Origin: Silvibacterium acidisoli
Lineage (GTDB): Bacteria; Acidobacteriota; Terriglobia; Terriglobales; Acidobacteriaceae
NCBI GenBank assembly: GCA_022870745.1
Contig: CP085323.1
Span: 4,898,001 to 4,962,000 of the forward strand
Length of the DNA: 64,000 bases
Direction: 5' to 3'
In this document: positions 1 to 64,000 of the stretch, piece after piece
Position numbering within the stretch: position 1 is the stretch's first letter
How the letters are laid out: each line of letters starts with the position of its first letter
The notes under the pieces: generated by a model
Database searches by the model: none
What the model was told of the DNA's origin: nothing
The model's input: only the letters and a program-made list of their open reading frames with translations
Position numbers and translations under genes: made by a program

Positions 1-670
1 TCTGTGCGATCGCCTTCGAATAGGCGGCCACATCCGGACGATTATCGATATTCGTGTTGTCATTGTAAGAACCCGGAGTGACTGCGTCGAGCTTGATGAA
101 ATCGACTCCCCACGAGGCATAGAGATCGACGATGGAGTTGATATATTCCTGCGCGCCAGGTTTGGTGAAGTCGATCTTGTCTCCTCCGCCGAAGGCGTTA
201 GCGATGGTCGCCGGCTGCACGATGATGTCCTGAAGATGGTATGGAGTGCCTAGGATCGGCTTGTTCGCGGCCACCTGATCTGTACCGACACCAGGGTTCA
301 AATACATCCCGAACTTCTGCCCGTTAGCATGAATGTGTTGAATCATCGCAACAATGTCAGGAAAACGTGTGGTATCGAACAATGTGCGTCCGTAGGCATC
401 GGAGTTGCCAGTCCATCCGGCATCGACATTGATGTAGTTGTAGCCGTGTTCCTGCAGTCCGGAGCTTCGCAGAGCGTCGGATTGAGCAATGATGCTTGCC
501 TGGGTGAGGAATATCTGAGTCGGGGCAATGGTCTGCTGGCTATAGGTGCTCCAGCCAAGATAGGGACGTTGCCCCACCCCGTTCACCTGCGCATGGCTTG
601 CGATTGGACTGACAAGGGCCATCGAAATAAGCATCGCCCAGCTTCTAAAAACGCCTGTCTTTGGAGGCAT
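1..670 (-). CDS. Secreted GH27-type alpha-galactosidase, N-terminal part (cut by window edge)
   Basis: This gene runs off the left edge; about 223 N-terminal codons are visible. A hydrophobic signal peptide ends near residue 29 (..IASHAQ), so the enzyme is exported. The (beta/alpha)8 barrel start shows GH27/clan GH-D hallmarks: a GWSTYSQQ strand, the 'YNYINVDAGW' strand and 'WGVDFIKLDAV', in which the Asp of KLD (about residue 193) matches the GH27 catalytic nucleophile. Members cleave terminal alpha-galactose or alpha-N-acetylgalactosamine. The ATG at 670 has a GGGAG Shine-Dalgarno six bases upstream. The gene diverges from the GH31 gene, suggesting joint use on an alpha-galactoside substrate. 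The acid/base residue lies outside the window, so exact specificity is not assignable. Confidence 0.85.
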   Translation of the reverse strand, partial: MPPKTGVFRSWAMLISMALVSPIASHAQVNGVGQRPYLGWSTYSQQTIAPTQIFLTQASIIAQSDALRSSGLQEHGYNYINVDAGWTGNSDAYGRTLFDTTRFPDIVAMIQHIHANGQKFGMYLNPGVGTDQVAANKPILGTPYHLQDIIVQPATIANAFGGGDKIDFTKPGAQEYINSIVDLYASWGVDFIKLDAVTPGSYNDNTNIDNRPDVAAYSKAIAQ

Positions 671-1008
671 ACGAGTCTCCCATGGGGAAGGTTTTGCAGG
701 CGCGATCTCAACCGCCTTTGTATTTCAATAGTGAGATTTTGCTTGCGGCAATGAAAACTAACCCATCTTCATTTGAGTTGGCAAGAGTCTTTTTTCTCGT
801 TTTCAACGAGTCCCCTTCATCGTCGATTCAAGGCTTATCAGAGAAATGAAAGGCGCTGCTCTCTGCCGCGAGAGCAGATCAGCGTCAAAGGCAAAGCCGA
901 TCGCAGTGGTCACTGAAGCCGCGTAGCTGCTCGATATATAGGGTTTCTGTACTATAGGTCTCGAGAAACTGCATCGCCCAAAAAGTTCACCACGAGGAAA
1001 TGAGCTTT
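671..1008. promoter_or_regulatory. Divergent intergenic region between GH27 and GH31 genes
   Basis: This stretch holds no supportable gene and must carry both divergent promoters. A small inverted repeat, GTTTCT at 943-948 and AGAAAC at 964-969 (15-base spacer), lies just upstream of the GH31 start and could be an operator. Six-base arms may arise by chance, so support is weak. Confidence 0.3.
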
Positions 1009-3276
1009 ATGAAGCGGAAGGCCGTGACGCGCAGAGACGCACTCAAAGGGATCGCTGTCTCAGCAGGCGCTTTCACTCTCGTTCGACCGGAGTGCTCCGA
1101 AGCACAGGAAGCTGTGATTACCGTGGGAGGGAAACCGGTCGAGGTTGCACTGTTCGCGGCCAGTTCCCAGACTATCCGCGTTACGGTTCAGCCCATCGTG
1201 AACGGCGTGCCGGAGTCTATCCCGCAGGACGGCGCGCTGGTGAAGTCCACCTGGGGAATGCCGTTGACACGCGTGCGCAATATTGCCGGCACACACACGG
1301 TCAAGAGCGGCAACCTGCGCGCGAAGATCTCCCCAGATCCACTTACGGTAAGAATCGAGACTGCAAGCGGGCAACTCGTTCAGGAGTTGAAGTTCGATGT
1401 CTCCGGCAACATGGGCTTCTCACTCGGCAGCGGTCCACTCTTCGGGCTTGGTCAGGGAGGGCCACAGTTTGATCGTCGTGGCAGCACTGACCAGATGCGA
1501 AGCGGGCAGGATGGCTATCGCCTGGGCACTCACGGTTCCCGTGTGCCAATCCAGCTTTTGGTCGGCACGTCTGGATGGGGCTGCTTCGTCCATCAGCCTT
1601 TGGGCGCATTCGATCTTTCCGGCGAGGAAGGCAGGTTGATTCCTGCCCATGGAGAAGAGGCATTGCCGGCGGATGTCTTCGTAATGCACATTGAAGACCC
1701 GATCGAGCTACCGAGGGAGTACGCGAAGATCACCGGCTTTGCCGAGATGCCTCCACTCTGGTCACTCGGCTATCAGCAATCGCATCGCACGCTTGGAACT
1801 CCGGAGGAAATCCTCGGAGAAGCCAGAATGTTCCGCGAGAAGAAGCTCCCCTGCGACGCGATGATTTACCTCGGGACCGGCTTCTGCCCAGAGGGCTGGA
1901 ACACCGACAATGGTGAATTCACCTGGAACCAAAAGGCTTTTCCAGATCCGCCCGCGGCTCTCGAAAAATTACATGACGAGAACTTCAAGGTCGTGTTGCA
2001 TGCGGTTATCGAAGGCCATCGGCTTACCGGTACCGTTACCGATCCATGCACTGCGCCGCCACTTCCGAGTGGGAAAACTCCTGACGGGCATTGGCCGCCG
2101 AATCGTGTTGTAAGTTGTTATTGGCCGGTGCATAAGCCTTTGGTTGAAATGGGTGTAGACGGGTGGTGGCCCGACCAGGGAGACGGCTTCGACGCCGAAT
2201 CGAGGTTGGCGCGCAATCGTATGTACTTCGAAGGCCAGCAGATGTATCGGCCGAATCGACGCGTCTATGCCTTACACCGCAATTCGTACGCAGGCATGCA
2301 GCGCTACTCCACGTTCCTGTGGTCCGGCGATATCGAATCGCGATGGGAAACATTGAAGACCCATGTCCCCAACGCGATCAATACAAGCCTGAGCGGCATG
2401 CCGTACTGGGGCACCGACATTGGCGGCTTCATTCCTACCGAGGAGTACACCGGCGAGCTCTGGGTACGCTGGTTTCAATTCGCAGCATTCAATCCACTGT
2501 TCCGTTCGCACGGCCGTGACTGGCACCTGCATCTCCCGTGGGGCTGGGACCTGGGCAATGTCGGCTACCCTGAGACTCGCGGCTATAATCCGGATCCACG
2601 CGAGTTGCATAACCCCCAGGTAGAACCAATCTGCAGGAAGTATCTGGAGCTTCGCTACCAGTTGATGCCATATCTCTATTCAGCAGTTAAAGAAACCTGC
2701 GAGACTGGCCTGCCGATCATTCGCGCGATGTGGCTTCACTATCCCGATGATGCGAAGGCCGTTGCTCGTGGCGATCAATATCTCTATGGCCGCGACATCC
2801 TGGTAGCTCCCATCGTGGAAAAGGGAGCGTCCTCGCGATCCGTATATCTTCCTCAAGGACTCTGGTTCGATTTTTGGGCGCAGGCAAAGCAGGACGGCGG
2901 TCGCGAGGTCACGCGCGACGTCGATCTATCCACCATCCCTCTCTACGTCCGCGCCGGTACCGTGCTGCCTATGGATCCCTTAAGGCAGTACAGCTCTGAG
3001 AAAGTCGATGGCCCGATGACGCTGTGGATCTATCCCGGCGCGAACGGCAAATCAACTCTCTACGTGGATGACGGTGAAACCTTCGACTACCGCAAGGGCA
3101 AGAGCACACACGTAGAAATTGAATGGAACGACACGCAACGAAGACTCTCTCTGCGGCTTCGGGCAGGATCACAGATGCTTGCTCAAGCGAAGAGACACAT
3201 GCAGGCGCGGGTGGTTGGTGAACAGGCCCACAAAGAGTTCACCTTCGAGGGCCGTGCAACATCGATTGTCCTCTAG
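1009..3276 (+). CDS. GH31 family alpha-glycosidase (alpha-glucosidase/alpha-xylosidase-like), Tat-exported
   Basis: A 755-residue GH31 enzyme that would hydrolyse terminal alpha-linked sugars outside the cytoplasm. The leader carries a twin-arginine signal (KAVTRRDALKGIAVSAGAF). A galactose-mutarotase-like N-domain (about 35-230) precedes the catalytic barrel. The nucleophile Asp lies in WWPDQGD (about residue 388) and the acid/base Asp in FLWSGD (about 441), followed by the typical MPYWGTDIGGF and a C-terminal beta domain (LFDDG-like 'LYVDDGETFDYRKG'). An earlier in-frame ATG at 1000 sits one base after GAGGA, too close. The ATG at 1009 has that Shine-Dalgarno at about ten bases and is preferred. 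Substrate within GH31 (glucose, xylose, galactose) cannot be decided. Confidence 0.9.
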   Translation: MKRKAVTRRDALKGIAVSAGAFTLVRPECSEAQEAVITVGGKPVEVALFAASSQTIRVTVQPIVNGVPESIPQDGALVKSTWGMPLTRVRNIAGTHTVKSGNLRAKISPDPLTVRIETASGQLVQELKFDVSGNMGFSLGSGPLFGLGQGGPQFDRRGSTDQMRSGQDGYRLGTHGSRVPIQLLVGTSGWGCFVHQPLGAFDLSGEEGRLIPAHGEEALPADVFVMHIEDPIELPREYAKITGFAEMPPLWSLGYQQSHRTLGTPEEILGEARMFREKKLPCDAMIYLGTGFCPEGWNTDNGEFTWNQKAFPDPPAALEKLHDENFKVVLHAVIEGHRLTGTVTDPCTAPPLPSGKTPDGHWPPNRVVSCYWPVHKPLVEMGVDGWWPDQGDGFDAESRLARNRMYFEGQQMYRPNRRVYALHRNSYAGMQRYSTFLWSGDIESRWETLKTHVPNAINTSLSGMPYWGTDIGGFIPTEEYTGELWVRWFQFAAFNPLFRSHGRDWHLHLPWGWDLGNVGYPETRGYNPDPRELHNPQVEPICRKYLELRYQLMPYLYSAVKETCETGLPIIRAMWLHYPDDAKAVARGDQYLYGRDILVAPIVEKGASSRSVYLPQGLWFDFWAQAKQDGGREVTRDVDLSTIPLYVRAGTVLPMDPLRQYSSEKVDGPMTLWIYPGANGKSTLYVDDGETFDYRKGKSTHVEIEWNDTQRRLSLRLRAGSQMLAQAKRHMQARVVGEQAHKEFTFEGRATSIVL

Positions 3277-3336
3277 CCGTCTGCCGCTTGAGTTTTTACC
3301 CGGCCCTGCATCGATCGCGCATCCAGCCTCTTCGAT

Positions 3337-4290
3337 TTACGCAGAGGCACGCGCGCGGCAGTAGCGGCGTGGAGAAGAGCCCATCTCTCTTTTAAACGCA
3401 AACCCAAACGCGCTCTCCGATTCGTAGCCGAGCGAAAGAGCGATGGAAGAAACCGAGTCGGATGAGTTCACGAGCTTGTCCGCTGCGAGAAGCATTCGCC
3501 ATCGGATCAGATATTCCATGACGGATAACCCTACCTGCTCCTTGAAGCGAAACGCGAAGGCTGACCGCGACATGCCTGCACGTTCGGCAAGTCCCTGAAC
3601 AATCCAGCGATCTCCCGGACGCTCATGCATCGCGGCTATGGCCGCGCTCAGTTGCTTGTCGGCAAGTGCAAAGAGCCAACCGACACCAACCGTCATCCTG
3701 TCTTTCATATGGAGCCGAAGAATTTCGATCAGCATCATCTGTGCAAGGTATTCCCCTTGAAGCACGCCACCCGGTTGCGGATCGCGGATGATCGCCATCA
3801 TTCGTTCCAGGTACCACTGCAACGTGGCGCGGTCCTCAGGATTGCGGATGTGAATAAGAACCGGCAGGACTTCAGACAGAATGCTGGCGTGCTCTCCGGC
3901 GAAAGTGAAGAACGCGCTCAGGCCAAGACAGGCTCCGCCTCCCTGCCACGTCAGAATGTTCCCATTCAGCTTCTCCGTAATAACGGAAAGGATATCGACT
4001 GGCGGGACTGCGGGATCACTGGCGAGGCGGAACGCTGGCCCCCGCGGCAGCACCGCAAATTCGCCCGCTTTCAGCAGGACGGGCTTATCGACGCCATCGA
4101 CCGACAGCCAGCAGAATCCGGACACCAGCCCAAGACAGAAGAAACCGTTACTCGCGGCAAACCGGAAGGACCATTCACCACCTGCATCGATACCACCGGA
4201 CTGATAGCCACGCGGTCTGAGTAGTGAAAGCACATCCGAAAGCGGATCTTCAACAATCCTGGACGATCTCGATATTAATGCGTCTTCCAT
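3337..4290 (-). CDS. AraC family transcriptional regulator with N-terminal cupin domain
   Basis: A 317-residue one-component regulator. The N-terminal half has the AraC_binding/cupin_6 pattern (DVLSLLRPRGYQSGGIDAGGEWSFRF split over the first beta strands, later 'FAVLPRGPAFRLA'). The C-terminal ~100 residues contain two helix-turn-helices, including 'LAERAGMSRSAFAFRFKEQVG' (split: LAERAGMSRSAF / AFRFKEQVG) and the AraC signature 'IALSLGYESESAFGFAFKRE'. The open frame extends upstream to 4395 but would overlap the divergent dehydrogenase gene, so the ATG at 4290 (MEDALISRSS) is chosen. Regulators of this subfamily usually act on the adjacent divergent oxidoreductase gene, here the SDR at 4343. 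The inducer is unknown. Confidence 0.85.
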   Translation of the reverse strand: MEDALISRSSRIVEDPLSDVLSLLRPRGYQSGGIDAGGEWSFRFAASNGFFCLGLVSGFCWLSVDGVDKPVLLKAGEFAVLPRGPAFRLASDPAVPPVDILSVITEKLNGNILTWQGGGACLGLSAFFTFAGEHASILSEVLPVLIHIRNPEDRATLQWYLERMMAIIRDPQPGGVLQGEYLAQMMLIEILRLHMKDRMTVGVGWLFALADKQLSAAIAAMHERPGDRWIVQGLAERAGMSRSAFAFRFKEQVGLSVMEYLIRWRMLLAADKLVNSSDSVSSIALSLGYESESAFGFAFKREMGSSPRRYCRARASA

Positions 4291-4305
4291 CGCATAGATT
4301 CTATC

Positions 4306-4322
4306 GCCTATATTCCTTAGGC
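4306..4322. promoter_or_regulatory. Small inverted repeat in AraC/SDR divergent promoter
   Basis: GCCTA (4306-4310) and TAGGC (4318-4322), spaced by seven bases, lie in the 52-base gap between the divergent AraC and dehydrogenase genes. Position suits an operator, but five-base arms are weak evidence. Confidence 0.3.
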
Positions 4323-4342
4323 TGCCGCATAGGAGAGGAACA

Positions 4343-5311
4343 ATGCACGTTTTCGTAACAGGCGCTACGGGATTCATCGGCTTCCCAATCGTCAAGGAGC
4401 TGATTGCGGCGGGGCATCAGGTAACAGGAATGGCTCGCTCAGAGGTTTCGGGCAAGAAGCTGCTGGAAGCCGGAGCACAGGTGCGGGTGGGCACGGTTGA
4501 AGATCTGGAGGGCCTGCGCCGCGGCGCTTTAGCTGCGGATGGGGTGATTCACACTGCGTTCTACCATCAGCTTTCGCATGTGCCGCTAGGAACAAGACTG
4601 CGTATTTTTCTCGGCGGCACTCCTGGCGGAATTGTGCAAAGGTTCATGGGAGCTGCCGCTGCGGCCGATCGTCGTGCCATTGAAACGATGGCGGCGTCAC
4701 TGGGAAAGGGCAGTCCGCTGGTGGCGACATTTGGAACGCTGGCGATGAAGCCAGGAGTGCTCGCAACCGAGAACGACACGTATGACAACCGGCCCAAGGC
4801 CCTCGGGGTCGTACGGGCCAGAAATGAGGACGTCCTGAAGGAGTGGGCAGTGCGAGGGCTTCGTACGTCCATCATTCGGCTGCCGCCGATCGTTCATGGA
4901 CCTACGGCTTACGGTCTGGCCTCATTGCTGATTCCCATGGCAAAGAAAAAGAAGGAGTCAGCCTATGTGGGCGACGGCATGAATCGATGGCCTTCGGTGC
5001 ATTATCTGGATGCGGCACACCTGTTTCGGCTGGCATTTGAGCAAGGCGCCGCGGGAGGAACCTATCACGTTGTCGATGAAGAAGGCATTCCCTTCCGCGA
5101 GATCGCACAGGTGATTGGACAGCGTTTGAAGGTGCCGGTTGTGAGCAAATCCGCCGACGAGGCGAAGAAGCAGTTCGGATTCATCGGGCCGGCGGTTCCG
5201 ATCGACAATCCCACATCCAGCAAGCTGACTCGCGAACGACTCAACTGGAAACCGGCTCACATGGGACTGCTTGCCGACCTTCAGCAGACTGACTTTTTTT
5301 CCAGGGTTTGA
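4343..5311 (+). CDS. NAD(P)-dependent epimerase/dehydratase family protein (extended/atypical SDR)
   Basis: A 322-residue Rossmann-fold oxidoreductase. The N-terminus has the nucleotide-binding glycine motif TGATGFIG (residues 7-14) after a beta strand HVFV, and the third strand/helix fits an NmrA-like or extended SDR ('DGVIHTAFYH', later 'RLPPIVHGPTAYG' and 'YVGDGMNRWPSVHYLDAA'). The classical YxxxK dyad is not obvious, as is usual in atypical SDRs, so it may bind cofactor without standard catalysis. A strong AGGAG precedes the ATG. It is divergent from the AraC regulator, its likely controller. The substrate cannot be deduced. Confidence 0.85.
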   Translation: MHVFVTGATGFIGFPIVKELIAAGHQVTGMARSEVSGKKLLEAGAQVRVGTVEDLEGLRRGALAADGVIHTAFYHQLSHVPLGTRLRIFLGGTPGGIVQRFMGAAAAADRRAIETMAASLGKGSPLVATFGTLAMKPGVLATENDTYDNRPKALGVVRARNEDVLKEWAVRGLRTSIIRLPPIVHGPTAYGLASLLIPMAKKKKESAYVGDGMNRWPSVHYLDAAHLFRLAFEQGAAGGTYHVVDEEGIPFREIAQVIGQRLKVPVVSKSADEAKKQFGFIGPAVPIDNPTSSKLTRERLNWKPAHMGLLADLQQTDFFSRV

Positions 5312-5371
5312 GTTCGCGATCAATGCCCGTGCGGGCCTTTTACCAACGGGCCGCCCGAACATCAAGAAAAG

Positions 5372-7228
5372 CTACTGGCGTGTGTTCACTTTAGTGGCAG
5401 CTCCAAGCACCGCCTCGTTGGCCGCACGGACGCGTTGACGATCCATCTTCTCGAATTTGCGATCATAGGTCATGATGCCGTTTACCTCCGCCTCCACATC
5501 CGTGAGCTGAGTGTAGACGGCGGCGCTTAAGCCTTTGTTTTCGATCAGCGGCAGCAGATTTGATTGAACCTGCTCGAAGCGCTTCGTCAAATCCTCCACC
5601 GAGGGTTGCATCTCATAGGCCTTCTGTTTGCCGGGCCACATGTGGCCCGGCACCAGCAAACCAACGCCGCCGTACTCTCCAAGAGCCGCGGCACGCGTGG
5701 CGCTTGGCTGCGGAGGATCGCCGGGTCCCACATAGATATGCATGTCGGCAAAGTCGCCATTGCCGGGATCACCGGGCGCCGGGCGGTAGGTGGGGGCATT
5801 GTTATAGCCCGAGTTGCCATCTACGAGCCGGCTTGGATCGAGTGCCTTGGTCCAGGCGGCGATGCGTCGAACGTCATAGGCGCCCCAGTTTTCGTTAAAT
5901 GGCACCCAGGTGACAATCGCGGGCGAGTTGTGATGCTGCTGCATGATTGTCTGCCATTCAGATTCGAATTGCTTCCGCGTTCGCACCGGCTGATCGTCCG
6001 GATACCACATGGACGGCATATCCTGCCAGACGAGCAATCCGAGCTTATCCGCCCAGTAATACCAGCGTTGTGGTTCCACCTTGGCATGCTTGCGTAAAAG
6101 ATTAAAGCCAAACTTCCTGGCAGTTTCCAGATCAGACTTGATTGCCTCATCCGTTGGAGCCGTGTAGATTCCATCGGGCCAATAGCCCTGATCCAGCAAC
6201 CCCATCTGAAATACGAACTTACCGTTGAGCAATGGCCGCAACTTGCCATTCACCATCCCAAGGCTGATGGATCGCATCCCAAAATAGCTCTTCACCTCAT
6301 CCGTAACGATACCTTTCTGATCGACAAGCTCAACCTTCAGGTCGTAAAGGAAAGGGTCGGAGGGTGACCACGGGCGCGGATCGGATATCGGTATCTCCAA
6401 TGGAGTCGTATTGCTGCCGGAGACCTGACTGACAGCTTTCCCCTCAGCCATCACAGAAATGCGAATCTGCTTCGCGGCACCTTGTACTTCAGCCTTCACT
6501 TTGACGATCGAACGATTCAGGTCTGGGGTAATTACGAGACTCTGAATGTAAGAACGCGAAACCGGTTCCAGCCAGACTGTCTGCCAGATACCTGACGTAA
6601 ATGTGTAGTCGCCATGAACCAGGCAGCTCTTGCCGCAGGAATAACGGCCGCTATAGGAATCCCTTGCCCCAACAACCAGTTCGTTCCGCCCCGGATGAAG
6701 CAGGTCTGTGATGTCGGCTTCGAAAGCCTCCCAGCTGCCCTTGTGCGTCCTGGCAAGATGCCCGTTCACATAGATTGCAGACTGGTAGGCAACTGCGCCG
6801 AAGTGCAACAAGACCCTTTTCCCTTCCCATGAATCCGGAATGGTAAAGCTCCTCCGGTACCACATATTGGTTTCCTGCTTTCGCTGGATCCCTGAAAGAT
6901 AGGCTTCCGGAGGGTAAGGCACTTTGATGTGTTCTGGCGTAGCCGGAAACGCGGGCGGCTTGAGCGGTGCCTTGATAGGAATTACATGCGAGGCTCCCCC
7001 CATGTAATCCCACTGCCCGTTCAGGTTGAGCCAGTCCGTGCGCATCAGCTGGGGCCGTGGGTATTCCGGTAGAGGTATCCCGGCAGATCTGGCTTCCTCG
7101 GTCCAGGGGGTTGGCAATGGTGCTGAAGCTTTGTCCTCCCCATCTCCGCGTAATGGTGCAACGTGCAAAGCGATTGCGAGGACAAAGACGCCGTAGAGTA
7201 CACCCCTGATGGAACGTTGCACTTTCAT
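5372..7228 (-). CDS. GH2 family glycoside hydrolase (beta-galactosidase/beta-mannosidase/beta-glucuronidase type), secreted
   Basis: A 618-residue enzyme with a signal peptide (VLYGVFVLAIALHVAPLRG). Order: jelly-roll sugar-binding domain (about 50-220, 'RPQLMRTDWLNLNGQWDYMGG' split as RPQLMRTDWLNL / NGQWDY), immunoglobulin-like domain, then the TIM barrel. The GH2 acid/base Glu is in PFNENWGAYD (about residue 446) and the nucleophile Glu in ALGEYGGVG (about 517). It is shorter than LacZ and resembles three-domain GH2 enzymes. ATG 7228 (MKVQRS) is preferred over the TTG three codons upstream. It is the last gene of the receptor-GH35-GH92-GH2 unit. Sugar specificity within GH2 is open. Confidence 0.88.
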   Translation of the reverse strand: MKVQRSIRGVLYGVFVLAIALHVAPLRGDGEDKASAPLPTPWTEEARSAGIPLPEYPRPQLMRTDWLNLNGQWDYMGGASHVIPIKAPLKPPAFPATPEHIKVPYPPEAYLSGIQRKQETNMWYRRSFTIPDSWEGKRVLLHFGAVAYQSAIYVNGHLARTHKGSWEAFEADITDLLHPGRNELVVGARDSYSGRYSCGKSCLVHGDYTFTSGIWQTVWLEPVSRSYIQSLVITPDLNRSIVKVKAEVQGAAKQIRISVMAEGKAVSQVSGSNTTPLEIPISDPRPWSPSDPFLYDLKVELVDQKGIVTDEVKSYFGMRSISLGMVNGKLRPLLNGKFVFQMGLLDQGYWPDGIYTAPTDEAIKSDLETARKFGFNLLRKHAKVEPQRWYYWADKLGLLVWQDMPSMWYPDDQPVRTRKQFESEWQTIMQQHHNSPAIVTWVPFNENWGAYDVRRIAAWTKALDPSRLVDGNSGYNNAPTYRPAPGDPGNGDFADMHIYVGPGDPPQPSATRAAALGEYGGVGLLVPGHMWPGKQKAYEMQPSVEDLTKRFEQVQSNLLPLIENKGLSAAVYTQLTDVEAEVNGIMTYDRKFEKMDRQRVRAANEAVLGAATKVNTRQ

Positions 7229-7276
7229 ATTTTTCAAAATGACCCGCCGCTCACAGTTTCTCTTCGAGGTTCAGAA

Positions 7277-7309
7277 GATGCTGCCATTGCCCGCAATCCT
7301 GGCAACATC
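7277..7309. repeat. Intercistronic inverted repeat between GH92 and GH2 genes
   Basis: GATGCTGCCA (7277-7286) and TGGCAACATC (7300-7309) pair at nine of ten positions with a 13-base loop, in the 86-base gap between the GH92 stop and the GH2 start. No T-run follows on the minus strand, so it is more likely an mRNA processing/stability hairpin or a weak attenuator than a full terminator. Confidence 0.45.
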
Positions 7310-7314
7310 TCACG

Positions 7315-9513
7315 CTATCGATAATCTTCAGGATGCACGCTCATAGAGTCCGGCGGGAAGGACTGCGGGTTTGATCCGAGCTCCTTATTGGGCGTATCAC
7401 CCATGGTCAGATCCAGCGTGCCTCCCTGTGCAATATCCGCATGACGGAACCACACCTGGTTCAGCGGCTTTCCGTTCAGCACGATCTTCTGAACATACTT
7501 ATTCTGCCGTGAAGAGTCGCGAGCGGTGATTACGAAGTCTTTCCCATTCGAAAGATGGATAGTGATCTTATCGAAGACGGGGCTGACGATGTCGTATGCC
7601 GGGATCCCCGGTGTGACCGGATAAAAGCCCATCATCGAGAAAACAACAAAGGCGCTCATGCCGCCGCCATCTTCATCGCCCGGAATGCCCTGGAGCGTAT
7701 CAGTAAAAAACGCATTGAGCAGCATCCGGATGCGCTCCTGCGCCTTCCACGGGGCACCTACGCGATCGTAGATATAAGGAATGGCGAAACTAGGCTCATT
7801 GCCCATCGAAAATTGACCGATCATCGACGTAGAGTCGGGAAACTTCGCCTGGAACTCGTACTTCTGTCTACCGAGTGGCTCACGAAACAGCTGGTCAAGA
7901 TTTGCCTCCGCTTTCTCCACTCCGCCCATCATGGAAAAAAGCCCTGCGTAGTCGTGGCCTACATCCCACGTATACGTGTAACCATTGTTTTCGTCGTAGT
8001 AGTCGCGTCCGCCCATGCCGCCATCGAACTTCGGATCCAGCGGCTCGATCCAGTGGCCGGCGTCATCCTTCGGCCACATGAGTTCTTTCTCTTCCCGAAA
8101 GAGGTTCTTGTAGTTGGCAGCTCGCTTCAGGAACAACTTCTCATCGTCCGGCTTATTCAGCGTGCGGGCGATCTGCGCAATGGACCAGTCATCGAAGCTG
8201 TTCTCTAAGGTGACCGGCACTGGCTGGCGCTTCTCGAATGGATGCACCTGCGGATAGGTTTCCTTCTGACCCGGGCGAAGTGCAGGCATATAACCGTGCT
8301 CTGCATAGAAGTCATCCAGTGGGGTCTTTGGACCCAGTCTCCAGGGCAGCAGGGTGGTTTCGAGAGAGCGTTTGCGAACGCCTTCATATGCGGTCGCAAG
8401 ATCGAAGTTTCTTATTCCCTTGAACCAGGCATCCGCAAACCACGGGGCAGAATGATTGCCGTTCATGCATGCGTATGGACCGGAGACGAGCGCAAAGGTA
8501 GGCATGATACCGGCTTGCTGATACATGCGCACGTATGACTGCAGCTTATCCGCTTCCATCTCCGGATTAAGGAGTATCTGCAACGGCTCAAGCGCGTGGT
8601 AGGTATCCCAAAGCCAGTTGTCCACATAGAAGGGCCGCGGATCGGTATGAACCTGATGATCGAAACCGCTGTAGTAGCGCCCGTCTTCCGTGATGTCGAT
8701 CATGCGCTCGGAGCTGCGATAGAGCGCCGTGTAAAAAACCCGTCGCTGCGCTTCGGTACCGCCCTCGACTGCGATGCGTCCAAGCGTGCTGTTCCAGCGG
8801 TCCTTCGCGGCGGTCTTCACCGCGTCGAAGCCCGGCGAAGGAATCTCGTGCAGAAGATTGCTTTTCGCCTGCTCCGTGCTGATGAACGAAACCCCGTAGC
8901 GAAATTCCAGCACGCCGCCATCTGCGGTAATGAGCAAGTGCTGCCTGGTTCCTGTTCGATCGGCAGTCGAAGCAACCTGCTTGCTGAATACGCCGTAGAC
9001 GTAAGCTTTCATGCCGCTGAACTGCTCTTCTCCTTCCACGACATTTCCATCGTGAAGAGTCAGATCTCCGGCGACACGATTTGCAAGCACCAGCGACGCT
9101 TTGGAATGAGGAAAGGTGAAGCGGAAATAACCAGATCGCTCTGCTGTCGTGAATTCCGTGGTGACGCCGGATGCGCTGAATCGCGTCGAATAGTAGTACG
9201 GCGTCGTGACCTCCTGGTCATACACCGCAGGCTTTCCATCACCAGGCATGATGCTGAACAGTTCCTTGTCCCGATGAGAGCTGATCGTCAGGGGAAACGC
9301 CTGGATACGAACATCGAGAGCATCCTCACGAAGCGGATACATCCTCACCATGCTATGCGGCAGGTAAACTGCCGGCCGGGTCGGCGCCAGCAGCAGCCCC
9401 ACATTGCCGATTGTCGGGTCCACGTATTCCACCTGTGCATTGGCGGATACGGTCAACAAGCCCAGGGCGAGCAGCGAATGGTGAAAATATCTTCTAAACA
9501 GAACAGCCCCCAA
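7315..9513 (-). CDS. GH92 family alpha-mannosidase, secreted
   Basis: A 732-residue enzyme of the Ca2+-dependent inverting GH92 exo-alpha-mannosidases, mostly alpha-1,2. Evidence: start of mature protein 'VEYVDPTIGNVG', the barrel motif 'YTYTWDVGHDYAGLF', and the C-terminal signature 'GIPGDEDGGGMSAFVVFSMM' followed by GFYPVTPG, equivalent to the usual GN(D/E)D.G.MSAW.V.S..G.YPV.PG. The canonical Trp after SA is Phe here. A signal peptide (HHSLLALGLLTVSANA) directs export. An in-frame TAA three codons upstream forces a TTG start at 9513, without a clear Shine-Dalgarno, implying weak or coupled translation. It sits between GH35 and GH2 in the same unit, consistent with trimming a mannose/galactose-containing glycan. 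Confidence 0.9.
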   Translation of the reverse strand: MGAVLFRRYFHHSLLALGLLTVSANAQVEYVDPTIGNVGLLLAPTRPAVYLPHSMVRMYPLREDALDVRIQAFPLTISSHRDKELFSIMPGDGKPAVYDQEVTTPYYYSTRFSASGVTTEFTTAERSGYFRFTFPHSKASLVLANRVAGDLTLHDGNVVEGEEQFSGMKAYVYGVFSKQVASTADRTGTRQHLLITADGGVLEFRYGVSFISTEQAKSNLLHEIPSPGFDAVKTAAKDRWNSTLGRIAVEGGTEAQRRVFYTALYRSSERMIDITEDGRYYSGFDHQVHTDPRPFYVDNWLWDTYHALEPLQILLNPEMEADKLQSYVRMYQQAGIMPTFALVSGPYACMNGNHSAPWFADAWFKGIRNFDLATAYEGVRKRSLETTLLPWRLGPKTPLDDFYAEHGYMPALRPGQKETYPQVHPFEKRQPVPVTLENSFDDWSIAQIARTLNKPDDEKLFLKRAANYKNLFREEKELMWPKDDAGHWIEPLDPKFDGGMGGRDYYDENNGYTYTWDVGHDYAGLFSMMGGVEKAEANLDQLFREPLGRQKYEFQAKFPDSTSMIGQFSMGNEPSFAIPYIYDRVGAPWKAQERIRMLLNAFFTDTLQGIPGDEDGGGMSAFVVFSMMGFYPVTPGIPAYDIVSPVFDKITIHLSNGKDFVITARDSSRQNKYVQKIVLNGKPLNQVWFRHADIAQGGTLDLTMGDTPNKELGSNPQSFPPDSMSVHPEDYR

Positions 9514-9670
9514 TTTTTCTTAACAATGCAACAGACTTCCTTGTATCTGAGAATACTCACAACAATGAACGGCCATGCCGTGAAGGCGCAAAAGGATGGC
9601 CATGCCGCAGCAATGCCGGTATACATTTATGTCTTCGGATACGGCTCGCGCCTGTGTGTGTGCGGCACCG

Positions 9671-9706
9671 TTGCCTGCGCACCGGAAACTACCGACGCGC
9701 AGGCAA
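9671..9706. repeat. Intercistronic inverted repeat between GH35 and GH92 genes
   Basis: TTGCCTGCGC (9671-9680) and GCGCAGGCAA (9697-9706) are perfect ten-base arms with a 16-base loop, starting 13 bases after the GH35 stop on the minus strand. There is no following T-run. It could be a partial terminator or a 3'-end stabilising hairpin, lowering GH92/GH2 expression relative to GH35. Confidence 0.5.
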
Positions 9707-9718
9707 TCTCGTGATCTC

Positions 9719-12559
9719 TCAGGAAACAGCAGTGCCCGGCTTCCAGCGAAACTCGACTTCTGTGCGGCGCGTTGCGAACTGGCTGTAAGGCGATACCACC
9801 AGCTGCTTAAGGTGCTGGAGACCGTCCGTGTAGGCCAACATCACCATGACTACGTTCGGCTGACTCGATTCGAAGTGGAGGTACGGCTCAGGCAGATAGA
9901 ACTCCGACTGCGGCCCGATGGTCTGGTAGTAGCCGATGAATCTCCCATTGACGTAAATCAACGCATCGCGATCCGCGTCAATCTTCAACTTCAAGGGAGT
10001 AAACCGATCCGGACTGCTCGTCAGGGGAAACTCCGTACGGAACCATGTATACGCGGGTACAAGACCAACCGCTCCCGGCGAGTCGCTCACCTGCCCTTTA
10101 CGCCATGTTCCTTGAGCCCCTGTCCGCTTCGCTTCCTGAGGCGACGTTGCCGCTAGCGAAAATCTCTGGATCGCGACTGCATCGAGTGTTCTCGATTTAC
10201 CCTCGTCACCCATGCGGATCGCGGTGATGCCCTTCAATTCTGACATCTCCTTGTTTCCGTTTTCGCTGCCGAATGCCTCGTAGGAAATCTCCAGAACATT
10301 CTGTCCCGGCTTCGCCCATTCACCCAGCTCGCATGACACAAGCTTCTTCGGTGTCGAAAGTTCCGCAATATGCGAACCGTTCAGAAACACCTGCTTGCTG
10401 TCCTCGGTCTGCGTCTCAAGAAACAGCTTCGCTTCCTTGTGATACTCGAAGATGGCCCGGTATTTCACATAGCCATATGGAAGCTTGCCCAGCTTTTCGA
10501 GAGGCGCGGGAGCAGTCTTCAACCAATCGCCCTGCGAGGGGTCGAAAGTCTCGACCCTGTACTCGCCATCCACCAGCAACAGCGGTTGAAACGGCAGATG
10601 TGGAGTACTGACGTTTACACTCGCATACTGCAATTTGGAGTCGTAATGGAAGTGCGTTGGATTTCCGTCCACCCGGCACTCTACCGGCTCCGTCGGCATC
10701 AGCGTGCACAACTCATGCTCCCCGGCCGCGTAGTCCAGCGTCACGGTCAAGCTGTCGTTTGTAGCCTTGCTCGCCGTCATCAAGGCGCAATCCGTGATCA
10801 CGGGAATCTGGATGGGCTCTTCCTCTGCAGTCGAAGTCAATTTCGCCGTGTATGTCCGTTCGGCAAGCCGACGCGGCAGAACTACAATCTGCAATTTGTC
10901 ATTCCACAGGAACATCTGCGAAGAGGTTCCAATCGAAAAGCCCACTACTGCGGTCTTCGTCTCCGCATCGAAATACTCGTAGCTCACCGCCCCCTGCAGA
11001 TGCGGCTTCTCTTCGGCCGCGAGCGCGATCTCGGCCGGCTCACCCGGTTCGCCGTAGACAATCAGGTAGTTCAGCTTCCCCTGGCTGCCGCTGGCGAGGA
11101 CCTCGGCGGTCGAGTAGCGAAGCTGACCGCCAGGAATCGCAACCTCGACAGGCAACATCTTCATCCCACGCGCACGAATAGATAGTTTGCCTTCGCGCGG
11201 AATTTTGAAGTCCTTCTTCCCTGCCGCTGCGGGATCCGGGAACGTGATCTGAAATTGCTGATCGTCATTCGCATTCTCGCGGATGAACAAAAATCCGCTC
11301 TTGCCGTTTTTCCGCAGACTGACGGAGACATCTGTACTCGTCGATGTTGCAAACTCAGTTTCTCCGGAGCGAACAAGCATCGGTCCAAACTGATCGAGGA
11401 AACTTCCGATGGCGCGCGCTGCGTAGTACTTATCCCACAGACCTCCCGGCTCGCTCACCGGCGCGGCGTAGTCATAGGTAGTCGTCACCTTGCGCGCCGC
11501 CCACTCGAAGTTCGTGCCACCGTGGCCCATGTAGAGATTCGTAAACGCAGTGCCGCGTTCGATGACGCTCTTGGTCAACAGGTTCAACTGCGCGGCATTC
11601 ACTCCATCCTGATCTTCCGAGAGTTTGCCGCCGTATTGGCTGAACCATCCGCCCTGCAGTTCCGCGATGCCGATCGGCGATGTTGGCTCTTCCTTGCGTA
11701 AGGTCGCGATCGCCTGCGTCGTCTCCTTCTGAATATTCCAGTGCGGATAGAAGTCAGCAGTATCCATAATCCGCGCCATCACCGGATTCGAATTCTCGCG
11801 CGCCTGGCTGACCCAGTTGGTGATGATCGGAACATCGACTCCCGCCTTCCACACCATGTGCGCAAGGGCAGTCACATAGTTCATCTTCTGCTGCGCGGGT
11901 ATGTGCCAGTAGTCGTACTCGTTTTCAATCTGCACCATGATCACCGGGCCGTCCACCGTGATCATGTTCTTCTTCACAATCGGAAGCACGCGGTCATACC
12001 AGTACTGCGAGCTCTTGATGCTCTCCGGATGGTCGCTGCGCAGCGGGAACTGTTTGGCGATGAGCCAGTGCGGAAAACCTCCCGCATCCCACTCGGCGCA
12101 GACATAAGGGCCAATGCGAAGAATCAGCCACATTCCAAGCTCTTTAACGAGCTGGATGAATTCTTCGATCTCCCTCATATCCACCTGGCCTTCAACAGGC
12201 TCGTGGTAGTTCCAGAAGACATAGGTCTCAATGGTGTTGAAGCCCGCCAGCTTCAGCTTCAGTATGCGGTCGCGCCAAAGCTCTTTCGGAACACGGCAGT
12301 AGTGAAGCGCAGCGCTGTAGACAAAAACATCCTTATCGCGAATCGTGAAGCAATCGGCGTCATATCGAATGATGTGAGGATGTTGGAACAGGGGCTCGGC
12401 TGAATCGAGCAATGCGGCTCGCCCGTCCATTCCCGGAAGCGCGAACAATCGCATCGGGCCAGTGCAGGATGAAATCAAAGGAACGGATATCAGTTGTCCC
12501 AGAAACGCTCTTCTTGACGGCAAGTTTTTTCCCCCTGTCGACAAACATCCGTTTGCCAT
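9719..12559 (-). CDS. GH35 family beta-galactosidase, Tat-exported
   Basis: A 946-residue protein with a twin-arginine leader (LPSRRAFLGQLISVPLISS). The GH35 barrel begins at 'SAALHYCRVPKELWRDRI'. The acid/base Glu is in QIENEYD (about residue 213) and the nucleophile Glu in IAELQGGW (about 300). C-terminal beta-sandwich domains follow, including a jelly-roll ending 'DALIYVNGRFIGYYQTIGP'. GH35 enzymes remove terminal beta-galactose with retention. The frame is open back to GTG 12610, but ATG 12559 places the Tat motif normally. This start codon lies in the loop of a strong hairpin. Gene order (receptor upstream, GH92 and GH2 downstream) suggests stepwise degradation of an imported or surface-bound galactoside. 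Confidence 0.92.
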   Translation of the reverse strand: MANGCLSTGGKNLPSRRAFLGQLISVPLISSCTGPMRLFALPGMDGRAALLDSAEPLFQHPHIIRYDADCFTIRDKDVFVYSAALHYCRVPKELWRDRILKLKLAGFNTIETYVFWNYHEPVEGQVDMREIEEFIQLVKELGMWLILRIGPYVCAEWDAGGFPHWLIAKQFPLRSDHPESIKSSQYWYDRVLPIVKKNMITVDGPVIMVQIENEYDYWHIPAQQKMNYVTALAHMVWKAGVDVPIITNWVSQARENSNPVMARIMDTADFYPHWNIQKETTQAIATLRKEEPTSPIGIAELQGGWFSQYGGKLSEDQDGVNAAQLNLLTKSVIERGTAFTNLYMGHGGTNFEWAARKVTTTYDYAAPVSEPGGLWDKYYAARAIGSFLDQFGPMLVRSGETEFATSTSTDVSVSLRKNGKSGFLFIRENANDDQQFQITFPDPAAAGKKDFKIPREGKLSIRARGMKMLPVEVAIPGGQLRYSTAEVLASGSQGKLNYLIVYGEPGEPAEIALAAEEKPHLQGAVSYEYFDAETKTAVVGFSIGTSSQMFLWNDKLQIVVLPRRLAERTYTAKLTSTAEEEPIQIPVITDCALMTASKATNDSLTVTLDYAAGEHELCTLMPTEPVECRVDGNPTHFHYDSKLQYASVNVSTPHLPFQPLLLVDGEYRVETFDPSQGDWLKTAPAPLEKLGKLPYGYVKYRAIFEYHKEAKLFLETQTEDSKQVFLNGSHIAELSTPKKLVSCELGEWAKPGQNVLEISYEAFGSENGNKEMSELKGITAIRMGDEGKSRTLDAVAIQRFSLAATSPQEAKRTGAQGTWRKGQVSDSPGAVGLVPAYTWFRTEFPLTSSPDRFTPLKLKIDADRDALIYVNGRFIGYYQTIGPQSEFYLPEPYLHFESSQPNVVMVMLAYTDGLQHLKQLVVSPYSQFATRRTEVEFRWKPGTAVS

Positions 12560-12586
12560 CTCATGACGGCAAACGGATGCGTCGAC
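12537..12586. promoter_or_regulatory. Strong hairpin enclosing the GH35 start codon
   Basis: Perfect 12-base arms CATCCGTTTGCC (12546-12557) and GGCAAACGGATG (12568-12579) are extended by outer GTCGAC copies at 12537-12542 and 12581-12586, with unpaired bases AAA against C. On the minus-strand transcript the ATG at 12559 falls at the stem/loop border. It begins 28 bases after the receptor stop and could act as an attenuator, RNase stop or translation gate. Confidence 0.6.
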
Positions 12587-12613
12587 GTAAGAGCCGGTGG
12601 ACCCGGCCACTTG

Positions 12614-15600
12614 TTAAAACGACAGTTTCAATGCTGCCTGCATTACACGAGGTGCAACCGGGCCCATAGAAGTAATCTGTCCGAAGTTCGGATCGGTGAC
12701 CCCGCTATCGGGCAATCCGAAGTTGGGATGATTGAACGCGTTGTACATTTCCCAGCGGAACTGTAGGTTATATCTTTCACGAACCGCAAAGTTCTTCATC
12801 GCTGAGATATCCCACGAATCCATACCAGGTCCCTTGAGAAGGTTCTTGCCCGTATTGCCAAAGGTTCCGGGCTGGTTGGGAGCGAAGGCGGCCGAATTGA
12901 AATAGTGGTTAAGCCACTGAGCCTTCGATCCCTGGTGCACACCGAAAGACTGGCCGGCAACACTATCGGCACGATCTCCGTACTGCAGCGATCCCGAACT
13001 GTCTCCACCGTTTCCGCCCCAGATCGAGAACGGATACCCGGACTGCAGCGTCCCGATTCCGCTGACTTCCCAGGATCCGCCAAGAGTCCTTACCAGCGCG
13101 TTCTCTCCGCTCAGCTTCGGAGTTTCGTAAACGACCGACGACACCCAGGCCAAAGGAATATTGGTACCCGCTATGCCGTAGTTGAAACGCTTGTTGGCTG
13201 CACCGGGGAACGGATTGCCAAGCCCACCATGCCAGGCCGTGTTACCTGAATCACTCAGGTCAAACGCCTTAGACCAGGTGAAGTGCGAGTCCACGGTGAG
13301 GCCGCGATAGTCGTGCACGGTCGCGCCCAACTGCAGGGAGTGGTAGGAGGATGTTCCCTCATCGTTCGTTTGCGTGATGTTTGAGAAGTTTGGATAAATG
13401 GTCCGGTTGCTGTCATTCGCGAAGATACCGGGGTTGAGATCCACGATCGCGGACTGATGATATGTCTGGCTACCGACGTATGCCACATGCAGTGCCAGGG
13501 CTTGTGTCATTTGCTTTTCAACCGAGGCATTCCACGTCTGCGTAACCGGCAACCGGAGGTTGGGCGAAAAGACTGCCCCGAGGGACATCGGCTTCAGAAA
13601 AATCGCCTGCGAGGCCGGCAGATTCGGCTGCGGTACAAGTGTGGCCGCCGTGAAGGGGTTGCCGCCAAACGATTGCCAGGGGTTCTCAAAGGGAATGGGC
13701 TGGGTTGCGGTGGCCGAAATATTATAAGAAGGATCAGTAGGAGCGACGCCGGTCGTGTGATTGTAGAAGGCCCAGAACATCGGCGCGTCGAAGAGCCCGA
13801 AGCCAGCGCGAAATACAGTCTTGGAGGTTGCAGCGTATGCCACCGAAATGCGCGGTTCAAAGTACGCGTTGCTGGACCGGCGCAACGTGGAATTCAACCC
13901 ACGATCTCCAGGGAAGATGACCCCAGTCGGAGCATTAGGATAACGCTGACTTTGCTGTCCGGGCGAAAATCCCGCGCCACCGTTCACCGCCGTGGGAGCC
14001 CAGTCAGGATCCCAACGAATGCCGGCAGTCAGGGTCAGCTTGTTGGTAGCGCGATACTGATCCTCCGCGTAGAGTCCGAACTGTACTCCAACCATCTGCG
14101 TGTACTGCGCCGCTCCCTGGAAATAGCTGCTCGCATACCCCAGCAGAAAATCAGCGTTCGCATAGTTTGTGAACTGGCCGCTGAACTGGACGCTGGGCGG
14201 AGCAGGCCAGGTGGTCAGGTTGTTCGAATACTGGTGCGCGAAGTTGCCGCCGAATTTGAGCGTGTGAGCGCCGAAGGTCTTCATGGCATCGTCTGAGATC
14301 CACCATGTGGTCCTGGGATTCTCGTTCGGCGTACCACCATGAACATTAAAACCAGCGTTAGCCGCCTGCAGGTAACATCCATCAGGATCCGCGACATTGA
14401 TGATCTGCGAAAGGCAGAATGGCGTGCCCGACTTGGTCAGCACCTGGTTTCCTTGCCACACATTCAAATAGGTCCACGCGACATTCACCGTGTTGACCAT
14501 GCTCGGTGTCGGCAGCCACGTGTTGCTGACCTCTTCGTTGAAGAACATTCCTCGTTGGCCAGTGACGCCAGCCAGGATGTTTCCCGGCACCTGTCCGCCC
14601 GGATTATCGTACTGGGCGATAAAGCTGCGCAGGAAGAAGCGCATCTTGTCGGACATCGTGTAGTCCAGGCGCAGCAGTCCTTCGTTTTGCGATTCTCGAA
14701 CCTGAGGGCCGGCGAAGTAAACGAGGCCGCTGGAAGCGACCTGCCCAAGAGGCAGGGTCTCCTGTGCCATCGTCACTGCTGCCGGGCTAAACATGGCGGG
14801 ATTGATCTGATTCTTCACGCCGTTCACAGTGGCGAACGGCGCGCTCAAAGTAATCGGCAGAGCGCTGAAGTCGCCCCGCAACATGGCAGCGGTGGGGGTG
14901 TAGGAACTATTGGTCTCTGTCGCCTCGCTCGCACGTGTTCCCTGGTAGTTGGCGAAGATGAAAAGCTTGTCCTTGATGATAGGGGCGCCGATGGAGCCGC
15001 CGAACTGATTCTGCTTGAGTTGGTCGACTGCGCCGCTGAACCAGTTTGCAGCGTTCAGATCGTTGTTGCGGAGGAACTCGAAGACGTTGCCGTGGAGGTT
15101 GTTGGTGCCGCTATTGGTCTGAATATTGATGACGGCGGCCGGCGAGTACCCGAATTGCGCGCTGTAGTTATCGGTCACTGCCTGGAAGGCATGCGTCGAG
15201 TCGGGATTCGGAAACGGCTGCATCAGCCCATCGTAGGTATCCATGTTCGGGATGCCGTCGAGCATGGCGAACGTGCTTCCCTGCGGCAGGCCGTTGCCCG
15301 AGCCGCCTACTTCCGTCAGGAAAGTGTTGCTGGTAGGCAGCGTGCCTACGCCACCCTGATTCAGCACATTCTGCACGCCGGGTGACAAAAAGATCAGGCT
15401 GGCCGGATCGCGTCCATTCAACGGCAGCTGGGTGATCTCTTTTTGGTTGATAGTGTTGCTGATCTCCGAATTGCTGGTGTTGATCAGCACCTGTCCTTCG
15501 TTCACGGTGACGCTCTGCTCCGCGCCACCCACCTTCAGGCCGATGTTCAGAGAAGCTGCCTCGCCTACCGCCAGCGTCCTCAGCACGGTATAGGGGGCAA

Positions 15601-15931
15601 ATCCCTGCTGGTCCACCACAACCTTGTAATTTCCAGGCGGGAGAGGCGCGAGCGAATACACACCGGAAGATGAACTCACAGCGGTCTGCTTCAACCCGGT
15701 GTCGGTGTTCTGCGCCGTAACCGTCACTCCCGGAATGACCGCACCGGTGGAATCAGAAAGGATGCCGCTGATGCTCGCGGTCGCTCCCTGGGCATAAGCC
15801 GCTAGAGAAGCCATACAGGCGACGGCCATCAGGATAAAAAGCCGCAGCACGGAGATCGGGCCGCCAGATAGCGACTGTTTCCCTTTACCGGGAAGCTGTC
15901 TTAATTGTTGTTGCGATGATGCGATGCTCAC
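12614..15931 (-). CDS. TonB-dependent receptor, Oar-like, with CarboxypepD_reg N-domain
   Basis: A 1105-residue outer-membrane protein. A signal peptide (LRLFILMAVACMASLAAYA) leads into a carboxypeptidase-regulatory-like fold ('GILSDSTGAVIPGVTVTAQN' then 'GVYSLAPLPPGNYKVVV'), a plug domain ('ITQLPLNGRDPASLIFLSPG', 'QTNSGTNNLHGNVFEFLRN') and a C-terminal beta-barrel ending in the aromatic 'MQAALKLSF'. Such Acidobacteria receptors are thought to import oligosaccharides in TonB-dependent fashion. No SusD-like lipoprotein is next to it. It starts with GTG at 15931, heads the GH35-GH92-GH2 unit and diverges from the membrane regulator at 16389. The ligand is inferred from the neighbours only. Confidence 0.88.
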   Translation of the reverse strand: MSIASSQQQLRQLPGKGKQSLSGGPISVLRLFILMAVACMASLAAYAQGATASISGILSDSTGAVIPGVTVTAQNTDTGLKQTAVSSSSGVYSLAPLPPGNYKVVVDQQGFAPYTVLRTLAVGEAASLNIGLKVGGAEQSVTVNEGQVLINTSNSEISNTINQKEITQLPLNGRDPASLIFLSPGVQNVLNQGGVGTLPTSNTFLTEVGGSGNGLPQGSTFAMLDGIPNMDTYDGLMQPFPNPDSTHAFQAVTDNYSAQFGYSPAAVINIQTNSGTNNLHGNVFEFLRNNDLNAANWFSGAVDQLKQNQFGGSIGAPIIKDKLFIFANYQGTRASEATETNSSYTPTAAMLRGDFSALPITLSAPFATVNGVKNQINPAMFSPAAVTMAQETLPLGQVASSGLVYFAGPQVRESQNEGLLRLDYTMSDKMRFFLRSFIAQYDNPGGQVPGNILAGVTGQRGMFFNEEVSNTWLPTPSMVNTVNVAWTYLNVWQGNQVLTKSGTPFCLSQIINVADPDGCYLQAANAGFNVHGGTPNENPRTTWWISDDAMKTFGAHTLKFGGNFAHQYSNNLTTWPAPPSVQFSGQFTNYANADFLLGYASSYFQGAAQYTQMVGVQFGLYAEDQYRATNKLTLTAGIRWDPDWAPTAVNGGAGFSPGQQSQRYPNAPTGVIFPGDRGLNSTLRRSSNAYFEPRISVAYAATSKTVFRAGFGLFDAPMFWAFYNHTTGVAPTDPSYNISATATQPIPFENPWQSFGGNPFTAATLVPQPNLPASQAIFLKPMSLGAVFSPNLRLPVTQTWNASVEKQMTQALALHVAYVGSQTYHQSAIVDLNPGIFANDSNRTIYPNFSNITQTNDEGTSSYHSLQLGATVHDYRGLTVDSHFTWSKAFDLSDSGNTAWHGGLGNPFPGAANKRFNYGIAGTNIPLAWVSSVVYETPKLSGENALVRTLGGSWEVSGIGTLQSGYPFSIWGGNGGDSSGSLQYGDRADSVAGQSFGVHQGSKAQWLNHYFNSAAFAPNQPGTFGNTGKNLLKGPGMDSWDISAMKNFAVRERYNLQFRWEMYNAFNHPNFGLPDSGVTDPNFGQITSMGPVAPRVMQAALKLSF

Positions 15932-16388
15932 CGAAGAACCCCCAAAAGTGGTTAGTGGTTACGTATTTTGCTCAGGCGGTTAAAACCGATCTTTGCGTTA
16001 TAGCCAGGCACTCGGCGTCCTTTCATCCGGCCTTTCGTACTCTCGTAGAGGCCTTGAAGAAAGCACCTTTCTGGCGCAACCAATGATTGCTTCGGGAAGC
16101 AACAGATTCAAGGTTACACAAAATCCTAACGTATCTGTATTTCACTGAAAAACAACACCTTAGCATGATCGAAAGCAAGCTAACGGTAGATACGGGCAGG
16201 CGGCGCAGAGCATTTTTTATGCAGGCGAGAAGGGTCGACACCCCCATGCCTTGACAGTCAATTCACGCGGAATATTTAATGGATAGCCGGGACTACAGCG
16301 GCATTGAACAGGGCTGCAAACGAAAAACTAATTCGTTCAGCACATTTCGTATTCGAACCAGGTGCGTAGCAGGAAGGGTAGATCATAG
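15932..16388. promoter_or_regulatory. Divergent control region, receptor/hydrolase unit versus membrane regulator
   Basis: 457 bases without a credible gene. A short palindrome CGGTT-AA-AACCG lies at 15977-15988, about 50 bases before the receptor start. GTTC (16335-16338) and GAAC (16355-16358) near the regulator start form a loose inverted pair. AGGAAGG at 16371-16377 is a Shine-Dalgarno candidate for the TTG at 16389. Promoter elements were not assigned. Confidence 0.3.
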
Positions 16389-17822
16389 TTGAAGCGCGCA
16401 CTCGTCAGTGATCAAACGGTCGAACGGGATATGGAGGCCGCAGCAGTCATCAGGTCTGAGCAAGACCTCGTCACGCTGCGAAGAACTCTGAAAGAAATCG
16501 TCGATGGACCCGCCTTCAGAGGGAGCCATCGCAGCGGCCAGTTCCTCGAATTTGTCGTCGAAACGTGGATCGCCGGTGACTTCGCCCAGCTGAAAGAGCG
16601 CTTGATCGGCGTCCAGCTCTTCAAGCGAAAGCCGTCTTACGATACGGGTGAAGATGCGATCGTAAGAGTAACGGCCTCCGACGTCCGCAAACGCCTGCTG
16701 CAACACTATGGCTGGTTCGGAACCGACGGTGAATTCCGCATTGAGCTTCCCTCTGGCTCCTACGTTCCGCGGATCCATCGAAAGTCTCCGGTCGATGCCA
16801 TTGCGGATAGCCCGCTCGAACCACAGCCGTCACAAGAGATTTTGCTTGCGGATGCGGTCATTCCGGCGCCTGAGCCCCGGGTAGTTTTCCCAGCGCCCGT
16901 CGAAGTTGCCTCCGTGGTAGTAGCTCCTGAGACTTTATCCGTAGTTGTCGCTCCTGCGAAGAAACGGTCCTTATGGCTGACGGCAGTACTTTTGATCATG
17001 GCAGCCGTTTTAGGGTGGTGGATCCATTCCCTGACCCACGCGCCAACTCCCTCGGCTTTTTCAGTGCTTCCGTGGTCAGCTCTTTTCAATGCATCGTCCG
17101 CGACCCATGTGGTGACAAGCGACCCCAATATTGACGCAGTTCAGGGGGTCACCCGTACAGATATAACTCTCTCCGATTACGCGAATCATCGATATGTTCC
17201 AGACCCGGACAAGCTCACACCGGAAGAGGTTCGCATCAGCAAGCTTCTTCTGTCGGGGGAGAGCTCCGCGGCTGCTCCGGACGCTCCGATGACTGCGAAG
17301 ATTGCTGAAATAGCACAAACCTTTTCCAGGAAGCTCGAGGTTCAGGCGTCACGGAACTTTCAGCTGTCCTTTTTGAAAAACAACGATAACTTCATTTTTT
17401 TGGGCAGTCCACGCTCCAACCCATGGTTCTCCCTTTTTCAGGACAAGCTGAATTTCCGATTTGTCTTTGACCGTCAGGTAGGCTCGGAATTCATTCGTAA
17501 CCTCCATGCGCGTCCCCACGAGCAGGAAATCTATGCGCCCAGCGCGAACGGAGGCGGGACTGGCTACTCTTTCGCGATCATCGCCTTCATTCAAAATCCC
17601 GACCAGAACGGCCAGATCCTTCTACTCGCCGGAACGAATGGCGAAGCAACGACGGCAGCAGGCGATTTCGTGACCGACCTTCCACGCATTTCTCATGCCG
17701 TACAGAAATGCGGAATCGTCCCCTCAGGCCCTCCCCGCCATTTCGAGATGTTGCTACGGACACAGACCATGGCAGGAGTTTCGAGAGAGACAGATGTCGT
17801 GACCTGCCATATTCTTCCCTGA
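16389..17822 (+). CDS. Single-TM membrane-tethered regulator with winged-helix-like N-domain (family member 1)
   Basis: A 477-residue protein. Residues about 30-125 form a conserved module (AFRGSHRSGQFLEFVVE, LKERLIGVQLFKRKPSYD, AIVRVTASDVRKRLLQHY, IELPSGSYVP) common at the N-terminus of Acidobacteria signalling proteins and believed to bind DNA in the manner of OmpR/CadC winged helices. A Pro/Val-rich linker precedes one transmembrane helix (LWLTAVLLIMAAVLGWWIHSL, about 194-214). The remaining ~260 residues would be extracytoplasmic, with 'FLGSPRSNPWFSLF' and 'GQILLLAGTNGEATTAAGDF' recalling a sensor fold shared with the paralogues at 24616 and 31007. It diverges from the receptor/GH unit, its likely target. 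Start is TTG 16389 (good Shine-Dalgarno) or ATG 16431. Function is inferred. Confidence 0.75.
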   Translation: MKRALVSDQTVERDMEAAAVIRSEQDLVTLRRTLKEIVDGPAFRGSHRSGQFLEFVVETWIAGDFAQLKERLIGVQLFKRKPSYDTGEDAIVRVTASDVRKRLLQHYGWFGTDGEFRIELPSGSYVPRIHRKSPVDAIADSPLEPQPSQEILLADAVIPAPEPRVVFPAPVEVASVVVAPETLSVVVAPAKKRSLWLTAVLLIMAAVLGWWIHSLTHAPTPSAFSVLPWSALFNASSATHVVTSDPNIDAVQGVTRTDITLSDYANHRYVPDPDKLTPEEVRISKLLLSGESSAAAPDAPMTAKIAEIAQTFSRKLEVQASRNFQLSFLKNNDNFIFLGSPRSNPWFSLFQDKLNFRFVFDRQVGSEFIRNLHARPHEQEIYAPSANGGGTGYSFAIIAFIQNPDQNGQILLLAGTNGEATTAAGDFVTDLPRISHAVQKCGIVPSGPPRHFEMLLRTQTMAGVSRETDVVTCHILP

Positions 17823-17904
17823 ATATGAGAGAACGTTAGACACCCAGCTCCCCTATACCTCTTACTTCAATCGCGGCGGGCACGATGGCCTACACTCAAA
17901 GGAC

Positions 17905-18801
17905 ATGCTCAATCGGGGCTATGCCTACAACACAATCATCGGCAGCAAATACGATGGGCAAACCCTGCTTTCACACCTCTCAAGCCTCTACCCCCACTCG
18001 AGTCCGCAGGAATGGCAACAGATACTGAACAACGGCGAAGTCACTCTCAACGGCATCACCGCCGATGGAAGTGAAGCTGTCATGTCTGGCCAGAGACTTG
18101 TGTGGAACCGGCCACCCTGGATCGAGCCCGAAACACCTCAGTCCTTCGAAGTCCTGCTGGATGATCCTTATCTCTTAGCCGTAAACAAACCCAGCGGGCT
18201 GCCCACCCTCCCCGGCGGCGGCTTCATGGAAAACACCCTTCTGCACCTGGTGCAGAGACATACACCAGACGCAAACCCTGTCCACCGGCTGGGCCGAGGC
18301 ACCTCCGGTATCGTCCTCTTCGCCAGGACTCCGCAGGCAGCTTCAAATTTGACCGCGAACTGGAACACAGCCAAAATTCAAAAGGTCTACCGGGCACTGG
18401 CTCAAAACGTCGCGCGGCAGGATATCTACGAAATTCTTACGCCCATCGGTCTCGTACCTCACCCCCGCCTCGGTTCCGTTTGGGCGGCAAGCCCGGGTGG
18501 CAAACCGTCGAAGTCATTGGCAAAGGTGGTCGCACGCTCTAAGAGCACCACAACATTTGAGGTAACCCTGTATTCCGGCCGCCCACACCAGATCCGAATC
18601 CATCTGGCGTCCATCGGCCATCCACTTGTCGGAGACCCTCTGTATGGCATCGCCGGCCAGCCGCTTGAAGACGACCCCGGTCTCCCTGGCGACGGAGGAT
18701 ATTTCCTGCACGCACAGTTTCTGAACTTTGAGCACCCCATCACCGGAGAACCGATCCGTCTTGAGGCGGCATTGCCGCCTGGATTCTCGTCGCACGAATA
18801 G
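17905..18801 (+). CDS. RluA-family pseudouridine synthase, HRLG variant
   Basis: A 298-residue protein with an S4-like N-terminal segment ('PQEWQQILNNGEVTLNG') and the RluA catalytic fold ('LLAVNKPSGLPTLPGG', 'VHRLGRGTSGIVLFAR', 'GRPHQIRIHLASIGHPLVGD'). RluA enzymes isomerise uridine in rRNA or tRNA. The canonical motif is HRLDxxTSG with a catalytic Asp; here that position is Gly (HRLGRGTSG). A subfamily with HRLGRGTSG is, from memory, also found in plants and other bacteria, so this may be a genuine variant rather than a sequence error. The gene lies between two carbohydrate clusters and converges on the GH127 gene; no functional link is evident. Confidence 0.85.
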   Translation: MLNRGYAYNTIIGSKYDGQTLLSHLSSLYPHSSPQEWQQILNNGEVTLNGITADGSEAVMSGQRLVWNRPPWIEPETPQSFEVLLDDPYLLAVNKPSGLPTLPGGGFMENTLLHLVQRHTPDANPVHRLGRGTSGIVLFARTPQAASNLTANWNTAKIQKVYRALAQNVARQDIYEILTPIGLVPHPRLGSVWAASPGGKPSKSLAKVVARSKSTTTFEVTLYSGRPHQIRIHLASIGHPLVGDPLYGIAGQPLEDDPGLPGDGGYFLHAQFLNFEHPITGEPIRLEAALPPGFSSHE

Positions 18802-18860
18802 CCCTGCGGCAGGGTCGAAGGTATTCTTGCCATCTGCACCATAGGCACACGTTTCCCATC

Positions 18861-20870
18861 TCACTGGCTGTCTTTGAAAGACGGAAAAGACGTCACGCGT
18901 AGCTTTGCCGCGGCATATGGAACCAACGTGATCGTCTCGTCAGGCTCCCCGCTGGAGACCGGGCTCTCAGGCAAAGTTTCAGCGTTGCCATTCACTGCCA
19001 TCCAGGATGGAAGGAGTTTCGCGTCCATGTGCAGACTGACGGGCGCCTGCGCGGCAGTGAAGGGGCGATCGGACAGCGGCGATTCAGATACGGAGATGTC
19101 CTGCGCTTCTTTGGCGCTATCCACTTTGAGCGCGTAGCTCCAACGCGAGCCCGGATAGACCTGCCAATCCGCCGTCATACCGCGATCGCGCAGCTTGAGC
19201 CAGTCCTGGCTGATGTTATAGGAGAAAACCAGCGGGCCTCGCTCCACCGACACTGAATTGTTGAAGCCGGTGAGGATGCGAGGACGCATCGGGAATACGA
19301 GCTCGACTATATCTCCGCGCCGCCATTCGCGCTCGATGCGGGCAAAGCGGCCCGGCGTACCGGCTTCATGCCTGCTGCCATTCACTGTGATCACGGTTCC
19401 GGCGGCCCATCCGGGGATGCGCAACAACAGCGGGAAACGCAGGGGGCGCGACGGATTGATGGCGAGCCTTACTGTGTCGCGAAATGGATAGTCGGTCTCC
19501 TCGACGACGTGTATCTCTGTACCTTGAAGCGAGATGCGTGCCTCGCATGGGCTGTATGCGGCTGCGACCACGCCTCCATCCGCTGACTGCATGAAAAGAG
19601 TTGCCGCGAACTTCGGCCATCCCTGGCTGAAGTTCGCAGTGCAGCAGCCAAAATGCGGTTCGAGTCCATAAAGATTGGATTCCGGACCGTTCGTCATCCA
19701 CGGTTCGCGGTGCAGGCTGCACTCCACCTGGTTAGGTTGCTGGTCGTATTGATGCGCCCACATGTCGTCAGTAAAGGTGCCGGGCAGTGCGTTGAAGGCG
19801 AGCTTCTCCAGGCGGTCTCCCAGCGAGGCTTCGCCAAGTATGGCGAGCGCCTGCTCGAGCGAGTACATATACTCAACAACCGAGCACAGCTCCGAACCCT
19901 GCGAGGGGCTTCGTCCCGCGAGGTGTTCGTCGCAGGAAAACATGCCGTTTGGCAGGCCGTGATAGCGATCGAGCTCGGCGATCATATCCAGTACCGATTG
20001 CCGGTCTGCTTCCGATCCCGTGACGCGCGACCATAACGCGCCGGTCTTTATGGCCTGGCTGTTGTTGACGCCGTGCGTGGCCATGCGAACCTCTTCGAAG
20101 CCGGGCGTGACGGAGAGCGCCGCAATGCGGGCCGCGGTCGTGGGTTCGGTGTAGCGGAAGTGCGCGTACTGCGCCTGCCAGTCGTATCCCTGCGCGCGCA
20201 GCAGATGCGCGAGTGCAAGCAATGAAGGGTCGGGAGCGCGATCGTAGAGCCACAGAACGGTCAACACCTGCTCCTGCCAACGAAACCTGGAGTAGGCTTT
20301 GAGCGGACGCGTAGGCAGCGCGGAAAGTTGGTAGGCGAAGTATCGCTGCATCATTGGCATCACGCGAGCGTCGCCGGTAACCTCCTGATACTGCGCCAGA
20401 GCCTTAAGCATCGGCATGCGTGGCCACCAGTCATCGTTCGACGCCGGACCGAAGGCGCCGGAGGCATGCTGGCTGCGCAGTGCCCATTCCATAAACTTCT
20501 GGGCTTTTGCCTTGAGGCGATCGTCATCGAGCAGGTATGCGAGCGGAACCAGGCCGTCGACAAAATATGGCCCGCGTTCGCCGGATTCGCCCGTGCCTCC
20601 CAGCCATCCGCTGTTTGAGCCCACATCGGGCCAGGTTTCGTCCAGATGTCCGCTGAGGCCATCGGCCTGAATACGAAGCTGATCCTTGAGCCAGCCGCGC
20701 GGCCGAATGCTGCCGAGAGGAAGCAGTGTGAACGTTGCCGGGAATACGGCAACAGAACCGGGCGCGGGAAACGATGCAAAGGCAGAAGGCGCTGCAGAGG
20801 AGGCGGCAGCCGCGCCCAGGCTTTTCAGAAAGCGGCGACGGTTAATATGTGCAGGAAATTGAGAAGACAA
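18861..20870 (-). CDS. GH127/DUF1680-type beta-L-arabinofuranosidase, Tat-exported
   Basis: A 669-residue enzyme. The (alpha/alpha)6 barrel carries the GH127 zinc/thiolate site: 'SELCSVVEY' (Glu and Cys near residue 328) and 'FGCCTANF' (Cys-Cys near 408), spaced like Glu338/Cys340 and Cys417/Cys418 of Bifidobacterium HypBA1, where Cys417 is the nucleophile. A beta-sandwich C-domain follows ('LRIPGWAAGTVITVNG'). The frame is open to 20963, but a GGAG five bases before TTG 20870 gives the compact leader MSSQFPAHINRRRFLKSLG with a twin-arginine motif, so that start is chosen. It lies 103 bases downstream of a TonB receptor in one unit, suggesting use of beta-arabinofuranosides such as hydroxyproline-linked arabinans. 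Related GH146 activity is possible. Confidence 0.88.
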   Translation of the reverse strand: MSSQFPAHINRRRFLKSLGAAAASSAAPSAFASFPAPGSVAVFPATFTLLPLGSIRPRGWLKDQLRIQADGLSGHLDETWPDVGSNSGWLGGTGESGERGPYFVDGLVPLAYLLDDDRLKAKAQKFMEWALRSQHASGAFGPASNDDWWPRMPMLKALAQYQEVTGDARVMPMMQRYFAYQLSALPTRPLKAYSRFRWQEQVLTVLWLYDRAPDPSLLALAHLLRAQGYDWQAQYAHFRYTEPTTAARIAALSVTPGFEEVRMATHGVNNSQAIKTGALWSRVTGSEADRQSVLDMIAELDRYHGLPNGMFSCDEHLAGRSPSQGSELCSVVEYMYSLEQALAILGEASLGDRLEKLAFNALPGTFTDDMWAHQYDQQPNQVECSLHREPWMTNGPESNLYGLEPHFGCCTANFSQGWPKFAATLFMQSADGGVVAAAYSPCEARISLQGTEIHVVEETDYPFRDTVRLAINPSRPLRFPLLLRIPGWAAGTVITVNGSRHEAGTPGRFARIEREWRRGDIVELVFPMRPRILTGFNNSVSVERGPLVFSYNISQDWLKLRDRGMTADWQVYPGSRWSYALKVDSAKEAQDISVSESPLSDRPFTAAQAPVSLHMDAKLLPSWMAVNGNAETLPESPVSSGEPDETITLVPYAAAKLRVTSFPSFKDSQ

Positions 20871-20930
20871 AGGGACTCCAGGAACTTGATATGCAAATGT
20901 CAGGGCGAATACAGGCAGGCGTGGTGCATG

Positions 20931-20956
20931 GCGGAACCGGCATACACCGGTCCCGC
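20931..20956. repeat. Intercistronic hairpin between TonB receptor and GH127 gene
   Basis: GCGGAACCGG (20931-20940) and CCGGTCCCGC (20947-20956) pair at nine of ten positions (the odd one can be G-U) around a six-base loop. It starts 18 bases after the receptor stop on the minus strand, without a T-run, as at the other receptor/hydrolase junctions. Confidence 0.5.
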
Positions 20957-20973
20957 GCTGCATCCATCGTGAG

Positions 20974-23900
20974 TTAGAAATTCACCTTCGCGCCCAGCAG
21001 CATGTTGCGCGCCGCGTAAGTGCTGGTGGACTGGCCAAAGGTCGTATCCTGCAGCTTGACATCGACCGGCATCAGGTTCACGCGATTGAAGAGGTTGAAG
21101 GTGTCGAGACGGAACTCGACATTCACGCGCTCGGTGATCGCCGTGGTCTTCTTCAGGGTCAGGTCGGTGTCGGCGTAGCCCGGATTCAGAAAGCGGTTTG
21201 GCGTCTGGTTGCCCTCGTTGCCGAATTGGGGCAGGGTGAAGTTGCCGCAGGGCAATGCCCCGCCCGCACATACGGGAAAGATTCCATGACCAACCACATA
21301 GTCGCTCCTGCTGTGCTTTTGCGCATAGCTGGTGACGTTGGGGTAGTCAGTGTTATTACCGTCCGCGTTGTAGTCGCCGCTGGTCGGGACATACTGCAGA
21401 TGACCGCCAGCCAGTTCGGAGGCATAATTCGCTGACGTGATCGCCACTCCATCGGTGCCGGTTGCGCTCACCGCGAGCGGGTTCGTGTTCTGGACTGTGA
21501 ACGGTGTGCCGGACTGCAGACTGGTGACCCCGCTTAGAGTCCATCCGCCCGCGACGCGGCGCAGCACGCGATTCGAGAGCGTTTCGCCGGGAAGATCATA
21601 CGCCCACCCAAGAGAAAACGCATTCGGCACGTTGTACTGCGAGGGCGAGTAGTACTGGTTGTAGGGCGGGGCCGCCGTGGGATAGCTTCCCCAGTCGTCC
21701 ATCGCCTTGGAGTGTGTATAGGAAGCGGTGATAAATCCGCGTCGTGCGAAGCGTCCCTTGATCGCCGCGATCAACGCGTTGTAATTGCCCGTCGGCCCGT
21801 TCGTTGCGTAGGAGATGGCGGCAAAGCTGGTGTTGAGGCGATCCTGAACTCCTGTGCCGCTGTACTTGCCGGATGCCGCGAAGCTGGGATGCTGCAGCAG
21901 ATCTCCTGCGTACGCGTTCACATCATTGCCGTAGGTATGCGCGGCGAGATTGCCGCCGTTTGTGATGAGGTTGCCGGAATGCGAACCCTGGTAGCCAATG
22001 CTCGCGACCAGGCTGCGGGTGAGCGAGTGCTCCAGGGTCAGCGTGTAATTCAGCACGTGCGGCATGCTCAGGTTGGGATCGATGCCGATAGTGGTAAAGC
22101 CGCCACCCACGCGGCCCCCCTTGGCGTCCAAAGGCTCGCCTGTGAAGTTGGGATAGGTGAAGCCGAAGGGATAAGTATTCGAGGTACCGAAGGAATAGAT
22201 CGGCGCAGGCGTCGAACCGTCATTCTTGAAGGTCGGACGCACTGGTCCCGGCGGGTTGGCGATCAGTCCATTCTCCTGGTTGCCCAGCGTGAACTCATCG
22301 CGATACACGCCAAAACCACCGCGCACCACCCACTCCCCTTTGCCGAAGAGGTCATAGGCGAAGCCTGCACGTGGGCTGAATATCCAGTTCAGGTCGTGCG
22401 CGAAGGTATGACTCTGCTGCGTGAATACGCCGTTGGCGATACTCTCGGCGAAGGTGGAAGCGGCAGCGGGATGGAAGTTGGCCAGCACCGTCTGCCCCAG
22501 CGCGGGATAAGCGTTGCCGAAGTTGTCATAGCGGATTCCGTAATTAATGGTGAGTCTGCGCGTCAGCTTCCAGTTATCCTCGGCAAACGCACCGCCCGAG
22601 CCCTTCGCGAATCCGTAGTTATCCGCAACCGGTTGCCCGGTCACCGGATTGAAGGCGATATTCGTTTCCGTGTAAGGATTGTCATTAATCAGGTTGATGA
22701 TGTTGGTGTAGGTGAAGATCGGCTGGCTGTACCTTCCCGCAAAGTAAGCGAGATCGTCGCCGTGCCACCCTTCGTAGCCAATCTTGTATTCATGATTGCC
22801 GCGGATGTAGGTGGCCACGTCCCGCCAGTGGTAGCCATGCTGGATGTAATCTTCGTACGGATTCGCATCGCCCCAGCCGACACCCAGCCCAGTCACGTTC
22901 GTCACCGGAACGTAGAACAAACCTTTATTCGGCGTGTAGCCTTCGATCCGGTTGTAGCCGAAGAAGGCTTCATTCAGCAGCTGCGTCGAGAAGGTATGAG
23001 TCTCGTTTCCCTGCAGCGAGAAGGTGTAGAGGTTGCTCGACGTGGTGAACTGCGGACGAGGGCTCGGCGCCTGGTTGACGATCGTGTTCCGGAAGAAGAT
23101 GCCGTAGATGCGGTCCCTGTCGAATACCTTATCGACACGTCCGCTGTATTGATACGAGGTGTTCGGCGCTGAAGCGTTGAAGATGCCCTGGTCATAGACC
23201 GGCATCGAGCATGGGATGTTGTCGGTGCTCGGCGTTCCGCAGCCCGTATTCGCCGCCGTATTCTGCGCGCCGAAAACCTGCTGCGCCGTCTTCGAGGATT
23301 GAAAAACCACACTCTTCACCGGATACTTGCTGAAAAGCGAGGTCTCGAGCGTATTCGGCATTACCTGCTGCGCGAAGGCTGCAAACGCAGGATCTTCATA
23401 CGTCAGGCTGCCGCTATTGGGCGCGAGAGCACCGACCGCGGTCAGCGCCGCATTTGGAGTCGAGGAGAAGTACGGCTGCAGGGTCGCGAAGAAGAAAAAC
23501 CGCCTGTTCGGAATGATCGGTCCACCGACGCCAAAAGAGAGAGCCGTCGTATGGAACGGAGAAACCCGCTGCCCTGCCGGGACCCCATACTCTCCGCGCG
23601 CGCTCAGATCCTGGTCTGCGTAGTAACCGCTGGCAAAGCCGTGATACTCGGTCGTGCCCGGCCGCGAGGACATTACCGTTTCAATCGAACTCGACTTGCC
23701 ATAGTCCACGTTGTAGACGTTGGTCTGTACGGTTACTTCTGACAGGGCATCGACGTTCGGAGTCAGGTTGGTCACGCCCTCACCGATGTCGCTGTCCACA
23801 TCGAGGCCATCGACGATGAAGGTGTTCGCATTGCCTCCCTTGCCACCCGAGCTGTAATGGTTCGTCGTCTCCGGATTGAAGGTCGTGGTCGCCGCCTGGA

Positions 23901-24429
23901 TACCGGTGACGCCCGGGGCCAGCCCGACCAGAGACATGGGATTCCGGGTCGCCAACGGCAGATTCTGGAGCGAAGACTGATTGAGCGTCAGCGATTCGCG
24001 ACTGTCCGCTGTATCGAGCAGGGGCGCTTGTGCCGTGACCACAAGGTTGGTCGTGCTGCTGCCCACGCTGAGCGTCAACGACACGTCCCGGACTTCGCCG
24101 GAGGTAAGTGTGAACTGCGCCTGGGTACGCTGAAAGCCATTGGCCGATGCGGAGATTTCATAGTCTCCCGGCCCAAGATTGGGGAAGCGGTAAACGCCCG
24201 AAGCATCGCTGGTGCCGCTTTGCTGCACCTTCGTCGCAATATTCAGCAAGATCATCTGAACGTTCGGGATATTGGCTCCCGCTGCATCCCGGACGCTTCC
24301 CTGCACGCCGGCGGTAAATTGCGCAAACGCGGTAGAACCCGCCGCGAAGATGCACAGGATGAGAAGAGCAAGACCCCGGCTAAGAACGAGGAACTTCAGG
24401 CTATTTCGATTTCGTACAGGATTTGCCAC
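20974..24429 (-). CDS. TonB-dependent receptor, Oar-like (GH127 locus)
   Basis: An 1151-residue outer-membrane receptor of the same type as the one at 12614. Signal peptide (LVLSRGLALLILCIFAAGSTAFA), CarboxypepD_reg domain ('GVQGSVRDAAGANIPNVQMI', 'YRFPNLGPGDYEISASANGF'), plug ('LQNLPLATRNPMSLVGLAPG', 'GGKGGNANTFIVDGLDVDSD') and a long beta-barrel ending 'MLLGAKVNF'. The frame is open to 24516, but AAGGAG lies six bases before GTG 24429, so that is taken as the start. It heads the receptor-GH127 unit and diverges from the membrane regulator at 24616. The ligand is probably an arabinose-containing glycan, inferred from GH127. Confidence 0.87.
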   Translation of the reverse strand: MANPVRNRNSLKFLVLSRGLALLILCIFAAGSTAFAQFTAGVQGSVRDAAGANIPNVQMILLNIATKVQQSGTSDASGVYRFPNLGPGDYEISASANGFQRTQAQFTLTSGEVRDVSLTLSVGSSTTNLVVTAQAPLLDTADSRESLTLNQSSLQNLPLATRNPMSLVGLAPGVTGIQAATTTFNPETTNHYSSGGKGGNANTFIVDGLDVDSDIGEGVTNLTPNVDALSEVTVQTNVYNVDYGKSSSIETVMSSRPGTTEYHGFASGYYADQDLSARGEYGVPAGQRVSPFHTTALSFGVGGPIIPNRRFFFFATLQPYFSSTPNAALTAVGALAPNSGSLTYEDPAFAAFAQQVMPNTLETSLFSKYPVKSVVFQSSKTAQQVFGAQNTAANTGCGTPSTDNIPCSMPVYDQGIFNASAPNTSYQYSGRVDKVFDRDRIYGIFFRNTIVNQAPSPRPQFTTSSNLYTFSLQGNETHTFSTQLLNEAFFGYNRIEGYTPNKGLFYVPVTNVTGLGVGWGDANPYEDYIQHGYHWRDVATYIRGNHEYKIGYEGWHGDDLAYFAGRYSQPIFTYTNIINLINDNPYTETNIAFNPVTGQPVADNYGFAKGSGGAFAEDNWKLTRRLTINYGIRYDNFGNAYPALGQTVLANFHPAAASTFAESIANGVFTQQSHTFAHDLNWIFSPRAGFAYDLFGKGEWVVRGGFGVYRDEFTLGNQENGLIANPPGPVRPTFKNDGSTPAPIYSFGTSNTYPFGFTYPNFTGEPLDAKGGRVGGGFTTIGIDPNLSMPHVLNYTLTLEHSLTRSLVASIGYQGSHSGNLITNGGNLAAHTYGNDVNAYAGDLLQHPSFAASGKYSGTGVQDRLNTSFAAISYATNGPTGNYNALIAAIKGRFARRGFITASYTHSKAMDDWGSYPTAAPPYNQYYSPSQYNVPNAFSLGWAYDLPGETLSNRVLRRVAGGWTLSGVTSLQSGTPFTVQNTNPLAVSATGTDGVAITSANYASELAGGHLQYVPTSGDYNADGNNTDYPNVTSYAQKHSRSDYVVGHGIFPVCAGGALPCGNFTLPQFGNEGNQTPNRFLNPGYADTDLTLKKTTAITERVNVEFRLDTFNLFNRVNLMPVDVKLQDTTFGQSTSTYAARNMLLGAKVNF

Positions 24430-24615
24430 CACTGGCTCCTTAAAAATTCCGGATGATGCAGAAGTAGCAGGGAGCCGGACGACACTCACAGACAATTCAC
24501 TGGTGCTTGACCGCATCAGCTGCGAATCACTTTGTTATGAGCCATTTACCTGGGCTTCATGTGTCATGATGCAGGCTGCTCCGAGCATCCAGATTGACAT
24601 GCGGTTCATGAGTGC
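24430..24615. promoter_or_regulatory. Divergent control region, TonB receptor versus membrane regulator
   Basis: 186 bases with no gene, carrying both divergent promoters. ATGAG/TCATG-like words recur (TCATGATG near 24567, TTCATGAG near 24605), but no clean operator palindrome was found. Confidence 0.3.
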
Positions 24616-26010
24616 ATGGTTAAATGTGCAACGACAGTGAGCAAATTGTTCGTTGACACCGCTACAGATCGCGGCACACCCGACGCGCGCTTCCGAAGAC
24701 CAGTTGCGTCAAGCACCGCCGAGTCGGAACCAGCACGGCGTGAACTGGTGCGTCGCATCGTCGAATCTCCAACATTTGCCCGCAGCGAGCGACTAAGCAC
24801 ACTGCTTACCTACATCTGCGACCTCGCACTGAAGGGCCGCGAATCCGAAATCAACGAGCAGCGTATCGGTCACGAGGTTTTTGAAAGGCCGGCGGGCTAC
24901 GACTCTTCGGCCGATGGAATTGTGCGCAGCCAGGCAAGCCGCTTACGGCAGCGTCTTGACCTCTATTTTCAGCATGAGGGTGCAGACGAGCCGGTCCGAA
25001 TCGTGATTCCTCGCGGGGGATATGTACCCGTGTTCGAGACGCAGGCAGCGGCATCGTCAGAACCGCCTGCGGTTCTGCTGCTGGATGCCGTGACTCCGGC
25101 AGCTCCGGTTCACACGCCAGTGAGTGCGGGCTCCGCGAGCTCGCTCCGCCGGTGGTTTGCTCCGGCGCTGTGCGTTGTGCTGGCCCTGCTGCTGGCTACG
25201 TTGTGGATCTACGATCGCCATCCTTCCATTTCGGCGGCAACTCCTGCGTCGCACCATTTCTGGAGCCTCCTCTTCCGCAACAGTCAGCCGACCCTGGTCG
25301 TAGCGCCTGACTCCGGATTGGTGCTCTACCACGGCGCTTCCGGGCAGGACGTAAATCTCAGCGCCTATCTGGACGGCGGATACCGTGCGGGACCTGATGG
25401 CGCCAACCGGATCGGCCCGGCGGTTCCACAGAAAGAATGGCTCCTGAACCTGGCGAATCGCCGGTACACCTCGATCGTCGATCTGGAAATGATCCTTCAT
25501 CTCAAGGATCGGGCGCGGTCCCTGGGAAGCGATATTACGGTGCGCTATGCACGTGACCTGCGACCCGACGATTTCAAAGCAGGAGACGTAATCCTTCTCG
25601 GTTCCCGCGAAGCAGATCCATGGGATGAGCTCTTTCATCCCGGCATAAACTTCATTCTCGAAGACGACTACATGGGCGATTTTTCCGTCCGTAATCGTAA
25701 CCCGCGCCCCGGCGAGCCCTCGCGGTGGGACTCCAAATCGGACGATCCGCAGCACCGAGTCTATGGCCTTGTAGCCTTTCTGCCGAACCTGGGCGGGAAT
25801 GGCAACGCCTTGCTGCTCGAAGGCACAGGCATGTCCGGAACGCAGGCTGCAATGGACTTCGTCTCGGATGACACACTCCTGCTTCCCTTCATCCAGAAAA
25901 TCCGCCTTTCCGATGGCACGCTGCCCCATTTCGAACTGCTCCTCGAAACCCACAACATGGGCGCTAGCGCAGTTCGCAGCCAGATTCTCGCCTGGCGAAC
26001 GATGAAGTAA
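24616..26010 (+). CDS. Single-TM membrane-tethered regulator (family member 2)
   Basis: A 464-residue protein. The N-terminal module (about 38-145) reads 'RRELVRRIVESPTFARSERL', 'LLTYICDLAL', 'EQRIGHEVFERPAGYD', 'DGIVRSQASRLRQRLDLYFQ', 'IVIPRGGYVPVF', the SRLRxRL form of the predicted DNA-binding domain. One TM helix follows (WFAPALCVVLALLLATLWIYD, about 180-200). The extracytoplasmic part includes 'PTLVVAPDSGLVLYHGASGQ', 'VILLGSREADPWDELF', 'GNALLLEGTGMSGTQAAMDF' and ends 'SQILAWRTMK', nearly the same end as the paralogue at 31007. It diverges from the receptor/GH127 unit. Signal recognition outside and DNA binding inside is inference from architecture. Confidence 0.75.
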   Translation: MVKCATTVSKLFVDTATDRGTPDARFRRPVASSTAESEPARRELVRRIVESPTFARSERLSTLLTYICDLALKGRESEINEQRIGHEVFERPAGYDSSADGIVRSQASRLRQRLDLYFQHEGADEPVRIVIPRGGYVPVFETQAAASSEPPAVLLLDAVTPAAPVHTPVSAGSASSLRRWFAPALCVVLALLLATLWIYDRHPSISAATPASHHFWSLLFRNSQPTLVVAPDSGLVLYHGASGQDVNLSAYLDGGYRAGPDGANRIGPAVPQKEWLLNLANRRYTSIVDLEMILHLKDRARSLGSDITVRYARDLRPDDFKAGDVILLGSREADPWDELFHPGINFILEDDYMGDFSVRNRNPRPGEPSRWDSKSDDPQHRVYGLVAFLPNLGGNGNALLLEGTGMSGTQAAMDFVSDDTLLLPFIQKIRLSDGTLPHFELLLETHNMGASAVRSQILAWRTMK

Positions 26011-26073
26011 ATGACGCCACCGGCAGGACGCCATTGAAACTGAGCTGGATCTGTTCCCTGCCCCATTCCAAAA

Positions 26074-26116
26074 CAGCTTGAGCACCACGGCCTGACTGGC
26101 CATGGTGCTCAAGCTG
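26074..26116. terminator. Bidirectional hairpin terminator
   Basis: Perfect 14-base arms CAGCTTGAGCACCA (26074-26087) and TGGTGCTCAAGCTG (26103-26116) with an inner GGCC/GGCC pairing in the loop. It lies between convergent genes ending at 26010 and 26146. Stem strength and position indicate a shared terminator. Confidence 0.75.
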
Positions 26117-26145
26117 GTACTTACGAGGCTGCTACTTCGCTGGGT

Positions 26146-29100
26146 TTAGTTTTTGGCCGGAGCCGCCTGAGTGGTATTTGGCGCAGGAATGAAGCAGGCC
26201 TTTACAACCCCTACATCGGGATCGTTGCCAAATGCCGTGGTTGTGCAAGCTACTCCGTTCGTGAACGTCTGGTAAAGGTATTGCCCATTTGCGCCGAAGG
26301 CGACGGTCGCGGTTCCGGTAAAGGAACACTGACTGTTCTCCGCGGCGCAGAAGGTGTATCCGCTCGGGACTGTTGTTCCAGGCGGGGCTGCCTGCGTGGT
26401 GTTCGGTGTTGGAATGTAGCACGACTTGACCACGCCGTAGACCGGATCGTTGCCAAACGTTGCAGCCGTGCAAGACGTTCCGTTGGTGAAATTTCCGTAC
26501 AGGTATCGTCCGTCAGCGCCGAAAGCAACGGTTGCAGTTCCGCTGAACGAACATTGGTTGTTCTCCGAAGCACACAACGTATACCCGCTCGGAGGAGCTG
26601 AGCCCGTCGGAGGAGCTGAGGTATTGTGGGGTTGCGACACCAGCCAGTTCTGCGTTGCTGTTCCCATCGCAGGATAGAGCCACATCTGCAGGCCCGGTAT
26701 GGTCTCGGCGTCATAGTCGTCGATAACCATCGTGGTGCCGCCATTGGCGGCTGTCGCCGCCTGGTTCTGGATGATGACAGAACCGTCCGCCTGCGGAATC
26801 AATTCCCAGTTCTGTGTCGTCTGTCCATTACAGTCATGCTGCCATAACATCGTGCTGGTGCCTGCCGATTGAGGAAGTGTGCGCGAGGGTATGCCATTGC
26901 CATACGGATCATCAAGACAGAGACCACTCTGCGCGCTGACTATCGTGTAGTAACCGTTGCCTTGCGAGTGCAGGGTCCAATTCTGCGCTGTTGATCCATC
27001 ACTTGCCCATTGGATGACGGCAACATTGTCAGTGGCTGAGCCGGAACAGCCATCGCAGTCGTTGTCGAGGTACATCTGGCTCGACTCGTTCTGGAAGACG
27101 TAGCTCTGGCCATCGCTGATGAGCGGCAGATAACAGGCTTTTACGACCCCGACATCAGGATCGTTCCCAAAAGCCGTGTCCGTACATGCGACCCCGTTGG
27201 TGAAGGTCTGATAAATGAACCGTCCATTCACTCCGAACGCGACGATCGAGGTCCCCGTAAACGAACAAGTACTGTTCTCAGGGGCGCACAGTGTATATCC
27301 CTCCGGTGCGGCGCCACCCGTTGGAGTAGACGTAGTAACGTTGCTGCCCGCTTCCATATATGAGGTGTTCCGCTTACCAAGCGAGGCTGCGTATGTGCTT
27401 ACGCCAATCGGATTATCCGTGGTAATCATCTGTACCCCTTCATTCCCTATCAGGTACGAAGGGTCAGGTCGATTGTCGGCATGGTCCCACGGAAGATTAG
27501 GATTGACCGGCGTCGAGCCGTCGATTGAGTTGAACAGATCCTGTTCCAGTTCGTGGCAGCAGGTTCCATCGGTATTGAAAAATTGAGCCGGAGTGTTAGC
27601 CGGATTGTTGCCCGGGAAATAATCGCCGACCGGGTTGAAGTTTGAAATGGTTACTTGCTGCCCTGTGGCCTGATTGAACTTCGAAGTCTGAAGCACTGAG
27701 GTCAGAATGGACCCGTTCGCAATTCCGAGGTAGTCCTTCATCGTCACTTCAATTGCCGAGATATTGATATTGGGATTCGACTCAAAGTTCGTGATCCACT
27801 GGTTCATCTGGGCTTCGGTCGTAAAGACTCCGTTGTCTCGCGCGCCGGATGGATCGACCCAGTTCGTGTGAAAGACGGGATTGAAATTGACCTCCGAATA
27901 GGTGTCTCCAAAGGCTGCGATGTAGTCGGCAGTGGTAGGAAATAGAAACGCCGGCATCTTGAAGATCGTAGATTTGGCGAAGGAGCGGCCCTGAGCATCT
28001 TTACTCTCCTGCACAATGGGCCATGCTGCTTTCGCGAAATCCAACCCTTGAACATCCAGTTCAACAACCATCTCGATGTTGTTCTTGCGGATGTAGTCGT
28101 AAACGTCCTGTAGCGTGGGAGCATATACACCCAGCCAGTTGTTTAATCCCCAGCAACCATGGTTCTTGATCGTGCTGAGGAGGCTCACGCTGTCACGCAA
28201 CACCGTATTGCCCAGGAACGATCTTGTATCGGAGAGAGCGGTATTTGCGACAAGCGGATTCCTCGCGTCCGTGGCCGGATCGTTGAACGGATCGAATGGC
28301 GCGCCAGAAAAGTTAAAGTTCCCTAAACCGCACCACTCTCTACCCCAGTTCTTATCGTGCGTGAGAATCGGCACGCCATCGCTGGTCAGCTTCACGTCGA
28401 TCTCGATCGCTTCCCATCCCGCCTGGGCGGCAAGTCCGATCGCCTGCAGAGAGTTTTCCGGAACATTCGGTGCCTGGTCTGTCCCTGCCAGCGCGTGTAC
28501 GCCTCGATGCGCAGCCACAGTGACGAGATCCGGGTGAGGATTGCGGATTGCAGCCATGATGTTCGTGGTATCCCAGTTGTTAGGATTCGGGTCGGCAATC
28601 GCGGTGAGCGGTACCGTGGAACCCGAAGTCAGACCGGTGGTAAAGACAGTCGATGCAGGGCAACTCGCGGAGCCCTGATAGGAAGCCACCGGCACCTCCT
28701 GCGATACGTTGGCAGAGTTTGCCGCCCCACCAATTCCATCTACAACATTGCTGATCTGTCCGCTTCCGGTTAAGAACACGGTGCCGACATCGCTGACCTG
28801 CACTCCGCTGTAAGCCGGTACCGTCATGGCGTTGTCGACGACAATATTCACACCCTGGTTAAAAAAGGAGTACATGCCGAGCCCGCTCGCCTTATGGGTG
28901 CAGACCGAATCAGGAGACACAGCGTAGGAGGGATAGCCGTTCGACGTGCCGTTCATCCACGATGCCTGGTTCGGCACATCGTACGGAAACTCGCTCTGAT
29001 AAAAGATCGTCTGGCCGTTATCGCCATTCCACTGCGTTTGGGTTTGTTGAAAGTGCTCGACAGCGAGCCCGAGAGCCGTCACGTTCTTACCATTCACGAC

Positions 29101-30531
29101 CACGCCATGGTTTGCCGTATTGACGGTCCAACCGTAGGTACCGGCATTGCCATGGTCCGCGCGCCAGGCCCAGATGTTGTCGAGAATTACGTCCCCGCTA
29201 TCGATCTGCAATGCGGTATCAACGGAGCCGGCGGTACTGCCTCCGATGCGGAAGAATACATCGTTTAGCGAAGTGGGGTTGTCGGAGTGCCCCTGGTTAA
29301 TCGTTCCTGGATGGCCTATTTCGACAAGCATCGGTGAAGTGCTGGGTCCTGCGTCGAACAACAATCCAGCGATCTGCACGCCGTCAACGTCGTCGACGGC
29401 CAGCGCTGGTTCGCCTGCCTGGGGAACAAGCGTCGCATATCCCAGACCGAGCACGATGGTGTTCGGGTTTCCTACATAGATGGGCACGCTGTACTGGTAA
29501 ATTCCCGGCGTGAGGATGAGATTCTGCCCGGCGGCCAGAGCTGCATTGATGTCATCGACGGAAGTCGAAGGTGTTGCGATGAAGAAATCGCTGATCGGGA
29601 GTGAATGACCGTTCAGGGTTTCGACTCCGTTCCAGTCGGTTCCAACGGTGTTCCTTTGAACATCCGATACCTGAACGTTGTAGTTTCCCTGGCTGTCGAC
29701 GTACAGAAACGGCTTCTCCCGCCGCACCGGCGTCGTGGGAAGGAGCGTGACGTTAGCGTCTCCGGATGGGCCGCCCGGGTAGGACTGCTGCGGTTCCATT
29801 CCGGATACCCCGGAAAACACGAAGTTCCAGACATAGCCAGTGAATCCGCCCAGCAGGCTTGTGTTGCGCGTATACCACTGCTGCTGTGAACAGGCATTCA
29901 CCAGCTGCTGTATCGAGGAGTCGGCGGTGAAACCGCCGCTCGATTCCTGGCAGGCATTCAAAGTACCGATCGGCTGCGAGTTTGCGTACCAGACTCCGCC
30001 TCCGATATCCATTCTTCGGAGCGAAGCCCCCTGGGATACTCCCCAGTCAATCACGCCGTTCGTGGGACCGCCCGACGGAACGATATGCAGGTTTTCCTGC
30101 GACCGCCAGAAGTTCTGGGTCATGTTTCCGTCGATCAGCGCATCCACATTGAAGCCGCCCGTAATGTTGACTGAGTCAGGCGATATGCCGAGACCGGCGA
30201 TCTGCTCATAAAATCCTACCTGCGAGACCACGGGACTACCCGTCGAACCGTAGGTTCCCGGCTTAAACAGGATCGCGTAACGATTGGTGCTGAACTGCGC
30301 CTCCTGGTTGAGTTCGCTCATCAGGCTATTGATAGCGGCTGGCGACATCGACGGGTCGATCACATAGACGGAAGGACCAAATATCGAAGTGTTCGGCCCG
30401 TTCGGTGCCGGCTGTGTACCTTGTGCCTGCGCTACGGACAACGACAGGAACGGAAGATGCAGGCAGCCTGCAAGAGTGCAGAAAATGGATAAGGTCAGGG
30501 ATCTGATGCGATATTTCAGACGAGACATCAT
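26146..30531 (-). CDS. Secreted multidomain protein: beta-helix, GDPD-like, ricin B lectin and three Cys repeats
   Basis: A 1461-residue exported protein (signal peptide about 1-37). Residues about 50-640 match the right-handed beta-helix family often labelled 'adenylyl cyclase' or 'coagulation factor 5/8' in databases ('YVIDPSMSPAAINSLMSELN', 'YAILFKPGTY', 'VREKPFLYVDSQG', 'ILTPGIYQYS'). Residues about 668-1075 are a glycerophosphodiester phosphodiesterase-like domain: AHRG, PENSLQAI, EAIEIDVKLTSDGVPILTHD, giving both catalytic His and the metal-binding Glu/Asp. Residues about 1142-1290 show ricin-type QxW repeats (AQNWTL, TQNWEL, TQNWLV). Three ~60-residue repeats with 'GYT.CA.EN..C.F.GT' lie at about 1077, 1313 and 1389. 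Start ATG 30531 or 30528 after GGAG. Substrate is unknown; a glycan-bound phosphodiester is one guess. Confidence 0.8.
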   Translation of the reverse strand: MMSRLKYRIRSLTLSIFCTLAGCLHLPFLSLSVAQAQGTQPAPNGPNTSIFGPSVYVIDPSMSPAAINSLMSELNQEAQFSTNRYAILFKPGTYGSTGSPVVSQVGFYEQIAGLGISPDSVNITGGFNVDALIDGNMTQNFWRSQENLHIVPSGGPTNGVIDWGVSQGASLRRMDIGGGVWYANSQPIGTLNACQESSGGFTADSSIQQLVNACSQQQWYTRNTSLLGGFTGYVWNFVFSGVSGMEPQQSYPGGPSGDANVTLLPTTPVRREKPFLYVDSQGNYNVQVSDVQRNTVGTDWNGVETLNGHSLPISDFFIATPSTSVDDINAALAAGQNLILTPGIYQYSVPIYVGNPNTIVLGLGYATLVPQAGEPALAVDDVDGVQIAGLLFDAGPSTSPMLVEIGHPGTINQGHSDNPTSLNDVFFRIGGSTAGSVDTALQIDSGDVILDNIWAWRADHGNAGTYGWTVNTANHGVVVNGKNVTALGLAVEHFQQTQTQWNGDNGQTIFYQSEFPYDVPNQASWMNGTSNGYPSYAVSPDSVCTHKASGLGMYSFFNQGVNIVVDNAMTVPAYSGVQVSDVGTVFLTGSGQISNVVDGIGGAANSANVSQEVPVASYQGSASCPASTVFTTGLTSGSTVPLTAIADPNPNNWDTTNIMAAIRNPHPDLVTVAAHRGVHALAGTDQAPNVPENSLQAIGLAAQAGWEAIEIDVKLTSDGVPILTHDKNWGREWCGLGNFNFSGAPFDPFNDPATDARNPLVANTALSDTRSFLGNTVLRDSVSLLSTIKNHGCWGLNNWLGVYAPTLQDVYDYIRKNNIEMVVELDVQGLDFAKAAWPIVQESKDAQGRSFAKSTIFKMPAFLFPTTADYIAAFGDTYSEVNFNPVFHTNWVDPSGARDNGVFTTEAQMNQWITNFESNPNINISAIEVTMKDYLGIANGSILTSVLQTSKFNQATGQQVTISNFNPVGDYFPGNNPANTPAQFFNTDGTCCHELEQDLFNSIDGSTPVNPNLPWDHADNRPDPSYLIGNEGVQMITTDNPIGVSTYAASLGKRNTSYMEAGSNVTTSTPTGGAAPEGYTLCAPENSTCSFTGTSIVAFGVNGRFIYQTFTNGVACTDTAFGNDPDVGVVKACYLPLISDGQSYVFQNESSQMYLDNDCDGCSGSATDNVAVIQWASDGSTAQNWTLHSQGNGYYTIVSAQSGLCLDDPYGNGIPSRTLPQSAGTSTMLWQHDCNGQTTQNWELIPQADGSVIIQNQAATAANGGTTMVIDDYDAETIPGLQMWLYPAMGTATQNWLVSQPHNTSAPPTGSAPPSGYTLCASENNQCSFSGTATVAFGADGRYLYGNFTNGTSCTAATFGNDPVYGVVKSCYIPTPNTTQAAPPGTTVPSGYTFCAAENSQCSFTGTATVAFGANGQYLYQTFTNGVACTTTAFGNDPDVGVVKACFIPAPNTTQAAPAKN

Positions 30532-31006
30532 TCACTCCATTCAGAAATCAAAGTTCGAGGTTCGTAGAGCGGCGCGTTGAAGGTGTTTCTCCGAGGAACC
30601 AATGCAAATCGTGAAATTGGCACAGCGCTGGAAGGCCATTCGTACACATGTGCCGAGGACGGAATCCGAGCCCCCTGGAGCATCCATGAATCGGGGTCTA
30701 GTGGGTCACGCGATCGAGCTGAGAGAGTAAGTAACAGTGCGAGCGGCACCTACCAACACATTTCACCGATTCAGGGTTGAACCATTCAATGTATGAACGA
30801 CTTACACGGCGTTCATGAATCCTGATACTGGCCAGCAACGAAGGGCATATGTGAAGTTTCCGGAGCAGATCGCATCCGCGGAAGTCCGATTCTGCCTGCG
30901 CGCCGGCCTTCTCCGGGCTCGATAGCCGTGGATGAAGTCCATGGATTTTTTTTGTGGAGGGAGCAGGAGTAAACCGCAGCGTCAGGGGATGAAGGCGGCA
31001 AGACTG
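30532..31006. promoter_or_regulatory. Upstream region of the beta-helix/GDPD gene with a candidate operator
   Basis: 475 bases without a supportable gene. ATGAACG (30793-30799) and CGTTCAT (30810-30816) form perfect seven-base arms with a ten-base spacer, about 262 bases before the start of the beta-helix/GDPD gene. This could be the site of an adjacent membrane-tethered regulator. No promoter was assigned. Confidence 0.35.
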
Positions 31007-32377
31007 CTATTTCATGGTGCGCCACGCGACAACATGGCTTTGTACGGAGCTCGAATCCATATTGCGTGTTTCAATCAGCAGCTCGAAGTGAGGAATCGTG
31101 TGATCCGGCCGTCGAATTTTTTCGAGGAAGGGCGATAACTGCGTGTCGTCGTTCAGAAAATCCAGCGCAGCTTCCGTCCCCGACATACCCGCTCCTTCAA
31201 GTAATAGCGCGTCGCCGTTCTCCTCGAGACTCGGCACATACGCGATAATGCCGAATGCATGCCGCTGGCTGTCACTCCTGGTCGAAACCCATTCAGCCGG
31301 TTCTCCCTTTCGCGGAGCGCGATTGATAACTTTGAAATCGCCAACGACATCGTCCTTGAGCAGGAAGTTGAGGTTCGGTTGGAAAAGCTCGACCCATGGA
31401 TTCGCTGTGTTCGATCCAAGCAATACGACCGTGCCCCGCTTCAGGTCGTTCGGCCGCAGATCGCGAGCATAACGCACGGACACATCGCTCCCAAGTGCTT
31501 TTGCCCTGTCGCGGATACTCAGAATTGCGTCGAGATCGACCATCGATGTGTAGCGGCGGTTCGCGAAGTCGATCGCCAGCGTGGATTTCTTTGCTGCCAC
31601 TCCAGCCGGAACCAGATCGTTCGCCTTTGAACGGTATCCACCATCGATATATTCGTTCAGGTGAAGCTCCTGGGATGACAGGATTCGATACAGGATCAAT
31701 CCGGAATCGGGCGCTACGATCATCGCAGGTTGCTTCGGGGAGAAAAGCTGACCCCAAAAAGGATGCGTGAGGCTGGACACCTGGGGCTGTGCTTTCTCCA
31801 GCCCGTGCATCCACAGACCGAGCAGCATGCAAGCCAGCACGGCACTGATAGCCCACGGAAGCCATCGCGCCAACCTGCCGCTTTGCCTGCCGTGCCCATC
31901 ACCCGACCGTCGAGCCGGGTACACCGTCTGCTGTGCGGGTGCGGCGTCGGCAGACAAGACGGGCTCCGTCTCTTTCTGCGACGCAAACACGGGAGCATAC
32001 CCGCCTCGTGGGATCGTGAGCTGCACCGGCTCATCGACGCCTTCCTGCTGAAAATACAAATCCAGGCGTTGCCGCAGACGGCTTACCTGGCTCCGTACGA
32101 TACCATCCACCGCAGAATCGTAGCCTTCGGCCCGTCCAAAAACATCGGCGCCTATCTTCTGCTCGGCAAGCTCTCCTTCACGACCTGCGATCGCCATATC
32201 GCATATATAGGTCAGCAGTGTTCCCAGGCGTTCGCTTTTCGCAAAGGTTGGAGAGTTTACGATACGCCGGACCAGTTCCCGCCGCGAGGCTTCCGACTCC
32301 AGAGGCGGAAGACGCGTGGGACTCTGAGCCCGTTTCGCAAAGGGCTCACGCTGAGAGCTCGTGTTGGATACAGGCAT
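31007..32377 (-). CDS. Single-TM membrane-tethered regulator (family member 3)
   Basis: A 456-residue close paralogue of the protein at 24616. The N-module has 'RRELVRRIVNSPTFAKSERL', 'EQKIGADVFGRAEGYD', 'DGIVRSQVSRLRQRLDLYFQ' and 'LTIPRGGYAPVF'. A single TM helix (WLPWAISAVLACMLLGLWMHG) lies at about 171-193. The outer domain keeps 'PAMIVAPDSGLILYRILSSQ', 'GTVVLLGSNTANPWVELF', 'GDALLLEGAGMSGTEAALDF' and ends 'SHVVAWRTMK'. It is transcribed toward and lies 475 bases upstream of the beta-helix/GDPD gene, which also faces member 2 on its other side. It probably controls that gene; co-transcription with it is possible but the gap is long. Confidence 0.75.
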   Translation of the reverse strand: MPVSNTSSQREPFAKRAQSPTRLPPLESEASRRELVRRIVNSPTFAKSERLGTLLTYICDMAIAGREGELAEQKIGADVFGRAEGYDSAVDGIVRSQVSRLRQRLDLYFQQEGVDEPVQLTIPRGGYAPVFASQKETEPVLSADAAPAQQTVYPARRSGDGHGRQSGRLARWLPWAISAVLACMLLGLWMHGLEKAQPQVSSLTHPFWGQLFSPKQPAMIVAPDSGLILYRILSSQELHLNEYIDGGYRSKANDLVPAGVAAKKSTLAIDFANRRYTSMVDLDAILSIRDRAKALGSDVSVRYARDLRPNDLKRGTVVLLGSNTANPWVELFQPNLNFLLKDDVVGDFKVINRAPRKGEPAEWVSTRSDSQRHAFGIIAYVPSLEENGDALLLEGAGMSGTEAALDFLNDDTQLSPFLEKIRRPDHTIPHFELLIETRNMDSSSVQSHVVAWRTMK

Positions 32378-32411
32378 GTCGGTATCGAGTTGTAGTTCAA
32401 CATTGTTGCGT

Positions 32412-32431
32412 GAACAGATTGTGAACTGTTC
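32412..32431. promoter_or_regulatory. GAACA/TGTTC inverted repeat upstream of membrane regulator 3
   Basis: GAACA (32412-32416) and TGTTC (32427-32431) flank a spacer of ten bases, 35 bases upstream of the regulator start. The GTGAAC word also occurs as a direct repeat ten bases apart (32410 and 32421). Its resemblance to the ATGAACG/CGTTCAT site at 30793 suggests autoregulation, at low certainty. Confidence 0.3.
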
Positions 32432-32533
32432 CAGCCTTCACGCGGGTGCTCCGCATCGGCTATCGAAACGAAATAAATCCTTGAGCCTCAAGTGAAGCTG
32501 ACAAGCCGGCAGAACTGATATCACTGCATGAGG

Positions 32534-33178
32534 TCAGGAAATAACACCCTTCCGCACGGCATAGAGAATCAGTTCCGGAACGCTGTGAAGATTCAGCTTC
32601 CCCAGGATATTTCCCCGGTGTGTCTCTACGGTATAAAGACTGAGGCCGAGCAGTTGCGCGATGTCTTTATTGCTTTTGCCCTCTGCAATCAGTTGCAGAA
32701 CCTCACGCTCTCTCGATGTGAGCAGATCATAGCTGTCTTCGATTCCACGGTCCCGCATCTGCCGAACATAGTCTTCAACCAGCAGCGCGCTGATGGACGG
32801 GCTAAAGAATGCTTTTCCGGAATGGACTGTGCGGATAGCAGACATGAGATCCGCCTCGGCCGATTCCTTGACCAGATACCCTCGAGCTCCCGCCTTTAAA
32901 GCACGAAGCACGTAGGCTTCATCGCTATGCATGCTGAGCACGATAACCCGCGTACCGGGATGCTTCGTCACGATCTGGGAAGTCGCCTCGGCTCCGTTGA
33001 GTTTCGGCATCCCGATGTCTGTAACCACGACGTCAGGTGTGACTTCATCTACAACACGAAGCAATTCGCGTCCATCACTCGCTTCTCCGACGATCTCGAA
33101 ATCACGCTGGCGCTCCAGCAACATTTTCAGACCGGCACGCAGAACAGTATGGTCATCGGCAAGAGCGATACGAATCAT
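32534..33178 (-). CDS. NarL/FixJ-type response regulator (REC + LuxR HTH)
   Basis: A 214-residue DNA-binding response regulator. Receiver domain at 1-120 with the acidic pocket ADDH near the N-terminus and the phospho-acceptor Asp in VVVTDIGMP (about residue 54); Lys in LVKES. The C-terminal LuxR HTH is 'LTSREREVLQLIAEGKSNKD' followed by IAQLLGLSLYTVETHRGNI. Its ATG overlaps the stop of the upstream kinase gene (ATGA at 33175-33178), so the two are translationally coupled partners. Divergent neighbours at 34845 and beyond encode exported stress-like proteins, which are candidate targets. Confidence 0.93.
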   Translation of the reverse strand: MIRIALADDHTVLRAGLKMLLERQRDFEIVGEASDGRELLRVVDEVTPDVVVTDIGMPKLNGAEATSQIVTKHPGTRVIVLSMHSDEAYVLRALKAGARGYLVKESAEADLMSAIRTVHSGKAFFSPSISALLVEDYVRQMRDRGIEDSYDLLTSREREVLQLIAEGKSNKDIAQLLGLSLYTVETHRGNILGKLNLHSVPELILYAVRKGVIS

Positions 33179-34536
33179 GCAGTCATCTCGCTTTCTGCGG
33201 TCACTGGAACGGGAAGTGTGATGTAAATTGAGGTTCCCTTATCGGGGAAGGATTTAACCTGTACACGGCCTGAGAGTCTTCCGACTCGTTCCTCCATACC
33301 GAGCAATCCCATCCCTTTTTCGATCGCCGGATTGAAGCCTTTGCCATTGTCTGAAACGGTGAGAACCAATGCCTCATTTGTCCATTTGAAAACAATCAGA
33401 ACAGAAGTCGCCGATGCGTGTTTCACCGTATTGTGAAGAGCCTCCTGAACGACCCGGTAGATGCAGGTTCTATAGGAATCCGGAAGGAACTCGTTATTGT
33501 CGTCGGCTTCGACGCTTACCGCCAGGCCCGACCGCCTGGCGATTTCACGGCCTTGCCAGCGAAGCGCGGGAACGAGACCAAAGTCATCGAGCATGGATGG
33601 GCGTAGCAGCAACGCAATATCCCGAATTGAGCGCATGCTGTTTTCCAGTTCGAGCTTGACTCCCGCAAGTTGTGCCTTCGTCGGGTCATCGTGAATCATC
33701 TCACTTTGTATTCGACTGAGTTCCACGAGTGCCGCCGCCATCGTCTGTCCAAATTCATCATGGAGCTCACGTGACAACTTGCGCCGCTCTTCTTCCTGTG
33801 CGTTCTCGAGCTGCGCTGCGAAGTTGCGAAGCTCAGTTCTTGCCTGGACAATCTCCTGGTACTGAGCCGCTGCATAGCGTTCGGCGAGTTTGATGCGATA
33901 TGACATGGCCGCGATAAGGCCGAACACGACCACCAGCGATAGAAGAGAGGAGACGAGAAGCTCACCCTGCAAGCGGTCCTGCTCGGCATGCAGTTGGGCC
34001 TGGGTGCGCTCCTCCTGCTCGTTATTCAACGCCATAATCTGCCGAGCGATATGCCGGATCTGCATCCTCTCAGGAGATCCGGGCATGGGCGGGGCGGATC
34101 GGGGATGATTCTCGTTCTGCGCACGGATCTCAGGTAGTGAGTCCCAGTATTTGTCGATCGAGTTTTTTAGCTCGACAAGCTTTTGCTGTGTGGCTTCCTC
34201 TCCGCGTGCATCAAGTGTCCGCCCGAACTCTTCAAGAAGCTGCTCGGCCTGCAGATGCGCTGCAGGAAGTTCGCTTTCATCCATTGCGCGCTGGCCGCCA
34301 TTCTCCGGCGATAAGCCGGACCGGAGCATCAACCCTCGAATTCGATCGAGAAGATGCCTTCTCTTACTTGAAACAGCCAGTAGGGCATCGCTCCTCGCAG
34401 CTGTTCGGCGAAGTGAATAGATAATGTCTGCGGTGCTGATACACATCACCGCCAGGATGAGGGCGCAACCCACCCATAGGACCTTTCGTCCGGAAAAGAG
34501 GGGGCTTGCGATATTTTGAGGGTTATCTGTCGTCAT
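33175..34536 (-). CDS. NarX/DegS-type sensor histidine kinase (HisKA_3)
   Basis: A 453-residue kinase. Two TM helices (VLWVGCALILAVMCISTADI near 17-40, LLVSSLLSLVVVFGLIAAMS near 195-215) enclose a ~150-residue helical periplasmic domain resembling CHASE3-like four-helix sensors. A short coiled coil leads into HisKA_3 'EEERRKLSRELHDEFGQTMA', whose His is the phosphorylation site, and an HATPase domain with DNGKGFNP and GMGLLGMEERV. The open frame extends to 34644, but ATG 34536 (MTTDNPQN) gives a standard cytoplasmic start. It is the cognate partner of the overlapping NarL-type regulator. The signal is unknown. Confidence 0.92.
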   Translation of the reverse strand: MTTDNPQNIASPLFSGRKVLWVGCALILAVMCISTADIIYSLRRTAARSDALLAVSSKRRHLLDRIRGLMLRSGLSPENGGQRAMDESELPAAHLQAEQLLEEFGRTLDARGEEATQQKLVELKNSIDKYWDSLPEIRAQNENHPRSAPPMPGSPERMQIRHIARQIMALNNEQEERTQAQLHAEQDRLQGELLVSSLLSLVVVFGLIAAMSYRIKLAERYAAAQYQEIVQARTELRNFAAQLENAQEEERRKLSRELHDEFGQTMAAALVELSRIQSEMIHDDPTKAQLAGVKLELENSMRSIRDIALLLRPSMLDDFGLVPALRWQGREIARRSGLAVSVEADDNNEFLPDSYRTCIYRVVQEALHNTVKHASATSVLIVFKWTNEALVLTVSDNGKGFNPAIEKGMGLLGMEERVGRLSGRVQVKSFPDKGTSIYITLPVPVTAESEMTA

Positions 34537-34844
34537 GAATGGCGGATGGTTCCAGCTCTCACCCCGAGGATATCGCCTGCCGCAACCAGCTTCCATACCG
34601 CCTGGCCGGTAGAAGGATCGCTGCCAGTGGGTAAAGTCTCTCAAACAACAACGGTTATCCCCTTAGGGCCGCCCCTGCGAGCGGCTGCGATACCCCTCGA
34701 TCGGGCACGAAAATACCCTCTCGACGGGAGAAGAACTTCTCCGAAATTCGCATTCAATATGTCTAGATAGTCGAATTTGAGGCTGATACAAACCCTCAAT
34801 CGATTGAGCGCGCAAACCCACGTTTATCGGAAGGAGCATCACAA
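34537..34844. promoter_or_regulatory. Divergent region between two-component pair and exported-protein genes
   Basis: 308 bases separating the minus-strand kinase from the plus-strand 118-residue exported protein. No credible gene or clear palindrome was found. A GGAAGGAG Shine-Dalgarno lies just upstream of the ATG at 34845. Confidence 0.3.
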
Positions 34845-35201
34845 ATGAACTTCAAAACCCTACTCGTCGCAGCTTCGCTCGCAGCGATCCCGGCATCAAG
34901 CGCTTTGGCACAGCAAACAACTTACAATCAGCGCCACTCGATCAACGCACGGGATGCCCGGCAGCAAGCTCGCATCAACAAGGGTGTTGCCGACGGCCAG
35001 ATTACGCCCAAAGGTGCGGCCGCGGCTGACGCCCATCAGGCACACCTGAGATCTGAAGAAAGCAACATGCGGGCCGCCGATGGAGGCCATCTCACCGCGC
35101 AGGACCGGCACAAACTGGCGCGTCAACAGGACCGCACTTCGCAGAACATTTACGACCGCAATCACAACCGCGCGACCGATCCAGGAGTTCCTCCTCGATA
35201 G
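34845..35201 (+). CDS. Small exported protein, shared C-terminal module with the 35874 product
   Basis: A 118-residue protein with a clear signal peptide (FKTLLVAASLAAIPASSALAQ). The mature part is hydrophilic, basic and Gln/Arg/Asp-rich, predicted helical. Residues about 40-110 match the C-terminus of the YXWGXW protein at 35874: 'RINKGVADGQI' against 'RIAQGVASGQL', and 'DRTSQNIYDRNHN' against 'NRTSRHIYNQKHD'. I do not recognise a named family. It starts a run of three plus-strand exported proteins divergent from the NarX/NarL-type pair, suggesting an envelope-stress role. This function is inference. Confidence 0.75.
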   Translation: MNFKTLLVAASLAAIPASSALAQQTTYNQRHSINARDARQQARINKGVADGQITPKGAAAADAHQAHLRSEESNMRAADGGHLTAQDRHKLARQQDRTSQNIYDRNHNRATDPGVPPR

Positions 35202-35264
35202 GCCAGGACCAGCCTGCCTTGTTCGCCAGGCTGCCCGAACAACCGGTCATCATTTGCGTCAGAC

Positions 35265-35326
35265 GGAGACCCGTATCAGACCTTTGCAGCGACATTGTCG
35301 TTACGCAGGTCTGATAACGGGTCTCC
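35265..35326. ncRNA. Long near-perfect hairpin in intergenic region (attenuator or small RNA candidate)
   Basis: The left arm 35265-35283 (GGAGACCCGT-ATCAGACCT) and right arm 35307-35326 pair over 19 positions with one bulged T. An inner CGAC-ATT-GTCG hairpin lies in the loop. There is no T-run on either side. It sits 56 bases before the Spy-like gene and 63 bases after the 118-residue gene, so it may terminate, attenuate or stabilise the mRNA. A discrete sRNA is not demonstrated. Confidence 0.45.
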
Positions 35327-35381
35327 ACGACCCGAACCCGAAATTCAAGAGACAGCAAACACTCTCTAAGGAGCTACAACC

Positions 35382-35813
35382 ATGCGTAATTTCTCCGCCA
35401 CCCTATCCCTGGGAGCCATTCTATTGGCAGCAGGCACCAGTGCCTCGCTTTTTGCTCAGGAGCAACAGCAGCCCGCTGCCACCGGCCCCCAGGCTGCCGC
35501 TCCAGGGCAGACAGGACATGTCGCGAATCCTCAACGTCAGGCCAGGAGAATGGCCAAGAAACTCGGTCTCTCCGCCGACCAGGAATCCAAGCTCGAGCCG
35601 ATCCTCGCCGACCGGGACCAGCAGATGCAGAGTGCCCGTGCGGATACCACCCTTGCTCCGAAAGACAAGCGAGCCAAGATGCGGAGTATCAGTCAGGCAA
35701 GTGACGCAAACATCGAAGGCATCATGAACGATACGCAGAAGCAGCAGTACGAACAGATGAAGCAGGAACGTAAAGCAGCCAGGCAGCAGGGCGGCGCTCC
35801 TTCCGGCAATTAG
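35382..35813 (+). CDS. Spy/CpxP-like periplasmic helical protein
   Basis: A 143-residue exported protein. The signal peptide (NFSATLSLGAILLAAGTSASLFAQ) is followed by a Gln/Ala/Pro-rich linker and a long amphipathic helical region, 'MAKKLGLSADQESKLEPILA' ... 'IEGIMNDTQKQQYEQMKQER', which follows the LTxxQ-type pattern of Spy/CpxP-like proteins (LSADQ, LNDTQ-like 'MNDTQKQQY'). Spy-type proteins are ATP-independent periplasmic chaperones or envelope-stress sensors. Such proteins with 'LxLTxEQ...I..IL...' are frequent in Acidobacteria and often paired with two-component systems or sigma factors. A GGAG precedes the ATG. The neighbouring exported proteins support an envelope role. Confidence 0.7.
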   Translation: MRNFSATLSLGAILLAAGTSASLFAQEQQQPAATGPQAAAPGQTGHVANPQRQARRMAKKLGLSADQESKLEPILADRDQQMQSARADTTLAPKDKRAKMRSISQASDANIEGIMNDTQKQQYEQMKQERKAARQQGGAPSGN

Positions 35814-35873
35814 TCCAACCAGCAAATAAAGCTGGAGCAAATCCCTGCCAGATATGGCGATTGAGGTCATAAC

Positions 35874-36800
35874 ATGAGCAAACGAAATCGATGTCTCAAC
35901 TTATTTCTCGCGCTTCTCTTTTTCGCAGCCCCCATCGCCTGCGCCGCTCAAGCTGCTATTGGCGTCTCGATACGGATAGCACCACCGGCTCTGCCTGTGT
36001 ACACACAACCCCCTTGTCCGACGCCAGGATATCTCTGGACACCCGGATACTGGGCTTATGCAACCTCCGGCTACTACTGGGTGCCGGGCGTATGGGTTGC
36101 GCCGCCACATCCGGGCTTGCTGTGGACACCGCCATACTGGGGTCTCGCCGGAGGCGTATATGCCTTCCACGCGGGCTACTGGGGTCCGCATGTCGGCTTC
36201 TATGGTGGCATCAACTACGGATTTGGCTACGGCGGTATTGGTTTCGCCGGTGGCGCATGGGCGGGAAGCGTCTTTCGTTACAACACTGCGGTGGTGAATG
36301 TAAACACCACGGTCATTCACGACACCTACGTGAATCGAACCGTCATCAACAACACAGTGGTGAACCGCACCAGCTTCAACGGCCCGGGAGGAGTAGCGGT
36401 TCAACCGAACGTACAGGAGCGGATGGCCATGAACGAGCAGCACTTCCAGCCTACAGCCAATCAGTTCTCCCATCAGCAGACAGCAAGTCAGGACCGCAGC
36501 CAGTGGGCCTCAAGCAACGGCGGAAGGCCGGGTACAACTGCGATGAACAGTGTCAACGGGGCCCGTTTCAACCAGCAGGGACGCATTGCGCAGGGCGTAG
36601 CCTCCGGTCAGCTCAACGCTCGCGAAACTGGACGTCTTGAGAATCAGGAGGCTCGTACCAATCAAGAAATTCGCCAGGACCGCCAGGCGAATGGTGGCAG
36701 ACTCTCTTCCCAAGAACGGCAGCAGATACGGCAGCAGCAAAACAGAACCAGCCGCCATATTTATAACCAGAAGCATGATGCTCAGCACGCCCCGCGCTAG
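35874..36800 (+). CDS. YXWGXW/WxxGY-repeat exported protein
   Basis: A 308-residue exported protein. A signal peptide (LFLALLFFAAPIACAAQA) precedes aromatic repeats: PGYLWTPGYWAY, SGYYWVPGVWV, PGLLWTPPYWG, AFHAGYWGPHVG, the pattern of YXWGXW-repeat proteins. A Gly-rich stretch (GGINYGFGYGGIGFAGGAW) and an Asn/Val/Thr-rich beta segment (VNVNTTVIHDTYVNRTVINN) follow. The last ~75 residues (RIAQGVASGQL ... NRTSRHIYNQKHD) match the 118-residue protein at 34845. Function is unknown; surface or envelope association is likely. It closes the plus-strand run after the Spy-like gene, 60 bases apart, and is followed by a tetraloop hairpin. Confidence 0.8.
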   Translation: MSKRNRCLNLFLALLFFAAPIACAAQAAIGVSIRIAPPALPVYTQPPCPTPGYLWTPGYWAYATSGYYWVPGVWVAPPHPGLLWTPPYWGLAGGVYAFHAGYWGPHVGFYGGINYGFGYGGIGFAGGAWAGSVFRYNTAVVNVNTTVIHDTYVNRTVINNTVVNRTSFNGPGGVAVQPNVQERMAMNEQHFQPTANQFSHQQTASQDRSQWASSNGGRPGTTAMNSVNGARFNQQGRIAQGVASGQLNARETGRLENQEARTNQEIRQDRQANGGRLSSQERQQIRQQQNRTSRHIYNQKHDAQHAPR

Positions 36801-36847
36801 CGTCTGCCACTAAGGGTTTGACGGCCACCGAGGTCACGGAAATGGCA

Positions 36848-36877
36848 CGGTTGTGACAGCGCAAGCTGGCACAACCG
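36848..36877. terminator. GNRA-capped hairpin terminator
   Basis: CGGTTGTG (36848-36855) pairs with CACAACCG (36870-36877). Inside, CAGC/GCTG pairs around a GCAA tetraloop, giving a 12-pair stem with one mismatch. It lies 47 bases after the YXWGXW gene and faces the convergent aldo/keto reductase gene. No clear T-run follows. Confidence 0.55.
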
Positions 36878-36998
36878 GACGCCATCCTCCCTCAGCAGGC
36901 TGGCAACCTTATCAATGAAACTAGAGACGGATCGAAAGAGACCGACCACACAGCTGGACACGAGCGATGCAAGAGCGGCTCGTGGCCAGCTGCATTTT

Positions 36999-37970
36999 TT
37001 ATTTGCCTGCGTCTCCACGACGGTATTCAACGCTGAGGTCGTCGAGTTTCTGTTTTATTTCCGGATCGAGTGAAGCGTCGACTGCCGCGATGGTATCCCC
37101 AAGCTGATCCGTATTACTTGCACCCAGGATCACGGAAGTGATCGTGGGATTAGCCAGAATCCACGCAATGGAAACGGTCGCGATGGGCTTACCGACAGAC
37201 TCGGCAACCGTGCTCACCTTCTTCACCGTTTCAAACTCCTTCTCACGCCAGTAGCGCGCGGAGTACATGGAGCCAGCTGCGAATCGTCCGCTATCGGGAG
37301 TCTCTTCGAATTTATAACGGCCGCTCAAGAGGCCGCCAGCCAGCGGATTGTAGGAAAAGACCGCGACGTTTTCTTCCTGCGCGAGCGGAAAGAGTTCACG
37401 CTCGACCTCACGGAAGAGCAGGCTATAACGAGGCTGCACCGAAACATAGCGGGCAAGCTTCAAAGCTTCCTGTCGTCCGAGAGACTTCGCAAGGCGATAG
37501 GTCAGGAAGTTGGAGACGCCGATGTAGCGGGCCTTGCCTGAACGAACAATCGTATCCATGGCTTCGACCGTCTCGTCGATCGGGGTTGAAAGATCGTCCA
37601 TGTGGACCGAATAGATGTCGATGTAATCGGTGTTTAGCCGCTGCAGCGAAGCGTCGATCGCGTCGAGAAGATGCTTACGAGATGTGCCCTGATCCCAGGC
37701 GGAGGGCCCAATCTTGTGGCCAGCCTTCGTGCTGACAACGAATCGCTCGCGCCTGCCTTTGAGCAAGCGGCCAAGAATTTCCTCAGAACTTCCCGAAGCA
37801 CCGCCAGGCGGATAGATGTCGGCCGTATCGAGGAAATTGACACCCGCTTCCTCAGCCCTGTCGATCATGCGACCAGCCTCTGCTTCGTCCGTCTTCGCGC
37901 CAAATGTTCCGGTCCCGAGACACATGCGGGATACTGTCAGTCCCGTATTTCCAAATCTCTTGAATTCCAT
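36999..37970 (-). CDS. Aldo/keto reductase
   Basis: A 323-residue NADPH-dependent oxidoreductase of the (beta/alpha)8 AKR superfamily. Seen: the start strand 'RFGNTGLTVSRMCLGTGTFG', the active-site 'NFLDTADIYPPGGASGSSEE' (Asp and Tyr), 'VVSTKAGHK' (Lys) and 'IDIYSVHMDD' (His), completing the Asp-Tyr-Lys-His tetrad. The C-terminal cofactor region 'TSVILGASNTDQLGDTIAAV' is standard. Length is typical. A GGAGAG lies before the ATG. It diverges from a TetR gene with a 28-base palindrome between them, so it is very likely repressed by that TetR protein and induced by an aldehyde/ketone or xenobiotic. Confidence 0.92.
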   Translation of the reverse strand: MEFKRFGNTGLTVSRMCLGTGTFGAKTDEAEAGRMIDRAEEAGVNFLDTADIYPPGGASGSSEEILGRLLKGRRERFVVSTKAGHKIGPSAWDQGTSRKHLLDAIDASLQRLNTDYIDIYSVHMDDLSTPIDETVEAMDTIVRSGKARYIGVSNFLTYRLAKSLGRQEALKLARYVSVQPRYSLLFREVERELFPLAQEENVAVFSYNPLAGGLLSGRYKFEETPDSGRFAAGSMYSARYWREKEFETVKKVSTVAESVGKPIATVSIAWILANPTITSVILGASNTDQLGDTIAAVDASLDPEIKQKLDDLSVEYRRGDAGK

Positions 37971-37997
37971 CGTTGCTCTCCGTCAGTGATTCTTGCG

Positions 37998-38025
37998 TTT
38001 AAATATAGCGTTCGCTATATTTAAA
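37998..38025. promoter_or_regulatory. 28-base palindromic TetR operator
   Basis: Perfect 13-base arms TTTAAATATAGCG (37998-38010) and CGCTATATTTAAA (38013-38025) around TT. It lies 27 bases before the aldo/keto reductase start and 59 bases before the divergent TetR start. Its TATAGCG/CGCTATA core is the kind of site TetR/AcrR dimers bind. It would control both genes. Confidence 0.85.
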
Positions 38026-38084
38026 GAAGTAGATGGCGTTGAGACAAGGTCGATTCAGAAAAACGTCTTCGAAAAGGGGGATCC

Positions 38085-38666
38085 ATGAGCCGCACGCGCG
38101 TACTGGATATCGACAAGGCAGTGCATACTGCCATGAACTTGTTCTGGCGCAAGGGCTACGACCAGACCTCGTTGGCGGAGCTCACAGCCGAGATGGGAGT
38201 GACGCCCCCCAGCTTCTATTTCGCCTTCGCGAGCAAAGATAACCTCTTCCGGAAGGTTGTCGATTACTACGCTTCTAACTATCTCGCGTTCATGAACGAG
38301 GCGCTACTCAAGCCCACAGCAAGAAAGGTTGCCGAGACGATACTTTTCGGCTGCGTGGAGGCGTACACGCGCTCAGGCATGCCGCCGGGCTGCCTGATAG
38401 TGAACAACTCGATGCCTTGTGCAGACGATGCCCTTGAAATCCGGAGAGAGCTGTCGCAGGCCAGGGATGTGCGCTTCAAACAGCTGCGCAAACGATTTCG
38501 GGATGCGAAGGCCGCAGGTGACTTGCCCATAGATTCCGACCCTGCAGAGCTTGCGCGTTACTTGATGAGTTTGCGCTGGGGTATGGCGATCGAGGCGCAA
38601 TCGGGAGCAACGCGAAGAGATCTTGAGAAGATTGCAGAGCGTGCCTTGCAGGCCTGGCCTGCTTAA
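38085..38666 (+). CDS. TetR/AcrR family repressor (aldo/keto reductase locus)
   Basis: A 193-residue regulator. The N-terminal HTH reads 'ALNLFWRKGYDQTSLAELTA'-like (MNLFWRKGYDQTSLAELTAE, then MGVTPPSFYFAFASKDNLF), the standard TetR_N pattern of helix-turn-helix plus the conserved Phe-x-x-Lys-x-x-Leu. The C-terminal ligand domain has 'CVEAYTRSGMPPGCLIVNNS' and a Cys near the pocket, recalling the TetR_C subgroup near reductases and nitroreductases. AAGGGGG precedes ATG 38085. It diverges from the aldo/keto reductase across the palindrome at 37998-38025, which it most likely binds. Inducer unknown. Confidence 0.9.
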   Translation: MSRTRVLDIDKAVHTAMNLFWRKGYDQTSLAELTAEMGVTPPSFYFAFASKDNLFRKVVDYYASNYLAFMNEALLKPTARKVAETILFGCVEAYTRSGMPPGCLIVNNSMPCADDALEIRRELSQARDVRFKQLRKRFRDAKAAGDLPIDSDPAELARYLMSLRWGMAIEAQSGATRRDLEKIAERALQAWPA

Positions 38667-38695
38667 GCGACGTATCGAGTGAGCAATCCCCTGCT

Positions 38696-39259
38696 CTACC
38701 CCGGGAATAATCCTGCGGCCCGATAACTTTCGATGAGACTGTCATAGAGAGAGATATCTGCCCTGCTTCTGGCCACGAGTTGAGCGCCGACAATCCCGGA
38801 GTAGATAGCGCGCGCTCTCTTCTCAGCCTCCTTGGGAGTAACGATCTTTGCGGCAATCAGCGTCTTCTTGAGCCACGCTACATTCACATCGGCGAATGCC
38901 TGAACCTCTGTCTTCACTTCGTCAGGTATATCGTCGAACTGGGCGGACATGAAGCTGCATAGGCAGATGCGGTTGTCGTTCTCAAGAGCCCAGCGAAAGG
39001 TCTCAGGATAACGGCGCAGCGCGTCGATCGGTTTCGCGGAGTTTTGCAGCAGAGATTCCAGACACGCCGCGTCATCCTCCCAGTAGCGCCTCGCCACCGC
39101 TTTCGCCAGTTCGGCCTTGCTCGGGAAATAATAGTAGATACTTGCGGCCTTGATGCCGACCTGGGCAGCCAGATCGCGAAAGTTCAAGCCCGCATATCCG
39201 TGGGCCTGCGCAACCAGTTTTGCCGCAGCTAGAATGTCTTCGCGAGCATTTCCACTCAT
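38696..39259 (-). CDS. TetR/AcrR family repressor (amidase locus)
   Basis: A 187-residue regulator. The TetR_N HTH is 'ILAAAKLVAQAHGYAGLNFR' then DLAAQVGIKAASIYYYFPSKAELAK, a textbook match (YYYFPSK). The C-terminal half ('NDNRICLCSFMSAQFDDIPD') resembles the TetR_C subgroup with a short acidic loop. The TTG at 39265 is possible but ATG 39259 has GGAGG at a better distance. The gene ends 29 bases from the convergent TetR gene, with which it shares no operon. It diverges from the amidase across two inverted-repeat sites, presumably its operators. Confidence 0.9.
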   Translation of the reverse strand: MSGNAREDILAAAKLVAQAHGYAGLNFRDLAAQVGIKAASIYYYFPSKAELAKAVARRYWEDDAACLESLLQNSAKPIDALRRYPETFRWALENDNRICLCSFMSAQFDDIPDEVKTEVQAFADVNVAWLKKTLIAAKIVTPKEAEKRARAIYSGIVGAQLVARSRADISLYDSLIESYRAAGLFPG

Positions 39260-39303
39260 AGTCAAGCCTCCAGACTCAGTACAAATTTCTCTGACTTTCT
39301 GAA

Positions 39304-39358
39304 TCTACCATGTGGCAGGTAGAATCTCAAACCGTACAACCTGTCAACCGGCAGGTAG
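39304..39358. promoter_or_regulatory. Two tandem operator-like sites between TetR and amidase genes
   Basis: The word GGCAGGTAGA occurs at 39314-39323 and 39350-39359. Each is the right half of an inverted repeat: TCTACC (39304-39309) with GGTAGA (39318-39323), and ACCTG (39339-39343) with CAGGT (39352-39356). Two related sites in a 109-base divergent gap fit cooperative binding by the adjacent TetR protein. The second site overlaps the amidase ribosome-binding zone. Confidence 0.6.
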
Positions 39359-39368
39359 AGAGGCGAAT

Positions 39369-40775
39369 ATGAATACTGAACTGACCAAGTACGACGCAAC
39401 GAAGCTTGCTGAACTGATCCGCTCACGCGAGATCTCTCCGGTCGAAGTCATGAAGGCTCACCTGGACCGCATCGAGACGGTGAACCCAAAGGTAAACGCG
39501 ATTGTTACGATCGCCGGCGATGCCCTGCAGGCCGCCCAGGAAGCGGAGGCAATGTTATGGCGAGGTGAGCCAATCGGGCCGCTGCACGGTGTGCCGTTCA
39601 CGGCGAAGGATTCGATCGACACGGCGGGGGTGCCGACCCAGCGTGGCACACCCATCTTCAAGGGCCGCACGCCCAACGCCGATGCCACCAGCGTTGCACG
39701 TCTGAAGAAAGCTGGAGGCATTCTGCTGGCAAAGACAAATCTTCCCGAGTTCTCTTACGGCATCGAAAGCGACAATCTCCTCACCGGCCGCACGAACAAC
39801 CCATGGAACCCCGACCTGACTCCGGGAGGTTCCAGCGGCGGTGAATCGGCGGCGATAGCAGCCGGCATGTCTCCGTTAGGTCTCGGCACCGACCTTGCGA
39901 TCTCTGTGCGTGGCCCTGCTGCCCACACGGGCATCGTGTCACTGAAGGCAACACATGGACGAGTGCCCATGACTGGCATCTGGCCCCGTGAGCCACGCCG
40001 CTTCTGGCACGTAGGCCCGATGGCGCGGAGTATCCGCGATCTGTCGCTGGCTTATGCGCAGCTCGCCGGCCCTGACGGGCAGGACGGCTACTCCAGCAGC
40101 GCCATTCCTTTTGATAACGGCATCGGCTCCAGCAAGTCTACGCTTCGTGTCGGCTGGCTGGTCGAACCGGGATTTGGGCCAATTGATCCGGAGACAGCTA
40201 CAACGGTGCAAGCGGCGGCGGAAGCGCTCAAGAATTTCGGACACACAGTCCAGCCTGTACGCATTCCTGCATTGGAGCGCGATTTTGCACTCGATGTCTT
40301 CAGCCGCCTGCATGTTCTCGAGATGAAGCCAGGCTTTGTGAAGACGACAGCAGGCCGTCGTAGCGAGGAGATTGGCGACATGGCCAGGTTCATGCTCTCG
40401 CTGCCCGACACACCAGCGGCCGACTACATCGATGCAGCGCAGGCTGCGGAGCGCTTGAAGGATAGTTATGCCGAATACTTTCAGAAGTACGACGTACTGC
40501 TTACCCCTGTGCTGCCCACTCCCTCCTTCAAGCACGGCCAGCAGGAGTTACAGATCAACGGGCAGACGGTGAACATCATGGGCATCATGTCCGCGACAAG
40601 CCCGCTGAACGTGACCGGCCTGCCGGGTGTTTCCATGCGTTTCGGCACAAGCCACGACGGAATGCCGATCGGGGTGCAGATCGTCGGCAGCTGGCAAGCC
40701 GAATCCACGATTCTGCACGTGGCTTCGCTTCTCGAAGAAGTAAGTCCTGTACGGAATCTTCATCCGAACCTCTGA
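39369..40775 (+). CDS. Amidase (amidase-signature family)
   Basis: A 468-residue enzyme that hydrolyses amide bonds by a Ser-cisSer-Lys triad. Lys is in 'FTAKDSIDTAGVPTQRGTP', the cis-Ser in the Gly/Ser-rich 'GGSSGGESAAIAAG', and the nucleophile Ser in 'GTDLAISVRGPAAHTG'. That last stretch lacks the usual Gly-Gly before the Ser (family form DxGGSIR), so the oxyanion loop is a variant. C-terminal 'VNVTGLPGVSMRFG'-like (LNVTGLPGVSMRFGTSHDGM) and 'IGVQIVG' are typical. ATG 39369 after GAGAGG is chosen; the frame is open to 39312. It diverges from a TetR gene that likely controls it. Substrate unknown. Confidence 0.9.
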   Translation: MNTELTKYDATKLAELIRSREISPVEVMKAHLDRIETVNPKVNAIVTIAGDALQAAQEAEAMLWRGEPIGPLHGVPFTAKDSIDTAGVPTQRGTPIFKGRTPNADATSVARLKKAGGILLAKTNLPEFSYGIESDNLLTGRTNNPWNPDLTPGGSSGGESAAIAAGMSPLGLGTDLAISVRGPAAHTGIVSLKATHGRVPMTGIWPREPRRFWHVGPMARSIRDLSLAYAQLAGPDGQDGYSSSAIPFDNGIGSSKSTLRVGWLVEPGFGPIDPETATTVQAAAEALKNFGHTVQPVRIPALERDFALDVFSRLHVLEMKPGFVKTTAGRRSEEIGDMARFMLSLPDTPAADYIDAAQAAERLKDSYAEYFQKYDVLLTPVLPTPSFKHGQQELQINGQTVNIMGIMSATSPLNVTGLPGVSMRFGTSHDGMPIGVQIVGSWQAESTILHVASLLEEVSPVRNLHPNL

Positions 40776-40884
40776 GGAATACAGGCGACTTCACCATTAG
40801 GGGAAGTAAAACCGCACATCACACAGCGAGATCGGCACCTGCGTTCTCAACTGGTATTCGTTGCTTCACTGCTATCCGTACAGT

Positions 40885-40920
40885 CAGCGCATGGATGAAC
40901 TTACGTTCATCCATGCGCTG
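40885..40920. terminator. Perfect 16-base-pair hairpin after the amidase gene
   Basis: CAGCGCATGGATGAAC (40885-40900) and GTTCATCCATGCGCTG (40905-40920) form perfect arms with a four-base TTAC loop, about 110 bases after the amidase stop. No T-run follows, but stem length and position favour a terminator or a strong mRNA 3' end. Confidence 0.65.
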
Positions 40921-40990
40921 ATCGCCATCGTGAGCCATCACATTAGTTAAATGCGATTTCAGGCATCCCACAGGATGTCGTCTCAGACTT

Positions 40991-41011
40991 AGAATTCAAG
41001 AATTTAGAATT
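40991..41011. promoter_or_regulatory. Three AGAATT repeats upstream of the metal transporter gene
   Basis: AGAATT occurs at 40991-40996, 40999-41004 and 41006-41011, ending 44 bases before the ATG at 41056. The array is AT-rich against its surroundings and could be a metalloregulator site (Fur/Irr-like boxes contain similar TTAGAATT words) or promoter -10/-35 material. No consensus match was confirmed. Confidence 0.35.
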
Positions 41012-41055
41012 GGCAGGAATCGCACATCGAGATTCAGTCGAGGTCACAGATCACC

Positions 41056-42249
41056 ATGGCCAGCCAAGATCAAACGAACGTCCTTTCTGTACTGGAAGCC
41101 AATTGGCAGGCAGAGATGGAAGGCTTCCACACCTACACGGCGCTCTCCCAGGATGAGGCCGATGCGCATCGTCGACATGTATTGCGTGGCCTTGCAATGG
41201 CCGAGAAACATCATGCTGACCTATGGGCCTCACGCATAAAAGAACTTGGTGGGACAGAACCGCGATACGATGGCAAGCCCAACGGCCAGGTGGACTCACT
41301 CGCGCAGCGTGTGGGAGGCGCCGACCTTGCCTTGCGGAGGCTCGAGATCGATGAAAGCAGAGATATCGCGAAGTACGGCAAACAACTCGAGACGCTTGGC
41401 GACCAGCAGAGCATCGCAATTCTGCGGGAGGTGATCGCGGACGAGACCGAACATTACCGAACGCTGGCGGGTCTGATTCGGTCGCGAGGTGCGCTGCCTG
41501 CATTACCGGTAGAGCAAGCGCAGGCAGCCCTTGATGAATTGGTTGCGGCTCGAGAGAAAGGCCAGCCGCACGCCGCCGGCTGGGTGGGCGATGCAATCTA
41601 CGGCATCAACGACGGGCTGGGTTCGATCTTCGGTATCGTCTCGGGCGTGTCGGGCGCGACACTCGGCAACAGTCATTTTGTACTGATTGCCGGCATGGCC
41701 GGCATGATCGCCAGCGCGCTCTCGATGGGATCCGGTGCATACCTGGCGGCGAAGAGCGAAAGGGAGATCTACGAGGCCGAGTACGCCCGGGAACGTGAAG
41801 CGGTCAACGAGAACGAGGCAGAAGCACGGGAGATACTGACGCTCAGCTACCAGATTCGCGGAATACCGGAAGATGATGCTAAGCGGTTTGTTGAGCATCT
41901 CGCCAGGGACCGGCAACAGCTCATCAAGGCGCTCGCCAAGGAACGTCTGGACACGACCGAGGAGGCGCTGAGGAAACCGCTGGTGTCCGCTGTCTCAGGC
42001 GCACTATCCACAGCTGCGGGTGCCTTCATCCCCATTGTTCCCTTCTTCTTCATGAATGGGATTCCTGCAGTGATCGTGGCTGCTGTTATTTCACTGGCAG
42101 CACACTTCGCGGTCGGAGCCGCGAAATCATTGATCACGATCCGTTCATGGTGGTCCAGCGGATTTGAGATGACCTGGATCGGGGCAGTGGAGGGTGTTGT
42201 GACATATCTGATTGGAATCGGACTGGGCAAAATCGGTGGAGGATCGTAA
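41056..42249 (+). CDS. Membrane-bound ferritin-like/VIT1 fusion (MbfA-type iron/manganese transporter)
   Basis: A 397-residue fusion protein. Residues about 8-145 form a rubrerythrin/ferritin-like four-helix domain with carboxylate/His ligands in 'EANWQAEMEGFHTY', 'AEKHHADLW', 'DESRDIAKYG' and 'ADETEHYRTL'. Residues about 165-397 are a VIT1/CCC1 transporter with several TM helices ('GINDGLGSIFGIVSGVSGAT', 'MIASALSMGSGAYLAAKSER', 'FIPIVPFFFMNGIPAVIVAA'). MbfA-type proteins export iron or manganese, protecting against peroxide and iron stress in rhizobia. Length and order match. It is a single-gene unit ended by the hairpin at 42255-42288. Metal choice is not decided by sequence. Confidence 0.9.
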   Translation: MASQDQTNVLSVLEANWQAEMEGFHTYTALSQDEADAHRRHVLRGLAMAEKHHADLWASRIKELGGTEPRYDGKPNGQVDSLAQRVGGADLALRRLEIDESRDIAKYGKQLETLGDQQSIAILREVIADETEHYRTLAGLIRSRGALPALPVEQAQAALDELVAAREKGQPHAAGWVGDAIYGINDGLGSIFGIVSGVSGATLGNSHFVLIAGMAGMIASALSMGSGAYLAAKSEREIYEAEYAREREAVNENEAEAREILTLSYQIRGIPEDDAKRFVEHLARDRQQLIKALAKERLDTTEEALRKPLVSAVSGALSTAAGAFIPIVPFFFMNGIPAVIVAAVISLAAHFAVGAAKSLITIRSWWSSGFEMTWIGAVEGVVTYLIGIGLGKIGGGS

Positions 42250-42254
42250 ACGTC

Positions 42255-42288
42255 ACGACTGAATCGGCATGTACCCCGATTCAGTCGT
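42255..42288. terminator. Bidirectional hairpin terminator
   Basis: Perfect 13-base arms ACGACTGAATCGG (42255-42267) and CCGATTCAGTCGT (42276-42288) with an eight-base loop, starting six bases after the transporter stop and 35 bases from the convergent kinase stop. Confidence 0.8.
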
Positions 42289-42322
42289 TAAGAGCTGGGC
42301 TGACTGCCCACAGCGGATGCGA

Positions 42323-43789
42323 TCAGGCCCTGGCAGCAATGACATCGTGAACAGAACCTCCGGATCGCTTCGTTAATGGAATCTCGATGCTCAATCGAAT
42401 TCCGCCGGAAAGCCTATTGCTCGCGGAAACGGCGCCACCGTGGGCCCGGACTACCGCCTGCACAAAGGCGAGGCCCAGACCGTACCCACGCGAGTCGCGG
42501 CCCTTGACTCGTTGCTGGAAGAGCCTGCTTTGCACCGCAATATCGAATCCAGGCCCATTGTCCTCAACCGTCAGAACTGCGACCTTTTCATCGGCATGGA
42601 GAGAGATTTGTACATTGCAGCATGGCGGCAAATGCTTTATCTCGTTGTCGAGAAGGTTCGCAAGGACACGGTGGATGAGAGCGGCATCGACAAGCACCTG
42701 GCAGCTGTCCAGGATCTTGACGGAAACCTGGATTCCTTTCTCTGCCATGGATGGCTCGTAGAGAGCGATCATGTCCCTCACCAGTTCGTCCAACAGGATC
42801 TCCCGTCGGGACAGCCTGAGAGCATCGGCTTTTGCCTCTGCAACATCCAGCGATGCATTGAGAAAATCAGTGAGCCTGTCGAGTTCATCGATTGCGGCGG
42901 CGATCGGCTCGATCTGGTCTGCCTTCAGGTCCCTGGATAAACTCACCTCCAGCTTGCCGCGCACAGCGGTAAGTGGACTTCTCAAATCGTGTGCCAGGGC
43001 GCCGGTGATCGTGTGCAGTTGGTGGACAGTGTTTTCTATCCGGTCGAGCATGCGGTTCAGAGTTCTGGCGAGATGGCCGACCTCATCTTTGCCCGTAAGG
43101 TTCGGCACCCTGCTGGTCAGGTCGGATTCGCCGATATGGGATGCGGCTTCCGTTATCTCTCGAACGTAGCCCAGCATCCTTCTCGTTGTATAAAACACGA
43201 TGACGAAGCCGAGCAGCACGATGAGCAGCCAGATAAAGACGAAGCGAATCATCATGTCGCGTAATACGCGGAGTTCGTCCTGTTCCGAAAGACCAAGATA
43301 GATGTAGCTGCCATCTGCAATGCGGGTTGCGGCTACACGAAAGGGATAGCTCGTCCCTCGTACCTTCACATCCCGGGGAACACCGGCCAGGACTCTTGAA
43401 GACCGGATGGCCTCCAGGTGTTTGAGTCCGTCGCCCTCGCCCACCCAGAGCCTCGGTGGACCATCCTCTGCCGCCTGCAGGAAGAAGACCGCGCTATTGT
43501 CGACGCCCTGACCCTTCCGCTGATTCGGCACCTCACGACTCGCAAGCTCAGCAACCTCACCGACGACCCGGTCGTAGAGATTGTCCTTTGGAGTGCGCCC
43601 TGCGACGTCGCCAAGAACTGCCACTTCGCCCGATAGCCACGCGTCGCTCCGTTGCTGTATCTGGCTGACCATGAACTGCTGCAACATGGCAAAGACGATC
43701 AGCGTACCGACCGCGAACGCAAGCGTAGCCCAGAGAGAGATACGCCAGGCAGCACTTCGAGTCACAGGATCAGGCGGCGGTGACGACAT
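42323..43789 (-). CDS. Sensor histidine kinase (HAMP-HisKA-HATPase, QseC/PhoQ-like)
   Basis: A 488-residue kinase. TM1 (LWATLAFAVGTLIVFAMLQQ, about 18-38) and TM2 (FIWLLIVLLGFVIVFYTTRR, about 190-210) enclose a ~150-residue periplasmic sensor. A HAMP linker, HisKA with phospho-acceptor His in 'GALAHDLRSPLTAVRG', and HATPase follow (NLLDNEIKHLPP, VEDNGPGFD, GYGLGLAFVQ). The N-box has Glu-Ile-Lys-His where Ala-Ile-Lys-Tyr/Phe is more usual, but the key Asn residues remain. Its ATG lies 20 bases inside the upstream response-regulator gene, with AGAGGAA before it, so the two are coupled. The signal is unknown. Confidence 0.93.
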   Translation of the reverse strand: MSSPPPDPVTRSAAWRISLWATLAFAVGTLIVFAMLQQFMVSQIQQRSDAWLSGEVAVLGDVAGRTPKDNLYDRVVGEVAELASREVPNQRKGQGVDNSAVFFLQAAEDGPPRLWVGEGDGLKHLEAIRSSRVLAGVPRDVKVRGTSYPFRVAATRIADGSYIYLGLSEQDELRVLRDMMIRFVFIWLLIVLLGFVIVFYTTRRMLGYVREITEAASHIGESDLTSRVPNLTGKDEVGHLARTLNRMLDRIENTVHQLHTITGALAHDLRSPLTAVRGKLEVSLSRDLKADQIEPIAAAIDELDRLTDFLNASLDVAEAKADALRLSRREILLDELVRDMIALYEPSMAEKGIQVSVKILDSCQVLVDAALIHRVLANLLDNEIKHLPPCCNVQISLHADEKVAVLTVEDNGPGFDIAVQSRLFQQRVKGRDSRGYGLGLAFVQAVVRAHGGAVSASNRLSGGIRLSIEIPLTKRSGGSVHDVIAARA

Positions 43790-44447
43790 ATCCGATTCCT
43801 CTCAGCGTCTTGATGAGCGGACTCCGGCCTGGCAAATCGACCTTTCCGCGAAGGCGATAGATATGAACGTCCACGACATTCGTATCGGGTTGGAAACGCA
43901 TGCCCCACACATCTGCCAGAAGCATGGAACGAGTGACTACCTTGCCGGCGTTTCTGCACAGGTACTCGAGCAGGGCAAACTCCTGGGGGCTGAGATTCAG
44001 CACATCGCCGGCCCGTGTGGCCCTGCGTTTGAGCAGATCCAATTCCAGGTCGCCCACATGCAGACGCGTCGGATCTTCGGCCACTGATGAGTGACGCCGC
44101 AGCAGATTACGCATTCTCGCGAGCAACTCAGCAACTGCAAACGGCTTGGTCAGGTAGTCATCCCCTCCAAGCTCGAGGCCCCTTACCCGCTCATCGACGG
44201 ATCTCCGCGCCGAGAGTATCAGGACAGGACTTCTTACCCCTGAATGACGAAGCTGAAGGATGAGGTCGATCCCGTCCAGGTCCGGCAGGCCGAGGTCCAC
44301 GATCATGCCATGGTAAGACCGCTTTGCTGCCAGACTGGAAGCGGTTTGCCCGTCGTCCGCGGCATCCACTTCGTATCCGGCGCCAAGCAGAGCATCGGTG
44401 ACGAAGCTCTGAATCTCGTGGTCATCCTCTACCAGCAGAATGCGCAT
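43770..44447 (-). CDS. OmpR/PhoB family response regulator
   Basis: A 225-residue regulator. Receiver domain (1-115) with LVEDDHE, the phospho-acceptor in 'MIVDLGLPDLDG' (Asp about 51), LSARR and 'GADDYLTKPFAVAEL'-like 'GGDDYLTKPFAVAELLARMR'. The winged-helix C-terminal domain ends with 'NVVDVHIYRLRGKVD' and 'LRGIGYVVTAA', a clean Trans_reg_C match. It partners the overlapping kinase. The PAP2-phosphatase gene lies 166 bases upstream on the same strand and may be a target or part of the same transcript. Confidence 0.94.
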   Translation of the reverse strand: MRILLVEDDHEIQSFVTDALLGAGYEVDAADDGQTASSLAAKRSYHGMIVDLGLPDLDGIDLILQLRHSGVRSPVLILSARRSVDERVRGLELGGDDYLTKPFAVAELLARMRNLLRRHSSVAEDPTRLHVGDLELDLLKRRATRAGDVLNLSPQEFALLEYLCRNAGKVVTRSMLLADVWGMRFQPDTNVVDVHIYRLRGKVDLPGRSPLIKTLRGIGYVVTAA

Positions 44448-44613
44448 AAATCATCGTAAGACATCTGCATAGAGCGTTTGGGCTACTCTAGGCAGCAAAA
44501 ATGACAATTCGTTCATCCCGTCACAATCACGCAAATGCAGGTGGCGCGGTCGAACTATCCGAACGTACGGCCGGCGGTTTTTGCAGGCCCGTTGCTACCC
44601 GGAGAACAAGGGG

Positions 44614-45441
44614 TTAATTGCCGACGAAGGTATATTGCAGCTGCATTCCCCTGCCGTTCGGTGTCGAAACAGATGAGACCGAGAGACGCTGCCAGGCGCT
44701 TGCGGTGGAACGGCGCCCAACCACATATCCGCCAATACCGTAGCCAAGCGCGCTTCCGACAAAGACATCGGTTGGAAAATGTTCCCGGGCAATAACCCTG
44801 GACGCAGAGACTGTTGCCGCAAGTGAATAGACCAGGAGTTCCGTCGCGATGCCGTTATACTGCGACGCCACCACATGGGCAAATGACCAAACCAGAATGG
44901 AGTGATCGGAAGGCATGGATTGGCCGTCTGGCCACGTCTTGAATCCGTGGGGCCAGAAGCGCCCTGTGCCGTCGCCCTGCATTGGATCCTGGCGATTGAT
45001 GGCGTACTCCAGCCCTTTGTTCAGAATAATTGAGTCCGCCATTGCCTCTCCAGCAAGAACAGCAGTCTCCTGGAGATGAGCGTTATGAGTTACACGGCCA
45101 GTAACGTAGCCAGTAAAGATCGCAGCAGTTGGGCCATAGATGCCGCCATAATCCGAGATGCGCCGAAACTGGCGTTCCCGGTTTGGATCAACCCCAAGGG
45201 CCTGAATCGCTTCGGCATCCTTATCGATGCCCACGCCCGTAGCTATGCCAAAAGGGGCGATCCATAAAAGGCTGCTGGCACGGAGGTGAAAGGGAGCGGT
45301 AACGATGCCCGCCTCGTCCTGTGCCACGTGCAGGGCACATATCTGCAACGAAGAAATGTCACAGCTCTTCTCCGCGGGGACCTGGGCAATGCCACTAAGC
45401 CGAAAAACCACTAGCAGCAGGCCGATGAATAAAGTGCGCAT
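44614..45441 (-). CDS. PAP2-family phosphatase, exported or membrane-associated
   Basis: A 275-residue protein with a signal peptide (RTLFIGLLLVVFRLSGIAQ). PAP2 motifs: 'SMPSDHSILVWSFAHVVASQ' (motif 2, PSDHS) and 'SRVIAREHFPTDVFVGSALG' (motif 3, SRxxxxxHxxxD). Motif 1 (KxxxxxxRP) seems degenerate near 'YAINRQDP'. Acid phosphatases, lipid phosphatases and undecaprenyl-diphosphate phosphatases share this fold, and Acidobacteria have many secreted forms of this length. The frame is open to 45531; ATG 45441 directly precedes the leader. It lies upstream of the two-component pair, same strand. Confidence 0.82.
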   Translation of the reverse strand: MRTLFIGLLLVVFRLSGIAQVPAEKSCDISSLQICALHVAQDEAGIVTAPFHLRASSLLWIAPFGIATGVGIDKDAEAIQALGVDPNRERQFRRISDYGGIYGPTAAIFTGYVTGRVTHNAHLQETAVLAGEAMADSIILNKGLEYAINRQDPMQGDGTGRFWPHGFKTWPDGQSMPSDHSILVWSFAHVVASQYNGIATELLVYSLAATVSASRVIAREHFPTDVFVGSALGYGIGGYVVGRRSTASAWQRLSVSSVSTPNGRGMQLQYTFVGN

Positions 45442-45674
45442 GGGGAAAGACTTGTACACTGGCTTGCACATTCCGGGCCGCCATCCTCGCCGCATCAATG
45501 GATAACCCGTAACGTTCAACGCTGGGAGCAAGAATCAGGAACGATCAACGGCCGGTACGTCTGCCGATGAGTCGCCTCTCTCCCAAGTTATCCTCAGTTC
45601 CGGACCGTCAACATGACAATCTGTTCAGGGACACATAGCTGACTACACCCCGGCATTCATTCTCTCCAGGTTTC
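45442..45674. other. Intergenic stretch with no gene seen
   Basis: 233 bases between the PAP2 gene start and the stop of the small 82-residue gene on the same strand. It presumably carries the PAP2 promoter. I found no palindrome or credible reading frame. Confidence 0.3.
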
Positions 45675-45923
45675 TTACGTCGATTTCTCAGCCTTCTCCA
45701 ACGTGTCCGCATCCTGCGACAATTCGGCTTCGAGATCTCCATCGAATGAGCGATATGAATTGTAACGATCATGCATCACTTCCGACAGAGAACACAGCGC
45801 CCGCTCGAGTACGATCTCGAGTTGCCGGGGAGGTCTGGAGCCCAGTCCGAAGTTCTGAGAACCACGGAGTACCTGGGACAGGTCGTGATAAATCCCCTCC
45901 AGACGTCTATCGCTGATGCTCAT
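45675..45923 (-). CDS. Small hypothetical protein in universal-stress cluster
   Basis: An 82-residue, charged, probably helical cytoplasmic protein (ISDRRLEGIYHDLSQVLRGS ... LERALCSLSEVMHDRYNSYR), with an acidic tail (DLEAELSQDADTLEKAEKST). No signal peptide or TM helix. ATG 45923 has a GGGA six bases upstream; a TTG two codons earlier is less likely. It follows the minus-strand universal stress gene by 48 bases, so the two are probably one transcript under the CRP/FNR-like site at 46925. I do not recognise a family. Confidence 0.6.
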   Translation of the reverse strand: MSISDRRLEGIYHDLSQVLRGSQNFGLGSRPPRQLEIVLERALCSLSEVMHDRYNSYRSFDGDLEAELSQDADTLEKAEKST

Positions 45924-45971
45924 AAGCAATCCCTTTGCGATCGCACATGCAGACGGATCTGGGTGTTTCCC

Positions 45972-46877
45972 TCAACGAACCTCTTGCGGGTGCAGCCGCT
46001 TCGAGTGCGGCACTGCCAACACCGGACACTCTGCTTCTCGAACGCATTGGCTGATAGCTCCGACCACATACGGGTTCGAGCTGTGATGCTCTATGCCGAA
46101 GACAATCAGGTCTGACTGGTGATCTTTAGCGCATTGGAGAATCTCGTGTCCCATTTCGCCGGTTCGCATCTGCCAATGGCTGCCCACCCCGGCGATCGAC
46201 GCCTGTTCCTGAAGGCTTCTCGTTCTCTCATCCACTTCCTGGCTGGATAAGACCATCGAACCGGAACTCCCAGGCTCGGTAACATGTACGATCTCAACCT
46301 GCGCCTTCACGCGGAGCGCCAGATCAGAGGCAAGCTGAAGTGCTCTATCGTTCGCTCCTGAGAGGCTGGATGCGAACAGGATGTTGCGGATCAAGCGAAC
46401 CTTATTCACTGTTGAAACGAGTTCGGGGCCGATCATAAGAGTTGCGCAGGAGAGACTCCGCAATAAAAACTCCGCTGTCGATCCAAGCTTTTTCGCGTCG
46501 CCTGCTCGATGGCCGAATGCCCCCATAAAGAGAATGTCCGGATGGAGTTCAGCAGCCGCCTCGAACAATACATCCGCCGTACCGCCAATCCGGCAGATGC
46601 ACTTCGCCTGCTGGGAATAGTGGCGCACTCTCGCTGAGATCGCCTGCAGATCGATCTCGGCCTGGTGATGCTCGCGCTTCAGAAACGCGATATCGTCATT
46701 CCCGCCAAACGTGCTCGGCGATATCGCATAGATCACACTGATCTCGGCACTGTACAGCCCCGCAAAGTACATCGCATATTCAAGTGCTGCCTCTGCGAAT
46801 AGAGAGAAATCGTAGGCGACCATCAGCGTCTTGACCTTCACAGCGGTTCCCTGCTCTGTCATCGTTTCGGTAGACAT
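45972..46877 (-). CDS. Tandem universal stress protein (UspA x2)
   Basis: A 301-residue cytoplasmic protein with two Usp folds. Domain 1 begins 'KTLMVAYDFSLFAEAALEYA' and has the ATP-binding signature G-2x-G-9x-G(S/T) as 'GAFGHRAGDAKKLGS'. Domain 2 begins 'RNILFASSLSGANDRALQLA' and ends 'QCVREAECPVLAVP'; its ATP motif is weak, around 'GIEHHSSNPYVVGAIS'. Tandem Usps mediate survival under hypoxia, nitrosative or energy stress. The frame is open to 47015, but ATG 46877 has AGGGGTG upstream. A CRP/FNR-type site is centred 55.5 bases before the start. It diverges from a second Usp operon. Confidence 0.9.
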   Translation of the reverse strand: MSTETMTEQGTAVKVKTLMVAYDFSLFAEAALEYAMYFAGLYSAEISVIYAISPSTFGGNDDIAFLKREHHQAEIDLQAISARVRHYSQQAKCICRIGGTADVLFEAAAELHPDILFMGAFGHRAGDAKKLGSTAEFLLRSLSCATLMIGPELVSTVNKVRLIRNILFASSLSGANDRALQLASDLALRVKAQVEIVHVTEPGSSGSMVLSSQEVDERTRSLQEQASIAGVGSHWQMRTGEMGHEILQCAKDHQSDLIVFGIEHHSSNPYVVGAISQCVREAECPVLAVPHSKRLHPQEVR

Positions 46878-46924
46878 ATGTACACCCCTGCGGGCATAGC
46901 CTCGCAGGTCTTCCAGGTGCGCAC

Positions 46925-46940
46925 AGTGACTTGAATCACA
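46925..46940. promoter_or_regulatory. CRP/FNR-family binding site (minus-strand Usp gene)
   Basis: AGTGAC-TTGA-ATCACA matches the TGTGA-N6-TCACA consensus at nine of ten positions. It is centred 55.5 bases upstream of the Usp gene starting at 46877. It is one of three such sites in the cluster. Confidence 0.65.
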
Positions 46941-47114
46941 GAGCGTCTTGCGAGGCAAGCGTCTGCTGCCCGCGGGTATAACTGCCTTCAAACGAGGAGC
47001 ATCCACGCCTGCCATCTCCCCATTTCAACGAAAAATGCGGGTCGCTCAATCCGGCGAATGTCCTGAACCGTGGCGAATTTTCCCGTTCCTGTTCACAGTC
47101 ATTCGGGATCCGAC

Positions 47115-47130
47115 TGTGATTGAAATCACA
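47115..47130. promoter_or_regulatory. CRP/FNR-family binding site (plus-strand Usp operon)
   Basis: TGTGAT-TGAA-ATCACA is a perfect TGTGA-N6-TCACA palindrome, with arms of six bases when the flanking T/A is included. It is centred 80.5 bases before the Usp start at 47203, a typical activator distance once a 5' leader is allowed for. Confidence 0.8.
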
Positions 47131-47202
47131 ATCGTGACGGTCATCCGGCACAGATAAGTCACCCGTCCTTCTGCCAATCTGTATGCCACACGGAGGAAAG
47201 AT

Positions 47203-48147
47203 ATGCCGTCACATCGGATTGAAGAACAAGCCCTCAAGCGCTACGTCCATCCGGAGAAGATTCTGGTTGCGACAGATCTGACAGGTGAAGAGTCGGTGAT
47301 TCCTTATGCAATTGCGCAGGCACGTGCAAGCAGCTCCGAGCTGGTGCTCGTTCACGCGCTCGAGCCGATCGAGACGAGTGAAAGCCCATATCAGCTCCTA
47401 ACCCCGCAGGAACAACGAGCCTACCGGCAGCAGACTATACACGACCTCGAAGGGTTGAAGAACAGGCTTGAAGCGCAGGGCCTTCGTTGCTCGGTCCGGG
47501 CCATTTCAGGAAGCGCACTCAACGTCATCCAGGAAGCCGTCGCTACCGAGCATTCCACCCGTGTTATCGCGGCGACTCATGGGAGAAAGCACCTTCGCGA
47601 GTTGATTCTCGGATCCGTTGCAAAACAACTTATGGCAACGCTTCCCGTTCCGCTCTTCCTGGTGGGGCCTCGTGGTGAAGCCGAGAACCTCAGGCCCATT
47701 CAGCGGATACTATGCCCGGTGTCGCTGGAGGGAGATTATCAGGACATCGCCCGATTCGCCTTCCTGCTTGCCAGGGAGAATCATGCGCACATCACGCTGA
47801 TGCATGTTCTCGAGGAGGAAGCAAGCGGAGAGATGAGCGCTCCCCGCACGCTGGCCTGGGGCAGGCACGCCCTTCAAACCGTGGCAAACGAGAACGGCCA
47901 CCTGAAAGAACAGCTCTCTATCAAGGTCGCGTCCGGCCCTGCGCTCAAGGCGATCCTGAATCTCGCAGAGAAGAGCAAGGCCGACGTGATCGTGATGGGC
48001 AACCGGGAACCGTTCCCAACCTCGCGGGTCAGAAACTGTCTCGCCTATAAAGTTGCGGCTTCGGCGCCATGCCCCGTGTTCAGTTGCCGGTTTGACCTGG
48101 CGATGCCCGGACGGGCAGATGTGCGACATGAGCCCGTTCACGCGTGA
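47203..48147 (+). CDS. Tandem universal stress protein (UspA x2)
   Basis: A 314-residue protein. Domain 1 starts 'EKILVATDLTGEESVIPYAI' and carries an ATP-motif form 'THGRKHLRELILGSVAKQLM'. Domain 2 starts 'RILCPVSLEGDYQDIARFAF' and ends 'ADVIVMGNREPFPTSRVRNC', then 'VAASAPCPVFSCR'; its Gly motif is poorly kept. Such tandem proteins act in the cytoplasm as nucleotide-binding stress factors. GGAGG precedes the ATG. It is the first gene of a plus-strand run including a Cys-rich protein and a third Usp, under the perfect CRP/FNR-type site at 47115. Confidence 0.9.
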   Translation: MPSHRIEEQALKRYVHPEKILVATDLTGEESVIPYAIAQARASSSELVLVHALEPIETSESPYQLLTPQEQRAYRQQTIHDLEGLKNRLEAQGLRCSVRAISGSALNVIQEAVATEHSTRVIAATHGRKHLRELILGSVAKQLMATLPVPLFLVGPRGEAENLRPIQRILCPVSLEGDYQDIARFAFLLARENHAHITLMHVLEEEASGEMSAPRTLAWGRHALQTVANENGHLKEQLSIKVASGPALKAILNLAEKSKADVIVMGNREPFPTSRVRNCLAYKVAASAPCPVFSCRFDLAMPGRADVRHEPVHA

Positions 48148-48161
48148 TTGGAGGATTCACG

Positions 48162-48410
48162 ATGCTTCGTTGTGCAAATGCCAGCTGCGCGCGGGAGCAA
48201 CTGTACCTGCGAAACGGACGGCTCTATCTGGTAGATCGCCCCAACCGATTCACGTCCGGACAGGATCGCCAGGTCATATGGCTATGCGAGGACTGTTGCA
48301 ATTGCTTCCAGGTCGATGGCTGGCGCAAACCCGGTGAGCAGATGAAGAACATGAACGCGATGAGCAGTGAACCCGCCGTTACATCGTGGCGTTACCTCGA
48401 AGCTTCTTGA
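48162..48410 (+). CDS. Small Cys-rich (zinc-ribbon-like) protein in Usp operon
   Basis: An 82-residue protein. Cys residues near the N-terminus (LRCANASCAR, C-x4-C) and a second cluster (WLCEDCCNCFQ) could form a treble-clef/zinc-ribbon metal site of two knuckles. No TM or signal peptide. GGAGG lies eight bases before ATG 48162; an upstream frame start at 48144 (GTG) overlaps the previous stop and is less likely. It lies between two Usp genes in the same direction, 14 bases after the first, so it is cotranscribed. The function is unknown; metal or redox sensing is a guess. Confidence 0.7.
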   Translation: MLRCANASCAREQLYLRNGRLYLVDRPNRFTSGQDRQVIWLCEDCCNCFQVDGWRKPGEQMKNMNAMSSEPAVTSWRYLEAS

Positions 48411-48459
48411 GCTCGCGCCGCTTTCAGGAAAACTCAAACCGCCTTTTTTAGGAGATCAC

Positions 48460-49350
48460 ATGAACGCCACCGTAACACCGTCATTACGCTTCAGAGAGAT
48501 TCTGGTAGCCACAGACTTCAGCGATCTTTCACGGGAAGCTCTCCAGCTATCGAAATCGATTGCGCGCAGATTTCATTCAGGAATCATGGCTGTCCATGTA
48601 TCGGAGCCTATGAATCCGATCACCGTTCCGGAGGGCCAATGGTTTTATAGCGAAGAGGACCTGCATATCGCCGAGAAGACCATGGAAGAGCTGCGCGAAA
48701 GCCTGAGCGCGGAGGGATTTCCCACGCAGGTGTCCTGTCCGGTCGGTCCCGTCGCGCGGGAGATAGAACGTACGGCCAGAAACTGCAAAGCCGATCTGTT
48801 AGTCCTCGGCACGCATGCGTGGAGAGGCGCCAAGCGATGGCTATTCGGATCGGTCGCGGAATCTGTCGCTCACAACCTGAATCTTCCGCTCCTCCTGATC
48901 GGGCCTCATGCAGCCGAGCGTTCGTTCGGAGAATCCTGGAAGGTGAAGAGGGTCCTTTGTGCTTCGCCGATGGACGCCGAAGGGAAAGCCGTCGCACTCT
49001 ATGCCAACGCACTGGCACAGGAGATGGGTGCGCAGTGGCAGATGGCGTGCGATTACCTGAGCAAGGATCCTGGATGCGCCGACTGGGAGAGCTTCTACGA
49101 AGACCTTGAACATGATCTTGCCGCAGGCGATGAGGCAGATGGCTCGATACAGACCGTACTGCTCACAAAGCCATACCCGGAGCAGCTTGCGGAACTGGCT
49201 CGTCTTCGCAGCGCAGATCTGATTGTCGTCGGACACAGCCAGCAATTCATGGACTGGTCCATGATCCGATCCGGCACCCTGCCCCACCTTCTGGCGCACG
49301 CATCGTGTCCGGTACTGGTCGTCCCGACTCATCAGCAAAAGAAAGGATGA
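48460..49350 (+). CDS. Tandem universal stress protein (UspA x2)
   Basis: A 296-residue protein. Domain 1 begins 'REILVATDFSDLSREALQLS' and contains 'LVLGTHAWRGAKRWLFGSVA' with the G(S/T) end of the ATP motif, then 'LNLPLLLIGP'. Domain 2 begins 'KRVLCASPMDAEGKAVALYA' and ends 'LIVVGHSQQFMDWSMIRSGT', 'LLAHASCPVLVVP'. AGGAG precedes ATG 48460; the frame is open to 48367, inside the Cys-rich gene, and that start is rejected. It is the third gene of the plus-strand Usp operon and is closed by the hairpin at 49372. Confidence 0.9.
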   Translation: MNATVTPSLRFREILVATDFSDLSREALQLSKSIARRFHSGIMAVHVSEPMNPITVPEGQWFYSEEDLHIAEKTMEELRESLSAEGFPTQVSCPVGPVAREIERTARNCKADLLVLGTHAWRGAKRWLFGSVAESVAHNLNLPLLLIGPHAAERSFGESWKVKRVLCASPMDAEGKAVALYANALAQEMGAQWQMACDYLSKDPGCADWESFYEDLEHDLAAGDEADGSIQTVLLTKPYPEQLAELARLRSADLIVVGHSQQFMDWSMIRSGTLPHLLAHASCPVLVVPTHQQKKG

Positions 49351-49371
49351 GCATCCTCTTTCGCTATCTGC

Positions 49372-49414
49372 CTCCTCACGTTTTGCCGGACGGCGCCCGC
49401 CAAAACGTGAGGAG
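49372..49414. terminator. Hairpin terminator after the Usp operon
   Basis: CTCCTCACGTTTTG (49372-49385) and CAAAACGTGAGGAG (49401-49414) are perfect 14-base arms with a GC-rich 15-base loop, 21 bases after the Usp stop. There is no long T-run. Confidence 0.7.
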
Positions 49415-49467
49415 AAGATGCTTCACCCTTCTTTGCATGACGGGCCACCACTGAACCAGTTGTTCGA

Positions 49468-49483
49468 TGTGACCCAGATCACA
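49468..49483. promoter_or_regulatory. CRP/FNR-family binding site (Usp and membrane-protein unit)
   Basis: TGTGAC-CCAG-ATCACA is a perfect match to TGTGA-N6-TCACA, centred 89.5 bases before the Usp start at 49565 and after the terminator at 49372. It is the third such site in the cluster. Confidence 0.75.
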
Positions 49484-49564
49484 AACCGTATGCCCCCAGG
49501 GGCATACGATGTTCACGCCGGCTTCGCAGCGTACAGCTCAGAAGCATGACCACTGGAGCAACAT

Positions 49565-50467
49565 ATGGCGAATACGGTCAGTTCGACAATCAATTCAACT
49601 TCAGCTTGTGCTACATCCCTGAATGAAGGCAATAAGCCAGCTACCGCCCCCGTCCTTTTCTTAGGAGACTTCTCGGATCCGGATTCGTATCCCGTTCGAT
49701 ACGCCATGGCGCTCGGCCGGACAATGAAGACTACCGTTGAATTTGAATACCTCCCGGATGCGGCTGCCTGTCTGCCTGGACGATTGGATCGCGGCGGTCT
49801 CAGCAAACACTCGGACATGCCCCTGGCGCGGGTATATGACAACCTTCAACTGGACGACCTGATGCATTCTCTTGAACTGGTCGTCGCGAAGTTCCGGCCT
49901 GCAATACTGGTGCTGGGAACCAGCAGCGACACCGGCACCGCGCGCGTTGTGCTCGCTAGTTTTGCCCGCAAGGTCGCCTTGAAGACCGGTTTTCCAACCT
50001 TGCTCGTCGGACCCAGCAACGAACTCGTATTGAAACGGGCCGGGCGGTGGGAGAAGATACTCGCTGCCACGGACTTCACTCCCCAGGCTACCGAAGGGCT
50101 TCTTCGCGCTCACGAGCTGGCTGGAGCGCATTTGATCGCTCTCCACTGTGTACCGAAGACCGAAAAAAACGAGGCGCACCGCTTGCTCGAGCGCCTCAGA
50201 ATGCTGGCGCCATTCAACGAATCTCACACCGTGCCGGTACAACATTTTGTCCCAACAGGAAACGCCGCGGAGCAAATCGTATCCGTGGCGAAGCAGACGA
50301 AACCTGACCTGATCGTCCTTGGTTCTCCAATTTCAAGCCGGGAAAACACCACGGACGGCGAAAGCGTGATCTGCAGCGTGGTGAAGGAAGTGCAGTGTCC
50401 AGTCCTGCTTATGTCGCCACAGGCATGGACACCAGCCGGAACAGAGGCCGCGGAGGCAAGCCTATGA
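49565..50467 (+). CDS. Divergent tandem universal stress protein
   Basis: A 300-residue protein. The N-terminal half is a degenerate Usp-like domain ('APVLFLGDFSDPDSYPVRYA', 'AILVLGTSSDTGTARVVLAS', 'GFPTLLVGP'). The second half begins 'EKILAATDFTPQATEGLLRA' and ends 'PDLIVLGSPISSRENTTDGE', 'VVKEVQCPVLLMSP'. Classic ATP-binding glycines are poorly kept in both, so it may be a non-nucleotide Usp. It starts its own unit after the terminator at 49372 with the CRP/FNR-type site at 49468. Its stop overlaps the start of the six-TM protein. Confidence 0.8.
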   Translation: MANTVSSTINSTSACATSLNEGNKPATAPVLFLGDFSDPDSYPVRYAMALGRTMKTTVEFEYLPDAAACLPGRLDRGGLSKHSDMPLARVYDNLQLDDLMHSLELVVAKFRPAILVLGTSSDTGTARVVLASFARKVALKTGFPTLLVGPSNELVLKRAGRWEKILAATDFTPQATEGLLRAHELAGAHLIALHCVPKTEKNEAHRLLERLRMLAPFNESHTVPVQHFVPTGNAAEQIVSVAKQTKPDLIVLGSPISSRENTTDGESVICSVVKEVQCPVLLMSPQAWTPAGTEAAEASL

Positions 50468-51084
50468 GACGCGATCGCCTATTCAATATCGGCGCTCTGA
50501 CTACCTGCGGCCTCGTTTCCGTCGGCCTGGGCTTCACGCTCTACCAGTTTCGCGACATTCCGCAAAACATCATCTTTGAGGTTCTCTTTGTCGGCATGGC
50601 CATAGAGGTCGGCTTTGCCGGCCTGCTGCTGGCGGCCATCGTCGATGCCCTTCTGCTTCTTTCAAGTCGCGGCAAGACCGTCTATCAAAGTGCTTCGGTG
50701 GCCCTGGCAGCCGCTTTCTTTTCCGGCGCGGCCATTGCAATCTTCATTCGCCCTGAGACTTCACTCACGCTGCTCCTCTGGTTGTCAGCCACGTATGCAG
50801 CCATTCGCGCTGCATTTAATCTGACGTTTGCGTTCCGGCGCTCCTCTTACGCGCGAGAGAGAATCTCCGCCCTGCTCTTCGGAATAATCTCCCTGATCTT
50901 TGCTCCCTTACTCGTAATCTCAACGAGGCTGGAGGTTGAAGACAAGATCGTATCGCTCGCCACCTATGTGACCTTCCTCGGTATTAAGCTGCTCTACTAT
51001 GCGTGGACGATCTGGAAGATTTCGAGGCAGGAAAGACCGTACCCCTCCGGCGCGCTGAAGACAGACCGCACGCGAACGGCGTGA
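50464..51084 (+). CDS. Six-TM integral membrane protein coupled to Usp gene
   Basis: A 206-residue hydrophobic protein with about six helices: IGALTTCGLVSVGLGFTLY, VLFVGMAIEVGFAGLLLAAI, ASVALAAAFFSGAAIAIFI, LTLLLWLSATYAAIRAAFNL, ISALLFGIISLIFAPLLVIS and YVTFLGIKLLYYAWTIW. The N-terminus (RRDRLF) is cytoplasmic by the positive-inside rule. ATG 50464 overlaps the Usp stop by four bases (ATGA), implying translational coupling; the frame open to 50395 is rejected. I do not recognise a family. It might be a transporter or anchor linked to the stress protein. Confidence 0.7.
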   Translation: MRRDRLFNIGALTTCGLVSVGLGFTLYQFRDIPQNIIFEVLFVGMAIEVGFAGLLLAAIVDALLLLSSRGKTVYQSASVALAAAFFSGAAIAIFIRPETSLTLLLWLSATYAAIRAAFNLTFAFRRSSYARERISALLFGIISLIFAPLLVISTRLEVEDKIVSLATYVTFLGIKLLYYAWTIWKISRQERPYPSGALKTDRTRTA

Positions 51085-51414
51085 AGCAGATCGGCTTGGT
51101 CCGCTGCTGCAACGCGTGACACGCTCCGCCGGCGTATCTATCGAGACATCGGCGCGCGAGCCTCGTCACGAAATAAACTTCGCTCTTCGACTGTCCCTGT
51201 GGGCTTCCGCCCTGCAGCACACCTGCAAGCACCTGCGTCATCCGGTGATTTAAAGTGCCATGGACGCGGTCACAATACTTGCTCATGCGTATTCACCAAT
51301 CGTCCGAGTGTTGGCCTCGAGGCGCGCTTTCCGTTGACCGGATGAGTTCCGGGAGCGGCCGGTGTCATCACCGTTTCTCAGGGCTGGTGTATATCTAGAG
51401 GGTCAGGGGACCAC
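51085..51414. other. Intergenic stretch upstream of phosphoesterase 1
   Basis: 330 bases with no supportable gene. It should hold the promoter of the gene at 51415. A small CGGTG-TCAT-CACCG palindrome with a following TTTCT near 51360-51378 could be a weak terminator or operator. AGGGGA precedes the ATG at 51415. Confidence 0.3.
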
Positions 51415-54330
51415 ATGAGAACCGAAACGCTCTTCAGTAGAGCCGCGAATGCGGCCGCGCTCTCTTTCTTTAGCTCCTTTCTACTGATACACGCCCAGAC
51501 CCCGCGCCCGCAGACTCCGCAAGCGCAGCCTGGCAACGCTCCGGGCTTTAACGTCGGCGCTCCGAAAGAAGACATTCTCGACAACACCAGGAGTACCAGC
51601 GCCTCATCGGGCATTCAGTCGCAGGTCGACAGCCCGACGCGCACCGTGGGCCCTCAGCGTGATGGCTCCATCGTTGTCTCCGACAACCAGGTGCTTACCC
51701 CCGCCGGCCGCCTCATCGAACTCGGCGCTCCCGTGCGCGCAAAAGCCATCGTGCTTAACCCCGCCAGGAACTCGCATACTGCCGCGGTCCTGCTCATGGG
51801 AGCGCCGCAGCCCATTATCGTTTTCGACACGCAGAGCGGACAGGTCCTACAGCGCTACACTCCCGACGGAGCCCCGAACGCTTCTATCAAAGATCGCAGT
51901 GCAGGCTCCTTCGCCGGTATCATTTACTCTCCCGACGGCTCAAAGCTCCTCTTCAGCCAGGACAACAACTACATCTCCGTCGCCAATGTAGACCCAAATA
52001 CCGGTCTTCTCAGCCATGAGCAGCGCGTCGCACTGCCACCGCCTCCCGCAGACGGCCGCCAGTACCATAACGCGAAGGCCATCAACCCCGGAGGCATCGG
52101 CTTCTCAGCCGATGGCAAACGCGCTTATGTCGCTCTCAACGCCGCCAACACGCTTGGCGTCATCGACCTCACTACCTCTCCCGCAAAGCTCACTTTACAG
52201 ATCCCGGTAGGCAACGCGCCTAATAGCGTGGTCACTCATGGCGGCTTTGCCTACATCAGCAACGAGGGCGGCCGCACTGCCACCAAAGACGACTTCACCA
52301 ACAACTCTGACGGCACACCCATCGTCGTCGATCGCACCGATGCCTACACACTCACAGGCACCGTCTCTGTCGTTGACCTCGCTACGGGTAAGCTGAAAAC
52401 CACCATCGGCGTCGGCCTCCATCCCGCAGGCATGACCATCGTTGGTTCGCGGCTCTTCGTAGCCAACTCCTACAGCGACAGCCTCTCCATCATCGATCTC
52501 GACACCAACAAGGTGACTCGCACCATAAATCTCAGCGTGCCCATTGCAGGCGGTACCTTCGGCTCAGGTCCCAATGGTGTCGCCGTTACGGAGCGCGGCA
52601 CAGCCTACGTAACGCTCGGCCAGGCCAACGCCGTCGCCGTCGTCGATCTTCAGGGCCGCGATGCCAATCCTGTTATCGGCTACATCCCCACCGGTTACTT
52701 CCCCACATCCATCGACTACGACAGTGCTCACAGGCAGCTCGTCATCGCCGACGACAAGGGGATTGGCTCACGCGGCACCACCAAGACGACCCCGAGCGGC
52801 ATCGTCTCCTACAATACCCACGCCGACATGGGCGTCGTGAATCTCATCCCCGAGCCAAATGCCTCCGCCCTGGCAACCTTCAGCAAGCAGGTCTTCCAGA
52901 ACGACCAGTGGAACCTCAGTACCAACATTGAAGTCGGCAAGCAGTTCATCGATCCACATGCAAAGCCCGTCGCTATCCCGAAACACATCGGAGAGCCCTC
53001 GCTCATTAAGCATGTCTTTCTGATCATCAAAGAGAACCGCACTTACGACCAGATGCTCGGCGATGTCGCCTGGGGCAACGGCGCAAAGGAGCTTGCCGTC
53101 TTCGCACCCGCCGTGCCCAATCAGCATGCTTTCGTCACGCGCTTCCCTCTGCTCGATAACGTCTACGCACCCAGCCGCCAGTCTGCCGATGGCCATCCCT
53201 GGATCGGCATGTCCGGCTCCTTCTATTCCAACGACATTCTCTCCCCCGACTGGATTCGCTCCTATCCGGGCGGCGAGGCTGAAGATGCCCTCACCAACAC
53301 GCCGCAGGGCTTTCTCTGGACCGAAGTCGCAGCCATGGGCATGACCGCGCGCCTCTACGGTGAGTGGAGCAGCGGCACCACCATTGCTCGAAGCCCGGAT
53401 GGCTCCGCCTATACCTGGACGGACTTCTACAAAACATCGCTCTGTAAAGAGGGCAAGGCGCCTGCTACAGATTGCATCGTTCCCGATGACGCCATCCATG
53501 TCACCTCCGCCATTCCATCCGCGGCAAAGATCATGGATCCGCACTTCCCGCCGTTCAACCTCGATATCCCAGATCAGTACCGCGCCGACTATTGGATCAA
53601 GGAATTCAAAAGCATGGACGCCTCCGGCCAGGTGCCCAATCTCACCATCCTCTGGCTGCCGGACGACCACACCGCAGGCATGTCCAAGGGCCATCCCTAT
53701 CCAATCAACTACCAGGCCGACAACGATCTTGCACTCGGCCGCATGGTTGAAGCGATCAGCCATAGCAAGGTCTGGGACACCTCCGCCATCTTCGTCGAAG
53801 AAGACGACTCGCAGGCAGGTACCGATCACGTAGACGGCCATCGTCAGCCCATCTTCGTCATCAGCCCTTACACCGTTGCCCCGCAGGCGCCCGGCCAGGG
53901 CAAGGCGATCCACACCACCTATACAGCTGAAAACATCAATCGAACCATCGAAAATATTCTCGGCGCCAAGCCTCTCACGCAATTCGATCTGGTCGCGTCG
54001 CCCATGTTCGACGCCTTTCAGAACAAGCCCGACCTCACACCTTATAACTGCGTACCCGCAACCATCGCTCTCGATCAAGGACCGGACCTGCCTGCGGGCA
54101 AGACCATTTCCTACACTCCCACCGAAAAAGAATGGCTGAAAGCTACCGCGAAAGTGATGAAGGGTAAGTACGACAAGGCCGATGCCGTCGATCCTAACTT
54201 TCTAAACCACGTGATCTGGTACTCCACTACCGATTGGCTTCGCCCCTATCCAGGTGAAGACAAGGTCCAGGCACCTGCTCCACTGGTTAAAGCAGCCATG
54301 AAATATGGCGGCGATGGAGATGACGACTAA
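51415..54330 (+). CDS. Exported bifunctional YncE-type beta-propeller/phosphoesterase protein 1
   Basis: A 971-residue protein. The signal peptide (AAALSFFSSFLLIHA) is followed by a seven-bladed YncE/NHL-like propeller (about 70-500, repeats like 'GSRLFVANSYSDSLSIIDLD' and 'GTAYVTLGQANAVAVVDLQG') and a C-terminal phosphoesterase of the PF04185/acid phosphatase-phospholipase C group (about 520-900). Metal-site motifs: 'HVFLIIKENRTYDQMLGDV', 'YAPSRQSADGHPWIG', 'LPDDHTAGM' and 'EEDDSQAGTDHVDGHR'. Such fusions are frequent in Acidobacteria and are annotated bifunctional YncE/alkaline phosphatase. It is separated from its paralogue at 60187 by a receptor-two-component operon. The substrate (phosphomonoester or phospholipid) is undetermined. 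Confidence 0.88.
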   Translation: MRTETLFSRAANAAALSFFSSFLLIHAQTPRPQTPQAQPGNAPGFNVGAPKEDILDNTRSTSASSGIQSQVDSPTRTVGPQRDGSIVVSDNQVLTPAGRLIELGAPVRAKAIVLNPARNSHTAAVLLMGAPQPIIVFDTQSGQVLQRYTPDGAPNASIKDRSAGSFAGIIYSPDGSKLLFSQDNNYISVANVDPNTGLLSHEQRVALPPPPADGRQYHNAKAINPGGIGFSADGKRAYVALNAANTLGVIDLTTSPAKLTLQIPVGNAPNSVVTHGGFAYISNEGGRTATKDDFTNNSDGTPIVVDRTDAYTLTGTVSVVDLATGKLKTTIGVGLHPAGMTIVGSRLFVANSYSDSLSIIDLDTNKVTRTINLSVPIAGGTFGSGPNGVAVTERGTAYVTLGQANAVAVVDLQGRDANPVIGYIPTGYFPTSIDYDSAHRQLVIADDKGIGSRGTTKTTPSGIVSYNTHADMGVVNLIPEPNASALATFSKQVFQNDQWNLSTNIEVGKQFIDPHAKPVAIPKHIGEPSLIKHVFLIIKENRTYDQMLGDVAWGNGAKELAVFAPAVPNQHAFVTRFPLLDNVYAPSRQSADGHPWIGMSGSFYSNDILSPDWIRSYPGGEAEDALTNTPQGFLWTEVAAMGMTARLYGEWSSGTTIARSPDGSAYTWTDFYKTSLCKEGKAPATDCIVPDDAIHVTSAIPSAAKIMDPHFPPFNLDIPDQYRADYWIKEFKSMDASGQVPNLTILWLPDDHTAGMSKGHPYPINYQADNDLALGRMVEAISHSKVWDTSAIFVEEDDSQAGTDHVDGHRQPIFVISPYTVAPQAPGQGKAIHTTYTAENINRTIENILGAKPLTQFDLVASPMFDAFQNKPDLTPYNCVPATIALDQGPDLPAGKTISYTPTEKEWLKATAKVMKGKYDKADAVDPNFLNHVIWYSTTDWLRPYPGEDKVQAPAPLVKAAMKYGGDGDDD

Positions 54331-54453
54331 CACTTACGCATGGCTTTGCGTGGCCCACAAGCGAGCGGGGCACCCACTCCCCGGCTGATTCCGCGTCGAG
54401 TAATACTTTGGCGATTGTGCCTTGAAGGAACCAGCTGGCACGGCTCGACACCA

Positions 54454-54484
54454 AGGCCCTTGCTCAAGAGTTGGCGAAGGGCCT
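54454..54484. terminator. Hairpin between convergent genes
   Basis: AGGCCCTT (54454-54461) and AAGGGCCT (54477-54484) with a 15-base loop, in the 210-base gap between the phosphoesterase stop and the kinase stop. It could serve both directions; no T-run. Confidence 0.4.
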
Positions 54485-54540
54485 GCGGAGCCGAAGACGA
54501 TGAGTACGGAGCAACTCGTCGCTCGACCGCCCTTGTCTTC

Positions 54541-55983
54541 TCAGGCGGAAACCGGGATCTGAATCGTCACCTGTGTGCCCTGCCCTGGCCGGCTTGCAAT
54601 CTCTACCGCCCCGCCATGAAGTACAGCAATACTTCTGACAATCGCCAGACCAAGCCCCGTGCCTCCGGAGTTGTGAGAGCGCGATGAGTCGACGCGGAAG
54701 AATCGGTCAAATACCTTCGGCAGCGCCTCTGCGGGGATACCTACGCCGGTGTCAGTGACCTCAATTCGTAACGTCGACGGATCTATATCGGTACTCAGCA
54801 TTACGGTTCCACCGGGCGGAGTGTGCGCCAGGGCATTGGCCACAAGGTTGTTTATAGCCCTTTGCATAAGCGACCGATCCAGACGCGCGACGATCGGCCC
54901 AGCCAGGTTGGTCGACAAGCTGATTTCGCCTTCAGCGGCCGAAGCTTCGTAATACTCCCGGACAGTGCTGAGTAATGCGCCCACATCCACCTGCTCCTGG
55001 CGCAGGTGTAAGAGCGGGCTTTCCGCCCGGGCAAGAAAGAGCAGATCACCAATCAAATCCGATAGCCGCTCAGACTCTTCGAGACAAGATTCAATGACGG
55101 CGCGGTATTCGCCCGATGTACGTTCACGCGCGAGCGCGACTTCTGCCTCACCGCGAATGTTATTGACCGGCGTGCGCAGGTCGTGGGCTATGTCGGTGGA
55201 GAACTTAGCGATCTGCTCGAAAGATTCTTCCAACCGGTCCAGCATTTGGTTGAAGGTGTTGGCCAGCACCGCAAGCTCGAACGGATAACCATCCGGCAGG
55301 ATGCGCTCTCGCAAATTTGTGGAACTGATGTGCCGGGCCGTCGTCGCGACTTCTTCCACCGGACGGATGCCATGTCGTGCAATCTGATATCCGACCCACG
55401 GAAAGATGATGGAACTTGCGAACAGAATGGACCAGAACCAGAAGCGGTAGCGCGCGAGCAACTCCTCTTTCTGTGAGACATCGACGGCGATTTCCAACTG
55501 ATCCGTGGAACGCGGCGGAGAGCCTACCTGCGCGGAAGTGCTGATGATGCGGAAAGAACGGCCATCTTTCCCCTTCAGGCGCATGGGACGGTCAGGACGA
55601 TTCCGCGTTTGCGCAGTGAGTTGCGAGAGATCCAGCTGGCTGGCCATGCCTGGCGTCATAAGCAGCTGTTTGCCGTGAGCATCGAGAACACGGATATAGA
55701 ACTGCTCATATCGTCGCGCGGCTGACTCCAGTTCTACCTCTTCATGCAAGCCATCCTCGTCGTCAGGCCTCTCAAGCAGCAAAGTGCGCAGTACATGCAC
55801 CTTGTCTGCAAGAAATAAAGCGGTGCTCTTCTCCAGCTCGTTTGCCAATACGAGATAGAGGCTCGCGGTTGCGAACACCACAAGGAGCAGCCCTGCCAGC
55901 GCATAACCGGCTGTCAGCCTGAAGGCCAGCGTGCGCCAGAGCCGGGAAATGGGCGCAAGGCTAGTGGTCGGATTCCATGACAT
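54541..55983 (-). CDS. Sensor histidine kinase (heavy-metal-sensor/CusS-like)
   Basis: A 480-residue kinase. TM1 ([20 protein letters not shown], about 24-44) and TM2 ([20 protein letters not shown], about 180-200) flank a ~130-residue periplasmic domain. A HAMP ('[20 protein letters not shown]'), HisKA ('[20 protein letters not shown]', His phospho-acceptor) and HATPase ([32 protein letters not shown]) follow, the CusS/IrlS-type pattern. Start is ATG 55983 or GTG 55992; both overlap the response-regulator stop. Copper or other metal sensing would be the default reading, but no efflux genes are near. The operon contains a TonB receptor instead. Confidence 0.92.
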
Positions 55984-56635
55984 AGCCCGCACCCCGGACA
56001 GTGTGTATTAACTTAAGCGGAAAAGGGTCGTCGACCTTACCACGCAGCCGGCGCACATTGACGTCAACGACATTGGTGCCGCTGTCGAAGTTCATATCCC
56101 ATACGGCTTCGGCAATTAGCGTTCGCGAAAGCACCTCGCCGGTGCGCCGCGCCAGGAGCGATAAGAGAAGAAATTCTTTTGCGGTCAGATCCAGTCGCTG
56201 CCCGGCTCGCGTGGCACGCTGGCGCAGAAGGTCGATCTCCAGATCGGCGAGGCAGATTTTCTCCTGGGTTCGTGGCGGACCGCGGCGCAGAAGCGAACGC
56301 ACCCTGGCCAGCAGCTCTGAAAAAGCGAAGGGCTTCACCAGGTAATCGTCCGCACCCAGCTCGAAGCCCTGCACACGCTCGTGGATGGCGTCTCGAGCGG
56401 TCAAGAACAATACCAGGACCGATCCGCGTGCCTCGCGCAGCCGCGTGAGTATCTGCCATCCATCCATGCCGGGCAGCATCACGTCCAGGATGATGAGGTC
56501 GAACTGCGACTCTTGTGCAAGGTGCAGTCCATCCAGCCCATTCGCGGCAATGTCGACGACAAAGCCCGCCTCTCCCAGCCCTTTCTTGAGGAATCTTGCC
56601 GTCTTGGCCTCATCTTCAATTACGAGGATTCTCAT
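55961..56635 (-). CDS. OmpR-family response regulator (CusR-like)
   Basis: A 224-residue regulator. Receiver: '[20 protein letters not shown]', phospho-acceptor in [13 protein letters not shown] (Asp about 51), '[20 protein letters not shown]'. The C-terminal winged helix ends '[20 protein letters not shown]' and '[14 protein letters not shown]', very close to CusR/CopR-type regulators. The frame is open to 56686, but ATG 56635 is the standard receiver start. Its start is 28 bases after the stop of the TonB receptor gene on the same strand and its end overlaps the kinase, so the three form one operon. Confidence 0.94.
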
Positions 56636-56663
56636 GATCTGCCAGTCCTGGATCCGTTCAGCC

Positions 56664-59600
56664 CTAGAACTCCAACCGCACTGCAAATTGCATTTCGCGC
56701 GGAGTTCCGGAGCCGACCGGAGTGATCGGCGATACGATGCTCGTATTCACCGTGTTGATAATGCTTCCGAATCCGTTGAGGTTCGATGGGTTGAAGGTCG
56801 CTTGCGGCTGACCCAGTTGCGGGTGGTTGAAGATGTTGTAGAACTCAGACCTGAACTCCGCATGCAGGCGGTCTGAAAATGCAATGGTCTTGCTGGCGCC
56901 GGTATCTATCTGCCATGTTCCCGGGCCGCGTACCAGGTTCCGCGGCGCGTCTCCGAACTCTCCATGTGGAAGCGTGAAGGCCGCGGGATTGATCCACTGC
57001 GAAATTCTTCTACCACCCGGCGGTGTGAGAGATACTCCCGGAATCCGGTCTGGCCGCTGTGTACCTGTGTTTCCATCGGGCGCGGTGTAGCTGCTGGGCA
57101 GCAGAATGTTCACCGGGAAGCCGGTGCGAGCGAGAGCAGTCGTTGTAAGCTTCCAGTTCCCTGCGATCGCGTTCGCAATGCTATTCCGGTTTAGCCATGG
57201 CTTGCCCCGGCCGAAGGGCATTTCGTAGACTGCGTTTCCATTGATCACGTGGCGGGCGTCCCAGGCTCCGCTGGCCCAGTCGCATGCGGGACACCTTGCA
57301 TTCTGTGGCGAAAGATTGTCGCCGTCCCCGCTCCCGTTGGATCCGTTGTCCAGCTCGTGGGTGTACGCGTAATTCATCGCAACCAGCAGCCCGTTAGAGA
57401 ACGGCCGCCTCAGCGACACCGACAGGCCGTTATAGGAGCTTGCACCGATCGAACCGCGCCAGCCAATAGCGGGAGCAAAGGCTGGATATTGCGCCAGGCC
57501 AGTTGCCGGATCGATCAGGTTGACTACATTGGTCTCCAGCAGATGAACGCCGTGGCTACCCAGGTACGAGATGCTGGTTACGAAGTTTGCAGGCAACTGC
57601 TGCTGCACTGAGAGGTTCCACTGCTCGACATAGGAATCCTTGCGATTTCGCTGCTCGGCATTCGGAGAGATCGTTCCCGCTCCAGTGAAATATGAGTCGA
57701 CGGGATAAGTCACATCTTTCACCGAGTAAGACGGAACCTCGTTCTTTGCAGGCAGATTCTGATCGTCGAGCTGGCCATCCTCGTGATAAATCCCGAAGCC
57801 CAGGTGAAAGATCGTCTTCCCGCTACTCGACGGCGAATAGGATAGTGCAACCCTCGGATCGAGGTCGCCGTAGTTCTGCTGACCGAAGCTCGCGCCGACT
57901 CCACAGAAGCCCTGGGGTCCGCAGGTATCGAAATCGAACGGATTCGCTTTGCCATGCGCTTCCGTGAAGATCTGAAAGACCGTGTATCGCAGCCCCAGGT
58001 TAAGCGTGAAGCCGGGCCGCAACTTGAACTCGTCCTGGGCGTAGCCGATGATCCAGTTCTTGCGCAGGTCGTTTACAGGCAGAGCCCCGGTGAGGGTGGC
58101 CCGGTTAACCTGGTTCGCAGCCATCTGATCCAGGGTGGAGAAGGTGACCTTACCGTGCTCTCCATAATTCTGATTCAACTGGATGTGACGAACCTCGACG
58201 CCGGCCTTGAAGGTCTGCCGGCTGTGAACCCAGGTCAGGTTGTCGATCCACGAAAAGGCGTTGCCGACATAAATGCTGTTGTAGTCATAGTTCTGCGTGA
58301 TCAATCCTGGGCCAGGACCCGTGGCAACCGCAATCTGATAGACCGAGCCTGTGAGGCTTGAATTGTATGTATTAGAGGTCGAACGGTTGAAGCCGAACTT
58401 TACTTCGTTCACGAGACCGGGGTTGAAGACTTCCAGCAGCTCAAGCGCTCCGTTGATCGGTGTCGTCACTCTCTGCTGCAGGTCGGTCGCGGCTGCTGCG
58501 AATGGCTGCGTATCGACAGACCTGTCGTAGTTGAAGCGCATGAAGGCGGTTGTCCGGGATGTGAAGTGCTGGTCGAGACGCATCATGACCGAACTCTCGT
58601 TGACCACCTGCGTGCAGGAACAGGTAAGCAGGTCATAGTCCGCGTAATTCGGATCGCCCGGATCGTTCGCAGGCGTATAAGGCGTCAGGATGGTTTTGGG
58701 ACCGGCACCCGGATAAGCTTGCAAGAGCGGATAAACAGGAGATGAGGTCGGCACTGTTGCCTTGAAAGCCGCACTCGGTACATCGCCGCTTATCGGGTAG
58801 CCCCAAACCTGCCGATAGGCTTCAGAAGCGATATAGAAAAATGTCTTATCGCGTATGACAGGACCACCTAACGAGCCCCCAAATTGATTCAGGCGGAGTG
58901 GTTGCTGCGATTGACCATTGGAAGCCCACGATGGCTCGGGCGCGTCAAAAGCGTCGTTCCGCAGAAACTCGAATAGCCGGCCATGAAAGCGATTTGTACC
59001 AGCAATCGAAGAGACCGCCAGTTGCGCTCCGCCGGTCGCGCCCACTTCAGCGGAAGACTGCAGCGTGTCGACGCGGAATTCCTGGATTGCATCGAGTGGG
59101 ATCGAAAGACGCGCCCAGGCTCGCTGCGTCTGATTCACGATGTTGGTGGCATCGACGCCGTCGTAGGTAAAGTTGCTGTCGTCGAGGCCCCTGCCTGCAA
59201 AGCGTATGGAGCGCTGGTTGCTCCCGCCAGTATCGATGGCGCCGGAAACGAAAGCTGTCAGTGCTGCCCAGTTACGCCCGTTTAGAGGGAGTTCATCGGC
59301 CTGCGTTCTCTCTATAAGACCCGTCACTGCGCTGTTGTTGCCATCCATCAGCTCTGAGCTGGTGGAGACATTCACCCGCTCTTCACCTCCTGCTACCTGC
59401 AGCGTCGCATTGAGCGTTCGTGTCTGCCCTATTGCCTGTTCTGAGCCTGCGAAGGTGAGGGTTTTGAAGCCGGGGTGCTCGAACGTCACAGTGTAGTTGC
59501 CGACTGGAAGCTCGGGAAGCTCGAATCTGCCGTCGGGATAAGAGAACGCCTCGCGCCGCAACTGCGTTGAGTTCTCAGTGGCAACAATGTGAGTCTGACC

Positions 59601-59744
59601 CAGCACACGGCCGGACTGGTCCATCACTGTGCCTGTTAAGGCGCTGCGATCCACCTGGGAAAAACATCTTGATTGCGAGAGGAAGAGCAACATCGCCGCG
59701 ATGACAGGTGCACTGAAAGCAGTGGAGAAGCGAAATCTTTGCAT
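56664..59744 (-). CDS. TonB-dependent receptor, Oar-like (two-component operon)
   Basis: A 1026-residue outer-membrane receptor. Signal peptide ([20 protein letters not shown]), CarboxypepD_reg domain ('[20 protein letters not shown]', '[20 protein letters not shown]'), plug ('[20 protein letters not shown]', '[17 protein letters not shown]') and beta-barrel ending '[12 protein letters not shown]'. ATG 59744 has GAGGT upstream and is chosen over the frame opening at 59786. It is directly followed by a response regulator (28-base gap) and kinase, and diverges from phosphoesterase 2. Its ligand may be a phosphorylated compound or a metal complex. Confidence 0.87.
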
Positions 59745-60186
59745 AACGGACCTCGGGGAAAGGTAGAGCAAGTATGTGACAGGCAACTGTCACTCGTATC
59801 CCCAGGCTCCCTCAGCGGACCGTCAAAACTGGATGATTTCTGGGACGTTCATAGATTGCGATTTCGTAATCTACGGCATGAGGGGTCAAGGGGTCGTTAC
59901 AAATGGCAATCGCAATTGTTAATAAATGATTGGAATTTTATGTTGCTGGATCGCCTTCCCTAAGTTCTTCAATATCGCAAAAAAAGATGACAAAAATGTA
60001 ATCTTTGCGTCACCTCTGTGTTCTGACCGCAGTTCTACTCTCCCGTTGTGCGCGATTCGTTGGCGCCATTCAGCAGATTTCCCCCTTCCGCTCACACTTC
60101 TGCTGACCGCGATGTGCGGGTATCTCTTATCCGATAAGCACGCCAAACCTTGGCGACGAACGAGCAAGCCTGAAGGAGAGATTTCG
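59745..60186. promoter_or_regulatory. Divergent region between TonB receptor operon and phosphoesterase 2
   Basis: 442 bases, with an AT-rich part around 59915-59945 (AATTGTTAATAAATG) likely to contain promoters. A tandem AGGGGTC word occurs near 59880-59895. An open frame reaches back to 59926 but its translation lacks a leader, so the downstream ATG at 60187 (AAGGAG upstream) is used. No clear operator was found. Confidence 0.35.
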
Positions 60187-63144
60187 ATGTCTCAAGCCAG
60201 TGGTCATCAGGACTCAAAACGCAGACCTGAAGTTGGGTCAGGCATACGACGCCTGACCGTATTAAGCGGCCTGCTATGCGTTGGATTGAGCGGATTCGCT
60301 CAGTCCGTGCCGTTTCCAACCTATACCGTAGGACCCCAGCCAGACGGCTCGTATGTTGTCAGTGACGGCACGATCATCACGCCAGCCGGAACACAGGTAG
60401 ACCTAGGCATCAGGGTTCGCGCCAAAGCCGTTGCACTAAATCCCACCGGCAATCACACCGCTGCGGTTCTCACCATGGGAACCTCGGCAAGCGATGGCAA
60501 CGGCGCGGTCGAAATATTCAACACGAAGACCGGCGCCGTCCTTCAAAGCTACAACAGCGTCGGCGGCACGGATTCGAGCGGCAGCCACAACGGTATCTCG
60601 TACACGCCGGACGGCAAGTATCTCCTGTTCAGCCAGGACAGCAGCTACGTCGCCATAGCCAAGGTCGCTGCTGATGGCAAACTCTCAGACTATGCCCACG
60701 TCAGCGTTCCCATTAATGGCAGCCTCTATCAAATCGATGGAACTCCGTTCGATTATCAGTTGAGCGGCATCAAATGCTATCCGGACTCCTCTCCGGGAAC
60801 TGACGGCAGCTATGCCCACCAGTGCGGGCACACGGTTGGAACAAACTCTACCTCGTACCCTCTGGGCCTCGCCGTCTCTCCGGATGGGAAGACTGCATAT
60901 TCGGTTCTCGACGTAAACGACACCCTGACCAAGATCGATCTCACCAGTTCCAAGCCGATGGAAGGCGCGCAGATCCGCGTCGGCAATGTTCCTCACAGCG
61001 TCGTGATTTCAAGCGACGGGCGGACCGCCTACGTCTCCAATGAAGCCGGCCGTCTGACCACGAAAAACGACAGGCGGCTCTACTCGGATGGCACACCGGT
61101 TGCGACGGACGACCTGACAGGCGCTACAACAACAGGCACGGTTTCAGTCGTCGACCTGTCGAGCTTCAGGGTCGTCAAGACAATCAACACCGGCCTGCAT
61201 CCTACCGGAATGGCGTTCTGGGGCCGCAACCTGCTGGTCGCTAACGCCTATGACGACACGATCTCTGTGATCGACACTGGCTCTGACGAAGTGGTTCGCA
61301 CCATCAACCTCGCCCTGCCGATCAAGGTTCCCGGCGAGAAGAAAGCCGTCTACGGCGCCGGGCCAAACTCGATTGCCGTCGACACAAATCACGACATCGC
61401 CTATGTTGCCCTGTACAACGCCAATGCAGTGGCCGTGGTCGATCTCAACAGCGTGCCGAGGGATGCCGTCCTGGGCCTCATCCCGACGGCCTATGCTCCA
61501 AGCTCGATTGTGCTCGATCAGAAGGACAGAACACTGATTGTTGCCAACGACAAAGGTGTCGGCAGCAAGGGTATTCCTCCTCAAAACTCGTTCGGAACAG
61601 CTCACGGCGTTACGAGCTATAACACCCATCAGGATCTCGGCACGGTAAGTATCATTCCGCTGCCAGACGTCTATCAGCTGGCCGACTGGACCAATCAGGT
61701 CTACCTGAATAACCACTGGGATCTGAAGAGAAACATTCGCAGCGCCGGTGGTGGCGATCCCAACGTAAGAGCCACCGTTCTTCCGAAGAAGATCGGCGAT
61801 CCCTCACTAATCAAGCATGTATTCCTGATCATTCGCGAGAATCGCACCTACGACCAGATATTAGGCGATGTGGACGGTGGCAATGGCGATCCCTCGCTGG
61901 CGGTCTTCGGCGCTGGCGTCACGCCGAATGCCCACACCCTGGTTCAACGCTTCCCGCTGCTCGATAACTTCTACGATCCAAGCCGCCAGTCAGCCGATGG
62001 ACACAACTGGATTGTGCAAGCCATGGCTCCCTACTCCGACGACATCCAGTCGCCGGACTGGGTTCGTGACTATCCCTCCAATGGTGGCGATGCCATCGCT
62101 TACCAGAAGAAAGGCCACCTCTGGGACCAGGCTGTCAAAGCGGGCGTCCGGTTCAAGAACTTCGGCGAATACATCGAGTGGAACTCCTTCGATGTGCCGG
62201 GTTGCACGCCTACGCCGGGATTCAGCGGAAGCTGCCACCCCACCTGGAGCCAGTTCTACGATGACACGCTGGCTTACGAGTCCGGCAAGGAGAAGCAGCT
62301 CAAATACTTCTCCACCATTCGCTCGCACTCCCCGCTTCACAACCTCATCATCAACACCGTTCAAAACTATCCGCAGTTCGATCTCGATATCCCGGACCAG
62401 TATCGTGTCGATATCTGGAAGCAGGATTTTGAAAAGGATGTGAAGGGCGGCACGGTTCCGCAGTTGAGCATCATGTGGATCAGCTCCGACCACACAGGCG
62501 GCCCGCCGACCGCACAGGCCATGGAAGCCGATAACGACCTCGCGGTGGGACGTTTCGTCGATATCATCAGCCACAGCAGCGTGTGGTCGTCTTCAGCGAT
62601 CTTTGTTGAAGAAGACGATGCGCAGGACGGCGTGGATCACGTAGACGGTCACCGCAGTCCGGGATACGTCATCAGCCCCTATGTCCGCCAGGGCGGTGTC
62701 GTGGATTCGACCTACTACACGCAGGTCAACATGACCCGCACGATCGAACAGATTCTTGGGCTGCCTCCGATGAATCAGTTTGACCTCGTGGCTTCGCCGA
62801 TGAAGACGCTCTTCGTCGACAATCCGCCTGCGGACAACTTCAAGCCATGGACACACGTCGCCAACCTGATTCCGCTGGATATGGGTGTCACTTCGCCATC
62901 CGCATCGCTCAGGAATGAAAGCCCATCGGTGAAGGCGTTGAGGGTCGGATGGATGAAGAAGAAGACCCAGATCTTCGCCGGCAAACACACCAAACCCGAC
63001 TCCGAGGATCCGGATACCGTTAACCACCTCAACTGGTATGAAGCAACCGGATTTTCCCGTCCCTATCCTGGAGAGGCGAAAGTGCGCCCTCCCAGCGACT
63101 TCAACCACCGCAAGGCTCCTGCTGGAGATCAGGACGACGACTAA
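60187..63144 (+). CDS. Exported bifunctional YncE-type beta-propeller/phosphoesterase protein 2
   Basis: A 985-residue paralogue of the protein at 51415. The leader is RRLTVLSGLLCVGLSGFAQ. A YncE-like propeller (about 30-490, e.g. 'GLAVSPDGKTAYSVLDVNDT' and 'GRNLLVANAYDDTISVIDTG') precedes the phosphoesterase domain (about 510-900): 'HVFLIIRENRTYDQILGDVD', 'YDPSRQSADGHNWIV', 'ISSDHTGGPP' and 'EEDDAQDGVDHVDGHR'. Compared with protein 1 it has a larger insert before the C-terminus ('FDLDIPDQYRVDIWKQDF' shared). It is divergent from the TonB receptor-two-component operon and ends at a strong terminator. Substrate unknown. Confidence 0.88.
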   Translation: MSQASGHQDSKRRPEVGSGIRRLTVLSGLLCVGLSGFAQSVPFPTYTVGPQPDGSYVVSDGTIITPAGTQVDLGIRVRAKAVALNPTGNHTAAVLTMGTSASDGNGAVEIFNTKTGAVLQSYNSVGGTDSSGSHNGISYTPDGKYLLFSQDSSYVAIAKVAADGKLSDYAHVSVPINGSLYQIDGTPFDYQLSGIKCYPDSSPGTDGSYAHQCGHTVGTNSTSYPLGLAVSPDGKTAYSVLDVNDTLTKIDLTSSKPMEGAQIRVGNVPHSVVISSDGRTAYVSNEAGRLTTKNDRRLYSDGTPVATDDLTGATTTGTVSVVDLSSFRVVKTINTGLHPTGMAFWGRNLLVANAYDDTISVIDTGSDEVVRTINLALPIKVPGEKKAVYGAGPNSIAVDTNHDIAYVALYNANAVAVVDLNSVPRDAVLGLIPTAYAPSSIVLDQKDRTLIVANDKGVGSKGIPPQNSFGTAHGVTSYNTHQDLGTVSIIPLPDVYQLADWTNQVYLNNHWDLKRNIRSAGGGDPNVRATVLPKKIGDPSLIKHVFLIIRENRTYDQILGDVDGGNGDPSLAVFGAGVTPNAHTLVQRFPLLDNFYDPSRQSADGHNWIVQAMAPYSDDIQSPDWVRDYPSNGGDAIAYQKKGHLWDQAVKAGVRFKNFGEYIEWNSFDVPGCTPTPGFSGSCHPTWSQFYDDTLAYESGKEKQLKYFSTIRSHSPLHNLIINTVQNYPQFDLDIPDQYRVDIWKQDFEKDVKGGTVPQLSIMWISSDHTGGPPTAQAMEADNDLAVGRFVDIISHSSVWSSSAIFVEEDDAQDGVDHVDGHRSPGYVISPYVRQGGVVDSTYYTQVNMTRTIEQILGLPPMNQFDLVASPMKTLFVDNPPADNFKPWTHVANLIPLDMGVTSPSASLRNESPSVKALRVGWMKKKTQIFAGKHTKPDSEDPDTVNHLNWYEATGFSRPYPGEAKVRPPSDFNHRKAPAGDQDDD

Positions 63145-63162
63145 ATGATCTCTCGCAATTAC

Positions 63163-63196
63163 AAGCCCTCGCCCACAAGATGGGCGAGGGCTTTTT
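63163..63196 (+). terminator. Rho-independent terminator after phosphoesterase 2
   Basis: Perfect arms AAGCCCTCGCCCA (63163-63175) and TGGGCGAGGGCTT (63181-63193) with a five-base loop and a run of five T residues (63192-63196), 19 bases after the stop. This is the cleanest intrinsic terminator in the window. Confidence 0.92.
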
Positions 63197-63394
63197 AATG
63201 GCGATCATCCACATGCCGGACTCGCATCGAGTCATTCACCCATTACCGCAAGATAGACGATCTGTCGGAGCGCTTCAGCGGTTCGATCCTTTATCGGCAT
63301 TCCCGCCCTTCACGGGAACTCAACTGTGGCTGCGGTACAATCCTGCTAGAGTCCCCAGAAGCAACTTTCGAGGTCCAGAGCACCGGTATTGCAG

Positions 63395-64000
63395 ATGCAT
63401 TCAGCCACCGACCACAAGGCCGGCCTCGTGAGAATTGCCGAGTCTCCAGAACTGCGCGACAAGCTAAAAGAGCACCTTGAGGATGTTGTCGAAGGGGCTG
63501 CTTTCCGTGGCAGTCCGCGCTGTGGTCAGTTTCTGCGCTACATCCTCAGCCAGGCGCTCCTACTGCGCTACGATTCGCTCAAAGAACGGGTGATCGGCAC
63601 CGAAGTTTTCGGCCGCCTGCCTGACTACGATACTGGCGAGGATGCAATCGTCCGGGTCACGGCCAGCGACGTCCGCCGCCGCCTGTTAAAGCACTATGAC
63701 GGAAACGCGAAAGACTCGCCGTTTCGCATCAGCCTGCCGCTGGGCTCCTACGCGCCCGAGGTGGATTATGCCGAGCCGCCCCCGCTAAACGAAGCTGTGC
63801 TCACCGCCGTGGCCCCGGTTATGGCCGTTGCGGAACAGGCCGTTCCTGCAGCCGCTCCCCGGCCGGCGCGGCGCAGAGTACCGTGGACGACCCTGTTCTG
63901 GATCAGCGTCGCAGTCAACGTGCTGACCCTCGGCTGGCTGGCGGGCTCACAACTGTGGACACAGTATTGGAGTTCCGAGGCAAAGACGGCCAGACTTCTG
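63395..64000 (+). CDS. Membrane-tethered regulator (family member 4), cut by window edge
   Basis: 202 codons with no stop to the window end. The protein starts MHSATDHKAGLVRIAESP and carries the same N-module as the regulator at 16389: 'AAFRGSPRCGQFLRYILSQA', 'LKERVIGTEVFGRLPDYDTG', 'EDAIVRVTASDVRRRLLKHY', 'ISLPLGSYAPEV'. A Pro/Ala-rich linker precedes a TM helix (TLFWISVAVNVLTLGWLAG) at about 178-196. The outer domain lies outside. ATG 63395 is the first in-frame ATG after the terminator at 63163. It likely governs a locus to the right of the window. Confidence 0.85.
   Translation, partial: MHSATDHKAGLVRIAESPELRDKLKEHLEDVVEGAAFRGSPRCGQFLRYILSQALLLRYDSLKERVIGTEVFGRLPDYDTGEDAIVRVTASDVRRRLLKHYDGNAKDSPFRISLPLGSYAPEVDYAEPPPLNEAVLTAVAPVMAVAEQAVPAAAPRPARRRVPWTTLFWISVAVNVLTLGWLAGSQLWTQYWSSEAKTARLL

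Follow-up and report, generated by a model that had tools for sequence, protein, structure and literature searches.

How does a soil acidobacterium that carries at least 108 TonB-type receptor genes select which of them to express? A search of the open literature found no account of how acidobacteria make this choice, and the 64,000-nucleotide stretch of the Silvibacterium acidisoli genome analysed here (the window) poses the question through four related genes, designated by their positions 16389, 24616, 31007 and 63395. We propose, with a probability of roughly 0.8, that these represent a family of one-component transcription regulators, held in the membrane by a single pass and controlling the receptor operons next to them. 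They would be a variant of the ToxR/CadC type, for which binding to DNA, the ligand and the sign of control are predictions. The computed evidence comprises the family itself, its predicted topology, its location on the 5′ side of receptor genes, shared promoter motifs, and a link between these motifs and the type of recognition helix. The genes concerned are as follows.

5372-7237, reverse strand: GH2 gene, after the GH92 gene on the same strand
7315-9513, reverse strand: GH92 gene, after the GH35 gene on the same strand
9719-12610, reverse strand: GH35 gene, directly 3′ of the receptor gene 12614-15931
12614-15931, reverse strand: TonB-type receptor (CarboxypepD_reg and OMP_b-brl_4), divergent from 16389
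16389-17822, forward strand: regulator 16389, TTG start, 477 aa, type II (recognition helix VTASDVRKRL); N-module aa 27-134, predicted TM aa 194-212, BcsB-like outer domain aa 225-476
18861-20963, reverse strand: GH127 gene, directly 3′ of the receptor gene 20974-24516
20974-24516, reverse strand: TonB-type receptor by profile match, divergent from 24616; from our reading of the sequence the true start is likely 24429 or 24432 (in-frame GTG behind AAGGAG)
24616-26010, forward strand: regulator 24616, 464 aa, type I (SQASRLRQRL); N-module aa 37-146, predicted TM aa 180-198, outer domain aa 209-463
26146-30531, reverse strand: presumed target of 31007, encoding a large secreted protein (GDPD, ricin-B-lectin domains)
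31007-32377, reverse strand: regulator 31007, 456 aa, type I (SQVSRLRQRL); N-module aa 28-137, predicted TM aa 172-190, outer domain aa 203-455
About 63390/63395-64000, forward strand: regulator 63395, type II (VTASDVRRRL), an ORF cut by the window end, 451 aa when entire in the genome

The four genes are homologous far above chance (with 24616 as query, E 2.4e-156 for 31007, 1.1e-40 for 16389 and 1.2e-32 for 63395), and every motif that a preliminary description had quoted for a common N-terminal module (the N-module) and outer domain is found. The homology of the four-member family described there thus stands, but not its size, as a whole-genome search places the N-module in 22 genes. Also confirmed is the divergence of 16389 and 24616 from receptor/hydrolase units, organized as receptor-GH35-GH92-GH2 and receptor-GH127, respectively; 31007, in contrast, has no adjoining receptor and lies upstream of, and codirectional with, the GDPD/lectin gene. 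In the genome, 63395 is followed by a same-strand GH3 gene and then a receptor gene. The host is an acidobacterium and not a member of the Bacteroidota, with whose polysaccharide loci these genes had been compared. The neighbourhood counts below draw on this genome, which is complete, plus 37 stretches of contig.

A single TM segment, as had been claimed, is predicted from hydropathy alone in 21 of the 22 members, with 63395 falling below threshold. The outer domain is BcsB-like in 18/22, and its best Foldseek match is the periplasmic region of BcsB (E 9e-4, probability 0.99), although the TM score is only 0.34, with an rmsd of 9.4 and 13% identity; profile searches yielded no clear Pfam BcsB match, only weak ones in 3 of 35 outer domains (best E 0.15). 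BcsB is a cellulose synthase subunit, whereas the family shows no sign of a role in cellulose synthase.

A bias of these genes towards receptors had been set beforehand as the test on which a regulatory role could fail, and the bias is strong: 17 of the 22 members lie less than 600 bp from a TonB-type receptor gene against 2.6 expected, a number reached by none of 2000 rotations, while only 3/21 Trans_reg_C controls are equally near. The 19 members within 2 kb comprise 13 divergent and six codirectional cases (regulator upstream), and none is on the receptor 3′ side; at 3381643, by inspection of the sequence, another gene intervenes before the receptor. Contigs of other Acidobacteriota have 42 N-module genes, of which 21 are less than 700 bp from a receptor (18 divergent and two with the regulator downstream), and four further genes are convergent at 1.2-4.5 kb. 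The receptor list derives from PF13620, for which 150 of 161 candidates were scored, so that its completeness is uncertain; of 138 matches, 108 with at least 48.9 bits in frames of at least 800 aa were kept, and those in shorter frames, single weaker ones in frames of 858, 949 and 1605 aa, and tandem copies in a 2762-aa frame were dropped. Gene ends in this count are approximated by domain matches. An earlier list based on PF25183 (65/117 candidates scored) lacked the receptor 20974-24516, which was added by hand, and gave 12/22 members within 600 bp and 1/21 for Trans_reg_C; because that list was incomplete, its count was replaced by the one above. A polysaccharide-locus role, as first described, fits the glycoside hydrolase genes at 16389 and 24616, but only 5 of 14 genes directly following an adjacent receptor have a glycoside-hydrolase-type match, and many receptor partner genes bear no relation to glycans.

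A single TM segment next to a receptor gene also resembles FecR, and the proteins could instead be anti-sigma sensors whose N-module holds an ECF sigma factor and frees it upon receptor loading; the window fragment of 63395 does have a weak NCBIfam 'antisigma' match over linker and TM, at 21.7 bits against a cut-off of 100. The window members have no FecR Pfam match, however, just one of the 22 lies within 3 kb of any of the 29 Sigma70_r2 matches in the genome, and the family-specific promoter words described below are tied to the recognition-helix type, all of which makes this explanation highly improbable. Neither do the three complete window proteins have a Pfam match to the kinase and receiver domains that a hybrid two-component system would carry. 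The one-component architecture already given in the preliminary description is supported by the single predicted TM, the lack of kinase and receiver matches in these three proteins and the scarcity of sigma neighbours.

The N-module, which had been likened to CadC/OmpR winged helices, is modeled with high confidence (pLDDT 92.4) as helices plus a hairpin, the candidate recognition helix among them. A Foldseek search of the PDB returns no match at E ≤ 0.001, and winged helices reach TM scores of only 0.36-0.40. Pfam searches with 36 N-modules give nothing better than E 0.05 and no HTH families, Trans_reg_C included, among the matches; PF00486 (Trans_reg_C) is likewise absent from the three complete window proteins (0 families). 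A profile of these 36 compared with Trans_reg_C was not significant, scoring 13.1 where the highest of 60 shuffles reached 18.8. The deeper profile of 86 N-modules aligns with 21 Trans_reg_C domains over 67 columns in the expected register (E 8.9e-4), scoring 23.8 in local form against at most 17.3 in 40 column shuffles, although the probability is only 23% and the global form is barely above shuffles (13.0 against 12.6). Fusions of the same N-module are seen with beta-propellers, with TPR regions that match FlgO/TolB_N weakly and, in Caulobacter, with a cyclase-AAA protein. The last of these, together with the absence of Pfam HTH and significant Foldseek matches, would suit a signalling module that does not bind DNA, the proteins acting via another regulator or on receptor assembly. 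We regard this as quite unlikely, given the register-correct alignment with OmpR-type winged helices, the confinement of this genome's regulators within 2 kb to receptor 5′ ends, and the correspondence of promoter motif type to recognition-helix type. DNA binding by the N-module, as had been proposed from CadC/OmpR resemblance, gains indirect support from the deep profile alignment, the domain fusions and these motifs, though the CadC/OmpR Pfam family gives no match and Foldseek no significant one.

Two types of candidate operator track the recognition-helix type, GTGAATT for type I and ACCGTTA-N49-CGTTAG for type II. Their positions in the window are as follows.

Begins 16109, forward strand: inverted partner CAAGGTTAC of the candidate type II operator
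16126-16187, reverse strand: candidate type II operator ACCGTTA-N49-CGTTAG, with 54 bp between the starts of the CGTTA words
24465-24500, reverse strand: candidate type I operator and promoter element GTGAATT-N23-CTGCTA
30611-30617: type I word GTGAAAT, between 31007 and the GDPD/lectin gene
30760-30766: second type I word, inverted (ATTTCAC), also between these two genes

In homologous intergenic regions, the GTGAATT of 24465-24500 is identical in 6/6 and its CTGCTA in 5/6. The whole genome has two copies of the type II composite, adjoining the sole two VTASDV-type members, and two of the type I composite, adjoining two type I members; reversed-pattern controls give five matches and none, respectively. 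As the composites were built on sites already seen, these scans test specificity rather than discovery; an initial type I composite, whose range of spacings was too tight, matched 2/36, and the respaced form was used for the scan. The motif search took in 79 of 89 distinct N-module sequences, with six shuffled sets per width, and left out L047, L062 and all plasmid loci but L107. In 18 promoters of other genomes, A[AT]TTCAC has 11 sites against 1.9 expected (0/300 shuffles), where six of the promoters (L025-L030) are from close homologues of 24616 and not independent, and ten patterns were tried; ATTTCAC alone replicates weakly (3 against 0.9, 19/300 shuffles). ATCCGG, the top word of 13 promoters of this genome, was rejected, with four sites elsewhere and 3.8 expected. 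CGTTAGG is present upstream of 13/43 type II receptors, 0/36 type I and 0/40 controls, the Fisher values for type II words being post hoc since the words were chosen with the sequences in view. In the 63395 and 31007 gaps, inspected once the words were fixed, a word of the matching type is upstream of the target and not of the regulator. Among seven codirectional cases the type I word precedes the target in four and the own-type word is missing in three.

These words might instead be sites for RNA polymerase or another global regulator, with the family merely nearby: CTGCTA, 22-23 bp downstream of GTGAATT, resembles a -10 element, and words are missing from many members, the type I key word being found in only 19/36 type I upstream regions. 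Against this, receptor upstream regions with no adjoining family member have GTGAA[AT]T in just 5/40 and CGTTAGG in 0/40, and two motif classes parallel two helix classes; we consider this alternative unlikely, if less so than the two above.

In the regulator model that we favor, the cytoplasmic N-module would contact DNA with a helix (D.IVR......R.RL) and with a wing formed by a hairpin (I.LP.GSYVP), while the outer domain would sense a ligand entering by the adjacent TonB receptor or freed by its hydrolases. Ligand binding may alter the pairing or posture of the N-modules, which would then work on the receptor promoter, whether divergent or downstream. They are probably activators, because in the 24616 promoter and one other of this genome the type I site precedes the -10-like CTGCTA by 22-23 bp, close to a class II activator position.

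Like ToxR/CadC-type regulators, the family has an N-terminal cytoplasmic DNA-binding-like module, one TM helix and a C-terminal outer sensor, without phosphotransfer; it differs in lacking a Trans_reg_C match and in its predominantly BcsB-like outer domain. The DNA-binding domain of CadC is described as a winged helix in which alpha3 is the recognition helix and a hairpin forms the wing (PMC5430869), and its strands beta1-beta4 are replaced by a helix in the N-module model. ChiS of Vibrio, as described, is similar in being a membrane-anchored one-component regulator of uptake genes, in this case for chitin uptake and breakdown, and a periplasmic protein with bound chitin is its likely activator (PMC11856585). 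Membrane sensors controlling TonB receptor or CAZyme genes are known, and compared with those described in PMC10766802, 21/22 family members have no sigma-factor gene within 3 kb and the three complete window members no kinase or receiver match. The transmembrane transcription regulators surveyed in 2023 are broadly of the same kind, with Acidobacteriae somewhat richer in them than most; as the survey is described as relying on Pfam DNA-binding models, proteins with no such match would have been missed (PMC10269533).

If the model is correct, this family would escape any census of membrane-bound regulators that is built on Pfam, and one regulator per receptor operon would head about one-sixth of the receptors (19/108 within 2 kb). 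This suggests an unrecognized acidobacterial route for sensing food outside the cell and switching on the matching uptake genes. We lean, somewhat beyond even odds, towards a broader reading in which the N-module represents a family of DNA-binding domains that Pfam lacks, occurring in Acidobacteriota, Alphaproteobacteria, Gemmatimonadota and at least one gammaproteobacterium, which in Acidobacteriota, joined to a BcsB-like periplasmic sensor, forms an unrecognized regulatory system of TonB-receptor nutrient loci alongside the hybrid two-component and sigma/anti-sigma systems, its recognition helix setting two operator codes. The operator candidates in the window are directly testable and would help predict which sensor governs which receptor unit.

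Two observations on arrangement count against the model. Type I words are oriented both ways, 14 to 9. Regulator-receptor distance shows no correlation within the genome (16 of 19 close pairs, r 0.06, 1699/5000 permutations), whereas over 33 pairs r is 0.48 (0/5000 permutations), a correlation probably driven by orthologues.

The preliminary description had proposed that four genes in the window (16389, 24616, 31007 and 63395, named by start coordinate) form a family of single-TM regulators, and these genes are indeed real and homologous across their visible length. The genome that carries them is a single contig of 5.36 Mb, and a profile search with the cytoplasmic N-module recovers 22 members, the weakest at 97.9 bits, with no further match at E <= 1. 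A TM helix is predicted in 21 of the 22 and the common outer domain is present in 18; two others contain PD40 beta-propellers, and in two the C-terminal part is different or short. No outer domain was seen without an N-module among ORFs of at least 300 aa in the 19 stretches examined. The distribution across the phylum is patchy, with the family in six of 40 genomes sampled (E <= 1e-15), and the 22 copies here compare with one to three in the other five positive genomes. Two of eight congeners have nine and six strong matches to 24616, and the remaining six have none at the same strict limit. The 38 relatives identified among public genomes have acidobacterial titles. Acidobacteriaceae TAA 166 has a direct tandem pair of N-module genes (L036:7920-10756), with no receptor detected in that stretch.

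The preliminary description also placed these genes beside TonB receptors, and a genome-wide count bears this out. Receptor-type genes were marked by CarboxypepD_reg (PF13620) scoring 48.9 bits or more in frames of 800 aa or longer, which gives a count of 108; one 2762-aa frame (G000:C1:875764-881274) has many tandem copies of this domain. With gene ends approximated from domain matches, 17 of the 22 members have a receptor-type gene no more than 600 bp away, compared to 2.6 expected from rotations of the genome, a number reached in 0 of 2000 rotations (binomial 2.9e-12); among Trans_reg_C genes, taken as a control, the count is 3 of 21. Of 19 members within 2 kb, 13 are divergent from the receptor and six are codirectional with the regulator upstream, and none is on the receptor 3' side (sign test 3.8e-6). 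These 19 include the member at 3381643, which has another gene between regulator and receptor. Three members lie outside the 19: 63395, where the order downstream is a GH3 gene and then a receptor, 31007, which is upstream of a secreted GDPD/lectin gene, and the member at 5182236, which is 3.3 kb from its nearest receptor. In other Acidobacteriota contigs, with receptors detected by a home-made profile, 21 of 42 N-module genes are at most 700 bp from a receptor-type gene (18 divergent, one codirectional upstream, two codirectional downstream); four of the more distant cases are convergent, and for nine of the 42 the stretch contains no receptor, some of these genes being at contig ends. Because matched regulator/receptor distances are absent within this genome, the pairs may have been reshuffled, or else it may be the ligand, and not the descent of the receptor, to which a regulator responds.

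Several sequence words recur in the adjoining intergenic regions. First, A[AT]TTCAC occurs at 11 sites in the 13 divergent regions of this genome (1.5 expected), and at 11 sites in 18 regions from other genomes (1.9 expected, 0/300 shuffles), six of these 18 belonging to close homologues of 24616. Secondly, when regulators are sorted by one recognition-helix residue into type I (R, Q, L and like; n=36) and type II (D/E; n=43), unsupervised motif searches return CCGTGAATT-like motifs from type I and ACCGTTAGGAAC-like motifs from type II, each scoring over all six shuffled sets. GTGAA[AT]T is found in 19/36 type I, 9/43 type II and 5/40 control upstreams, and CGTTAGG in 13/43, 0/36 and 0/40 of type II, type I and controls respectively, the controls being 40 of the 89 receptor upstreams without an adjoining family member. 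Thirdly, a comparison of six homologous intergenic regions shows GTGAATT unchanged throughout, with CTGCTA after it in five. Genome-wide, GTGAAWT-N20-24-CTGCTA has two sites, one at 24465-24500 in the window, the other next to the member at 5077574. ACCGTTA-N43-51-CGTTAG also has two, one next to 16389 (16126-16187) and one in the gap from 63395 to the GH3 gene, both with a CGTTA-to-CGTTA distance of 54 bp; among the 22 members, the VTASDV helix is found only in 16389 and 63395. The 63395 and 31007 gaps, examined once the words were already defined, both contain the matching-type word in front of the target, and no such word precedes the regulators themselves. Across seven codirectional gaps (31007 included, 63395 left out), a type I word precedes the target in four and the own-type word is missing in three.

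The simplest reading is that each nutrient locus has its own one-component regulator held in the membrane. The regulator would act as an activator of the target promoter; activation is our guess, because in some promoters the type I site lies upstream of a -10-like element. A codirectional gene directly follows the receptor in 14 of the 19 close cases. Since matches among these first genes are glycoside-hydrolase-type in five (GH35, GH127, GH92, GH31 and a GDE_C/MGH1-like protein) and otherwise varied (two phosphodiesterases, one each of PepSY_TM, tyrosine phosphatase, prenyltransferase-fold and fn3, and three with no match), the units look like nutrient loci and not solely polysaccharide loci. 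In the 16389 unit the GH35 gene is followed by GH92 and GH2 genes, and the 63395 unit contains GH3. Upstream of 63395, the frame at 59926-63144 encodes a protein of 1072 aa with a phosphoesterase match. Immediately preceding 31007 on its own strand, at a distance of 156 bp, are a NarL/FixJ-like response-regulator ORF (214 aa) and a 489-aa ORF, so named from reading the sequence (32534-34644, minus strand); a link between this putative two-component pair and 31007 is possible.

The AlphaFold2 model of the N-module (mean pLDDT 92.4) has helices at 2-16, 24-39, 47-55 and 68-87 and then a hairpin, and seven of 15 invariant residues (I68, V69, R70, R77, R79, G100, Y102) fall in the long helix and hairpin. 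A profile of 86 N-modules aligns over 67 columns with the 21 OmpR-type domains of this genome (E 8.9e-4, single comparison), placing helix over recognition helix and hairpin over wing; the score exceeds all 40 column shuffles, with the global form marginal, and a shallower earlier profile failed. Pfam gives no match below E 0.05 for 36 members, PDB sequences none below E 1 against the N-module profile, and Foldseek none of significance. A match to BrxR (E 0.04), obtained when the four proteins were profiled at full length, was discounted. Because the CadC N-terminal strands are absent, the N-module is at most a divergent relative. For the outer domain (model pLDDT 88.3), the top PDB matches are BcsB chains, of which only the first reaches E <= 0.001 (E 9e-4, TM 0.34), with weaker matches to GH115 and GH67 glucuronidases and an archaeal S-layer anchoring domain. 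Pfam weakly agrees (S_layer_C in 7/35, best E 0.029; BcsB in 3/35, best E 0.15). These predicted likenesses hint at an envelope or carbohydrate role, although the matches do not identify a ligand.

Membrane-bound one-component regulators are already known as a broad kind, for which Bacteroides SusR would be another precedent. A 2023 survey (PMC10269533) counted such regulators through Pfam DNA-binding models and would therefore miss this family. The usual control of CAZyme genes is described in a review (PMC10766802) as hybrid two-component, sigma/anti-sigma and catabolite repression, and the accessible portions of PMC3174227 and PMC13384398 contain nothing on the N-module family. Searches of the open full-text literature yielded no paper on it, which is weak evidence as most subscription journals are outside that coverage.

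The N-module is also present on 275 plasmid records, rhizobial for the most part. Nine proteins scanned include TPR fusions, some of them with weak FlgO or TolB_N matches, and a beta-propeller fusion in Gemmatirosa and in two proteins of this genome. On Sinorhizobium meliloti 1021 pSymA (L103:1772-4243) one protein has two tandem N-modules ahead of a TPR region, and on a Caulobacter rhizosphaerae plasmid (L105:3450-6845) the N-module precedes guanylate-cyclase and AAA_16 domains, with xylanase and GH43 genes nearby. The Catenovulum protein, from a gammaproteobacterial algal isolate, has no Pfam match; this 426-aa member (L106:3974-5254) is transcribed divergently from a DUF1553 gene, with a GH43 gene nearby.
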